45,584 nucleotides of DNA from a virus. A program made the position numbers and the translations under genes. The stretch covers positions 1 to 45,584 of IMG/VR virus record IMGVR_UViG_3300042888_001989. One strand, written 5' to 3'. Below, piece after piece: positions 1 through 45,584 of this stretch (its first letter is position 1; every line of letters starts with the position of its first letter). Under the pieces are notes generated by a model, which was not told where the DNA came from, did not search any database, and saw only the letters and a program-made list of their open reading frames with translations.

Positions 1-60
1 ACATAATGTTGCCAATATATACACTTTATATTTTTTTACAAATTCAATCACATTTTTCAT
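1..60 (-). CDS. Start of a gene cut by the left window edge, unknown function
   Basis: An ATG at 58-60 (minus strand) opens a frame that stays open for 20 codons to the edge of the window. It begins MKNVIEFVKKYKVYIL. A basic stretch followed by hydrophobic residues would suit an N-terminal membrane anchor or signal, but only 20 residues are visible and nothing can be said about function. It lies downstream of the sigma-factor gene and its terminator, in the same direction. A TATTTATT sequence lies 12 bases upstream of the ATG, like the motif seen before several other genes here. It could be a chance open frame. Confidence 0.4.
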   Translation of the reverse strand, partial: MKNVIEFVKKYKVYILATLC

Positions 61-117
61 AATTATTTTTTTAATAAATATAATAATTTTTTATTTTATA
101 GTAAATAGAAAAGATAA

Positions 118-138
118 TGGGGGACAATTTGTCCCCCA
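118..138 (-). terminator. Strong hairpin terminator after the sigma-factor gene
   Basis: A perfect 9-bp stem, TGGGGGACA paired with TGTCCCCCA, closes a 3-base loop. Five consecutive G-C pairs are striking in such AT-rich DNA. On the minus strand the stem is followed by a moderately U-rich stretch (ATTATCTTTTC). It lies about 22 bases after the stop codon of the sigma-factor gene, where an operon end is expected. Confidence 0.8.
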
Positions 139-160
139 GTTGCTATTAACTTTTTATGAT

Positions 161-958
161 TTATATATCAAAAATACCACCTAAATTATTCCTAACTTTT
201 CTAATGGCAGTTTCTTTAATCTGTCTAACCCTTTCTTTGGTTAAACTTACCTCCTCACCTATCATTTCCAATGTCATAGGTTCACCATTAATACCGAAAT
301 AACAATTAATTATTTCAATTTCTCTCTCACTTAAACCATTTAACGCCCTTTTCATTTCATTTTTTCTCAACATTTCTTCCTCATCCTCCATTTGATCTGG
401 ACGAGTAAATGTTTTATCCTCAACTAATGTTAATAACTCATCACCATCTTCATTTATAGTCGTATTTAGTGAAGTACATGATGGTATATGTATCTGTTCC
501 ACTTCATCATCATATGGAGCCCTTTGATTTTCTTTTTCAAAAATATCGGTTTCCTTTCTGATTTTAGAAAGTTTATTAATAACACTACCAGGTAATCTTA
601 CTGTTCTTGAATTATCATTCAACGACTGCATTATAGATTGTTTAATCCACCATACTGCATATGTGTTAAATCTAAATCCTTTAGTATGATCGAATTTTTT
701 TGCTGCAGTAATTAAACCATAGTTACCCTCCGATATTAAATCTGCTGCAGCCAATCCTTGATTCTGATACTCCTTAGCAATTTTAATTACAAATCTAAGA
801 TTCGCCTTTACTAATTCGTCTAACGCTTTGTTATCCCCATTCTGAATTCTTTTTGCCAATTCCACCTCTTTTTCAGCAGTAATTACTTCAGATTTCCTGA
901 CATCTCTCATGTACAGGCTTATACAATCCTCATTTGGATTTAGATACTTGTTTGACAT
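161..958 (-). CDS. RpoD-like RNA polymerase sigma factor (sigma-70 family)
   Basis: This 265-aa protein would direct RNA polymerase to a chosen set of promoters. It follows the primary sigma layout. Region 1.2 is near residues 12-40 (ITAEKEVELAKRIQNGD). Region 2 is near 46-112, with DLISEGNYGLITAAKKFD and the promoter-opening and -10-binding segment FNTYAVWWIKQSIMQSL. A shortened, diverged region 3 follows. Region 4 is near 205-262, with the helix-turn-helix MTLEMIGEEVSLTKERVRQI. It resembles the short Bacteroidota RpoD (about 285 aa) far more than T4 gp55, the minimal late sigma factor. T4 gene 55 lies upstream of genes 47 and 46; here the sigma gene also sits beside them, so it probably plays the late-sigma role (inference). 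It follows the UVR-motif gene after a 4-base gap, probably on one transcript from the promoter at 1491-1521. Confidence 0.95.
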   Translation of the reverse strand: MSNKYLNPNEDCISLYMRDVRKSEVITAEKEVELAKRIQNGDNKALDELVKANLRFVIKIAKEYQNQGLAAADLISEGNYGLITAAKKFDHTKGFRFNTYAVWWIKQSIMQSLNDNSRTVRLPGSVINKLSKIRKETDIFEKENQRAPYDDEVEQIHIPSCTSLNTTINEDGDELLTLVEDKTFTRPDQMEDEEEMLRKNEMKRALNGLSEREIEIINCYFGINGEPMTLEMIGEEVSLTKERVRQIKETAIRKVRNNLGGIFDI

Positions 959-962
959 ATAT

Positions 963-1439
963 TTATTTTTGTTTTTTATTTATTAAGTCTCTTAATTTGG
1001 CTGCAGTTTCATAATCTTCATTTTCTAATGCCTCATTAAGTAGTTCTTCGTCACTCTTATTAGATGATTTTTCTGTAGTATCAAATTTACCACTAAAAAT
1101 TTTTTCTTTAACTTGTTTTAATGATTCCTCAATCAGATTATATGGTGTCTTACTGTTATCTATCTCACCACCAAATAAAGCCATCTGAAATTCTTTATTT
1201 GCAATACTAGCAGAATAAAACCCTAATGTCATCTCAAAGATTATAAAGGATCGTTCATTCATCTTTAATAGTTCTTCTAATTCTGCAATTGAAAATGCAG
1301 TTTGGAATGTCGCTATTATTAATCCTTCACCACTAACAAAGTTAACACTACTTTCAGATAAAACAGTTAAATCTTCTTTAAGACCGTTAACGTCCCCCAT
1401 TCCAATTAAACATACCTTTTTTAAAAATGTACTCTCCAT
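963..1439 (-). CDS. Unknown protein with C-terminal UVR-like motif, co-transcribed with sigma factor
   Basis: The protein has 158 residues. Residues about 1-105 look like a compact alpha/beta domain that I do not recognise (VCLIGMGDVNGL near the start, SFIIFEMTLGFYSASIA in the middle). A polar, Ser/Lys-rich linker follows. The last 30 residues (ELLNEALENEDYETAAKLRD) match the pattern of the UVR motif, the helical hairpin of UvrB/UvrC that also occurs in Clp-associated adaptor proteins and mediates protein contacts. The gene lies 4 bases upstream of the sigma-factor gene and directly downstream of a host-type promoter. It could be a partner or regulator of the sigma factor, but only gene position supports that. 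Confidence 0.75.
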   Translation of the reverse strand: MESTFLKKVCLIGMGDVNGLKEDLTVLSESSVNFVSGEGLIIATFQTAFSIAELEELLKMNERSFIIFEMTLGFYSASIANKEFQMALFGGEIDNSKTPYNLIEESLKQVKEKIFSGKFDTTEKSSNKSDEELLNEALENEDYETAAKLRDLINKKQK

Positions 1440-1449
1440 ATTATTTTAT

Positions 1450-1457
1450 TATAAATA
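1450..1457 (-). promoter_or_regulatory. TATTTATA motif upstream of the UVR-motif gene
   Basis: The coding strand reads TATTTATA 10 bases before the ATG at 1439. The same 8-mer occurs 5-8 bases before three other start codons (15893, 25767, 35718). It may be a late-promoter element or a translation-initiation feature; in AT-rich DNA some copies could be chance. Confidence 0.3.
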
Positions 1458-1490
1458 CCCCCAAAAATCGTTCTTTTTTTATTGTTGTGA

Positions 1491-1521
1491 CAAAGATAGT
1501 AAAAATTAATTAATCTGCAAA
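1491..1521 (-). promoter_or_regulatory. Bacteroidota-type promoter for the UVR-motif/sigma operon
   Basis: On the minus strand TTTG (1521-1518) is followed by 19 bases and then TATCTTTG (1498-1491). This matches the Bacteroidota vegetative consensus of a -33 TTG and a -7 TAnnTTTG. Transcription would begin near 1485, leaving a leader of about 45 bases before the ATG at 1439. The -33 element lies inside the last codons of the gp46 gene. Confidence 0.75.
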
Positions 1522-3881
1522 GAAGAAATGTCATTATTTTTTTCAACAGTGATAATTTTGTCTGCCCAATCTTGTACTATTGGGTTATGACTAATCAAAA
1601 ATATGATTTCGTACATCTTCTTAATCTTATCAAAAAATATCTTCACTTGATCTAAATTAGTATTTGCAACCTTACCTAATACCTCATCAAACACTATCAC
1701 ATTTGGTTTTGGTAATGTGGATATTCTACCTAAAACACTTCTTAACGCCAATGACGCTAATGTGGTTTCTAACCCAGATCCCGTTCTAAGTTTCTTAATG
1801 ATGTCATTCTTAATTAGAATAAAGTCTACTTCATTTTTATCATTAATCTCCAATTGTATTTCAAAATCACAAACTTCGTCTAACAATCTATTAAGTTCGT
1901 GATTAATGATTGGTATAACTGATGATAGAACTAATTTAGAAATACCATTTTTACCTATCATTCTATTATATACTTCAAAAATCTTAAGTACTACCTCCTC
2001 TTTATTTATCTGTTCAATTAAAGAGTTGTTTTCGACAATCTTCTCTTCCTTATTCTTTATATCATTATCATTGTTTTGAATGTTGGATTTGATACCGTCT
2101 TTTTCTAACTCTAACGTTTCAATTAACTGATTATAACCTAGAATTTTACTTTCTAACTTTCTATTTTCTTCAATGAAATCAAAGTTTCTTTCATAGTCTT
2201 TAAGTAGGGATGTTTTTTCTCTGTAATCAACTCTCATTCTATCGATTTCAATTTCAGTTTTATCTTTAGACATACTTAATTTATCGTACAAATCAGAATT
2301 CTTTTTTTCTCCACTAATTTTAGTTAGTTTGTCACAAATCTTTTCTATTTTTGTGACAATAGTCTTTAATTCCTTTTCTTTAACTTTTAAAAGTTTTTCA
2401 TTGTCTTTGATTTCTGAACTATGATCAACCTCATCTAAAGCCCTTTTACAGGTAGGGCAGATTTCCCCCTCTTTTAAATCTTTAATTAGTTTCTCTATTG
2501 TTTTTATGGAAGACTCAATACCATTCTTTTCCACCAATAAAGTTTTTTCTTCTGTACGATATTCTTCATGTACATCCTCATCATATGAAAATTTAGGTAT
2601 AACTTTTATTTGTCCAGTTATATCATCTAATGTTTCTTTAAGTGTTACACCCTTTTTAGTTAGTACGTCTATTTCTTTTTTTAACGTATCAGGATTTACT
2701 TTCTTAATTTCATCATCAATACTATATCTTTTACCTAATAAGTCCTCCTTCTTAGTCTTAGCCGTATTTATTTTTTCTAAAACCTCACTTAACTTTTTAT
2801 CGTTTTCTTTATTCGAAATCCTATTGTCACTAATATTTCTTTTATATTCTTCAATATCTATTTCTAATTGTTTAGTGTTAAATAGATTTGATTTCATTTT
2901 ACTTTTGAATTCTGACATCAACCCTTTATTGATTTCTTCCTTCTTCTCAATAATTTCTAAACCAATAAACTTAGTCAGTAACCTACCTCTTTGGGTGGGT
3001 TTAGTTTCCATAAGATCCTCTAAATTTTTTGAGGTGGCAACAATAGTCAACATAAAGTCATCATAAGAACCTATAGTATCTTCAATTAACTTATCTGTTT
3101 CTCTCCTCTGTTCACCTTCCAAATTTTCTTTGGTTCCGTCTGACAACATCTTATAAAACTCTAAAGATGTAGAGACTTTGTATTCACCGTTCTTAGATAA
3201 TTTTCTATTAAGTGTACGTTCAATTACATATTCATCACCATCTATTTCAATATGCCCTCCAACCAATACATCGTCTTTATTTGAGAAAGTGTTAAACACT
3301 TCGTTATTAACTTCAGTTTTAGTTGTCTTACCAAAAAATAAAAATAACAATGAATCAATTGTAAAAATTGTTTTACCACCTTGATTCGCAGGTATTGAGT
3401 TTACTACTGTTAACCCATCTAAATTTTTGTATTCAACCTCATTATTTTCACCAAAAGAAAGAAAATTATTTAACCATAACTTTTTAATACTCCATCTTCT
3501 ATATCTAATATCCTCTTCTTCGTTATTGATGAGGATTTCATTTATCTTATCATCTAACCTACAAAGTCTTTCATAGTCAACCGTAACTTCATTCAACTTC
3601 AACCACTCCACAAATAACCCCCTTTGGTAGGCAGTATCCATAATGTTATCAATTAACCCCTCACTAATATCTATTACTTTACCAGCACTATTTTTTAGAA
3701 TAGGTATGAAGTTTATTTTAATTGCAGATTTGTGTACACCATATTTTTCTGAGAAATATGTTTTTACCCTATTAACAGTTTCTATTGACCTATTTTCAGG
3801 ATAGTCTTGCCAATCAACTCTAATTTGTGCCTTTTCAGGAACATCAATTAATTTTTTTGTTTTTTCTATTGTATTTTCCAT
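1506..3881 (-). CDS. 46: gp46-like recombination nuclease subunit (SbcC/Rad50-type SMC ATPase)
   Basis: This 791-aa protein is the ATPase partner of gp47 in the nuclease complex that processes DNA ends for recombination-dependent replication. The SMC head begins near residue 130 (WLNNFLSFG). A P-loop follows near 163-170, then long coiled-coil arms interrupted by a CPTC zinc hook near residue 473. The C-terminal half-head carries a signature-like GSGLETTLASLALR and a Walker B segment NVIVFDEVLG near 725-735. Two features are unusual. The P-loop reads PANQGGKT, with proline where the first glycycine of GxxxxGK[ST] is expected, and the signature reads SGLE instead of SGGE. There is also an N-terminal extension of about 130 residues before the usual start of the fold. 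The gene ends an operon with the coiled-coil gene and gp47. Confidence 0.93.
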   Translation of the reverse strand: MENTIEKTKKLIDVPEKAQIRVDWQDYPENRSIETVNRVKTYFSEKYGVHKSAIKINFIPILKNSAGKVIDISEGLIDNIMDTAYQRGLFVEWLKLNEVTVDYERLCRLDDKINEILINNEEEDIRYRRWSIKKLWLNNFLSFGENNEVEYKNLDGLTVVNSIPANQGGKTIFTIDSLLFLFFGKTTKTEVNNEVFNTFSNKDDVLVGGHIEIDGDEYVIERTLNRKLSKNGEYKVSTSLEFYKMLSDGTKENLEGEQRRETDKLIEDTIGSYDDFMLTIVATSKNLEDLMETKPTQRGRLLTKFIGLEIIEKKEEINKGLMSEFKSKMKSNLFNTKQLEIDIEEYKRNISDNRISNKENDKKLSEVLEKINTAKTKKEDLLGKRYSIDDEIKKVNPDTLKKEIDVLTKKGVTLKETLDDITGQIKVIPKFSYDEDVHEEYRTEEKTLLVEKNGIESSIKTIEKLIKDLKEGEICPTCKRALDEVDHSSEIKDNEKLLKVKEKELKTIVTKIEKICDKLTKISGEKKNSDLYDKLSMSKDKTEIEIDRMRVDYREKTSLLKDYERNFDFIEENRKLESKILGYNQLIETLELEKDGIKSNIQNNDNDIKNKEEKIVENNSLIEQINKEEVVLKIFEVYNRMIGKNGISKLVLSSVIPIINHELNRLLDEVCDFEIQLEINDKNEVDFILIKNDIIKKLRTGSGLETTLASLALRSVLGRISTLPKPNVIVFDEVLGKVANTNLDQVKIFFDKIKKMYEIIFLISHNPIVQDWADKIITVEKNNDISSLQIN

Positions 3882-3884
3882 AAA

Positions 3885-4412
3885 TTATTTTTTTAATATA
3901 TTAGATCCAAACCAACCACCTTTTTTTTCTTCCCCATAAAAATCAGTTTCTTTTTTAGGTTTTTTCTTTTCAGATTCTAATTCTGATTTAAGTTTTTCTA
4001 TTTCATTATCCTTTAAAGATAACTTATCATGGAAAATATTTTCCATTTCACCCACTTTAGTGGAAAATTTTTGTAACTCAGACTCACTTTCTCTTAGTTT
4101 AGTGGAAAATTCTTTATTCTCGTTCTCCAACTGTTCGATTTTTCCGAACAGTTCATTCTCACTTGTTTTATCACTAATATATTCTACTTTTGTGACAATT
4201 TTTTCAACTGGTACCTCTCTAATTACCTCAACAACTTTTTCAACTATTTTTTCTACTTCTTTGACTTCAATCGCCCCTAAAGGTGTTGCACCAAATTTTT
4301 CGACACTATAACCTTGTCGAATCATCTTAATAATAAATTCATCTATATTAGAAATGTCATTCAGACGACAATATTCCCATATTTCATCTTTTAATTTTTT
4401 AGGCACTTCCAT
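3885..4412 (-). CDS. Coiled-coil protein encoded between gp46 and gp47
   Basis: The protein has 175 residues. It begins with a short helical domain (residues 1-40, KLKDEIWEYCRLNDIS, then MIRQGYSVEKFG). Next comes a Val/Glu-rich stretch with near-repeats of VEKIVEKVVEVIREV (about 50-75), and then a long heptad-like coiled coil (about 82-150). The tail is basic and glycine-containing (KKGGWFGSNILKK). Its ATG overlaps the stop of gp47 by one base, and gp46 starts 3 bases after its own stop, so the three are almost certainly translated from one message. The tight coupling suggests an accessory subunit or tether for the gp46/47 nuclease, but no known family is recognised. Confidence 0.8.
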   Translation of the reverse strand: MEVPKKLKDEIWEYCRLNDISNIDEFIIKMIRQGYSVEKFGATPLGAIEVKEVEKIVEKVVEVIREVPVEKIVTKVEYISDKTSENELFGKIEQLENENKEFSTKLRESESELQKFSTKVGEMENIFHDKLSLKDNEIEKLKSELESEKKKPKKETDFYGEEKKGGWFGSNILKK

Positions 4413-5233
4413 TATGAATTTGTTAAATATTCTCTTTCATTATCAATATCTTCCAATGAATTTATTTTAAAAACATAATAACCGTAATCAGTTTTTATAT
4501 CGTGTTCGGTATAGTCTAAATGTTCTACATCCCAAACAAGGTATCCGTGACCACTAACTCTTTCCCCAAAATCTTGTTGTATCAAACTACCACAATATGT
4601 TATATTACTACCTCTTCTCACAAAATTTTGTCTGTGGTGAATGTCTCCCATCAGTACTGCATCACAACCATCGAATTGTTCTAATTGTGTGTGATCCTCA
4701 AATTCAAAACCTACTGAAGTAATTGCCCCATTAACTGGTGCATGAAATAACCCAATGTATTTTTTATCTTTACCGTATTGTTTCTTAGCCTCTTTAATGT
4801 TTGGTTGGGCGTTCTCTTCAAAAATAGAATAAACACACCACACTATATTTTCATCTAAATAACACTTGCTTTCTTTGAAGTACGAAACGTGTTCACTGAA
4901 TGTTCTTTTTTCTATAACGGGTGTAAGGGAATCTACTCTCTCCTTATTATTTTCTAATAAATCGTGATTACCCGCAATAACTATTACTGGGCAAAGTTTA
5001 GTACACTCATCCAAAAACCAAGTAACTAATACAGATAACTCGTTTGATATTGTGATTTTTTGATGAACTATGTCACCTGCAATTACAATTCTAGCCTCAT
5101 TATGTTTTAAATTATTTTCTTTTATGTAGTTAGAAACTTCTTCTAAAAATTTTTGACAGACTATCTCTGACTCATCCAATCTTTTATACGTCCTAAAGTG
5201 TAAGTCCGCAATATGGAATAACTTTTTTACCAT
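4412..5233 (-). CDS. 47: gp47-like recombination nuclease subunit (SbcD/Mre11-type phosphoesterase)
   Basis: This 273-aa metallophosphoesterase would be the nuclease half of the gp46/47 complex. All the family metal-binding motifs are visible: DxH at D10/H12 (IADLHFRT), GDxxH near residue 52 (IAGDIVHQ), GNHD near residue 86 (VIAGNHDLL), a later LFHAPVNG, and MGDIHH near 195. It is shorter than T4 gp47 (339 aa), mainly in the C-terminal region that normally caps the active site and binds gp46. The bacterial-type promoter at 5238-5268 lies directly upstream, so the transcript would have almost no leader. The downstream coiled-coil gene overlaps its stop codon. Confidence 0.94.
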   Translation of the reverse strand: MVKKLFHIADLHFRTYKRLDESEIVCQKFLEEVSNYIKENNLKHNEARIVIAGDIVHQKITISNELSVLVTWFLDECTKLCPVIVIAGNHDLLENNKERVDSLTPVIEKRTFSEHVSYFKESKCYLDENIVWCVYSIFEENAQPNIKEAKKQYGKDKKYIGLFHAPVNGAITSVGFEFEDHTQLEQFDGCDAVLMGDIHHRQNFVRRGSNITYCGSLIQQDFGERVSGHGYLVWDVEHLDYTEHDIKTDYGYYVFKINSLEDIDNEREYLTNS

Positions 5234-5237
5234 TTTA

Positions 5238-5268
5238 CAAATATAATATATTTTTTTATTATTTCAAA
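5238..5268 (-). promoter_or_regulatory. Bacteroidota-type promoter for the gp47/coiled-coil/gp46 operon
   Basis: On the minus strand TTTG (5268-5265) is followed by 19 bases and TATATTTG (5245-5238), an exact fit to the TTG / TAnnTTTG pattern. The start of transcription would fall near 5232, at or within a few bases of the ATG at 5233, so the message would be nearly leaderless. Confidence 0.75.
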
Positions 5269-5271
5269 GAG

Positions 5272-6183
5272 TTAGTTGAAGAATGTTCTGTTGGTTTTTA
5301 ACACCTCAAACATATTATCAACATGATGGGAAAAGTCATCACAATTTATTACTTTATAGTTATCATTTTCCTCATTGAACCATACTAAGTGACAACTTCC
5401 AATTTTTAGATTAGTATTACGTTCAATTATTTTCTTATATATAGATAACTGCAATGAATATGTATTAAACTCACATTCATCTAACATCCAAAGACAGTCC
5501 TTCATTTTATTACCGAAGTCATTCTTCATTCTAAGAGTGGTGTTAGTTTTCCAATCCCATATCTGTAAACACTGATACCTTTCGTTCCAAAATAATTGAT
5601 CCACCATTCCACATAACATTAAATCACTATCACCCACCACTAACTCAGACTTAACAGGAATTAATTTACCCTTAATAATAGTATCTTCGTAAAAATTATG
5701 AAAATGTCCCTTCATAACTTCAAATGTATCTTTAATTTCATCAAATTTTAAACCTTCTGGACTAAACTGAGGGTATGGTTTTATTTTATTACTCAAATAG
5801 TTTTCAATATAGTCGTGTAATGTAGAACCCTCATAAGTGGCATGATGATTTTTATATTTCCATAGTTTATCTATGTCTGATTCAGTAACCCATTCGGATT
5901 CAGGTTTTGGTTTTGAGTAGTCTGGTCTACCGTAAGGGTCATCTTCCATCGGAAGGAAGTTCTGTTTGTGGGCATATTTATCTGCCATACTTTTGGCTTC
6001 ATATATATGTCCCTGTCTCTCTGCCCATTTATCAGCCTTACCTACATTATCTTCAAAATGATGTTCAAATTTACCAATAAACCCAGTACACGATAGTGTT
6101 TGTATACCATCAATGTAATATTTATGGGGTTCATCATAGTATTTTATATGATTAAATTTAGATAATTCCTTAATTATATCCAT
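5272..6183 (-). CDS. PD-(D/E)XK superfamily nuclease
   Basis: The protein has 303 residues from the ATG at 6183 (MDIIKELSKF). A TTG further upstream at 6207 would add 8 residues but lies inside the likely promoter. Motifs of the RecB/Cas4-like PD-(D/E)XK fold appear in order: GSTLHDYIENYL near residue 121 (the helix with a conserved His), SELVVGDSDLMLCGMVDQL near 190 (the acidic residue), QIWDWKTNT near 209 (the D-x-K catalytic pair) and SLQLSIYKKII near 240 (the Q-x-x-x-Y helix). It probably cuts or trims DNA. Proximity to gp46/47 suggests recombination or host DNA breakdown (inference). It is separated by 38 bases from the gp47 gene and divergent from the gene at 6239. Confidence 0.85.
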   Translation of the reverse strand: MDIIKELSKFNHIKYYDEPHKYYIDGIQTLSCTGFIGKFEHHFEDNVGKADKWAERQGHIYEAKSMADKYAHKQNFLPMEDDPYGRPDYSKPKPESEWVTESDIDKLWKYKNHHATYEGSTLHDYIENYLSNKIKPYPQFSPEGLKFDEIKDTFEVMKGHFHNFYEDTIIKGKLIPVKSELVVGDSDLMLCGMVDQLFWNERYQCLQIWDWKTNTTLRMKNDFGNKMKDCLWMLDECEFNTYSLQLSIYKKIIERNTNLKIGSCHLVWFNEENDNYKVINCDDFSHHVDNMFEVLKTNRTFFN

Positions 6184-6204
6184 TAGCGTAATATTTATTA
6201 TTAA

Positions 6205-6236
6205 CAATTATAGTAAAAATTAATTAAAAAGACAAA
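6205..6236 (-). promoter_or_regulatory. Weak Bacteroidota-like promoter for the nuclease gene
   Basis: On the minus strand TTTG (6236-6233) is followed by 20 bases and TATAATTG (6212-6205). The -7 element differs from TAnnTTTG at one position. The placement, about 22 bases before the ATG at 6183, and the spacing fit the three perfect copies found before other minus-strand genes. Confidence 0.45.
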
Positions 6237-6238
6237 TT

Positions 6239-6688
6239 ATGAGTAATGTATCAGATGATTATTTAAAGAAAATTTTTAAAATAATATATAAGTTCGCTAA
6301 ATCAGAATTTCCTAGAATAGAAGTTTCTTGGTTATTTGATGATGCGTCGGTTTATGAAGATATTTTTATGTTCATACAGGACAAATTATCTCATAGTGAT
6401 TCAGAAGAAGTAGACTTTATATACGCCAGTTTTAGTCGCAATTGGGAAATGTATGGAAGTTCGTTTCCAGAAATATATGGTGAAGTTGTTAGACCTAAAT
6501 TAACTATGTATGAAGGTAGAAAAACTTATGGTGCAACAGTTGTATATAACGAGTTTTACCATCAAAGTACATATTTACCAGTGATGTTGGAATATATGAT
6601 AAATGAATTTCAAATAGATGAAGATCATGTAGATACAGATATACGAGATACTTGGGATCACGAAATAAGTGTAGAAGAGAAAAAATAG
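6239..6688 (+). CDS. Unknown protein, first gene of a plus-strand pair
   Basis: This 149-aa, acidic protein begins MSNVSDDYLKKIFKIIYKFAK. It shows alternating helical and strand-like segments (PRIEVSWLFDDASVYEDIFM, VVYNEFYHQSTYLPVMLEYM) and ends with an acidic tail rich in D/E. There is no signal peptide, membrane segment or motif I can name. It is divergent from the PD-(D/E)XK nuclease gene. It is followed after 2 bases by the ParB-like gene on the same strand, so the two probably share a transcript. No clear TAnnTTTG promoter was found in the 50 bases upstream. Confidence 0.75.
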   Translation: MSNVSDDYLKKIFKIIYKFAKSEFPRIEVSWLFDDASVYEDIFMFIQDKLSHSDSEEVDFIYASFSRNWEMYGSSFPEIYGEVVRPKLTMYEGRKTYGATVVYNEFYHQSTYLPVMLEYMINEFQIDEDHVDTDIRDTWDHEISVEEKK

Positions 6689-6690
6689 TT

Positions 6691-7269
6691 ATGAAGTTTT
6701 CAGATATATTAAAAGAAGGTATACCAATTTATGGTGAGTATGAATCTAATATTAATAAAAAAATGTTAGAAAGACTGAAAAGTTATTATAAAAATACTCC
6801 CGAATATATATTAAATGATATTTTTAATACCAATATCAAACAACATACTAATGATATTGAAAAAAATTATTATAATGATCCTGCACTATTTTTGGCTAGG
6901 TTTGATGGTGGTTACTGGGATAGTTTCTTAAAAGGTCCTTGGAACTTAGAGATTATAAATGTTAACCCTGAGGACTTTGACGATAATACCGTAAACGCAT
7001 TTTTAGAAAGAGACTTCGGTAATATAGATTCTTATTTAGTCCCTAAAGATGAAGAAAGAACTTCAACACAACGAAGGCTCGCCAAATCTACTGGTATGAA
7101 CGAGCCTGTCATTGTGGAAAGAAAACCTAATGGTAAATACGAACTTATAGAAGGTTGGCATCGTACTATGTCCATATTACTATTAGGTAATAACGGTGAA
7201 GACTTAAAAAACTGGAATAAAGTTAAAATTAGAGCCTTCGTAAGAGATATCTATAAAAAACCTTATTAA
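6691..7269 (+). CDS. ParB/sulfiredoxin-like fold protein
   Basis: The protein has 192 residues from the ATG at 6691 (MKFSDILKEG). An upstream TTG at 6652 is rejected because it lies within the preceding gene, and the ATG follows that gene's stop by 2 bases after an A/G-rich stretch. Near residues 125-160 the pattern NEPVIVERKPNGKYELIEG then WHRTMSILL matches the core of the ParB/Srx superfamily: a strand giving the preferred value, a turn, then the GxxR helix. Phage members of this superfamily include DNA-binding, nuclease and ATP-using enzymes, so the activity is open. The N-terminal 110 residues are not recognised. Its last 4 bases overlap the end of the convergent cREC gene. Confidence 0.7.
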   Translation: MKFSDILKEGIPIYGEYESNINKKMLERLKSYYKNTPEYILNDIFNTNIKQHTNDIEKNYYNDPALFLARFDGGYWDSFLKGPWNLEIINVNPEDFDDNTVNAFLERDFGNIDSYLVPKDEERTSTQRRLAKSTGMNEPVIVERKPNGKYELIEGWHRTMSILLLGNNGEDLKNWNKVKIRAFVRDIYKKPY

Positions 7270-7673
7270 ACGGTGTGTTCTATCTGAACTCTCACACAAT
7301 TTTGTGGTAATCTATTTATATGTCTGTAGTTATTGATGTAACCCATCATATTAGCACTGCCGATTGCATTTGCCGAATGGATGACTACATCAACAACTGT
7401 ATTACCATCCAACCATTTTTCTACTAACCATTTAGTACAATCCATGCCAGTTTTTTCTGTAATATTATCATAATTTAATTCGTAATTATAATAAACATTT
7501 TTGTGCCATTCATTCATCGCACTATCACCCAAATCGTGATCCAATGAAATAAGTTCGATATTATCTAAACCGATTTCATCTACTTTTTTTACAAACTCAT
7601 CATAATTTCGAACTACTACCCAATCACCTTGTATTGGTGTTCTTACATCATCTAAATAGATTTTACTTTTCAT
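7266..7673 (-). CDS. Cyclic-phosphate-processing receiver (cREC) domain protein
   Basis: The protein has 135 residues. It begins MKSKIYLDDVRTP, with acidic DD at residues 7-8, and continues with WVVVRNYDEFV. It then carries LISLDHDLGDSAMN near residue 44, MDCTKWLVEKWL near 75 and VVIHSANAIGS near 95. This order (LDDxRxP, SLDHDLG, GxDxxxxL, HSxN) is characteristic of the small cREC family, a receiver-like fold predicted to act on cyclic phosphates, for example at RNA ends or on cyclic nucleotides. It lies 5 bases downstream of the primase gene and is probably co-transcribed with it. Its substrate in phages is not established as far as I know. Confidence 0.8.
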   Translation of the reverse strand: MKSKIYLDDVRTPIQGDWVVVRNYDEFVKKVDEIGLDNIELISLDHDLGDSAMNEWHKNVYYNYELNYDNITEKTGMDCTKWLVEKWLDGNTVVDVVIHSANAIGSANMMGYINNYRHINRLPQNCVRVQIEHTV

Positions 7674-7678
7674 ATTTA

Positions 7679-8629
7679 TTATATTAAACTTTCTTTTATT
7701 TTTTTTGCGGTTGATAGTACATCTATCACCCCTTTCTTACCTAATTTTTGATTTATATCTGATATATCATATCCATCAGGTAATTTTATTATTAAAACTC
7801 TATTATGTAATTTAGTTGAGTTTAGTTTTTTATATAGATTAATTGCGTCTTTGTAAGCGTCAGAGTCTAACAATATTATTACCTTACTTTCAGCCCTCTT
7901 AACTAATTTAGTGAATAATTCATCACTTATAACTTTACCTAACATTGGTATACTGTTGGGTACTACGATATGATCGAATACACCCTCAACAATGTATATG
8001 TTCGCATCCCAATTAACTTTACACTCATTAAAAACAATTTCACTTTTTGGTATATCAGGGTTCTTATACTTTAGTTTGGTGTATTTTTCATAACTCCTAC
8101 CTAAAAAATAATTTATGTCACCGTGTATATCGTATGATGGAAATATTACCCTTTTAGAGTACTCACCTATTTTACAATACCCTATATTGTATTTTTTAAT
8201 AGTATCTAAATCAATATTTCTTTTAACTAAATAATCCATTGCAAGATTATAGTCCTCACCACTACCTTCTAAACTTAAAGATATAAATTCTTTAGGTAAT
8301 CCTTTAATTTCAACCCTTTCTTTTTCCTTTTTATCCTTTATGGGTTCAGGGTTAATTAATTTATATTGTTTTAAATCGTTTTTGTTACCGTAATTTTTAA
8401 TTAGTTTATATAAACTACCGTGTGTATCGTTTGTTTCAGAACACGCCCAACATTTATAGACATTATGTTCATAGTTTACTTCTAAATTACCTTTACCGTC
8501 ACCTTTACTTAAACCTTTAATTTCGTAAGAACAAACAGGACAGTCAAAGGACATTTGTCCTTTATCTTTATGATGATTTTTAGGGTTTCCTAAAATACCT
8601 TCTAATATCTCAACTATTAATTCTGACAT
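7679..8629 (-). CDS. DNA primase, DnaG/gp61-type
   Basis: This 316-aa primase would make RNA primers for lagging-strand synthesis together with the gp41 helicase encoded at 40.7-42.1 kb. The N-terminus holds a zinc-binding domain with CPVC at residues 30-33 and CWAC near 58-61. The catalytic TOPRIM domain follows, with NIYIVEGVFDHIV near 213-225 (the metal-binding Glu) and KVIILLDSDAYKD near 248-258 (the D-x-D motif). It is shorter than bacterial DnaG because no C-terminal helicase-interaction domain is visible, which is usual for T4-type primases (T4 gp61 is about 340 aa). A strong host-type promoter lies directly upstream. Confidence 0.92.
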   Translation of the reverse strand: MSELIVEILEGILGNPKNHHKDKGQMSFDCPVCSYEIKGLSKGDGKGNLEVNYEHNVYKCWACSETNDTHGSLYKLIKNYGNKNDLKQYKLINPEPIKDKKEKERVEIKGLPKEFISLSLEGSGEDYNLAMDYLVKRNIDLDTIKKYNIGYCKIGEYSKRVIFPSYDIHGDINYFLGRSYEKYTKLKYKNPDIPKSEIVFNECKVNWDANIYIVEGVFDHIVVPNSIPMLGKVISDELFTKLVKRAESKVIILLDSDAYKDAINLYKKLNSTKLHNRVLIIKLPDGYDISDINQKLGKKGVIDVLSTAKKIKESLI

Positions 8630-8637
8630 AACTTTTA

Positions 8638-8668
8638 CAAATATAGTAATTTTTTCGTTATAAACAAA
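8638..8668 (-). promoter_or_regulatory. Bacteroidota-type promoter for the primase gene
   Basis: On the minus strand TTTG (8668-8665) is followed by 19 bases and TATATTTG (8645-8638). It has the same elements and spacing as the promoter before gp47. The predicted transcription start, near 8632, is only a few bases before the ATG at 8629. It lies just downstream of the terminator at 8678-8704. Confidence 0.75.
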
Positions 8669-8677
8669 AAATTAAGC

Positions 8678-8704
8678 AAAAAAATATCGGCTTTTGACCG
8701 ATAT
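8678..8704 (-). terminator. Rho-independent terminator after the RuvC-like gene and tail block
   Basis: On the minus strand a perfect 7-bp stem (ATATCGG / CCGATAT) with a 7-base loop is followed directly by seven T residues (8684-8678). It lies about 50 bases after the stop of the RuvC-like gene and just before the primase promoter, so it separates the long tail transcript from the replication transcript. Confidence 0.8.
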
Positions 8705-8715
8705 ATAGTAGTCAA

Positions 8716-8753
8716 TTGACCGATATTTCTTTTTATCGGTCAAATAACCGATA
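8716..8753 (-). repeat. Two overlapping, mutually exclusive hairpins of the TATCGGT family
   Basis: Bases 8716-8725 and 8734-8743 form a perfect 10-bp inverted repeat (TTGACCGATA / TATCGGTCAA) with an 8-base loop. Bases 8734-8740 and 8747-8753 form a second, 7-bp stem (TATCGGT / ACCGATA) with a 6-base loop. They share the arm 8734-8743, so an RNA could form only one at a time. The same core, TATCGG/CCGATA, also makes the neighbouring terminator stem, giving six core half-sites in about 70 bases. No long U-run follows these two hairpins. Possible roles are an RNA stability element, an attenuator-like switch, or binding sites for a dimeric protein. Confidence 0.7.
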
Positions 8754-9386
8754 TTATGCCCACTTACCTTCTTTTCTCATTTGCCCTAAAACACATGCAT
8801 AAGCATCAGTCATATCATAATTTTCTTTAACTAACTTTTGGTGTTTATCGTACATCCAAACAATTTGTGGTTCCCTCTCATTCACCTTCTCCCATATAAC
8901 TACTTTTTTATCTATTTCCCAATCGTAGTTACCAAAAAGGACTGGTTGTTTTCCACCTATTTCTTTTTCCGTATAATTTTCACCTTTTTTATTAGTCTTT
9001 CTTATTTGCATAAGTTCTGGAAACGCAAATTTTCTAGCATCATATGATGATATAAATTCAGGTACTATATTTAAAACTTCATAAACTGATCTACAAATCA
9101 TACCGTTAAACCTAAGTAATGTAGCAACTGTATTGACGTTATTTGATCTCACTAATGGTTCCTCAATAATAACTCTTTTAATATCAATATCACTATATTT
9201 TTCTAAAAACTCAAATTGGAAAATTTGTGCTTTTTTAATTAATAATTCAATATTATCTTTAGGATTTGGTTTGACTTTAGGTGTAATGTGTGTCAGTAAC
9301 TGTAATTTACCATTATCCCCAAAATCTTCAAAAAGGGATATCCCTATTGTTTTGGTGGACACGTCTAACCCTAATATTCTACTCAT
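8754..9386 (-). CDS. RuvC-like Holliday-junction resolvase (RNase H fold)
   Basis: This 210-aa protein would cut branched DNA before packaging, a job done in T4 by the unrelated gp49 (endonuclease VII). The RNase H-fold acidic residues are in place: D8 in ILGLDVSTKTIGIS, Glu near residue 75 in VIIEEPLVRSNN, and Asp near 193-196 in YDMTDAYACVLG. Between these is an insertion with KTNKKGENYTEKEIGGK that may contact DNA. The gene follows the last tail gene by 17 bases with no promoter of its own in that gap, so it is probably read with the late tail transcript. That suits a role in trimming branches late in infection. Confidence 0.87.
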   Translation of the reverse strand: MSRILGLDVSTKTIGISLFEDFGDNGKLQLLTHITPKVKPNPKDNIELLIKKAQIFQFEFLEKYSDIDIKRVIIEEPLVRSNNVNTVATLLRFNGMICRSVYEVLNIVPEFISSYDARKFAFPELMQIRKTNKKGENYTEKEIGGKQPVLFGNYDWEIDKKVVIWEKVNEREPQIVWMYDKHQKLVKENYDMTDAYACVLGQMRKEGKWA

Positions 9387-9403
9387 AAAAAACTTTTTTT
9401 AAC

Positions 9404-10699
9404 TTATATAATTATCTGTACATCAAATACAACAAAATCGTTTTTCTTTTTTACTATTTGTCGATCTGTTTTACCGATAGCCAAAATATTTCCTGCCACA
9501 TCTGTAATTGCGATTTCACTTATTCTTACATCGTCATTAACTGTTAATGTAGGATTTTGTGAATTATAGAATTCTCCTCTAGCCGCAATACACACTATGT
9601 TTTGTACAAAATCATTTTGTATACTATCGATTGTGATATTATATGTATTGGCACTGTAATAGTAAAGTCCTAAACCATTATTTAAAGTATTGGTATTTGT
9701 ATTACCACTAAAATTTAATGCAATATTTTCTACAATATATGGATCAGTTATCGCAAAAATACCTTTATCTAAATACATTACACCCGCAATTTTATCTGAA
9801 TAAATTTGCGTATCGGCTACTGTCTGTACATTAATTAGTTGTTTTGCGTTTAAACTAAATGGTTTAAATGAATCATATCCTGTTGACCAACTTTTAGTTG
9901 AGTCATTGTTTGGTTTTTGTATACTATCGGACACTAAAAATGATACATTGATGTCGTTTGCGAATAATGCCTTAGGATATGAACTAATATCTCTAAACTG
10001 ACTATCTAAGGTTGTTTTAGGAATTGTTGTTTTAGGGAATGTACTATAAATTTCATAGGTAGTAATTCCAGTAGGTGTTCCACCACTCGTAAAACCAGTA
10101 TATATAGGTAATTTTATCTTAATACTTCTACCATCAATTATTTCACCATACTGACTATTATCAATTACACCTAATAATATGTTGCTTAATCCCAAACCAC
10201 TAAATGGTGTATCTGACCAACCTCCATTTTTAGAAGTGGTTCCAGTATAAATGTTATTATCAACATCTCTAATAGGTAAAGATAAACTTTTAAAGAGGTT
10301 GGTAAATTTATTTGATGTGTCACTTTTATCTAAAGTAACATAAGTTAAGTTAGTACCACTAACTGTAGTCTCACCCACAAAAAATGAGTTCATACTAATG
10401 GAAGATGAATTTGGCTCAACTTGTTTTTTAGTATTAGGTGAAACAGTCACATATAATTTACTATTGATGAATACATTTTCTGAAATGTTATCATTAGTAC
10501 TTAAATTATAACCAATATCTCCACTATTTGTGGGTATTAATCCAGATGTTAATTTTTCACTAGTATTGTAATTTGCGTCAGAATCACCTAAAGTGAAATG
10601 TGAAAAAATTTTATTATTATTTAATAATATTTTTTCCCTTCCAACCTTTGTTAATCTCGCCTTTACGGTTATTGTTGATGCACTATTTATAAATCCCAT
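9404..10699 (-). CDS. Tail protein, paralogue of the neighbouring 742-aa protein
   Basis: The protein has 431 residues. The N-terminus (residues 1-45) carries ARLTKVGREKILLNNNKIF followed by LGDSDANY. The C-terminus carries ISEIAITDVAGNILAIGK followed by a hydrophobic, beta-rich end. The upstream gene product has the same two signatures with changed residues, so the two are paralogues that share end domains and differ in the middle. The pattern of LTxxGRE near the start and a terminal E-I-x-I-x-D-x-x-G-N-L-x-x-x-G module is familiar from phage tail fibre and tail-collar type proteins. The middle is rich in Ser, Thr, Asn and Gly, as in beta-structured fibres. The exact role is not known. Confidence 0.75.
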   Translation of the reverse strand: MGFINSASTITVKARLTKVGREKILLNNNKIFSHFTLGDSDANYNTSEKLTSGLIPTNSGDIGYNLSTNDNISENVFINSKLYVTVSPNTKKQVEPNSSSISMNSFFVGETTVSGTNLTYVTLDKSDTSNKFTNLFKSLSLPIRDVDNNIYTGTTSKNGGWSDTPFSGLGLSNILLGVIDNSQYGEIIDGRSIKIKLPIYTGFTSGGTPTGITTYEIYSTFPKTTIPKTTLDSQFRDISSYPKALFANDINVSFLVSDSIQKPNNDSTKSWSTGYDSFKPFSLNAKQLINVQTVADTQIYSDKIAGVMYLDKGIFAITDPYIVENIALNFSGNTNTNTLNNGLGLYYYSANTYNITIDSIQNDFVQNIVCIAARGEFYNSQNPTLTVNDDVRISEIAITDVAGNILAIGKTDRQIVKKKNDFVVFDVQIII

Positions 10700-10711
10700 T
10701 TTATTGTTTAT

Positions 10712-12940
10712 TTAAAAGTCTATTGTTAATTCTATGGATGCGGTTGTAGAGTCAGAAATTCTTATTGGTCTCGACAATTTCCCCACTAAAACTAAATTCT
10801 GATTATTATCTAATATACCTATCTCACTTACATACCTATCATCACCAAACTCAAAAGTATTATTACTAGTAGTGGCGATACTTGCACCATCAACAGTTAT
10901 ATTAAATAACGTTTTATATATTGTTGCCCCTATGTGAGTTCTTAGGTTACCATAGAATAACCTTTCATCACCTAGTGTCATCTTACCATAATAACTTGCA
11001 GTAGACATATCTAATTCATCACCCAAATTAAATGTAGTACCACCTGTGTATAAAGATCCTGTTAAAATAAATCCACTAATATTTGGATTTTGATTTTCAA
11101 ATAATGAAGGACTTATTGTTTCACCAGTGTTTACTGTAATATTTGTGGACGTAAAATCAATTACCTTCCAATTTGATGGTAAAGGTCTAGATTGTGTTGT
11201 TTTATCTACAACTTGTGCTAACACTTTAAATCTATCTGCAAAGAAACCGTATCCATCATAATTAACGTTTTCTCTTTTTCTCATATAAGGTAATTCATTA
11301 AGATTACCTATTCTAAACTGTACGTCTTTATCTGTATTAGTCTTGTTATCAATTACAGTGTATCTTTGACAAGGTAGTGTTGGTGTAGTGACTGTGGTAG
11401 TACCAGTTGATCCCGTACCCACATTCTCTAACCAATATGTTAAATATAGTGATTCACCCGCCTTTAAAACACCTGTACAGTTACCACTAACTGGTGTTAC
11501 TAATTCTGCAGCCAAATCAGGTAAACTATAATTTCTATTAGATTTATACGACATAGCCGCAATTAATTCTTCGTTATCAATAACTACTATCTTTAACTGA
11601 GGAAATACTTTACCAACTGACAATGGTAATGTAGGGGTAACCGACATACCACTATACTCTATTAAATCGTAATATTCTATATCATTATTACTAGATAATG
11701 TTTTTCTAATTGTGTCTGAAGTAAATCTCATACCTAATGTAGTTCCACTACCAGTACCAATATCATTTCTTCTATGCCACATCACAGGTATATCTAAATT
11801 AAGTAATTTACCTGTTTCTTCATCAATATAAAATTGTTCACCGTAGAAGTTTGATATACAACTATTGGTATAATGTAAAATACATATAGATTTATTAAAT
11901 GTGTCCATATAACTCTTACTATCCATCATTGAGTTGGTATCAGTAACAGTTATTTGTCTGTTGTACCCTAAATATTGTTTTGTACCCACAAATTGTTCTG
12001 AACCAAATAAATTGTTTTCATGATAATTTATAGGTGAGTCTTTATATAGTCCCGCAGGATTTTCTGTCCATACATTATTCATATTCCAAACAGGAATGTT
12101 GTCTACACATATATCACAACTATTTTGGAATGATAGTGTACCCGAATTCCAATACGCAGATAAACTACTAGCACCGTAATATGTGTCCATAGGATCATCA
12201 CCTCCTGGTAATGTATAATAAGTTATGATAGTTCCACCATACGCACTAAGTGTTGGTAATGCCCTATCCACTTTAATGGTTGATCCCGCAATGCTGGTTA
12301 TATTATAAACCGTATTTATTGTGGCAGATGTCATTGTTGATCCAGTAATATTACCCAATGTAGGGTTACTAAATCTAAAAATAATGTAATCGTTTACACT
12401 AGTTGCAGTTAATGGAGTGTTTAATGTTAAAACACCCTGTGTAAATGTAGTATAATCAGTAGCACCACTAAATTTATTTAAATTAATAGTACCTTGTTCT
12501 AAAATAAAATTAGAACTAGTTTGTGCGACTAAACCACTATCTACCGTAGAACCAGAGAAAAATCCTCTATCGTCCGCTTGATTTGTGACAATGCCTTTTA
12601 TTAATTGTATATTACTTTGTTGATTAAGTGGAAAAATGAATTGATTTGATTGATTAAGTAAAAAAGAAGAAAAGAAAGGGTTATCATCTTTAGGTCGTAA
12701 AACTTTAGAATATATATTTTTAACTATATTCCCATCTGCCTCTGGGAACCAAAATTCTCCAGTTGACGCACCAATATTTGGTACAAATTCACTCCAACCT
12801 TTCACATAATTGTAGTCGACTTCTGAATCACCAATCATATAGTTGGCGAAAGTTAATTGTCCTTTTGCTAATTGTTCTCTACCAATATCAGTTAATTTTA
12901 CTCTTACTAAGGTAGTACTTTGTTTATTTATATAACTCAT
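10712..12940 (-). CDS. Tail protein, larger paralogue with LTxxGRE head and EIGILD tail
   Basis: The protein has 742 residues. Residues 1-45 contain VRVKLTDIGREQLAKGQLTF and IGDSEVDYNY. The last 60 contain DRYVSEIGILDNNQNLVLVG followed by the LSRPIRISD segment. Both ends match the 431-aa protein encoded 12 bases downstream. The central 600 residues are Thr/Ser/Gly/Asn-rich and probably beta-structured, with no recognised enzyme motif. It most likely forms part of a tail fibre, collar or baseplate appendage. The leader is A-rich (AAAAGAGAAAAATG), with TATTTATT 19 bases upstream of the start. It lies in the late tail block between the propeller protein and its smaller paralogue. Confidence 0.75.
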   Translation of the reverse strand: MSYINKQSTTLVRVKLTDIGREQLAKGQLTFANYMIGDSEVDYNYVKGWSEFVPNIGASTGEFWFPEADGNIVKNIYSKVLRPKDDNPFFSSFLLNQSNQFIFPLNQQSNIQLIKGIVTNQADDRGFFSGSTVDSGLVAQTSSNFILEQGTINLNKFSGATDYTTFTQGVLTLNTPLTATSVNDYIIFRFSNPTLGNITGSTMTSATINTVYNITSIAGSTIKVDRALPTLSAYGGTIITYYTLPGGDDPMDTYYGASSLSAYWNSGTLSFQNSCDICVDNIPVWNMNNVWTENPAGLYKDSPINYHENNLFGSEQFVGTKQYLGYNRQITVTDTNSMMDSKSYMDTFNKSICILHYTNSCISNFYGEQFYIDEETGKLLNLDIPVMWHRRNDIGTGSGTTLGMRFTSDTIRKTLSSNNDIEYYDLIEYSGMSVTPTLPLSVGKVFPQLKIVVIDNEELIAAMSYKSNRNYSLPDLAAELVTPVSGNCTGVLKAGESLYLTYWLENVGTGSTGTTTVTTPTLPCQRYTVIDNKTNTDKDVQFRIGNLNELPYMRKRENVNYDGYGFFADRFKVLAQVVDKTTQSRPLPSNWKVIDFTSTNITVNTGETISPSLFENQNPNISGFILTGSLYTGGTTFNLGDELDMSTASYYGKMTLGDERLFYGNLRTHIGATIYKTLFNITVDGASIATTSNNTFEFGDDRYVSEIGILDNNQNLVLVGKLSRPIRISDSTTASIELTIDF

Positions 12941-12986
12941 TTTTCTCTTTTATTTATTTAATAAATATGTTGAATGTTATTATTTT

Positions 12987-15893
12987 TTAATATGCGTTCC
13001 CACTATTATATTGTATCTCTATAGAACTTACATCACTATAAGAATAACTATATATAACTTCACCTATAATAGGTGTATAAAATTTTTCATTTTTTATTCT
13101 ATATATAAATTTATCACCAGCGGACGCATTTGTCAATGTTACGAATATTTTATAAGTTTTTTCACCTACAACATAATCAGTTACACTACTATATTGTATA
13201 TTCTGAAAATTAGTATCTGAAGGATCAGCAAACTCTATAGTAAATTTACCATTAACACTTATAGGTGCAGAATTTATTGACCAACTTATTGCAGGTGTAT
13301 TTGTTGGAACTAATCCATTTATATTTGAGTTGGGTACATAGAAGGCTTCTATAATATCCCCAACATTTAATGTATCTTCTAAGATAATTCTTCTATCGTT
13401 AGATGTAGACGAATAGTACTCTATACCTTTTGAAAGTATTGATCCATTTATCGATAAAACTATATCACTTGCAGGGGAAGACACTAAATAAAACTCATAT
13501 TTATTTTCAGTCGTATTATAAAAAACTCTATCATTTGTAGTTTGGGTACCTGTGGATCCACTAACTATCGGTGAGGTGATTGAATATACGTCCCCATATA
13601 AATTATTAGATGTACCATTATCCACATACGCGTATGTCAATATTTGTTTATCTAAAGGTGTGAACAATAACTGTACATAAGGTGTTGAAGCCGTTGTGTT
13701 TGCACTATACTCTATACCTTTGGCTAAGACTGAACCATTATAACTAACTATTGGGTCAGATAAACCGTTAACTACATATTGTGTAGTACCACTATTAGTG
13801 AATACTGTTTGTACTACTAATGTATCTATACTAGCAGGTGCAGGTGCAACTGAATTATCAAACAACGGTTTTTCTGCCTCAAATAGACTAATAAAATACC
13901 AATCAGTTTCAGGATAATATAAACCATAAAGAATACCTCTTTTATATGTATCTATATTATTCTTCCTAACTTCTTGTTGTTTCGCTAAAAAAGTATTTAC
14001 ATTGTACTGCCAATAAGATTTAATTAAAAATTCTCCTTCACCTAAATTAACTGAAGGTAAATATATTGTATTACCAGTAGTACCTGTTAGATTTTCATAA
14101 CCCACACTAAAATTGTATAATGCAGAATTAGTAAACCCACTATTTGTTTGATCATATTTATAAACCTCACCATAATAAGATAAATTTTTAGATTCAACAA
14201 CATCGTTAACATTATTTACTAAAAGGTTAAATAAATACCCTAATCTACCACTATTAATTAGATAAACAAATCTATCAGGTGATAATGTTTTATTTGTAAT
14301 TACATTAGGTAATCCCCATGTGGATGTTGTTCCAGTCACACCCGAAGTTGTTAAACTAAATCCATTTTCTTCAAAATTACATAGTACTCCTAAACCGTTT
14401 GGTCTGTGTATCATATGTAAATAATCTTTACCGTAATCTGCAACATATATTTTTTCATCAGGACCCATTTGTAACGCACCTAAACTAGCACCACTTAATT
14501 CCGCAACCTTTATAATATTCTCTTCAATTTTTGTAGATGAACTATAAGATAAATCAAACTGATATATTTCTTCTCCTGCACCTTCCGAAATATAAATTTT
14601 AGAAGAGTCAGAAGAAAATTCTAAACCGTATGGTCCAACATTATATGAAAAACCTGTAATTGTTATTAAATTACTTAAAGTACCAGCAGAAGAATCAAAA
14701 TCGAAAATGTCTACAATATCTTCATCATATAATAACGATACTAACTTAGTACCATCAGGTGAAGTTTTCATATATCCTCTCATAGTATTATGAGTACTAC
14801 CAATACTTGTTACAACTGGACCACTCAACCCACTTTGTGTTACTAAGTAGGAATAAAAATTTGTATTTCCACTTGTATGTGTTATAACCCAATAATCCTC
14901 ACCATTACTATGTAAACACGATGTAACTTTTTCTGTGGTAGGTGTAGTGAGTAATTTTATATTCTTACTTTCTATTTCTCCGTTACCACTTTGTAAATCC
15001 ATATTTACAATAGAGTATTGAAACCCATTTGTTGATCCACTGTAATCTGTTACAAATATAAAATACTTATTTGTGTTCGGTCTAGGTATTATAATTGATG
15101 ATTGTGTAGATGTTCCTGAACTAGAAAGTCCTGTACCATTAACCATAACAGTATTACCACTCGTATAAACTGTTTGCCCATTCGTATAGAATAGTAAACT
15201 ACCTTCTTTATTAGATATCGAAGATACCCCTTCTTGAGATACTACCGATCCACTAATGGATGTTGGTGTCCCTCCAGATTGTATAGGGTTAAAAGTGATT
15301 CCTGCGTTGGTACCAAAATACCAATTATAATTTAATCTATCATATGTGTAACCCGTATATGTTACTGGACCACAAAGTGTGTCTCCAGTAGATGTTGGGA
15401 TTTTTCTAGTTCCACTTATCGTAACTTGTGGAAAATCAAAACTATCGAAATCTGTTCTCTCTATATGTGAGTACTTATAACTATTACTTAAAGGTTCCCA
15501 ACCAAAATTTTCAGTTTCACCCCTACTAGATAATAAACTATATTTTTTACCTTTATCTATATACAATAAGTCATTATTCGGTTCTACCGATATAACCATA
15601 TTACTATCACTACTGTTACCCGATAAAGAAAATAATAAGTATTTTTCAGTTAAAAGGTTTGAGAAAATTGTATTACCGTAACTTTGTGGGTTACTTAACA
15701 CATATAAATTTTTTGCATTAGATAAATCTAATGGTAGGAATAATGCAGTTTCCGTTTCAATAAAAGTAGTTAAAGATGAAGCATTAAAATGCACATCAGT
15801 AGATACTCTTACATCCACAGGTGATTCTATTTCACTTATCACATTTGCCGAAACAGAAATTGGATTTTCTATTTTACCTCTTATACTAGCCAT
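12987..15893 (-). CDS. Virion-associated protein with a Bacteroidota-type beta-propeller
   Basis: The protein has 968 residues. From about residue 186 to 528 it has the hallmarks of a propeller common in Bacteroidota surface and type IX-secreted proteins. In order these are NWYFGTNAGITFNP; EGVSSISNKEGSLLFYTNGQ; MVNGTGL with a following STQSSIIIPRP; a YSIVNMDLQSGNGEI segment; DYWVITH; GYMKTSPDGTKL; YGLEFSSDSSKIYIS with IYQFDLS; LQMGPDEKIYVADYG; and a closing GLPNVI. The remaining 440 C-terminal residues contain repeated beta modules in which similar segments recur (FNSGTTQYVVNG, FYNTTENKYEFYLV, SVNGKFTIEF), each followed by a phrase about an initial state such as LSKGIEY or LAKGIEY. There is no signal peptide or secretion domain, so it probably acts as a tail appendage or receptor-binding protein. 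The TATTTATA motif lies 5 bases upstream of its ATG. Confidence 0.8.
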   Translation of the reverse strand: MASIRGKIENPISVSANVISEIESPVDVRVSTDVHFNASSLTTFIETETALFLPLDLSNAKNLYVLSNPQSYGNTIFSNLLTEKYLLFSLSGNSSDSNMVISVEPNNDLLYIDKGKKYSLLSSRGETENFGWEPLSNSYKYSHIERTDFDSFDFPQVTISGTRKIPTSTGDTLCGPVTYTGYTYDRLNYNWYFGTNAGITFNPIQSGGTPTSISGSVVSQEGVSSISNKEGSLLFYTNGQTVYTSGNTVMVNGTGLSSSGTSTQSSIIIPRPNTNKYFIFVTDYSGSTNGFQYSIVNMDLQSGNGEIESKNIKLLTTPTTEKVTSCLHSNGEDYWVITHTSGNTNFYSYLVTQSGLSGPVVTSIGSTHNTMRGYMKTSPDGTKLVSLLYDEDIVDIFDFDSSAGTLSNLITITGFSYNVGPYGLEFSSDSSKIYISEGAGEEIYQFDLSYSSSTKIEENIIKVAELSGASLGALQMGPDEKIYVADYGKDYLHMIHRPNGLGVLCNFEENGFSLTTSGVTGTTSTWGLPNVITNKTLSPDRFVYLINSGRLGYLFNLLVNNVNDVVESKNLSYYGEVYKYDQTNSGFTNSALYNFSVGYENLTGTTGNTIYLPSVNLGEGEFLIKSYWQYNVNTFLAKQQEVRKNNIDTYKRGILYGLYYPETDWYFISLFEAEKPLFDNSVAPAPASIDTLVVQTVFTNSGTTQYVVNGLSDPIVSYNGSVLAKGIEYSANTTASTPYVQLLFTPLDKQILTYAYVDNGTSNNLYGDVYSITSPIVSGSTGTQTTNDRVFYNTTENKYEFYLVSSPASDIVLSINGSILSKGIEYYSSTSNDRRIILEDTLNVGDIIEAFYVPNSNINGLVPTNTPAISWSINSAPISVNGKFTIEFADPSDTNFQNIQYSSVTDYVVGEKTYKIFVTLTNASAGDKFIYRIKNEKFYTPIIGEVIYSYSYSDVSSIEIQYNSGNAY

Positions 15894-15898
15894 TTATA

Positions 15899-15906
15899 TA
15901 TAAATA
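15899..15906 (-). promoter_or_regulatory. TATTTATA motif upstream of the propeller-protein gene
   Basis: The coding strand reads TATTTATA 5 bases before the ATG at 15893, within the self-complementary stretch TATTTATATATAAAT. The same 8-mer precedes other genes in the tail block. Whether it acts in transcription or translation is open. Confidence 0.3.
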
Positions 15907-15916
15907 CTTTTTAATT

Positions 15917-18900
15917 TTATTCTGTTGTACAATTATGTATTAATTCTTGATTATAAAAATCACCACCATCTTCCCAATCAGGATCCCCAATTATAGTCAC
16001 ATTACCTTCATATTCATTTGTATCATATATCTGTGTTATGAATACTGTATTATAATCACTTATTAATGTATTAGATGCCCTAACACATTTATATATTTTA
16101 TCTCTTAAAATTGCAATATAATTTCTTTGTCTTTCATATAGTGTAGTACCATATATAAAGTTATTTAAATTATTTTCTGCCTGTAGTAAAGTTTCAGTAA
16201 GTCCACTACAACTCATAAAGTTACTATAGTAATTTTGTTGTTGTAACAAATATTTAGTTTCTTCAGCACTTAAGTCAGTATATAAAGTACTTAATTGTGT
16301 TTCTAAATTATTTAGATTATTAGTTAATAATGTAATTTGTGCACTAACCGAATCAATCTGTGATTGTAAATTAGGGGTATCAAAATCCTGTAAATTAAGT
16401 GAACACAATATTTTATTTTGTGCAGCAATATTATCTTTTACTAACTCAATTTGTATATTTTTGATTCTTATTTGATTTTTAATATTGTTTATAGTATCAT
16501 TAGTAGGGAACAATGGTATTTGTTCTACTAATGAATAAACATCTTCAGAACCAATACTAAAATCGGTGTACGCACTTAATGGACAACTATTTGTTGTCTC
16601 AATAAGATTTAAACTATATCTTTTATATTGGAATTTATTTTGATCAAAAATAGTATTTCTATAAATTTTACCTGAATTGTCACAACCTTCCCAAATTGTA
16701 GTTGCAGGTACCACTTGTTCTAATAAATTTAACCAATAATCACCAATTTTATCCATAAATTCAAACATAGTGTTATATGTGAATTTACCAGATAATTCTT
16801 TACCACAATTATTAGCATTTAAATAAAGTTCGTAGAATAATCTTAGAAGTGGGTAATCACTTATAGTTTGTCTACTCTTTACATCTATTAAATTTGATTG
16901 AACTAATTGATCAAATACGTCCTTAACATTAATTTCTGACGGTTGTATATCTAAATAATCCAATGGATTAATACAGATATTATATGAACTACCACTATAA
17001 TACCCATTAGAACATTCATTTAAAGTTCCACAATATTCACAGTCTCCTTCACAAACACTACATCCGTCAATTGGTTTCCATAGACATTTTGATAAACTAC
17101 TATCCCACTGATAGTTTTTACCTAAACCTAAACCTTCAGTACCCTCACCATTAAGTAAATTATTTATTGTTTTACAACATTCTTCGTTTACAAAGGTTGT
17201 TTGGTTAAATGTTTGTGCAGTTACCCCACTTAAAACTTGTACTAATGTGCCACCAGTATATGGTGTACTACCACTATAGATATATGATTCGTAAACTGAT
17301 ATTGTACCATCATAATTTTCAGTTATTAAACCAAATAAATTATTTGTTTGTTGGTTATTATTAATAACCAATGTATCAGTCCCACAATTATTGTTCTGAA
17401 TTTCAAAATTAGAAAGACCATAACCTAAATTTAATAAATCATAATATGTCGCATTTAATGAATTATTATAATCAGAAGTTAAGGTATAATATTGATTTTT
17501 TAATTCAGTAACTTGATTTTCTAAGATATCAGTAAACGTTGAACAACTAAATGTTAACCCTGTTGTAGATGCAGATAAGTCTAATGTATAATCTAATAAT
17601 GTGGTAGAACTGTATACCATTCCACTATACACTACCGTACTGGCAGATGTACAACTTGTTGGACAACCTCCATCACAGTCTATATTTTTCCAATAATTAA
17701 ATACGTCACACTCTATTGCCTTAGATGGGTCAATACTAAATGTAGTATTTTTAACATTTATTATTAAATCTGAGTGATTAACATCGTAGTTAGTATATCT
17801 ATATTCTAAATCTGTCCACAATCTTTCTTCAGGTGTACCCATTTTAACTACTTGATAGTTATTGGTGGATGCGGTATTACAAGGACCGTCAGGATATACT
17901 GTTTCAGTAATAATTCCTTGATCAGTATAAACCCAAGATTTTTTATTATCAATAACACAACTTAATTGTGGTATTAAACAATTATTTAATGAAACTAATC
18001 TTTCTGTTTTACAATCAGATACATTAATAATAATGTTATCTATAAGTAAACATACTGAACAGTTATAATTTTCTATTTCTACTGAGAAGAAAAATTCTTT
18101 GTTAGGGTATAATCTTCTTAAGTCATCACATACACATTCTGGTATAGTGAAATTAAATGTACCCCAATTAGGTTCAAATAAATTAGAATTATAAGGTGTA
18201 TTAGAATTAGATAGTTCTGTAAATACTGAATCTTGAATTAATGCAATATCTTGTTCACTACCATCTAAAATAATACCACTATACCCAACTGAAGGATCAA
18301 ATTCCCAAAAAGGGTTTACCGATTGAGTGTAGGGTAAGTATGTAAGATTTGAGTCTACTTGATTTGTATAAACTAAATTATTATTATCAACAAATAATTT
18401 AAAATTAAGTTTTAAATTATCAATTAATGTTAAATAACTTTCAGTATTATTAATATAATTATTGTACTGTGTTAATATTTCAGAATACCAATCATCATAT
18501 AAAGATTCAGTAATATCAGTAATTTCTAAAAGGTTTGTTTCAAGTAATTCTAAAGTATTATTTAAATAATTCAATAATTCTTGAGTACAACAAGGATTAG
18601 GTATTGTGGGATCACAAGGACTAGGTACTTCAGCCAAATCTTGTGTGATAACATCTACCACTTGTTCTGTAGTAAAAGTAGTTTTATTTACATTAGTTTC
18701 ATTTATAGTAATGTCATATATTAACTCATCTTTTTGTTGTATTAAACTACTAACTTGTGTTTGATTTTTTTGTAATTCAATTGTTAATGTTATTTTTTCA
18801 CTATCCGTTAAATCAATATAACCTTCAACATTTGTAATTTCTTTAGGTGTAACACCCAGTATTTTTGCAGTTTCGTTTATAGTATTTTTATAGTCATTTT

Positions 18901-21900
18901 GATCCATTTGGGAAGTTTGTGTAACCTCATTCCCAATAATCAAATAATTTTTAGATAATGTATTTATGTTATCTTGAACTATACCGATTTCTTTAATCAA
19001 CTGATTAATTAACTTCTGATTGTTTTGGAATTTAGCGTTTACTAATTCTTGTTCTAATGTATTGTTTTTATTACAATTACTTAATAATTCTAAATATATT
19101 TTCTTTTGTGCCGATAATCTTTCATTTTCTGTTTTAACACAGTTATTGAATAAATCCCTATCTCTTAAAGTAATTTCTTTTTTATCACCATAAATTTGTG
19201 TAGTACAGTATCCCTCAACATTGAATGAGTCTATAGCGTAAATTTCATTTTCATAAACTATACAATCTAAAGGTAATGTAACATCTGACAACGCTTTATT
19301 AATTACGTCAATTTGACTATTTTTTTGGTTTATCTGTACATCAATTGCAGTTAAATTAGTTTTTAATTTTGTATTTTCAGTAACTAAAAGATCAACTTGT
19401 GTATTCTTTTCCGAAATTACGGTATTTTTTTGTTTTTCTGAATTAATAATTTCATTTGTTAAAACCGCCTTAGTCGGTAAGTTTTCAGGAGTTTCTTCCA
19501 CTACACAGTTTGACTCATATTGCGAAATTACGCCATTAATACCTTCAATAGTATTCTTATAGTCCATATATAAATTAGTCCAAAGCCCATACTCTAATGG
19601 TATTTCTAACATACAAATATTTGTAGTAGTAATGTATTTATTAAAATCTATAAAACAACCAGGTTCTACTATATTAAGGAAATAACAGTCCCCAATACTC
19701 CTTTCTAATTCTTTTTTGATAGAATTTAAGTTAGTACCATAAGTAATCAATTCACTATAATCAAAATCAAATGTATTTAATAACTGACTATTAGGTGTTG
19801 TTATAATTTCTCCATATGTGTTAGTAATATTTCTAACCCAATTAAAGTTTACGGAATACGATTCTTTCAATTCGGTGATGTTACCACCAACGGCATTACA
19901 ACATTGTAAAATAGGTTCATTTTGTTGTGTGTTTTGCCATATAACATACTCTTCAGTAACATCTTCATTATCGTTAAAATTATTTTCTAATAATGAACTA
20001 TCTTCTTCACTATTTGTAAATGAAACAAAGTTCATACAATACAAACTATTAAGTGTGTTGTCGTGTATAATCGCAGGATAACAATCTATTCTAGTGACGC
20101 ACTCTTTCAAATTCTCTGTCTGATATTTTATCATATAGTCAAAAGAGAAATCAACTTTACAAGAACAATCTGTTACTTCAGGTAATTTAAAACCTGACCA
20201 AGCCTCACTCGCAAAAACTATCGATACATTATCTAGACTACCACAACCAATGTGGTTTGGATCTACTACCGCATTTGTAATGGAATTAGGGTTTTCAGTA
20301 TATAAATTACCATTATCTACATAAGGTATCAAATTATTAGTAATTGTATCAATATAAAATGAACCATAGGTATATTGAGTGAATAATGCTCCCACTGATT
20401 GGTATAATTGTGCCAATTGACCCGTTGCGTTCCAATCTAATACAAAGTCGTTATAATATTCTGTTGGTGTAAAACTAACTCTACCGTATTCATCTATTGT
20501 ATGTACCACCCAATTTGTTGGATCCATAAAATTTGGATCTTCAAATAATGAATTCAATATTGTTTCATAACAATCTATACAATCTTGACCAACACCTTTA
20601 ACTATAATTGCTTCTTCTAAACAATCATCGTAAATTGTTGTTGAATAATATTGCGGTACTTCACCTATTGGGTTTTGTAATTCCACGTACCCAATTGTTG
20701 TATCATATAATGAAGGTGGTATTACAAAAGTTGAACTTAGATTAGGTGGTACTATTTCATGATAGATTTGAATTTGTTCTTGTATTGCGTTTTGTTCAAT
20801 TTGGAAATTAATTTTTTTAAATGTTGCACCTACTAAAGGTGTCTCTACAGTTTCTTTACCACTACCTACCATACCTATTGGATTAGTATTTGGTACTGTG
20901 GTACCTGCAAGACCAATAACTGGTGTTGAGGGTAAAGGAGGTACTGAAGGGTTGGTAAATGGAACAGGTTCACCTTTATCGGGTGTAGTACTAACTACGT
21001 TCCCATTAGTTCCTGATGTACCATCTAATTGTGTCCCTAAATCGTTAATATATTCATCTATATCATTTGTTGTCGATGATGGTGTAGTTAAAGAATTACC
21101 TGAAGTACAAACAATATAACTTACATTGTTTTCTTCTATTAATTGGTAATTATACCCATACCACGCACAACATTCAGGACTACTAATTATTGTAGTTAAT
21201 TCACAATTTACTTCTTGAAAATATGTATAAAAATCTTTTGGTAATATATTTGTAGTAATCTTATTTAAGTAGGATTGAACTGATCCGCCCTGACCTCCCG
21301 TTATAGTGTTATTAGATAAGTTAGTAACCCCAATGAAATAAACTTGTCCCGCCTTTGTTAACTGATAACATTTATTATTAAATGAATAAACGTTACTCGG
21401 CATTGTATTATTATTTAATTCAAATACTATAATACCGTTTGCTAATGTGTCTACTGGATTACCTACACATGGTGCATTTTTAGAACAGTACTCAACCACT
21501 CTACATTCTTCATTAGTATATGTAACATATTGTCCTCCTTCAGAAGTACAACAAGACGCAAATTCATTAAATGATACTTTAGTACCACCAGAATTTACAA
21601 AATATATGTATGGATCACAAGTTACTGCACTTAATGATGAACAATCAATTTTAAAGTTATCTTGTGGTAATTCATTAACACAAATTTGTAGTGTTTGGTT
21701 GATATCACAATTTTCACTAGAAACTTCTAAAAGTGCATTGTTTTGTGCCACTGTATAGTTGTTTTGAATTACATACCATTCTGGCGAATACGCTAAATAA
21801 CTATTTTGTAGTATCTGTTGTTGGTAATCTAAGTATGCCTCTTCCGCAGCCTCAAATTGTTGTTGGAATGTGGTTTTACCGTCATTCTGTAAAGGAGTTT

Positions 21901-23971
21901 CAATAATACTATAATTGACATCAACACAGTCTTCAATAAACTGATATGTGTTAATTGCAGGATTAAAAGTTAATTGTGTAGTAAAAAATTCAGTTGTCGC
22001 TGAAGGTACGCTATTAAATAACCCATGATTATAATTTAAAAAATAATTATCCCCTAAAGTTTTTGCAGTAACGGTTACTGTTGGTTCCGAATTAAAGTTT
22101 GGTATAAAACATCTACTAAAGTATTGTAAATACTCACTACCACCATCATAAGCCCCAACGTGTGGGTTATTACCATCCAAATTAGTTATTACATTAGAAC
22201 CATAAGTCTCTCTATACCAACCACCCGCTTTTTGGAAATACATTTCAGTATAATCATTCTCTACTAATTGTCCAGTGGTTTGATCGATATAATTTGTAAT
22301 AACCAAATCACCGTTTATTGGTGGTAATGGAAAACCATTATCATCATATGGTATATTATTAAAATTTACTTCACCTGTGTAAATATATAATAATTTTTTT
22401 ATCTCTTCAACATCTAAAGGTTTATCTACTATTACAATATATTCATTAAAATTAACTAATGATTCAGGTGCACCGATAAATCTAAATAAAAATTCTACCG
22501 CCTTTCTAGTTCCCTTACTCTTCCATAACCAAGCAATATTTAATATCAATCTTCTATATAGTTCGATATCAATTTCACTTTGTGTCATATTAGTAGAAGT
22601 ACCACTAAATTCACCACCACCATTACTAGGTAAATATAATTTACTAAATGTGTTGTCCGTTATAAATGTTACAGGATCTAACCCTAACATATATGCCAAA
22701 TCTTTGACTAACGCATCAGGTACATTATTTTTCTTGTCGTATGTAACAACGTGAGCCAATTTAATTCCATTAATATATTTTTTAATATAATCAAATTCAA
22801 CCCCATATATCCTCAATAATTTAGTTGCCTTCTCACCATTTAAAACGTAGTCATCTCCATCCGCCCTAGGTACGGTATCAAAACTATTTATCGCTTCAGT
22901 AGTATACTTTCTTATAATGATATCAGTCCTAGAATTATCTAAGTCTTCACCTAACTGATTCATTTTATCTAAGAAAGCAATATAGTAACTATCGAAAAAG
23001 TTTAGATTATATCCATCTTCTAATATTGGGAAATCAAATAATTTCTTAGATGTTAGTACCACACCATTGTCAGTGAATTTTGTACTATAAAATTGAGATG
23101 TATACTTTGGGTATATATTTCTATCTAATAAATTTAATTGTAATTCATTTAAACTTGAAAAGAATTTTTCTATTTCAGATTCATTTGGTTTAATAAAATA
23201 GGGTATTGAACTATCTATAGGTGTACTTAAAAAAGATATTTGTGGTAGAATTAAACCTGTTAATTCTGGAAAAGGATTACCCTCAACAACTAATTCTATT
23301 TCAGAGTTAGTTTTTTGTGTTGCAGGTGTTATACTTTTTATATTTTTTCTTATACCATTATGTTCAATTACATATGAAGTATTTTTTAATGTGAAATTTC
23401 TTAACGGATTTTCCGTTTGTTCTGTAGGTGTGAATTGTGCATCTACAGTATATTTTATATTGTATGGATTAACAAAGAAATTACTATTTACCTTAAATGT
23501 AGATTCGTCCGCAGATAAATCATACACATAATCTGTAATATTATTACCCGTAACACTACCAACCTTATTGTCTACATATATTGCCGCAGGATAATTATTT
23601 TGTATCTCAATTAAGGATGCCCTAATTAATTCTTTTGATGATCCATACCAAACATAACTTATTGGATTTGTTAGATCTAAATTAAGTTTTGTTTTTAAAT
23701 TTTTTTGTATTTCTAATTGTGGGGTATTTTCAGTTACTATATCATCTAATGTAAAAAATTTAGACTTAGTACCCTGCGTAAATAATACGTTTGGTTTCGG
23801 ATCTAAATTTACTGATATAGAAAAATTACCATTAGTGAAAAGCGTAGTCCCCCCTTCACTAGTGAGTTGGAAACCTACTAAGTCGGGACTGAAATTCCTA
23901 TATTCAATGTTATCATTGAAAAATATTCTTTTAGCGTACCCTGCAATTTTTATCCTTTTATTGTTCGCCAT
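15917..23971 (-). CDS. Giant 2684-aa tail/baseplate protein with repeated Cys-Cys modules
   Basis: At 2684 residues (about 300 kDa) this is the longest gene in the window. Residues about 427-520 (DLAYMLGLDPVTF, then LWKSKGTRKAVEFLF and RFIGAPE) resemble the helical segment of phage tail proteins in which a KGT motif precedes an amphipathic helix. This suggests baseplate or fibre-network placement. Downstream, Cys-Cys modules recur near residues 807, 934, 1357, 1795 and 2264; four have glycine or tyrosine-rich residues after the CC and three end in another Cys. Coiled coils are evident near 1540-1620, 1680-1780 and 2510-2610. A Cys cluster (CSVCEGDCEYCGTLNEC) lies near 2300. There is no signal peptide. 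The gene follows the 300-aa protein by 7 bases in the tail block. T4 has no baseplate protein of this size; the analogue could be a fusion of wedge and fibre functions (inference). Confidence 0.8.
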   Translation of the reverse strand: MANNKRIKIAGYAKRIFFNDNIEYRNFSPDLVGFQLTSEGGTTLFTNGNFSISVNLDPKPNVLFTQGTKSKFFTLDDIVTENTPQLEIQKNLKTKLNLDLTNPISYVWYGSSKELIRASLIEIQNNYPAAIYVDNKVGSVTGNNITDYVYDLSADESTFKVNSNFFVNPYNIKYTVDAQFTPTEQTENPLRNFTLKNTSYVIEHNGIRKNIKSITPATQKTNSEIELVVEGNPFPELTGLILPQISFLSTPIDSSIPYFIKPNESEIEKFFSSLNELQLNLLDRNIYPKYTSQFYSTKFTDNGVVLTSKKLFDFPILEDGYNLNFFDSYYIAFLDKMNQLGEDLDNSRTDIIIRKYTTEAINSFDTVPRADGDDYVLNGEKATKLLRIYGVEFDYIKKYINGIKLAHVVTYDKKNNVPDALVKDLAYMLGLDPVTFITDNTFSKLYLPSNGGGEFSGTSTNMTQSEIDIELYRRLILNIAWLWKSKGTRKAVEFLFRFIGAPESLVNFNEYIVIVDKPLDVEEIKKLLYIYTGEVNFNNIPYDDNGFPLPPINGDLVITNYIDQTTGQLVENDYTEMYFQKAGGWYRETYGSNVITNLDGNNPHVGAYDGGSEYLQYFSRCFIPNFNSEPTVTVTAKTLGDNYFLNYNHGLFNSVPSATTEFFTTQLTFNPAINTYQFIEDCVDVNYSIIETPLQNDGKTTFQQQFEAAEEAYLDYQQQILQNSYLAYSPEWYVIQNNYTVAQNNALLEVSSENCDINQTLQICVNELPQDNFKIDCSSLSAVTCDPYIYFVNSGGTKVSFNEFASCCTSEGGQYVTYTNEECRVVEYCSKNAPCVGNPVDTLANGIIVFELNNNTMPSNVYSFNNKCYQLTKAGQVYFIGVTNLSNNTITGGQGGSVQSYLNKITTNILPKDFYTYFQEVNCELTTIISSPECCAWYGYNYQLIEENNVSYIVCTSGNSLTTPSSTTNDIDEYINDLGTQLDGTSGTNGNVVSTTPDKGEPVPFTNPSVPPLPSTPVIGLAGTTVPNTNPIGMVGSGKETVETPLVGATFKKINFQIEQNAIQEQIQIYHEIVPPNLSSTFVIPPSLYDTTIGYVELQNPIGEVPQYYSTTIYDDCLEEAIIVKGVGQDCIDCYETILNSLFEDPNFMDPTNWVVHTIDEYGRVSFTPTEYYNDFVLDWNATGQLAQLYQSVGALFTQYTYGSFYIDTITNNLIPYVDNGNLYTENPNSITNAVVDPNHIGCGSLDNVSIVFASEAWSGFKLPEVTDCSCKVDFSFDYMIKYQTENLKECVTRIDCYPAIIHDNTLNSLYCMNFVSFTNSEEDSSLLENNFNDNEDVTEEYVIWQNTQQNEPILQCCNAVGGNITELKESYSVNFNWVRNITNTYGEIITTPNSQLLNTFDFDYSELITYGTNLNSIKKELERSIGDCYFLNIVEPGCFIDFNKYITTTNICMLEIPLEYGLWTNLYMDYKNTIEGINGVISQYESNCVVEETPENLPTKAVLTNEIINSEKQKNTVISEKNTQVDLLVTENTKLKTNLTAIDVQINQKNSQIDVINKALSDVTLPLDCIVYENEIYAIDSFNVEGYCTTQIYGDKKEITLRDRDLFNNCVKTENERLSAQKKIYLELLSNCNKNNTLEQELVNAKFQNNQKLINQLIKEIGIVQDNINTLSKNYLIIGNEVTQTSQMDQNDYKNTINETAKILGVTPKEITNVEGYIDLTDSEKITLTIELQKNQTQVSSLIQQKDELIYDITINETNVNKTTFTTEQVVDVITQDLAEVPSPCDPTIPNPCCTQELLNYLNNTLELLETNLLEITDITESLYDDWYSEILTQYNNYINNTESYLTLIDNLKLNFKLFVDNNNLVYTNQVDSNLTYLPYTQSVNPFWEFDPSVGYSGIILDGSEQDIALIQDSVFTELSNSNTPYNSNLFEPNWGTFNFTIPECVCDDLRRLYPNKEFFFSVEIENYNCSVCLLIDNIIINVSDCKTERLVSLNNCLIPQLSCVIDNKKSWVYTDQGIITETVYPDGPCNTASTNNYQVVKMGTPEERLWTDLEYRYTNYDVNHSDLIINVKNTTFSIDPSKAIECDVFNYWKNIDCDGGCPTSCTSASTVVYSGMVYSSTTLLDYTLDLSASTTGLTFSCSTFTDILENQVTELKNQYYTLTSDYNNSLNATYYDLLNLGYGLSNFEIQNNNCGTDTLVINNNQQTNNLFGLITENYDGTISVYESYIYSGSTPYTGGTLVQVLSGVTAQTFNQTTFVNEECCKTINNLLNGEGTEGLGLGKNYQWDSSLSKCLWKPIDGCSVCEGDCEYCGTLNECSNGYYSGSSYNICINPLDYLDIQPSEINVKDVFDQLVQSNLIDVKSRQTISDYPLLRLFYELYLNANNCGKELSGKFTYNTMFEFMDKIGDYWLNLLEQVVPATTIWEGCDNSGKIYRNTIFDQNKFQYKRYSLNLIETTNSCPLSAYTDFSIGSEDVYSLVEQIPLFPTNDTINNIKNQIRIKNIQIELVKDNIAAQNKILCSLNLQDFDTPNLQSQIDSVSAQITLLTNNLNNLETQLSTLYTDLSAEETKYLLQQQNYYSNFMSCSGLTETLLQAENNLNNFIYGTTLYERQRNYIAILRDKIYKCVRASNTLISDYNTVFITQIYDTNEYEGNVTIIGDPDWEDGGDFYNQELIHNCTTE

Positions 23972-23978
23972 TTACGTT

Positions 23979-24881
23979 TTAAAAATTAGTTATATCTGTA
24001 AAATCTTTTGTTGGGTCTATGGTAAATTTCTGTTCCCTAACTTCATACAATGGTTTACCTGTAAACTGATCTTTAACTTCATATAAGTTGTATTGTCTGT
24101 AAATCTGATTACCAAAATTGTATATAGTATAAATACCATCTTCCAAAGATTTTGTTTGGTTAGAGAATAGTGCGTATGCCAATGTTTCTTCATCGAATTC
24201 CACCATTTCTATTTCCAACATAACTGGATTAAAAAACGTATTTGTTATGATTACATCCTGAAGAGGATTACCTATAAAAGGTATTGCGTTTGGTTTAACT
24301 GAAGGTGCCGAAGAAGGCGATACCGTACAAAATAAACTAGTAGAGTTGTCGTTAAATGTATATGCTTGTGACGCATTTGAGTTACCCTGATTTTGTGATA
24401 TAGGTAAAGCCCTATTATTAGACGTTATAATTCTAAATAAATTTTGAATTTTATCTTGTCCCGTACCCGTTTGTTCTTTTAAATATTCTATCCGATAACC
24501 AACTAAATTACCATTTTCAAACCTATTTTGTAATTCCAAAGGTATTTGATTGATGTCGAATACAATACCTTTTACATCTTGATTATCTATTAATACGCCA
24601 CAATCTTGTATTGTTGTTCTTATTTGTTTAGGTCGTATTACTATACTATAAAACCCTTTAGAACCAAATACTGATGTTGGTAATTTTAATGTATATAATC
24701 CACCAAATATTTCATTAACGTTGTTTGGATTATTTGCAGGAATCAATACCTCTGCAGGGTCTAATGATTGCAGTTCTACTGTAGTTAATGATTCCCTATT
24801 GGGTGTATAACTGTAAAATATTTCAACGTCATCTATTGATACATCTGCTGGTCTTATAGTTCCGTAATTTCCTGTTGCCAT
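23979..24881 (-). CDS. Unknown tail-block protein, 300 aa
   Basis: The protein has 300 residues and begins MATGNYGTIRPADVSIDDVE. It appears beta-rich, with segments such as YTLKLPTSVFGSKGFYSIVI and VMLEIEMVEFDEETLAYALF. It ends KFTIDPTKDFTDITNF. There is no cysteine cluster, membrane segment, signal peptide or recognised motif. It sits between a 291-aa protein (10 bases upstream) and the giant tail protein (7 bases downstream) on the same strand, so it is probably a baseplate or tail structural component. Three proteins of about 290-300 residues lie in a row here. T4 baseplate proteins gp8 (334 aa) and gp9 (288 aa) occupy a comparable place after gp6 and gp7, but I see no sequence match that would prove correspondence. 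Confidence 0.7.
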   Translation of the reverse strand: MATGNYGTIRPADVSIDDVEIFYSYTPNRESLTTVELQSLDPAEVLIPANNPNNVNEIFGGLYTLKLPTSVFGSKGFYSIVIRPKQIRTTIQDCGVLIDNQDVKGIVFDINQIPLELQNRFENGNLVGYRIEYLKEQTGTGQDKIQNLFRIITSNNRALPISQNQGNSNASQAYTFNDNSTSLFCTVSPSSAPSVKPNAIPFIGNPLQDVIITNTFFNPVMLEIEMVEFDEETLAYALFSNQTKSLEDGIYTIYNFGNQIYRQYNLYEVKDQFTGKPLYEVREQKFTIDPTKDFTDITNF

Positions 24882-24891
24882 AACTTTATTT

Positions 24892-25767
24892 TTATATTCT
24901 TATAAATCCACCTCTATTTGTGTCGATATCATTACTTGTTTTTATTTCAGATAATATTCCGTGTCTTTCAAATATATCCTCTATACCTCTATTTATAAAT
25001 ACTGCACTATCAACTTCTGGTTTAAAAACTATACCTAAATATTCTTCTTTTTTTAATGAAGCGTTTAATGACACATTATATTGATTCCATCCACCATTTT
25101 TCGATACAAATTTAGTAGTATTAAAACTCAAATCTTTATTATATTCATCTACTGTTTTTGTAAATTGATTTTTAAATGTAGTAAATTCAACTCCTGTGTT
25201 TAATATATTATTATTATTTGCACCAATCTTATAGACTGTTTGTAAATTATTTTCAGATATTACACCACTAAAATTATTTTTAGGGTTATTAGATACATTC
25301 AAATTAGGTACATATATGTCATTACCTTGTGAATCTTTTCTATATGATTTTACTTGTTTTAATAAGGAATCGTCTGTGTAACCACTAACTGTGACATTAT
25401 TTGTATAATAAAAACTAACAGGTGCACCTGCCAATCTACCGTAAGTGAATGAATTAAAGTTATCAGGTTTTACTGTTAATGTACTACTTTTAGGTACGAA
25501 TGGTTCATCTGTGAATATACCCATATCGTCAATATCTTGTGTTAAAAATAGTGAAACATCTATTGTATTTACTATTTTTTGACCTAACTGAGTTAATATG
25601 TAATTCCCTTCGGAATCTATCTTATAATCAGGTATTTTCCCATAATAATATTTAGGATTACTTTCATCAATAACCGTTTTACCTTCTGAATTTTTCACTA
25701 AAACACTTTTAGGTATATTCCTTACAGTGTAATATTCTAAATTTATTTTTTTTCTGATATATTCCAT
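24892..25767 (-). CDS. Unknown tail-block protein, 291 aa
   Basis: The protein has 291 residues and begins MEYIRKKINLEYYTVRNIPK. It is Asn/Tyr/Lys-rich, with likely beta strands (FTYGRLAGAPVSFYYTNNVT, YNVSLNASLKKEEYLGIVF). It ends with INRGIEDIFERHGILSEIKT. The last motif, a ring of charged residues near I-E-R-H-G, is common enough in phage structural proteins not to be diagnostic. The position between the 294-aa and 300-aa proteins supports a structural role in the baseplate. The TATTTATA motif lies 8 bases upstream of its ATG. No function is assigned. Confidence 0.7.
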   Translation of the reverse strand: MEYIRKKINLEYYTVRNIPKSVLVKNSEGKTVIDESNPKYYYGKIPDYKIDSEGNYILTQLGQKIVNTIDVSLFLTQDIDDMGIFTDEPFVPKSSTLTVKPDNFNSFTYGRLAGAPVSFYYTNNVTVSGYTDDSLLKQVKSYRKDSQGNDIYVPNLNVSNNPKNNFSGVISENNLQTVYKIGANNNNILNTGVEFTTFKNQFTKTVDEYNKDLSFNTTKFVSKNGGWNQYNVSLNASLKKEEYLGIVFKPEVDSAVFINRGIEDIFERHGILSEIKTSNDIDTNRGGFIRI

Positions 25768-25775
25768 AACTATTT

Positions 25776-25783
25776 TATAAATA
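25776..25783 (-). promoter_or_regulatory. TATTTATA motif upstream of the 291-aa tail-block gene
   Basis: The coding strand reads TATTTATA 8 bases before the ATG at 25767. It is one of four exact copies placed 5-10 bases before start codons in this window. Confidence 0.3.
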
Positions 25784-25785
25784 TA

Positions 25786-26670
25786 TTAAAGTATAGTTTG
25801 CCAAAATGTTAATGTAGGTATACCATTACCCGATGGATTTAAATTAACTCCAGGTGGCACCAATTGTTGTCTTGCATTGGGGGTAAATTTGTATTTATAT
25901 ACACCGTTATCATTTTTTAATATAACTTTAAGATAGGTTATCCCATTTTCACCTTCTAAATTAGTTAATGTTATATTGTTTGGACTAAAGTCTTTTGACG
26001 CAGCCATTTCATATATTTTACCATTACCCGCATTATTAAATTGTACCACTGCATACATCTCATATTCTTGGTTTGGTGCATTATCAACCAAATCTTTAAA
26101 CCAATAGATATGAAATCCTTCATGTACTTCTTCAGGTTGTAATACAGGATCACCTATTGTTAATGTAATTGGACAATTATCTAAAGGTAACACAAACCCG
26201 TATTGATTCTCTTGATCTTTACCTACTTGAGTGTAAATGTCTGAAAAAGATAATAGTTGGTTTTTGCCACTATATGGGTTATCGTAAAGAGATAGTCTTA
26301 TAAAACTATTGATGAATCTACTAGTTCTACAAAATATATCATCAAAAATAAACCCAATATCTTTATATAAACCAGGTTCTGCCCCATTACCTCTATGTAA
26401 AGGATTACCTATCAGTATACTCGCTGGGGTGTAAAAATTTAAATTTATTTTAAATTTATCTATAATATTCCAATATTTATCACAAGGTTTAAATATAACT
26501 TTTTTATAGTCAACTATAGGATTTATAGATTTTTCTATCTCATCTTTAACAAACTTATCCTCTATCAATTCCGCGTTATCGACAGGAAAGAAATTAGTCC
26601 CCAATGCAATATCGATAGTGGTACCACTACCTAAACTACCTATTAATATTTTTCTTCTATCAACAAACAT
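25786..26670 (-). CDS. Unknown tail-block protein, 294 aa
   Basis: The protein has 294 residues from the ATG at 26670 (MFVDRRKILIGSLGSGTTID). A TTG two codons upstream at 26676 is possible but less likely. Either start overlaps the end of the preceding gene, by 11 or 17 bases, indicating translational coupling. The sequence is beta-rich and includes FKPCDKYWNIIDKFKINLNF, SFIRLSLYDNPYSGKNQLLS and FHIYWFKDLVD. It ends in a proline- and glycine-rich region followed by TLTFWQTIL. No family is recognised. The operon context between the 724-aa protein and the 291-aa protein suggests a baseplate or tail component. Confidence 0.7.
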   Translation of the reverse strand: MFVDRRKILIGSLGSGTTIDIALGTNFFPVDNAELIEDKFVKDEIEKSINPIVDYKKVIFKPCDKYWNIIDKFKINLNFYTPASILIGNPLHRGNGAEPGLYKDIGFIFDDIFCRTSRFINSFIRLSLYDNPYSGKNQLLSFSDIYTQVGKDQENQYGFVLPLDNCPITLTIGDPVLQPEEVHEGFHIYWFKDLVDNAPNQEYEMYAVVQFNNAGNGKIYEMAASKDFSPNNITLTNLEGENGITYLKVILKNDNGVYKYKFTPNARQQLVPPGVNLNPSGNGIPTLTFWQTIL

Positions 26671-28834
26671 CGTCAATTTCTTTTTGTTTTAAGAATGATA
26701 AGTCTAAACATCCACCAGCCACATCTCTTTTACCTAATTCATATTCACCAATATAATCAGCCAATGTGACTTCAATATTTAAATTTGCCAAACCATTGTA
26801 ATTTAATATATCTAAAGTATTTGCCGAACCGACATCTAATGTAAATATAACTTTAGTCCAATTATTACCATTGAATTGGTAGTAACCTACTCCGACACCG
26901 TTTACTATATCTGGATTCGTATTAAATACAATTAATCCTGATTGTGGATTTGGTACCGTAGTATTATCGTTGACGTTAACCAATGACGTTGCAGGTATAT
27001 CTATCGTATAATTTAAGAATGTTGGATCATTTAATAATTTAATTAATTTATCCTGTTGGACGTTATTAACATCAGATGCCCCTAACACTATGTCCTCTGA
27101 AATTAATGAAAACTCACAAGGTGGATCCTGTCTTTGGAAATAAAATCTTTTATCTAAATAAATATAATGTGCACCACTCTCAAAAGGATAGTCTACACCC
27201 GCACCTGAATTATCAAATTCACCAATTTCTAATAAATCTCTCCATTTAAATACATTTGGTGCAATTTCAGTTGCGTAATCAGGTATTTGGAAGGACTTTC
27301 TTAATTCGTCTATTTCGATGGGATTTGTTATGTTGTACCTATCAATTACTAGTTGTAAATTTACAACTGGATTTATATAATTAGAAAGTTCTCTAATTTT
27401 AATTAAATTAAATGGTGTATATAAGTATCCTTCCCTTTTGTTACGTTTATTACTATCTATAGAATTTAAAAATTCTCTATAAACAGTATTAACTCTATGA
27501 TATACATTTTCTAATCTTCTTTCTAATAACTCACTTTCATTGTATTCTACAATATCCCCATCAAAAATATTGTCACTTTCATCTATATTTTCATAATATG
27601 TTGACCCCTGATAAGTTGTATCCCCATAAGATTTAATGTTATAGTTTACACTGCTATCATCTTCTAATTTATAACCCGCAGAAATTTTAGTCCAAAATCT
27701 GATGTTATACGGTGGTGGTAACGTTTGTTGTTGTTGTAACCAATATTGTGTGTTTATTGATGCTGGATTTGAGTCATTATCATTTTTTAATATTGATAAG
27801 TACAGTTCTGTTATTGGTCTACCCAAATTATCTACTAATGAACTAACGTCAATGTCATTTTTAAAATTAAATGCAACTACCTCATCGTTAAAATAGGTAA
27901 CCCCATACGCTGCAGGATATAAATCATAATCTTTATAATCAGAACTAGTTAAAGATTTAAATCGTCTAACATAATAACTAGATAACTTATTATTTACACT
28001 TCTTTTTAATGTAGATATACCTAAAGTAAAATCAATGTCTGATGGATTTACATCAATAACAAATGTTCTTAATTTATTATCATTTACTTGATTACCTAAC
28101 TTAAAAACTCTATATAATCTAGTAGTTAGATTAAGTGTATTGTTAGGTGTGTTGTCAACAAAATTATATAATCTAATTTTATCACCGACATTTAGTCCGT
28201 GATTCATCGGTGTCCTAAATCCTGTGTATTGTCTACCATTTAAATCAATAGTAAATTGATCTATAATAGGTATACCGTCTTTAAGGGATATGTTTGAGTT
28301 GTTTTTAACTAAGGTAATGTCTCTAGTATTAAACGGATAAACTATTTTTAATAAGTAATTTGAGGCACCGTCACTATCTAACATTTTCAATCTATCATAT
28401 CCAGGATCAAAAGGAAAAAATTCACATAACGCACTTTTATTATCATTATATTGTATTTCATCAGTATTTGGTTCATCATTATAGGAACCAACCCAACCAT
28501 CTTTTTCAAAAATAGAACTACTCATTATTGTTTTAGCAACAATTTGTGGAACAGGACTTACGTTAGGAATTGGTTTAGGTTCTTTAACATATATTTTTAT
28601 ATTTTCATTAAATAAAACATTTGTGACGACTGGTTTCACCACACCATAAAAACGATACCTTGTACATTCCTTTCTTTCCTTTTCAAATTGTTCAAATTGA
28701 CTGACAGTTGTATCAATATCATTTAACGGTATAGGTTTATTAGTGTTATTTAAACCGAATTGAATTTGTGTGTTTACGTTAACATTATCAGGTAACTTAA
28801 CACTATTCAATAATATTTTATTATTAATATCCAT
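26660..28834 (-). CDS. Unknown baseplate-region protein, 724 aa
   Basis: The protein has 724 residues. Its ATG shares a base with the stop of the 1387-aa gene (TAATG arrangement), a sign of coupled translation. It begins MDINNKILLNSVKLPDNVNV and contains many Asn, Asp, Tyr and Ile residues with no cysteine-rich region, coiled coil or membrane segment. Segments such as SLKDGIPIIDQFTIDLNGRQ followed by FRTPMNHGLNVGDKIRLYNF look like beta-sandwich strands with a loop-capping role. The C-terminal 150 residues include GVDYPFESGAHYIYLDKRFY. It is probably a baseplate wedge or peripheral protein, judged only from its place downstream of gp6 and the 1387-aa protein. Confidence 0.7.
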   Translation of the reverse strand: MDINNKILLNSVKLPDNVNVNTQIQFGLNNTNKPIPLNDIDTTVSQFEQFEKERKECTRYRFYGVVKPVVTNVLFNENIKIYVKEPKPIPNVSPVPQIVAKTIMSSSIFEKDGWVGSYNDEPNTDEIQYNDNKSALCEFFPFDPGYDRLKMLDSDGASNYLLKIVYPFNTRDITLVKNNSNISLKDGIPIIDQFTIDLNGRQYTGFRTPMNHGLNVGDKIRLYNFVDNTPNNTLNLTTRLYRVFKLGNQVNDNKLRTFVIDVNPSDIDFTLGISTLKRSVNNKLSSYYVRRFKSLTSSDYKDYDLYPAAYGVTYFNDEVVAFNFKNDIDVSSLVDNLGRPITELYLSILKNDNDSNPASINTQYWLQQQQTLPPPYNIRFWTKISAGYKLEDDSSVNYNIKSYGDTTYQGSTYYENIDESDNIFDGDIVEYNESELLERRLENVYHRVNTVYREFLNSIDSNKRNKREGYLYTPFNLIKIRELSNYINPVVNLQLVIDRYNITNPIEIDELRKSFQIPDYATEIAPNVFKWRDLLEIGEFDNSGAGVDYPFESGAHYIYLDKRFYFQRQDPPCEFSLISEDIVLGASDVNNVQQDKLIKLLNDPTFLNYTIDIPATSLVNVNDNTTVPNPQSGLIVFNTNPDIVNGVGVGYYQFNGNNWTKVIFTLDVGSANTLDILNYNGLANLNIEVTLADYIGEYELGKRDVAGGCLDLSFLKQKEIDDVC

Positions 28835-31800
28835 TAGTTAGACGAATTATTAGATACCCCCTGTGTTGTTAAAACAACATTCGGGTTATTTGGTGCAGTT
28901 ATAGTACCTCCAACTTGTGTTGTCTGTATTAATGTTTCACCTAAACATGTTCGATAAACGGTAAATGGATTATCTACACCATTATTTATATTAGGTGAAT
29001 TATTTATATTTTCACTAACAGTATCATTAGATGCGTTAAGACCTTCTAATGTAACTGCGTCAATTAAATCACCAAAGAATTGTGATACTGTTCTGTGTAA
29101 TGCAGTTTTACCTGGGACTAAACCAAAATAAAGGAAGTAAGGTGTTTGGGTTCTATTGAATTTAATTCCATTAATTAGATTACTTCCATTATTAAAATCA
29201 TCCACTATATTTATACCACTTATTTGGTTAATTTCATCAACCCCATCTAATTGTGCGGTTTGATTAAAATTAATTGTTTGATTACCATTAGGATAATTAA
29301 TAAATGAAGATGTTTGTCCTGGTGCCAATCCATAAAAATAATCCCCACTTCCGTTTGTTTTTTTAAAACCACAGGCATCTCCAGGTATAAATGAATCACC
29401 ATCATTATATTCAGAAAGTATCTGTTCACCATCTAAGTTATAATATAAATTAAAACCGTCAGATAATGTTATTTCAGGATAAGTATTATATAAATTATCA
29501 AACTCTAATGATCCTGGTCTTTGGTGGTGAAATGTTAAATTAGATGATTGATATCCATTAAATCTTTTACAGAAATAACTTCTAATATCTTCATCATGAT
29601 CAAATCTTAAAAAACAATTACCAATCTCAATACCAATATCATTCTTATCTATAATATCTACACCAATTTGGGATTGATTTACACTTGCAGAAGTATTTAT
29701 ACAAACTGTTTTAAAACAAGATAATTCTACATATGCCCTAAGATTTAACGATATATCTTTTTTATCGTCAAACTTAAGGATAGTTCTATTTCCCGTAGTA
29801 CCGTTTATCTGTAACGTACCTAATTTATACTTCACATCCTCATAACTAACATTAAATGTTGTTGGTGGTATGACATCCATTATAAATGGTATATCGTCAA
29901 TATCGCAATATGTACTACTACCCAATTCCATTATTGTGGTAGGTAACATCAAATTAGCCTTATATTCATTACTATTATATTTAACATCACCTTTTGGTAT
30001 ATAAGGTGTATAATATATACTACCGTCTGCCCAACTAATTAAACCGTGATTTATTAACTTACTAAAATTATTATATTCAGTTTCATTGTAGATACAAGGT
30101 GCAACACCATTAGTACTACAGTCAGGTGCACATGTGTAGGATGGACATCCTGAAGTTGGTGATGGAGGACTGCTAGGTTCTTCTTCCTCTGGTTGTGAAA
30201 TATCACCAAATCCATCCTGTGCCTCATCTTCTGAAGGTTCATAATTACTAGATTCAACACAATCTAATGATGTTTTGAAGTATTCTTTTCTTTCCATCAT
30301 TCTAGTGTCGTCACAAATATTTCTATGATGACCGTGTCCACCAATATTTGTCCATGTTGAGTTACCTGCAGCGTCTTCTGTTTCGACATACTCAGGTTTT
30401 CCATGTTCACCTTGTACTTCTCTATCTTTTATTTCGTATTGTACACCAAATGTGTTAAATGTGTTTTGGAATGCGGAGAAATTATTAAATACTATTTTAC
30501 ATCCTTCAAAGTTACTGTTTTTACCTTTAAACTCTAATTCCTTTACCGCCAAATTAAGATTAGGTGTTTGTAAATCATTTTCATTTGTACCATACCAATC
30601 CGTAACTCTTTTTGATCTTACTTTAGCCACACAATCATTAAGTACTATTGTAGGGGCAGAAATAAAGTTAGATGGTATTTTTATTCTCCATTGTTTAAAG
30701 GTAGGATCACCTTGAAAATTATTAGTGAATGAACCTAATATCGGACCTCTTTCCTTACAATCAAAATCACAAAATTTATCTTTTTTAATTTGTCCGAATT
30801 TTCTTTTTCTCTTTTTTAATTTATACTTTCTTTTAACTAATGGGAAATATAATGAACCACCAACCCAATCGTTATAGAAATCAAATTTTAACATTCTTAA
30901 AAATACTGCAACAGGTTCCATAACACATGAAACCCAGTCTTTAATACCTGGAGTCTGTATACCACCACAATTTTTACAACTGAATGGTAAAACAAATTGA
31001 GCGTTACATCCCGAATCATCCCCAAACGGAGTTTTTATTAATGTTAATCTATATTCTTTACCTTCATCCGCACACTTTAGTGGTATTAATGGTACTTTAA
31101 CACAACATTTAGAACAACATGCTGGAGTATCTGGTACACCAGCAGAAGCAGGAACAGTTATATTTTCATTACTAGGACACCCTTCATCGTATGAATTAGG
31201 GCAACAACTATGTGGTTCACCACCACATATATCCTTACATTTTTTACATAAAAGTTTACTAAATATACACCTCCAACTAATAGTAAGTGATAACGAAAAA
31301 AACGAACCGCCACTATTTGCACAATCTTCAGAACAGTTACCGCTGTTACACAATTCAATATTAAGCGGTAAGTTTATACAATAGTTCAAGTCTATACCTA
31401 TACCAACAGGTATCTTAACCGAACATATTGATGTAATTAAACCATTGATAATATTTAAAATCCCATTTAAAAAACCTACAACGTGTCCAAATATTGTTAA
31501 TATTAAACATATAATACTATATAATGGGTTAAAATTAGTATCTAATCTATTAGTTGGGAATTTATTAACTCCATCTCCATTTAATATATCCTTTATACCT
31601 ATAAATCCTCTAGCCTCGTCACCATTCTTACCACCAATTTTTTGCATCCTTCCGATATACTGTTTAACGGTATATACTTTTTTCCATCTAAATGGATAAA
31701 ATTCTTCTAAGTAGTTATATTGATTGGTTAAATCATTTGCGTAGGGAGTATTATCAGTTATAGTTGATAGTTGTTGGTTTATTTTAAAATCTGAACTAGT

Positions 31801-32997
31801 TTTTAATTCATTAATTCCATATTCCCTAAAATTGAAGTTATTATTAGTGTTTGGTACTAAGTATTTTGCCCTCTCTCTTAATCTTTTGTCGTTAGATGTT
31901 GCATCCATAGATACCCTAAACCTATAATCACCTTCAGTAGATACTCCTTTTATACCATCAGGTGACGGTACTAAGTTACCAAATTCGTCAGTAACTACTT
32001 TTCTTATGTTCATAGGGACTAATACCGACCAGTTACCATTATCATCAATAGAATTATCTTTAAATGTAAATTTTTCAATGTTACCATCTACCGTTCTTCT
32101 AATAGCCTCTATTTTACCAGGACCCGTTATTACCTCATTTAGTTTACCCATTTCACGGGCAGGTTTACAATTTTTATTTAGTGAATCTTTTTCATCATCA
32201 CTAAATATACTACCCATAAAGATTGCCGTAGGTATTAATTCTAAACTATCTATTGATATATCCAATCTGTTTATACCTAAACCACTACCCACATTTAAAC
32301 TATCACACCAATAAGGTTCTACTCTAATTGGTATGTTTTCTGAAAATATTTGTGGGAGACTATCTAAGTTATTTGATGATTTAAATTTAAATCTGTCTTT
32401 AAATAAGTTATCACTATACCCTTGATCAATTAATTCAAATGGTCGAACTGATAAAAATCCGATATCACTGACATCCATATCATAATGAAGGAAATGATCC
32501 CCCACAGGTACCCCAAATAATATATAATCACCAGAAGTATTAGTTGTTGTGGTATATTTATAATATTTTTCGTAAATTTCTAATGTAGTATTATCATCCA
32601 ACACCTGTCTTTTCTTAGGAAAAGTACCCACTGGTGTGTGATCTAATTTTTGTTGATTACTAGGTAGTACATTATACCTTATACCATTTCTATTTTTTTG
32701 ATCGGGAAATGGTTCTGTATATGGATAAATTGCAGACTTTACTGGATCGTTTAAATCTGCATCATCTACTGGTACAAATACCGATACTCTTACGTTTGGT
32801 ACACCAAACCCATTGTTAATGATTACCCTACCTGCTATTACACCATATTCCGCACAATAACTTTGGTATTCATCTTTTTGTGAGATTTTTAAACTTAATA
32901 TTTCTAAATGATCATAGTTTTGAGTTAAGTCAACATTAACTTTTAAATATCCATTATCTTCGCCTGGTGTTGTCCTAATTCTATATGATTTAGACAT
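28834..32997 (-). CDS. Large Cys-rich baseplate-region protein with carboxypeptidase-regulatory-like domain
   Basis: The protein has 1387 residues. Residues about 48-170 look like a carboxypeptidase-regulatory (CNA-B-like) beta-sandwich: AGRVIINNGFGVPNVRVSVF at the start and TSGDYILFGVPVGDHFLHYD at the end, the usual pattern for this fold. Near residues 490-528 is a strongly hydrophobic run (IICLILTIFGHVVGFLNGIL). It leads into a segment of about 165 residues with roughly thirty cysteines, including LCKKCKDICGG, HSCCPNSYDEGC and PACCSKCCVKV. Another Cys cluster lies near 930-980 (CPSYTCAPDC). The C-terminal region carries YFLYFGLVPGKTALHRTV-like residues (FLYFGLVPGKTALHR), a phrase seen in phage tail proteins. 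Its position after gp6 resembles that of T4 gp7, the large wedge protein, but I see no decisive match. Confidence 0.75.
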   Translation of the reverse strand: MSKSYRIRTTPGEDNGYLKVNVDLTQNYDHLEILSLKISQKDEYQSYCAEYGVIAGRVIINNGFGVPNVRVSVFVPVDDADLNDPVKSAIYPYTEPFPDQKNRNGIRYNVLPSNQQKLDHTPVGTFPKKRQVLDDNTTLEIYEKYYKYTTTTNTSGDYILFGVPVGDHFLHYDMDVSDIGFLSVRPFELIDQGYSDNLFKDRFKFKSSNNLDSLPQIFSENIPIRVEPYWCDSLNVGSGLGINRLDISIDSLELIPTAIFMGSIFSDDEKDSLNKNCKPAREMGKLNEVITGPGKIEAIRRTVDGNIEKFTFKDNSIDDNGNWSVLVPMNIRKVVTDEFGNLVPSPDGIKGVSTEGDYRFRVSMDATSNDKRLRERAKYLVPNTNNNFNFREYGINELKTSSDFKINQQLSTITDNTPYANDLTNQYNYLEEFYPFRWKKVYTVKQYIGRMQKIGGKNGDEARGFIGIKDILNGDGVNKFPTNRLDTNFNPLYSIICLILTIFGHVVGFLNGILNIINGLITSICSVKIPVGIGIDLNYCINLPLNIELCNSGNCSEDCANSGGSFFSLSLTISWRCIFSKLLCKKCKDICGGEPHSCCPNSYDEGCPSNENITVPASAGVPDTPACCSKCCVKVPLIPLKCADEGKEYRLTLIKTPFGDDSGCNAQFVLPFSCKNCGGIQTPGIKDWVSCVMEPVAVFLRMLKFDFYNDWVGGSLYFPLVKRKYKLKKRKRKFGQIKKDKFCDFDCKERGPILGSFTNNFQGDPTFKQWRIKIPSNFISAPTIVLNDCVAKVRSKRVTDWYGTNENDLQTPNLNLAVKELEFKGKNSNFEGCKIVFNNFSAFQNTFNTFGVQYEIKDREVQGEHGKPEYVETEDAAGNSTWTNIGGHGHHRNICDDTRMMERKEYFKTSLDCVESSNYEPSEDEAQDGFGDISQPEEEEPSSPPSPTSGCPSYTCAPDCSTNGVAPCIYNETEYNNFSKLINHGLISWADGSIYYTPYIPKGDVKYNSNEYKANLMLPTTIMELGSSTYCDIDDIPFIMDVIPPTTFNVSYEDVKYKLGTLQINGTTGNRTILKFDDKKDISLNLRAYVELSCFKTVCINTSASVNQSQIGVDIIDKNDIGIEIGNCFLRFDHDEDIRSYFCKRFNGYQSSNLTFHHQRPGSLEFDNLYNTYPEITLSDGFNLYYNLDGEQILSEYNDGDSFIPGDACGFKKTNGSGDYFYGLAPGQTSSFINYPNGNQTINFNQTAQLDGVDEINQISGINIVDDFNNGSNLINGIKFNRTQTPYFLYFGLVPGKTALHRTVSQFFGDLIDAVTLEGLNASNDTVSENINNSPNINNGVDNPFTVYRTCLGETLIQTTQVGGTITAPNNPNVVLTTQGVSNNSSN

Positions 32998-33020
32998 AAA
33001 AATTTCACTTTTTTACTTTT

Positions 33021-33455
33021 TTATTTTTTGTTTTCAAAAATTTCAATGTCGTCAAATTCTGTTTTAACTTCATCTACTTTTTTCTTTTCTTTTTGTTTTT
33101 CTACATTACCTGTATATTCTACATTTTTTTCAAATTGTCTTTCTCTTTTTTTAATTTCCCTATCATATTTAAATTTAGCGTAACTATTTAATATGTTAAT
33201 AAAAAATCCTTTAAATTTTTTACTGACTTTAGGTAAATGTTTTGGGAAAAAGAAATTCATGAAAATTTGTCCTAATAAAACTAAAATTATAAATGGTATT
33301 GCAATTGTTACAACTACAAACGCAATTATTTTAAAAAAGAAATTACCACTATAATCTCCTTCTTGAATAGATTTTGGTATTAGGTTGATTTCTAAATTAT
33401 CACTATTTGGTGATTTTTTATTATTACTTTTTTCTTTACATGTTTTACATTCCAT
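33021..33455 (-). CDS. Small single-pass membrane-like protein inside the baseplate operon
   Basis: The protein has 144 residues. The N-terminus holds MECKTCKEKSNNKK, with a CxxC pair. One long hydrophobic segment lies near residues 44-72 (IIAFVVVTIAIPFIILVLLG). The C-terminal half is strongly charged (KKRERQFEKNV, KEKKKVDEVKTEFDDIEIF) and may form a helix. This gives a predicted one-span membrane protein, or a protein that buries a hydrophobic helix in the virion. It lies between gp6 (47 bases upstream) and the 1387-aa protein (23 bases downstream), an unusual place for a membrane protein. It might help the baseplate meet the membrane, or may act like a chaperone; neither idea has direct support. 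Confidence 0.7.
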   Translation of the reverse strand: MECKTCKEKSNNKKSPNSDNLEINLIPKSIQEGDYSGNFFFKIIAFVVVTIAIPFIILVLLGQIFMNFFFPKHLPKVSKKFKGFFINILNSYAKFKYDREIKKRERQFEKNVEYTGNVEKQKEKKKVDEVKTEFDDIEIFENKK

Positions 33456-33502
33456 AACTTATTTTTTTAATAAAACTAACTATATTTTTAGAAAAGTAAT
33501 TA

Positions 33503-35332
33503 TTATGACGTAGAAATTGTCACCTTTATGTCTTTATTTGGGTATTTAATCTCAAACATACCATTAGGTTGTCCGAATAAAGTATATTTACCCAATAAAT
33601 CAATTTGTCTTGTAGTCTCATCAATATAAGGTTGTGCAATCTCATTTAATGAATATTTACCATTTTCATTAACTTTATTAAAAACCCTTAAATCTGTTAC
33701 GTTAAGTACGCCACCTACATTATTAATGTTTTCTATAAGTTGAGATACATAGATGTTATCACCCATTTCCCATTTATTGATGTCAAAATAATCTGTAACA
33801 CTACTGATAACTCCTGCAATAATATCTCCTCTAGGAATTGACTTCTCTGCGAATATATCTATTTCAAAACCTAAGTTAATAACTCTACCGTTTTTAACTG
33901 TAACGTAATCATTAATCATCCTATAGTCCGCCAAATATTCCGCAATATTTTGTTTCAGTGTTGATGTTGCCTCAGTGGTTAATTTAGAATTAGAATCTAA
34001 CGCCAATATTGAAACGTTAATTTTATTTCTTTCTTCCCATACACCCGTTCTAAATGGTACACCAAATTTACCAGGCATTAATGGTATTCTAGACTGATAA
34101 TCTTTAATAGTTACACATCTATCTTGTGCGGAGAAATTATATCTAACTAAATTTCTAACCTCATCAATAGAAGGTTCTTCTTTACCACCTAATGCTGGTA
34201 TTGGGTTATTAACAGATATACTATTTCTAATTATTCTATTAAGATCTGAAGAGTCACCATTTATAACTACGTTTATCGTACCCAAAGTGTTTATTATATT
34301 AACACCTATATTACTATCTTCTCCACCACCTACTCTATATCTTACATAAATGGTGTTATTGGTTGGTGGTATTTGACCCAAAGATAAATTATTAACTGTT
34401 TTACCAATTCTCTCAATTTGTCCCTTACATCCAACAAAACTATTTAATTCTGAAGTATCTGCGTCACCCGCACCAAATATAATTTTACAGAAACCATTGT
34501 CTGTAAATTCTTTAATAAATCTACGAGGTGCGTTTAACCATTTACCTACAGATATTCCCTCTCTATCTGATATTGTATTATCATCTATAACGTAAACCTC
34601 CGATTGTGCCAATGCAGGTACCTCATACCAACTTAAATTAAAGTCATTAAATTCTTCTTCTGTTGGTTGGTTTACTAAATTGGTTCCTTCTTTAGTAAGG
34701 ATATTTTCTATAGAAAGTACGTTGTCTTCAGGTAAAACAATTTCAAAAAATGGTCTATAATCACTTCTCGTTAATGTTCTTTTAAAAGTTTTAGTAATAC
34801 CATTTAACATTATTTCTCTTTTAGTAAGTGTATAGTTTTGAATTATACCACTTCCATCTATGTTTGGTACTATTAGTCTGTTTGGTATCCCACCAGTCGT
34901 AAATGGTGATGCAAAATCAGAATCTTCCATTAATTCAAAGACTTTACCCGCACCAGTGGCTTGTGAACCCTTTAAAATTTTTGGTGCGTAACTTATATCA
35001 AATGTATCACCTTTAACAGGTATATTGGTTACTGTCCAGTCTACTATCGTAATACTCGGTCTTTTACCTGGTACATTTAATCCGAAAGTTCTTGCCAACT
35101 CTAAAAGTGAAGATCTTTCCTGTGCGTAACTAATTTGTGTTTCATTAAACATTCTATCAGTATGGAATGATAACATATCACCAACCGCAGCATTTAATTC
35201 CAATAACATCATACCTACAGACGCATCATTAAAATCTGAGAATATTTCTGGATAATATTTTTGTATGAACTCTATTAATTGTTGTCTAACATCTGAGAAG
35301 TTCCTAGCGTTGTAATCTATTTTTTTAGCCAT
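33503..35332 (-). CDS. 6: gp6-like baseplate wedge protein
   Basis: This 609-aa protein would form the ring that joins baseplate wedges in contractile tails (T4 gp6 is 660 aa; the family is related to baseplate protein J). The N-terminus DYNARNFSDVRQQLIEFIQK, then NDASVGMMLLELNAAVGDML and FHTDRMFNETQISYAQERSS, is typical of gp6. A helix-rich region with the family phrase LARTFGLNVPGKRPS follows. Later segments (CKIIFGAGDADTSEL, KFGVPFRTGVWEERN) match the pattern of baseplate J-type proteins. It starts 2 bases after the gp25 gene, as expected for the T4 order 25-6. Confidence is high because gene order and sequence agree. Confidence 0.92.
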   Translation of the reverse strand: MAKKIDYNARNFSDVRQQLIEFIQKYYPEIFSDFNDASVGMMLLELNAAVGDMLSFHTDRMFNETQISYAQERSSLLELARTFGLNVPGKRPSITIVDWTVTNIPVKGDTFDISYAPKILKGSQATGAGKVFELMEDSDFASPFTTGGIPNRLIVPNIDGSGIIQNYTLTKREIMLNGITKTFKRTLTRSDYRPFFEIVLPEDNVLSIENILTKEGTNLVNQPTEEEFNDFNLSWYEVPALAQSEVYVIDDNTISDREGISVGKWLNAPRRFIKEFTDNGFCKIIFGAGDADTSELNSFVGCKGQIERIGKTVNNLSLGQIPPTNNTIYVRYRVGGGEDSNIGVNIINTLGTINVVINGDSSDLNRIIRNSISVNNPIPALGGKEEPSIDEVRNLVRYNFSAQDRCVTIKDYQSRIPLMPGKFGVPFRTGVWEERNKINVSILALDSNSKLTTEATSTLKQNIAEYLADYRMINDYVTVKNGRVINLGFEIDIFAEKSIPRGDIIAGVISSVTDYFDINKWEMGDNIYVSQLIENINNVGGVLNVTDLRVFNKVNENGKYSLNEIAQPYIDETTRQIDLLGKYTLFGQPNGMFEIKYPNKDIKVTISTS

Positions 35333-35334
35333 AT

Positions 35335-35718
35335 TTAAAATGTTAATGTAATTGTATCTGTACTTGTGAAAGTCCCTTCAGTAACTGTATAGGTTAATTC
35401 CACAATAATTAATTCTTCGATGGCATCATTTCTAAATGATATATCATTAATCAATAAATTAGGTATAAACCTAATAATAGTTTGATTTAAATTGTCCTTA
35501 ATTTGTTCATGAGTTATTTCATCATTGGGTTCAAAGATGAACTTTTTAAGGTCACTACCAAATTCTGGTAGATATAACCTTTCTCCCTTATTAGTTAACA
35601 ATAAATGTAATAAGTCTGCCCTAATAGCGTCCTTATCAGTTTTGTTCATTTTAAAATAGAAACCATTGTCACTATCTCTAAAAGGAAAATCAATATTTAT
35701 ATAATTAGTCTTTGCCAT
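35335..35718 (-). CDS. 25: gp25-like baseplate wedge protein (GPW/gp25 family)
   Basis: The protein has 127 residues; T4 gp25 has 132. It has the family core LLLTNKGERLYLPEFGSDLK, then KFIFEPNDEITHEQIKDNL and LLINDISFRNDAIEELIIVE. The segment FEPND sits where the conserved E-P-R motif of gp25-like sheath-initiator proteins is expected, with Asn in place of Arg. In contractile tails this protein links the wedge to the first sheath ring and helps trigger contraction. It starts the gp25-gp6 pair, 2 bases ahead of gp6. The TATTTATA motif lies 6 bases upstream of the ATG, after an AGAGA stretch that might act as a weak ribosome-binding site. Confidence 0.9.
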   Translation of the reverse strand: MAKTNYINIDFPFRDSDNGFYFKMNKTDKDAIRADLLHLLLTNKGERLYLPEFGSDLKKFIFEPNDEITHEQIKDNLNQTIIRFIPNLLINDISFRNDAIEELIIVELTYTVTEGTFTSTDTITLTF

Positions 35719-35724
35719 TCTCTA

Positions 35725-35732
35725 TATAAATA
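35725..35732 (-). promoter_or_regulatory. TATTTATA motif upstream of the gp25 gene
   Basis: The coding strand reads TATTTATA 6 bases before the ATG at 35718, in the 60-base gap between the Cys-rich protein gene and gp25. No TAnnTTTG promoter is present in this gap. It is one of four exact copies close to start codons. Confidence 0.35.
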
Positions 35733-35778
35733 TTGTACTATAAATTTTTTGAAAAGAAATGGTAAAATATTAAAAATT

Positions 35779-37851
35779 TTATTTACACTCAACTTTCATA
35801 TTAAATATTGTTCTATCCAATGGTGAAAATACTAATATGTTAATTGGGAAATCTTTTTGTTCTTTTTCTATTGTAAATGAAGCGTTTCTCTTCATAATGT
35901 TATCATATCCAGACCTTATAGATTTAAATTTTTCAACAAAAACTGAGATATTTTCAGTTTTTGTTGTATCAATATCAATATTTTTAATTTCATCTGTTAC
36001 TTTTTTGGCTTGCCCATCACCAACTTTAAAAATATCTGTTATTTTTAATTTACCACCTACAGAACCAATCGCAGTATTAATACTTTCAACTAACCCTTCT
36101 CTCTCTTTATAATACATTAATTCACCAACAAAGTTTCTAGACATATTGTCAATGGTACTTATATCATCATCATTTGTAACTTTTATTTTATGTATTTGAC
36201 TTTTAGATAGAATATACATCATTTTCTTTTTTTCCTCTAAACTTAAGGCAACATTTTTATATTCTCCGTTCCAAACATCACCCATAAATCCACTAAAGAA
36301 TTCTTTATCACCGTATTTCACATAAAATGCGTCAGGTACAACTAATGAATCAAAACTTATTGTAATTGTATTACCTTCACCTACTGGAAAAGCACTATTA
36401 ACCGATGCTGCTACGAAGTTGTTTGCCTTAACACCTCTAGCACCTTTAGTTTCTGCATTATAATTACACTTTAAAGGTGGTTTTTTTTCAGGTGTACAAT
36501 TACAACTACCTAAAACTCTTACAGGTTTATCTGTAGGACAAACACATTCACCTTTATCATTTTTCACTAAATCACCTGTACACTCACATTCTTTTTTATC
36601 TACATTATATACTGTACATTCAGGACATTTTGGACAACTACAATCATCTAAAACAGGTATTTTACCTGCCGCATCACAATAACATTTGTCGTTTATTTGG
36701 AATGTACCTTCTTTACATTTACAATTACCATCTTGGTCTTTTTCCATACATTTAGGGCAAGGACAACCACAATTTTCATCAGGTGCCTTCTTACCTTCTT
36801 TATCACAATAACATTTACCGTCCGCACCTTTAAATAAACCTTCTTTACATTCACATTCACCACCTTCAACTAGTCTCTCCATACATTCAGGACATGGTTC
36901 TTTCTTTTTTTCAATACATTCACAATCTTTTTTTTCTTTTCCCGGTGGACATTCACATTGTTTAGTTTCTTCATTAAACGTCATTCCTTCAGGACATTTA
37001 CATTTTCCGTCTTCGTCTTTTTTCATACAAGGATCGGAACAAGGTTCTTCACCTTTAAGTGTGTAACAAACATTTGCGGTAACTGCAACAATTTGTCCAG
37101 GATTAAGTTTACCTTGACTAATAAATGTTTTCCATTGTTCATCAACGTTATCTTTAGTATACATTGTTCCACCCTCAATATATTTCGGGGTGGTGGTAGG
37201 GTCTACTCTCAAACCAATTGTTTTTCCTTCTTTGTCTAATGTAGTTTTTATTGAATTAAATAGATTTTTTGCCCTATTAGACGCTAATTTAGTATTGGTG
37301 GATTGACTACCAATATATTTTGTTTTAGATAGTTTTGTACCAGTATATTTTTTAAATTCAAAATCCGTACAAACCCCACCATAACCAGTGTCAGGTGGTA
37401 TTGTCCATTTTTTACAATAATCATTATCCCAAATAGGTTCTACTATACCAGAATAATAGTTACTAGCAAAACCTTGAAGGGTAATATCCCTAATATACAT
37501 AGTACCACTATCTAAACCTTTCTTATATTCAGGATTAGATTCAATAATTTGTCTAAATGCGTTTAAGAAATTATTCACTGCCTTAGAACCTGTAGGTACG
37601 TCAACAACAAATCTACCAGTCGCCTTTACTATAAAACATTCAGTCTTATCCACAGACTGATTTTGTTCTTTATTCTCTGCAGGTTTATTTTCTACTGGTT
37701 TATTATCTGTAGGTTTGTTTTCTACTGGTTTATTCTCTGCAGGTTTATCACCCTCAGGTTCCGCACTAGTACTTACTTCAGTAATTGGTGTGCCTTTCTC
37801 ATACACCATTAAATTCTTTATCCTATCTAATTCTTCAAATAAATTTCTCAT
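35779..37851 (-). CDS. Cys-rich, repeat-bearing protein at the head of the tail block
   Basis: The protein has 690 residues from the ATG at 37851 (MRNLFEELDRIKNLM). A TTG four codons upstream is possible but weaker. Residues 36-60 are five KPxEN-type pentapeptide repeats, probably a flexible linker. Residues about 65-250 include IRDITLQGFAS and later KLASNRAKNLFNSIK, a pattern that faintly recalls OmpA-like peptidoglycan-binding domains; this is tentative. Residues about 265-475 are packed with cysteines in short modules (ECKEGLFKGADGKCYCD, KCKEGTFQINDKCYCD, ECTGDLVKNDKGECVC), recalling EGF-like or disulfide-knot repeats of about 35-45 residues. The last 200 residues are alpha/beta without cysteines until the end (KVECK). 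No signal peptide is seen, so the cysteines may bind metal or oxidise after release. Confidence 0.75.
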   Translation of the reverse strand: MRNLFEELDRIKNLMVYEKGTPITEVSTSAEPEGDKPAENKPVENKPTDNKPVENKPAENKEQNQSVDKTECFIVKATGRFVVDVPTGSKAVNNFLNAFRQIIESNPEYKKGLDSGTMYIRDITLQGFASNYYSGIVEPIWDNDYCKKWTIPPDTGYGGVCTDFEFKKYTGTKLSKTKYIGSQSTNTKLASNRAKNLFNSIKTTLDKEGKTIGLRVDPTTTPKYIEGGTMYTKDNVDEQWKTFISQGKLNPGQIVAVTANVCYTLKGEEPCSDPCMKKDEDGKCKCPEGMTFNEETKQCECPPGKEKKDCECIEKKKEPCPECMERLVEGGECECKEGLFKGADGKCYCDKEGKKAPDENCGCPCPKCMEKDQDGNCKCKEGTFQINDKCYCDAAGKIPVLDDCSCPKCPECTVYNVDKKECECTGDLVKNDKGECVCPTDKPVRVLGSCNCTPEKKPPLKCNYNAETKGARGVKANNFVAASVNSAFPVGEGNTITISFDSLVVPDAFYVKYGDKEFFSGFMGDVWNGEYKNVALSLEEKKKMMYILSKSQIHKIKVTNDDDISTIDNMSRNFVGELMYYKEREGLVESINTAIGSVGGKLKITDIFKVGDGQAKKVTDEIKNIDIDTTKTENISVFVEKFKSIRSGYDNIMKRNASFTIEKEQKDFPINILVFSPLDRTIFNMKVECK
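37672..37746 (-). repeat. Tandem 15-bp repeat encoding KPxEN pentapeptides
   Basis: Five tandem copies of a 15-base unit encode KPAEN, KPVEN, KPTDN, KPVEN and KPAEN near the start of the Cys-rich protein. The copies differ at the third residue, and the middle one reads TDN. Such tandem coding repeats change length easily by slippage. Confidence 0.85.
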
Positions 37852-37867
37852 ACTTTTAACCAATTTT

Positions 37868-37899
37868 TTTGGCAGTTAAAAAAATATATACTATATTTG
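37868..37899 (+). promoter_or_regulatory. Bacteroidota-type promoter for the metalloprotease gene
   Basis: TTTG (37868-37871) is followed by 20 bases and TATATTTG (37892-37899). This is the plus-strand counterpart of the promoters before gp47, primase and the sigma operon. Transcription would start near 37905, about 15 bases before the ATG at 37921. Confidence 0.75.
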
Positions 37900-37920
37900 T
37901 TATATAAATACTTAACAACT

Positions 37921-38478
37921 ATGAAAAAAATACTTTTTATCCTTTTATTTTTAAATAGTATTTTATGTTTTTCTCAGAAAAACTTTACTATGGATGAGTT
38001 TAATAATATAACCGATAATGGTGAAAAATGGAAGACTGATATAAAAATTTTTATGTATGGTGATTATACTATAGAGGATTCGTTATCAGTTATTAAAAGT
38101 ATAGAATTATTTAATAAATTAATAGAAACTGTGGATATATCAATAGTTTCCACTATTGAATTGTCTAATAGTGTGATTTATTTTATAACTGACGATGAAT
38201 TCATTAAATTATTTAAATGGAGTGAGAAAGATATAAAAAATTGTACAGGTATAACATATACATCACATGTTGATGATAGAATTGTTAAGAGTAAAATTCA
38301 TATTGATATTGTTGAGTGTAGAAAACATCAATGTACACCTATTACAATTAGACATGAGATGTTTCATATGTTGGGTTTTGATCATCAAGATAATGAAAAA
38401 AATACCATCCTTAAAAGTCATAGTATTGAATTCACTGAAAAGGATAGGGAAATGATTTCTTTATTATATAAAAAATAA
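37921..38478 (+). CDS. Secreted metzincin-type zinc metalloprotease
   Basis: The protein has 185 residues from the ATG at 37921. The TTG at 37897 is rejected because it lies inside the -7 promoter element and would spoil the signal peptide. Residues 1-19 (MKKILFILLFLNSILCFSQ) form a signal peptide of Bacteroidota style, with a likely cut after the Ser of CFS or near it. The C-terminal third holds IRHEMFHMLGFDHQDNEK, an exact HExxHxxGxxH zinc motif, in which three histidines bind zinc and Glu is the catalytic base. A Met farther on (KDREMISLLY) may be the Met-turn methionine, but this is not certain. The gene stands alone on the plus strand with its own promoter and terminator between two minus-strand blocks. 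Possible roles are cell-surface remodelling, lysis or superinfection control. The target is unknown. Confidence 0.85.
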   Translation: MKKILFILLFLNSILCFSQKNFTMDEFNNITDNGEKWKTDIKIFMYGDYTIEDSLSVIKSIELFNKLIETVDISIVSTIELSNSVIYFITDDEFIKLFKWSEKDIKNCTGITYTSHVDDRIVKSKIHIDIVECRKHQCTPITIRHEMFHMLGFDHQDNEKNTILKSHSIEFTEKDREMISLLYKK

Positions 38479-38479
38479 A

Positions 38480-38503
38480 AGTCGGATTTCTCCGACTTTT
38501 TTT
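38480..38503. terminator. Bidirectional terminator between convergent genes
   Basis: A perfect 7-bp stem AGTCGGA / TCCGACT with a TTTC loop (GAAA on the other strand) is followed by seven T residues on the plus strand. On the minus strand it is followed by TTTATTTTT. It lies 2 bases after the metalloprotease stop codon and overlaps the stop of the DUF5522-like gene, so it can end transcripts from both sides. Confidence 0.85.
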
Positions 38504-38714
38504 ATTTTAAGTTTTTAGTTCCTTTTAAATGTTTTGGTTCATATGGACAGTGTTTACAACCACTTCCACAACAACTACCCCTTCGTTTATGATATTCTTC
38601 AGTCATTACAATTCTTCCCTGATTATCATAATAGAATTCGTTAGGTTGTAGTTTAGGTCCAAACTCCCTCACATATAATTGTTGTATCCAATCATTAGAT
38701 GCACCTACATTCAT
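38502..38714 (-). CDS. Small Cys-rich DUF5522-like protein
   Basis: The protein has 70 residues. It carries EFYYDNQGRIVMTEEYHKRR followed by SCCGSGCKHCPYEP. This matches the short DUF5522 pattern (Y-Y-x-x-x-G-x-x-V-x-T-x-x-Y-H-x-x-R-G-x-C-C-x-x-x-C-x-x-C-P-Y), which is frequent in Bacteroidota genomes. Four cysteines in CCxxxCxxC suggest a bound metal or cluster. The gene starts 2 bases after the stop of the ribonucleotide reductase and is the last gene of the replication block before the terminator. A link to the reductase, such as metal or redox support, is possible but not shown. Confidence 0.8.
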   Translation of the reverse strand: MNVGASNDWIQQLYVREFGPKLQPNEFYYDNQGRIVMTEEYHKRRGSCCGSGCKHCPYEPKHLKGTKNLK

Positions 38715-38716
38715 AA

Positions 38717-40576
38717 TTACACTATTTCACATGCTCCCCCTGCACAAGCTGCCTCACCAGAAAGATTAGTATTATCTTGTAACTCAATTACTTTAGTTAA
38801 ATCAACACTACTCAAAGATTTCATCATCTTTTCATAAGTTTGTTCATCACAATCTTCAAAAGGTGCTTGTTGGTATGTTCCACCATTATATGGTAATACG
38901 GATAATCCATTATAGAATTTTCTATTTTCCCACATCCATTCACCAGCATATTCCCACTCATCCTCTTTTAAAGATATCGTTGCAGATACGTTGTGACTGT
39001 TTTGTCCACCTCTATGTCCAGGTTTAATCCATTCTTGAGATACTTTTTTAACTCTTTCTAATAAATCAAAAGATGATTCATATCTTAAAATAGAACCCTC
39101 AGGTGATTTTTGTGGAATCGATATTACCGCAGTATCGTGTGGTCTGAATATTTCATCCTCAACTAATTCTGGGTGGTTGTTAGATAAATACGTGTAAATT
39201 GCTTCATTTTTACCTACTCTAATTCTTCTAACGTAGTAATCATTATGCCAAGCATGAATACCTGAAGATGTACCTAAAACTAACGATGACGTACCTGAAG
39301 GTTTAACCGTTGTAGTTCTAGCAGCGTTATTAATACCAATTAATTTCGCAACTCTCTCATTTTCTTCTTTAACCGCCTTAGCCGCCAATTTCATATCATA
39401 ACCTAAAACTACTCCAGATCCAATACCTGTCATACCAACACCAATTAGTGCGTCTTTCTCAGTAGTTCTTTTCCATACATCTCTTAAATAATGGAAGTCT
39501 GTATATCCTGCCTGTAATGTACCAATAAATGCTGCCCCTTTAACTCTAGTTTCGAAATCTTCTTGTGATTCAATATCCGAAGCATTAACCTCACATAAAT
39601 TACAGAATTGGTATGGTCTCAATCCAATCTCACAACAAGGATTAGTTCCCCAATCTTTATCGTTTGATAAGTAGATTCCTGGTTCACCTGCACCAGATAA
39701 TTCGATTCTCTTCCACAAATCTAAGAAGAATTCTTTTGTGATTTTGTGTCTAAGTAATACTGCTGAGTTGTTAGCCCTTCCTCTTTGTGGGTTTAATTCC
39801 CACCAATTACCAGATTTACATGAAATCATTTCATTGTCATCCGCACTAAATAAACTAATTAGTGCTGCTCTTCTAATACCACCCGCTAATACCGCATCTG
39901 CAATATGACAAACAATATCATGAACCTCAATAGGTGATAATTTTTCTCCGTCAGATTTTGCATCTAATACTTTTTTAATATTATGTATACAATCTTTTAA
40001 TGGTTGTGGTCCAGGTGCTTTTCCACCTGATGTAACTAATAATGCACCCTTTTGTCTAATATCCGAAAAATCAAATATCGGTGTAGATGACTTTATCCCA
40101 AAATAAGATTCTACTAACATCTTAATTGCGTCCGCCCATCCTTCTATAGAATCACTAATTAGATATCTTCTATTTCTATTAGGGTTTGGTTTTTTGATAT
40201 CAGGTAACGCCTCAACGTGATGTTTTTGTACTGAGAACCCAACACCTGTTCCACCTAAAAGTAAGAACATTGTTTCTGAAAATGCGTCAACATGATCAAT
40301 AGGTAAATATGCACAGTTATATACTCTGTTAGGTGATATTTCTATCGGTTTTCCACCAAATTGTAAACTTCTCATTGATGGTAATATTTTTTTATCGTAC
40401 ACCAATTGGTAAACTCCCTCAATCTCATTTTTAATGTTAGGGTATTTTTTTTGATGCATTTCTTTGTTTCTAGTAACTAACTCTTCCCACGTTTCTCGTC
40501 TATTTTCTGTAGGTAGATATTTGGCATATTTCATATATACCGTAATGTCAGATAGAATTCTGTTTGATAACTCCAT
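38717..40576 (-). CDS. nrdJ: Adenosylcobalamin-dependent (class II) ribonucleotide reductase
   Basis: This 619-aa enzyme reduces ribonucleotides to deoxyribonucleotides for phage DNA synthesis, using coenzyme B12 to form the thiyl radical. Visible features are SMRSLQFGGKPIEISPNRVY then NCAYLPI (a redox Cys near residue 88), LLGGTGVGFSVQKHH, SGAGEPGIYLSNDKDW, and NPCCEIGLRPYQFCNLCEV near 312-330, where the radical and partner Cys are expected. VKPSGTSSLVLGTSSGIHAW follows. The C-terminal tail ends ACAGGACEIV with a redox pair at C611 and C616. The single-chain layout is that of monomeric class II enzymes, which act on triphosphates in the Lactobacillus model. No class I partner (nrdA/nrdB) is seen here. 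The host or environment must supply B12. Confidence 0.9.
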   Translation of the reverse strand: MELSNRILSDITVYMKYAKYLPTENRRETWEELVTRNKEMHQKKYPNIKNEIEGVYQLVYDKKILPSMRSLQFGGKPIEISPNRVYNCAYLPIDHVDAFSETMFLLLGGTGVGFSVQKHHVEALPDIKKPNPNRNRRYLISDSIEGWADAIKMLVESYFGIKSSTPIFDFSDIRQKGALLVTSGGKAPGPQPLKDCIHNIKKVLDAKSDGEKLSPIEVHDIVCHIADAVLAGGIRRAALISLFSADDNEMISCKSGNWWELNPQRGRANNSAVLLRHKITKEFFLDLWKRIELSGAGEPGIYLSNDKDWGTNPCCEIGLRPYQFCNLCEVNASDIESQEDFETRVKGAAFIGTLQAGYTDFHYLRDVWKRTTEKDALIGVGMTGIGSGVVLGYDMKLAAKAVKEENERVAKLIGINNAARTTTVKPSGTSSLVLGTSSGIHAWHNDYYVRRIRVGKNEAIYTYLSNNHPELVEDEIFRPHDTAVISIPQKSPEGSILRYESSFDLLERVKKVSQEWIKPGHRGGQNSHNVSATISLKEDEWEYAGEWMWENRKFYNGLSVLPYNGGTYQQAPFEDCDEQTYEKMMKSLSSVDLTKVIELQDNTNLSGEAACAGGACEIV

Positions 40577-40665
40577 TTTTTATTTTATTTTTTATTATTA
40601 TTTATTAGGGTGTTTGTTTCCACAATGACTTATATTATAAACCATTTTTTTTATTAATTTATAAA

Positions 40666-42057
40666 TCAGTTATTATTCATTGGAGTACTTCTTTTCTTTT
40701 GTATTGTACTAGCAATAAAATCTGAATCTTTCTTTTTCAAACCTTTTCCATGTTCTAAAAGTGTGACATCATTACTTTCACTAGTGTCAATAACTAAAGT
40801 ACCATTATCAAAAACTATATCATCGAAAACAACACCATCCTTACCAAATCTAGATTTAAGAATTGCCAATGTAGCCCTTCCTTCTTCTTTTTGATCTAAT
40901 GTTTTTGCTACCGATAAAATAAAGTGACCTATCTGCCCCTTTTTAATAGAACCACCCATCATATTAGCCTCCACTAAATCTGCTCCAATAGAACTACGAT
41001 TTCCTTGTACCGCAGTCCATCCAGCGATATCTAGTTCAGATAACATAGTTTCAAATTGTCTCATCACATTTCCTTCACCACTGTATTCGTCTTTAAAAAC
41101 TTTAGTTGGTTGTACGCAGTCAATGTAATCTAAAAAAACAATATCAGGTTTAATACCAGAAGAAATTAATTTTCTAAGATATTGTTTGATGTGGGTAATT
41201 GTTGTACCATCACTAGACATCTTTTTCAAAATTAAATTATTCTCTAAGTTTTGGAATCTTGGTAGGGCTTCTTTTACTTCTTCACTTCTATCACCTAATT
41301 CACTTAATCCGATACCAGTGAAACAAGTAAAGTGTTTTCTTTGGATAACCTTAACATTGTCTTCGAAAAATATCTGAACAACGTTTTTACCCATCAAATA
41401 CGCAGTGTTTGCCATTCTAGTCATAATAGTTGTTTTACCAACACCAAATGCGGCTAAAATAACACCCAATTCACCCTTAGATAATCCTCCACCCATAAGG
41501 TTATCGATTCCCGTCAAACCTGTTGCGATAGGGCTTCTAAAATCTTCCGATAACACATCTTCGATAGCGTGAAATATATCAACACCTTCATCCTTCTCTG
41601 TACCAACTGATATAGCCTGTTTTACTAATTCTTCACATTCTTCATATCTATCAAAATCTCCATTATCTAATATCTTTTGGATTTTCTGAGTAGCCTTCTT
41701 AAGTTCTTGTTGTTTGCAGAACTTAATGGCAACATCTTGTATGTGTAAACAGTCTTTATTATCAGATTCTTTTACCTCTTTAATTAATTCTACTGCCGAT
41801 TCTCTTGCTATTTCTCTACGGACTTGCGTTTTAATTAAATTAAAGATAGTTTCATAAGAAGGTATTGTTTCATACTTTTCATAGTAATCTTTCAAACTAG
41901 CCACAATTAGTCTCATATACTCATTATCAAAATAGTTGGGGTCAACTATTGAAATGATGGTTTCTGAAAATTTATGATCTTCCACTAATTGTTTTACTAA
42001 CTTTACTTGAAAACTATAGCCTAAATAGCCTAAGTTAATACTCTCATTTTTCGCCAT
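40666..42057 (-). CDS. 41: Replicative DNA helicase, DnaB/gp41-type
   Basis: This 463-aa hexameric helicase would unwind DNA at the fork and work with the primase encoded at 7.7-8.6 kb. Residues 1-175 form the helical N-terminal domain (LGYLGYSFQVKLVKQLVEDH at the start). The RecA-like ATPase core begins with PIATGLTGIDNLMGGGLSKG. The P-loop is AAFGVGKTT near residue 205, the Walker B is PDIVFLDYIDCV near 309, and a Q/N segment AGWTAVQGNRSS lies near 342. The end (KKRSTPMNNN) is basic. It lies 89 bases upstream of the RNR gene and 14 bases downstream of an unknown gene in the replication block. T4 gp41 is 475 aa, so the length fits. Confidence 0.92.
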   Translation of the reverse strand: MAKNESINLGYLGYSFQVKLVKQLVEDHKFSETIISIVDPNYFDNEYMRLIVASLKDYYEKYETIPSYETIFNLIKTQVRREIARESAVELIKEVKESDNKDCLHIQDVAIKFCKQQELKKATQKIQKILDNGDFDRYEECEELVKQAISVGTEKDEGVDIFHAIEDVLSEDFRSPIATGLTGIDNLMGGGLSKGELGVILAAFGVGKTTIMTRMANTAYLMGKNVVQIFFEDNVKVIQRKHFTCFTGIGLSELGDRSEEVKEALPRFQNLENNLILKKMSSDGTTITHIKQYLRKLISSGIKPDIVFLDYIDCVQPTKVFKDEYSGEGNVMRQFETMLSELDIAGWTAVQGNRSSIGADLVEANMMGGSIKKGQIGHFILSVAKTLDQKEEGRATLAILKSRFGKDGVVFDDIVFDNGTLVIDTSESNDVTLLEHGKGLKKKDSDFIASTIQKKRSTPMNNN

Positions 42058-42071
42058 TCTTATATCTGATT

Positions 42072-42563
42072 TTAGTTATTAATAAATATGCCATCTAGGT
42101 TATAACCGCAGTAATTTTTTGTATAATTTTCCATACTTAACCCTTGTTGCAAATAATCGATGATTTTAGGGATAATTTTTCTTATATCCACATCGTATCT
42201 AACATTTGGCGGGTAATCGTTACCACTAAATATTTTTTCACATATAACTCTATCCTTAACCTTTAACTGAAAGGTGAAGAAGTCTTCGTTGTCATATATG
42301 TCAACCTTTTCTGTTTCTTCTGCCGTAGTATAAAAATTAGAATACTTTTCCATATAATCATATGTATTATTTTTAAAATGTTCTCTAATAACTTCTACTG
42401 CACTATCTACTACCTCTTTTACTTCATATGATAAAAGGGAGTCTCTATTGAAATTTTTAATATTAAAATTTCTTCCTACAATTGGGTTTCCGTTAATCAT
42501 AAATAAGAATTCATACGGATAACTTTGATAATTTTGTTGATTTTTTTTCATTTCTTTAAACAT
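42072..42563 (-). CDS. Unknown protein between exonuclease and helicase
   Basis: The protein has 163 residues. It begins MFKEMKKNQQNYQSYPYEFL and continues FMINGNPIVGRNFNIKNFNR, VKEVVDSAVEVIREHFK and FTFQLKVKDRVICEKIFSG. It ends with NYCGYNLDGIFINN. It looks like a small alpha/beta fold with no zinc site, membrane segment or nuclease motif that I can name. Its ATG overlaps the end of the exonuclease gene by 8 bases and the helicase starts 14 bases after its stop, so it is part of the replication operon. A role in helicase loading would fit the location, as T4 uses gp59 for this, but I see no gp59-like features. Function unknown. Confidence 0.75.
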   Translation of the reverse strand: MFKEMKKNQQNYQSYPYEFLFMINGNPIVGRNFNIKNFNRDSLLSYEVKEVVDSAVEVIREHFKNNTYDYMEKYSNFYTTAEETEKVDIYDNEDFFTFQLKVKDRVICEKIFSGNDYPPNVRYDVDIRKIIPKIIDYLQQGLSMENYTKNYCGYNLDGIFINN

Positions 42564-43599
42564 TAATTTGACTAAAATAACTCTTTTCTTTTTTTATTAT
42601 TGATAAGAATGGTTGTAAAAAATTTATATAACCATCACTACCACCTGGAATCGCCATCATCAAACCATCTTCTATCATCATTTTAATAACATTCTTTACC
42701 TCCCTACCTTCAGGATCTATGGTGGTATTAAATATATAATCTAATTCAGTTTTAGTTGATTCTATTAATAACGGTTTTCTTAGGTTTATAATTTTTTCAT
42801 TGACTTCAAAAATCATATCCTTTTGTGAACCTTTGGTAACTTTATTAAGGATGTTATCTAGTGATTTCAATCTATTCTTTCTTTCATTTTGTATAGTTAC
42901 AATTTTACTAAAAATATATTCTAAAGTCAAAGTTTTTTCTCTTATTTCGGGAAAAAAATTAACTAAAGTTTTTTCACTGATACCTTGTATACCTTTTATA
43001 TTGTCACTAGTATCACCAGTAATGATTTTTATTAATTTAAGATTGGATGGGTGGTGGTTAAAGTATGTTAAATAATTATCCTGTGTAATTATTTTCTTTA
43101 GATTTAAAACATATACACCAACTCTATCACTTATTAATTGACATAGATCTCTATCATTACTCATTATCACTACTTTCTCATCATCTGACATATTTTGAAC
43201 GTAGTAACCAATACAATCATCGGCTTCTATTATTTCATCCTTATACTGTCTTATGAAAAGTTCTTCACAATAAGAAATAACTCTTTCTTTTTGAAGATAT
43301 AATTCTAAATCTGAAGGAGGTTGTTCATCATAAAAATTTTTACCTCTATTAGATTTATATTCTTTGTAGATATCATATCTTAATCTACCACTGAATGGTC
43401 CGTCCCAAAAAACATAGACTCTATCGAATTTATATTCATTTAACATTTTTCTAACCATAGTTAGAAATTGAAAAATACCGCCTATGTGGGTGTCTTTATA
43501 GTAAAGATCTTTAGCCCCATGATAGGCGGTTTTAATCAACGAGTCACCATCAACAACAAGTGTTTTTTTAAATTTTTTCTTTTTTTCAGGGAATTTCAC
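42556..43599 (-). CDS. rnh: 5'-3' exonuclease / RNase H of the FEN family (T4 RNase H-like)
   Basis: This 347-aa nuclease would remove RNA primers and flaps from lagging strands. The start is GTG at 43599, since no in-frame ATG lies before the preceding stop. The FEN motifs are TLVVDGDSLIKTAYHG (about 13-28, metal Asp), YVFWDGPFSGRLRYDIYKEY then KSNRGK (about 60-85), IIEADDCIGYYV (about 123-134), VIMSNDRDLCQLI (about 146-157) and the H3TH segment ITGDTSDNIKGIQGISEKTL (about 192-211). It is longer than T4 RNase H (305 aa), with a C-terminal part of about 120 residues. It starts 25 bases after UvsX ends and overlaps the unknown gene by 8 bases. Confidence 0.9.
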   Translation of the reverse strand: MKFPEKKKKFKKTLVVDGDSLIKTAYHGAKDLYYKDTHIGGIFQFLTMVRKMLNEYKFDRVYVFWDGPFSGRLRYDIYKEYKSNRGKNFYDEQPPSDLELYLQKERVISYCEELFIRQYKDEIIEADDCIGYYVQNMSDDEKVVIMSNDRDLCQLISDRVGVYVLNLKKIITQDNYLTYFNHHPSNLKLIKIITGDTSDNIKGIQGISEKTLVNFFPEIREKTLTLEYIFSKIVTIQNERKNRLKSLDNILNKVTKGSQKDMIFEVNEKIINLRKPLLIESTKTELDYIFNTTIDPEGREVKNVIKMMIEDGLMMAIPGGSDGYINFLQPFLSIIKKEKSYFSQINV

Positions 43600-43624
43600 A
43601 CATTCTTTATTGAAGGTTCAACAA

Positions 43625-44674
43625 TCAATCGTCAGAGTAATCTACAGGAGACTCAATTACGTTGTCTTCAACTACATCAAAAGATGTGTCATCAAATACA
43701 CCATCAAATACCTCAGCCCAATAATCTTTGTTATCAGATTTGTATTTGTCAATGTCTTTTTTATCATCTTCAATGAAACCGTGTGTGGTTGCAAGTATTT
43801 TGTTATCTGCGTAACCTAAACCATTCATATGGTTCTTATGGATACCCACTTTAGTTCTAATTGCAAAATTAACTTTTCTACCCTTATTAGTTGCAGAAAG
43901 TTTAGATACTCCAGAACTCTTTTGATTTCCAAACAAAAATACTAATGCACATGATAGGTAAATAGAATTACCCCCTTTAGGTGCAATTGTTGGTTGTCCA
44001 AATGGATTATCAGGTAATGCTACCCAAGGTTGGTTTACAAATACCATTGTGTTGGTATGTGGATAACTCTCTTTTCTAGAGGATGTTATTCTTTGTGCCA
44101 ATCCCATACCCCATTTTTCAGATATTACTCTCGCAGTGTGTTGGTTTCCTCCTTTTCCATCAAAACTCATTTGACAAGGTATTGTACCAATAGAATCCCA
44201 TAAAAATACTATATCATATGGTATTTCACCGTTCTTTTGAGCATCCAATACTTCGGTAACATAATCAAATGCTTGTTCTATATAATCAAAACCTAATTTA
44301 TATAGTAAGAATCCGTCCCAATACGCAGAAACTTCTCCTGTTGATTCATCAACTTCTTCAATATACTCAGTTTCTAAACCCATTTGTTTGGCGTGTTCGA
44401 AACTAAATTTTTGTTCTGTAATAATGAAAACAGGTAAGATATTTTTCTTTTGTGCGTCTACCGCAGTTTGTAAAAGTGCAGTTGTTTTTCCAGTGTCAGA
44501 ATGACCTAGAAGCATATTAATCTGACCCATAGCGGGTCCTGGTAATCCAGTCGCCTTTTGAAAGGCTTCCCCTAGATCGAAGTACCTTTGTTCTTTGTAC
44601 TTCTCACTAGAGGAAAACTTCTTTCTTATAGACGAAAAATCAGATGCTTTTTTCTTAAGTGGTTGTTTCGCCAT
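43625..44674 (-). CDS. uvsX: UvsX-like recombinase (RecA family)
   Basis: This 349-aa recombinase would coat single-stranded DNA and drive strand invasion for recombination-dependent replication. The N-terminus is basic (KKKASDFSSIRKKF). The P-loop is LLGHSDTGKTTALLQTAVDA near residues 50-68. IPVFIITEQKFSFEHAKQMG follows, with the catalytic Glu. The Walker B is YDIVFLWDSIGTIPC near 155-165. Loop regions include VISEKWGMGLAQRITSSRKE and PWVALPDNPFGQPTIAPKGG. The C-terminal tail is acidic (DTSFDVVEDN, YSDD), as in many phage and bacterial recombinases where it controls activity. T4 UvsX is about 391 aa. It starts 8 bases after gp32 ends, so the two partners are probably co-expressed. Confidence 0.93.
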   Translation of the reverse strand: MAKQPLKKKASDFSSIRKKFSSSEKYKEQRYFDLGEAFQKATGLPGPAMGQINMLLGHSDTGKTTALLQTAVDAQKKNILPVFIITEQKFSFEHAKQMGLETEYIEEVDESTGEVSAYWDGFLLYKLGFDYIEQAFDYVTEVLDAQKNGEIPYDIVFLWDSIGTIPCQMSFDGKGGNQHTARVISEKWGMGLAQRITSSRKESYPHTNTMVFVNQPWVALPDNPFGQPTIAPKGGNSIYLSCALVFLFGNQKSSGVSKLSATNKGRKVNFAIRTKVGIHKNHMNGLGYADNKILATTHGFIEDDKKDIDKYKSDNKDYWAEVFDGVFDDTSFDVVEDNVIESPVDYSDD

Positions 44675-44682
44675 AATATATA

Positions 44683-45584
44683 TTAAAACGGTAATTCATC
44701 ATCATCACCATCTAAAGACGTTGATTCAACATCAAAAGAATCTGTTTCATCATCACTGAAGTCCTGTTCAAAGGATTTTGTTGTTTCAGTTCTCATAAAA
44801 TTAATTTCTTCTGTTAAAGACGCAGTTTCTTTTTCTTCTTTGTCTTCTTCAGCAACAAACTTCTTCTGTTCTGAATCCCAAATAGGTGTTTTGTTAGTTG
44901 CGACAATATCTAAGTATTCTTGTGTCTTTTTAGAATAAACATCTCTATGTGTTTCATCATTATTAAACCAATCATTAGCCTTTTCTTTGTCTTTAGTTAG
45001 GATAGATGAATCATCTGCCATAATAGAATTAACAACACTAAAATTTTTGTCGTTTCTACCTGTAGTGATGATAATATCTCTACCTTCTCTAGGATCAGTA
45101 ATATCACCTTTTACTTTAAATAAAGGAATGATTTTATCCATAATACCGTCACCAGTATATTTGTGTTTAAATCTCCAAAATTTAACTCCGTGATCTTCAT
45201 TCTCTCTGTCGATACCTTTAACTACATAGAATTTTCTAGGTATGAAGTCTTTCGCTAATTTCTTAGCCTTTTCTGAACCATCTTCATATAAGGCATCTTT
45301 AGCCTCACATAGTGGACAGTGTTCACCATCGTTTAAATGGTTACAATAAATTTTATCCCAATTACCATTAACTAATTTTTCGTGATAGTAAACCTCCGTG
45401 AATGGAGAACTACCGTCTTTCTTAGGTAAGATTCGGAATGTTTTTGTGTGGGATTTGACCCCTTTAGGTAGTTTCTCACTGAAGTACTTTTTCAGTCGGT
45501 CTTCGTTAGAGAGTTTTTTACCACTTTTCGCTGGCTCAGTGTTTTTTTCGTACTGAGACAGAATTGCATCTAAAGTATTACTCA
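44683..45584 (-). CDS. 32: gp32-like single-stranded DNA-binding protein (start codon cut by window edge)
   Basis: The reading frame runs to the last bases of the window, which give TG AGT AAT; the missing first base of ATG would be at 45585. The protein is then 300 residues, like T4 gp32 (301). Basic residues near 20-50 (KKLSNEDRLKKYF, LPKGVKSHTKTF) fit the binding fold. The zinc site is complete: H68, C81, C90 and C93 in VYYHEKL and YCNHLNDGEHCPLCEAK, with nearly the same spacing as the H-C-C-C site of T4 gp32. A Met at 45141 is internal and not the start. The acidic C-terminal tail ends DDDELPF, close to the DDDIPF tip of bacterial SSB. It coats ssDNA and recruits replication and recombination partners. 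UvsX follows after 8 bases. Confidence 0.93.
   Translation of the reverse strand, partial: SNTLDAILSQYEKNTEPAKSGKKLSNEDRLKKYFSEKLPKGVKSHTKTFRILPKKDGSSPFTEVYYHEKLVNGNWDKIYCNHLNDGEHCPLCEAKDALYEDGSEKAKKLAKDFIPRKFYVVKGIDRENEDHGVKFWRFKHKYTGDGIMDKIIPLFKVKGDITDPREGRDIIITTGRNDKNFSVVNSIMADDSSILTKDKEKANDWFNNDETHRDVYSKKTQEYLDIVATNKTPIWDSEQKKFVAEEDKEEKETASLTEEINFMRTETTKSFEQDFSDDETDSFDVESTSLDGDDDELPF

Follow-up and report, generated by a model that had tools for sequence, protein, structure and literature searches.

The window analysed here, i.e. the whole 45,584 bases of a virus record, encodes in its tail block a 968-residue protein that harbours a propeller domain of Bacteroidota secreted proteins. Our preferred reading, to which we assign a probability of roughly 0.58, is that a large, contractile-tailed phage uses this protein for display on its tail, and that the exchangeable propeller within it, captured once from Bacteroidota, would bind a ligand of the host cell.

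A Bacteroidota propeller in the tail block

Residues 186-530 are homologous to Bacteroidota proteins along the whole length of the domain, ~345 residues from the WYFG block to GLPN. A scan with one genome per species yielded 181 stretches encoding relatives of this region. Among the best 80 of these 181, which we examined, 79 are titled Bacteroidota, Kapaibacterium or Ignavibacteriae, with 35-41% identity and E values of 1e-57 to 3e-74; these matches are far beyond chance. The remaining one of the best 80 lies on a phage contig, part of a single-cell genome with the title Prochlorococcus. Overall, bacterial propellers are 35-43% identical to the phage propeller, about 40% being typical. The original prediction, made from the letters of the DNA, had assigned residues ~186-528 to a Bacteroidota surface propeller; the scan bore this out, and the sequence blocks that it had quoted align with bacterial blocks. 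In a control with 146 cyanobacterial genomes, the one strong match (1.4e-140) was that same Prochlorococcus-titled phage contig, and 11 other genomes gave partial matches at E 5.8e-5 or weaker.

An AlphaFold model of the propeller alone, computed with 50 sequences, has a pLDDT of 90.6, and its top solved match after realignment is 1l0q, a YVTN propeller from an archaeal surface layer (Z 24.1; rmsd 3.4 across 276 residues). The fold is predicted to be a seven-bladed beta-propeller, the number of blades being taken from the matched structures rather than counted in the coordinates. A full-length model with 8 close relatives reached a pLDDT of 31.3 and was set aside. As other viral proteins also show predicted propellers, the fold by itself in a viral protein is not news.

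Six polar residues, E221, Q264, E321, K376, E425 and Q475, occupy equivalent places, one in each repeat. They are kept in all 16 window-type rows of the alignment and in 45 to 53 of the 53 bacterial rows, and they would line the channel of the propeller. Their conservation in both phages and bacteria is consistent with a retained binding site. One such residue per repeat, together with the presence of 6-phosphogluconolactonases among the nearest folds, might also indicate an enzyme that degrades or modifies a polymer of the host surface. We consider this very doubtful, because the Pfam Lactonase and SGL matches are sub-threshold only (14 vs a cut-off of 21.7 bits for the former; a best E of 0.0012, in 6 of 8 relatives, for the latter), and because the archaeal surface-layer propeller ranks above the lactonase-like ones that follow it, one of them within 1 Z unit. 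With an NCBIfam match of 15 vs 500 bits as well, membership of the Lactonase, SGL or 6-phosphogluconolactonase families was rejected, all scores being below the cut-offs. No Pfam family matched the propeller of the Bacteroidota family over its cut-off.

The gene is an open frame without stops in 10 viral loci at 66-100% identity; nine of them match residues 1-968, and the match of L010 starts at residue 8 (see Table 1 for coordinates). The 968-residue protein has no Pfam match over cut-offs and no PHROGs match, and none of the 50,697 phage records searched, a set from which near-identical ones may have been withheld, matches the gene. Neither residues 1-134 nor the C-terminal scaffold have a sequence relative in the PDB at E up to 1. 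Residues 1-185 used as a query identified 20 loci, all on contigs that also carry the propeller.

Table 1. Positions in the window of the propeller gene, its parts and the surrounding genes
Feature	Positions	Strand	Basis
Neighbour, 431 aa	9404..10699	minus	gene order kept in relatives
Downstream neighbour, 742 aa	10712..12940	minus	homologue beside the scaffold gene in 40/43 propeller-less loci
Propeller-bearing tail-block protein, 968 aa	12987..15893	minus	open ORF; start codon ends at 15893, stop 12987-12989
Conserved C-terminal scaffold, residues 531-968	12990..14303	minus	common to propeller-less forms; 71 loci
Seven-bladed propeller of Bacteroidota secreted-protein type (predicted), residues 186-530	14304..15338	minus	homology, predicted fold
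Pre-propeller stretch, possible anchor, residues 135-169	15387..15491	minus	hhalign to propeller-less N-termini; suggestive only
N-terminal region, residues 1-134	15492..15893	minus	scan with residues 1-185; no PDB relative
Upstream neighbour, 2684 aa	15917..23971	minus	homologue beside the scaffold gene in 38/43 propeller-less loci
Baseplate wedge protein, gp6-like	33503..35332	minus	PHROG 219, E 1.1e-18
Baseplate wedge protein, gp25-like	35335..35718	minus	PHROG 261, E 3e-20

Two genes predicted by PHROGs to encode baseplate wedge proteins mark the tail block around the propeller gene, in agreement with the original prediction of its location. We take the larger to be gp6-like from the annotation of phage S-SKS1, and the smaller is presumably gp25-like. 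In gene order the window is similar to Flavobacterium phage immuto and Microcystis phage Mel-JY01, to which the wedge genes match clearly (27% and 28% identity, respectively, for the gp6-like protein). In a search limited to one locus, the likenesses of the neighbours cover only short stretches, at E 1e-4 to 0.01: the 2684-residue protein weakly resembles the large proteins encoded after the wedge genes (E 5e-4 for immuto and 0.001 for Mel-JY01), and a C-terminal stretch of the 742-residue protein resembles tail-region proteins of Mel-JY01 and immuto (E 1e-4 to 0.008). In immuto, genes annotated as tail fiber and tail spike are among those behind the wedge genes. A sheath match at E 0.001 or better is present in six window-type records out of 11 and exceeds the cut-off in three, and two of the 11 show a terminase match; as virus records may be fragments, gene absences carry little weight here. 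Taken together, the sheath and terminase matches make it very likely that the lineage of the window is contractile-tailed.

The phage protein shares its domain with the bacterial family, but it is not a secreted member of that family. In 68 of 79 bacterial homologues the propeller starts at most 35 residues from the first Met, whereas ~185 residues precede it in the phage form. A hydrophobic, signal-peptide-like segment is found before the propeller in 76 of 78 bacterial homologues, a count by hydropathy only that leaves out L012 and L060; their median pre-propeller hydropathy is 2.68, compared with a highest 12-residue mean of 1.06 in the first 40 residues of the 968-residue protein. By this measure the latter has no signal peptide, and neither Pfam nor NCBIfam identifies a type IX sorting domain in it, so that both absences noted originally stand. 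Among ten chosen longer bacterial homologues of the 79, eight have a type IX sorting domain of type A or B over the cut-off. The short Hymenobacter forms, which make up the majority of the 79, stop soon after the propeller, and type IX sorting is therefore not a defining feature of the whole bacterial family. Since the family is secreted and some of its members are type IX-sorted, the phage tail might display a host-like surface domain in order to pass as a host protein or to occupy the partners of one. We regard such mimicry as very unlikely: ~40% identity is distant for close copying, and no partner is known.

A variable slot on a conserved scaffold

A wider scan with a propeller profile identified 49 loci, 29 of which are of the window type (L160-L187 and L203). 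Residues 531-968 alone as a query collected 71 loci, comprising 28 of the window type and 43 others, and the propeller is absent from the scaffold ORF in all 43 of the latter. Several of these 43 loci are near-copies of one another. Homologues of both neighbours of the window gene were found in 35 of the 43, and several other loci are cut by contig ends.

The propeller-less forms differ in what precedes the scaffold. No insert is present in 27 of the 43 loci (456-491 residues, two of them cut), and 10 harbour an insert of ~150 residues, of more than one kind by eye, giving proteins of 625-640 residues. Two proteins have 747 residues, with a PA14-like module tested in L281; three others, of 898-914 residues, carry both the ~150-residue and the PA14-like modules, and the frame is split in one locus (L278). 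Of the 16 loci that are longer or split, 11 entered the comparison of modules. Two of five PA14-like modules match Pfam PA14 below the cut-off, with a best E of 1.4e-4, and the best PDB sequence match of this module is an adhesion protein (E 0.028). In L113 the propeller is present but interrupted in its last part by a PA14-like module.

Residues 135-169 of the window protein resemble the N-terminus of the short propeller-less forms over 35 columns (hhalign probability 78.6, E 1.7e-5). The module thus appears to sit between an N-terminal anchor and the scaffold and to differ among relatives. As judged from these comparisons, the gene provides a slot in which modules vary, as a gene for host recognition would be expected to do: it is a tail-region gene with an exchangeable module upon a conserved scaffold, a trait of phage receptor-binding proteins.

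The position of the gene between two conserved large proteins also recurs in L109, L113, L203 and L012, the window-type relatives compared in this respect. The product, for which a virion location is predicted, might instead act inside the cell or be set free at lysis, with its gene lying among tail genes all the same; this fixed place, in these four loci as in the 35 propeller-less ones, speaks against such a protein, which we rate as the least probable of the readings considered.

History of the domain and its other phage carriers

A first propeller tree was built from 146 sequences thinned by identity to 76. In this tree, 17 phage propellers are separated from 59 bacterial ones by a single branch with 100/100 support and a long stem. 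The window-type propellers thus group together as a single clade, which fits a capture that happened once. In a quick scaffold tree, which took in 25 of the 43 propeller-less loci, 17 propeller rows and the 25 propeller-less rows likewise fall on the two sides of one branch. A single gain of the propeller, or a single loss, would be enough to account for this distribution.

That the phage captured the domain is the most economical interpretation. The trees are unrooted, and the host-to-phage direction rests on the breadth of the family: it is widespread and often multicopy in Bacteroidota (among 247 genomes sampled from the phylum, 50 carry it, with up to 16 matches per genome) and missing from the sister scaffolds. 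The single phage clade and the 43 scaffold loci devoid of propeller thus speak in favour of the originally proposed capture of a host domain, with host to phage as the probable direction of transfer.

The original prediction knew of no described phage protein with this domain; this calls for correction, as other phages carry it too. A separate, secreted form of the propeller occurs in 17 loci (L188-L202, L204 and L205), two of which, L204 and L205, are truncated, and the giant proteins of L206-L208 contain two diverged propeller copies each. Full-length secreted forms have roughly 370-490 residues, with a signal-peptide-like start in all seven tested, followed by the propeller. A PKD domain was identified by Pfam in that of L188, and most others have a similar C-terminal motif by eye. 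The two genes that follow in L188, L189 and L194 likewise code for proteins with secreted-protein-like starts, and in L188 and L194 one of these two products bears at its end a type IX sorting domain of type B that passes the Pfam cut-off. Such a domain was found, at varying distances, in six of seven secreted-form records tested and in none of the 11 window-type records. Terminase matches in three of seven secreted-form records and a sheath match in one indicate phages; the phage nature of the others rests on their IMG/VR classing. No other gene of the window matched among the secreted-form loci compared. Genes with type A sorting domains have been described in a phage, Cryophage (PMC7468147).

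A second propeller tree included L203 and 14 secreted-form rows; it did without L191, L204 and L205, and also without six bacterial rows on long branches and two nearly duplicate phage rows that the first tree had contained. Neither tree includes L004, an identical contig. Separate captures of the window-type and secreted-type propellers were not retained as a conclusion, as the tree separates the two types but the AU test (p 0.215) allows one clade. A protein of Synechococcus phage S-SKS1 (L209:4377-9089), encoded downstream of gp6, is large and has a propeller-like stretch with 41% identity over 68 residues. It was not counted as a family member, since the similarity is confined to the level of blades and the family profile misses it; it also carries YHYH.

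Host and role of the protein

The host of the window phage is probably a member of the Bacteroidota, as suggested indirectly by its translation and transcription signals. Shine-Dalgarno sites precede 3 of 134 window-type genes, no excess over the 3.6 obtained by shuffling, and similar values were found for immuto (1 of 35, 1.6 by shuffling) and for Hymenobacter loci (4 of 50, 4.7 by shuffling), unlike those of Mel-JY01 (10 of 36 vs 4.0). The motif TTTG-N17-21-TAnnTTTG is described as the promoter motif that the primary Bacteroides sigma factor uses (PMC7366714). Between window-type genes it occurs 15 times in sense and once in antisense orientation, although these 15 sites, like the 134 genes above, come from related contigs that share them by descent and are not independent. 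The propeller-less relatives have 18 sense sites to 1 antisense. The window itself contains eight sites vs 2.7 expected, a number reached in 2 of 100 shuffles, and four of the eight are antisense inside genes. Against this indication, immuto has no such site and the secreted-form phages have 1 sense to 0 antisense, which is no excess in either; the -33 part of the promoter is reported not to be found in Flavobacterium johnsoniae (PMC7366714).

Two further observations run counter to a Bacteroidota host: the window-type contig inside the Prochlorococcus-titled single-cell genome, and the ribonucleotide reductase, whose closest homologue among phage records, at 68%, is from a phage listed for Microcystis elabens. 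A cyanobacterial host, to which that genome and Mel-JY01 might point, is nevertheless less likely, given the absence of Shine-Dalgarno sites and of Photo_RC genes (psbA/psbD), which none of the 11 window-type records contains and which the cyanophage control shows twice.

With respect to function, the propeller is probably a swappable host-binding module. We envisage that the conserved C-terminal scaffold fixes the protein to the tail, and that the slot upstream of it holds an exchangeable binding module, in this case the seven-bladed propeller. The latter would have been acquired once from a Bacteroidota gene, minus its signal peptide and sorting domain, and may serve adsorption by binding a ligand located on host cells or in their surroundings, perhaps the same one as the bacterial propellers. 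Adhesion is plausible because the propeller occupies the slot of exchangeable modules.

The rates of divergence within the protein tell differently. In distant relatives the propeller is 70-74% identical, vs 53-71% for its flanks, and in close relatives identities are about equal, at 83-87% and 85-88%, respectively. Receptor-binding tips are often the fastest-varying parts, and a propeller that varies no faster than its flanks therefore counts against the receptor-binding reading. Conservation equal to that of the scaffold might rather denote a tail part that serves as a rigid spacer or in assembly and makes no contact with the host. Propellers do act as structural parts elsewhere; the tail muzzle of crAss-like phages is described as having one (PMC10136315). 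We nevertheless hold a structural role to be unlikely, since the slot is empty in 27 of the 43 propeller-less loci and occupied by other modules in 15, which argues against a fixed structural need.

The proposed binding role has precedents in the descriptions available. The receptor-binding protein of Staphylococcus phage phi11 is described as containing a beta-propeller, with P2 of PRD1 and gp131C of phiKZ cited alongside (PMC4901313), so that the propeller as a fold was already on record in phage receptor-binding proteins, contrary to the novelty first supposed. The phi11 propeller is part of a baseplate-linked receptor-binding protein, and gp131C is seven-bladed and located at the periphery of the baseplate (PMC4901313). 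The likeness is one of description: the phi11 propeller has five blades, whereas the propeller of the window is of a Bacteroidota secreted-protein family and sits in an exchangeable slot. BACON domains, which come from Bacteroides surface proteins, are likewise described in tail-region proteins of crAss-like phages, with host binding proposed (PMC6949934). They show the same recruitment of a Bacteroides surface-protein domain into phage tail-region proteins, but as Ig-like tandem repeats in crAss-like tail proteins, in contrast with the single propeller of what is very likely a contractile-tailed phage. According to these descriptions, phage receptor-binding proteins with a propeller and phage tails with a Bacteroidota surface domain thus both have precedents. 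Among the open-access papers listed, preprints aside, titles and abstract beginnings mention no phage protein with this domain; in literature of that scope, we did not find described the presence of this domain family in a tail protein or a set of modules that replace one another on a shared scaffold.

More tentatively, Bacteroidota phages may have taken over, perhaps repeatedly, a surface propeller of their hosts: in one lineage as a tail adsorption module for the same ligand, and in other large phages as a protein that infected cells secrete with a type IX-sorted partner, possibly masking or altering the cell surface against rival phages. We put this forward as a speculation that is rather unlikely to hold as a whole. 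A tail module that retains the conserved polar residues would give a handle on the ligand of the bacterial propellers, and the slot, with a propeller, a PA14-like module, another module or none, would constitute a natural series for testing changes in host recognition.

Probable gene exchange and transcription in the window

The ribonucleotide reductase gene of the window was probably exchanged, judging from sequence comparison, because its product is 68% identical to its counterpart in the Microcystis phage Mel-JY01, versus 25-33% for the other window genes compared with that phage. Genes of Vibrio and Oceanospirillum phages that bear the annotation recombinase match it at 61-63% identity.

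Bacteroidota-type promoter boxes closely adjoin start codons both in the window and in the L245-L288 loci; among these propeller-less relatives, 31 of 56 matches to the -7 box end 4-5 nt before the start. This short spacing suggests leaderless transcripts.

One phage carrying the propeller in the same tail gene as the window (L012, QCKH01000004.1; the IMG/VR record L108, equal to it in length, is evidently the same contig) belongs to a single-cell genome titled Prochlorococcus, which may reflect infection, carry-over or contamination.

Variants of the scaffold gene and of the propeller

The propeller of L113 is broken up by a PA14-like module, also present in the same gene, devoid of propeller, of L281, L253, L251 and L245. 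The split scaffold gene of L278 is shared between two frames, possibly owing to a frameshift or an assembly error. The phage loci L206, L207 and L208 encode giant proteins, roughly 3000-3600 aa in length, with two diverged copies each of the window's propeller family. In Synechococcus phage S-SKS1, a large unannotated ORF downstream of gp6 contains a YHYH domain and a propeller-like stretch of a generic kind.

Coordinates of features in the window and in the compared loci
Locus	Feature	Position	Strand	Remark
Window	Promoter box	5238-5268	-	4 nt before start
Window	Promoter box	8638-8668	-	8 nt before start
Window	Ribonucleotide reductase	38717-40576		68% identity to Mel-JY01
L113	Propeller with PA14-like module	7482-11135
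L278	Split scaffold gene	3821-5253
L206	Two-propeller protein	3567-14384
L207	Two-propeller protein	7845-16781
L209 (S-SKS1)	YHYH ORF	4377-9089
L188	Secreted propeller gene set	7923-10482
L194	Secreted propeller gene set	7923-10484

Secreted propellers in other large phages

In L188, L194, L189 and L192, large-phage genes code for a secreted propeller protein followed by more secreted-looking proteins, one of which carries CHU_C, a type B sorting domain of the type IX system. CHU_C is present in six of the seven secreted-form records tested, approximately 1-2 kb from the propeller gene in four of those six. These gene sets look like phage-encoded surface cargo for the host type IX system.
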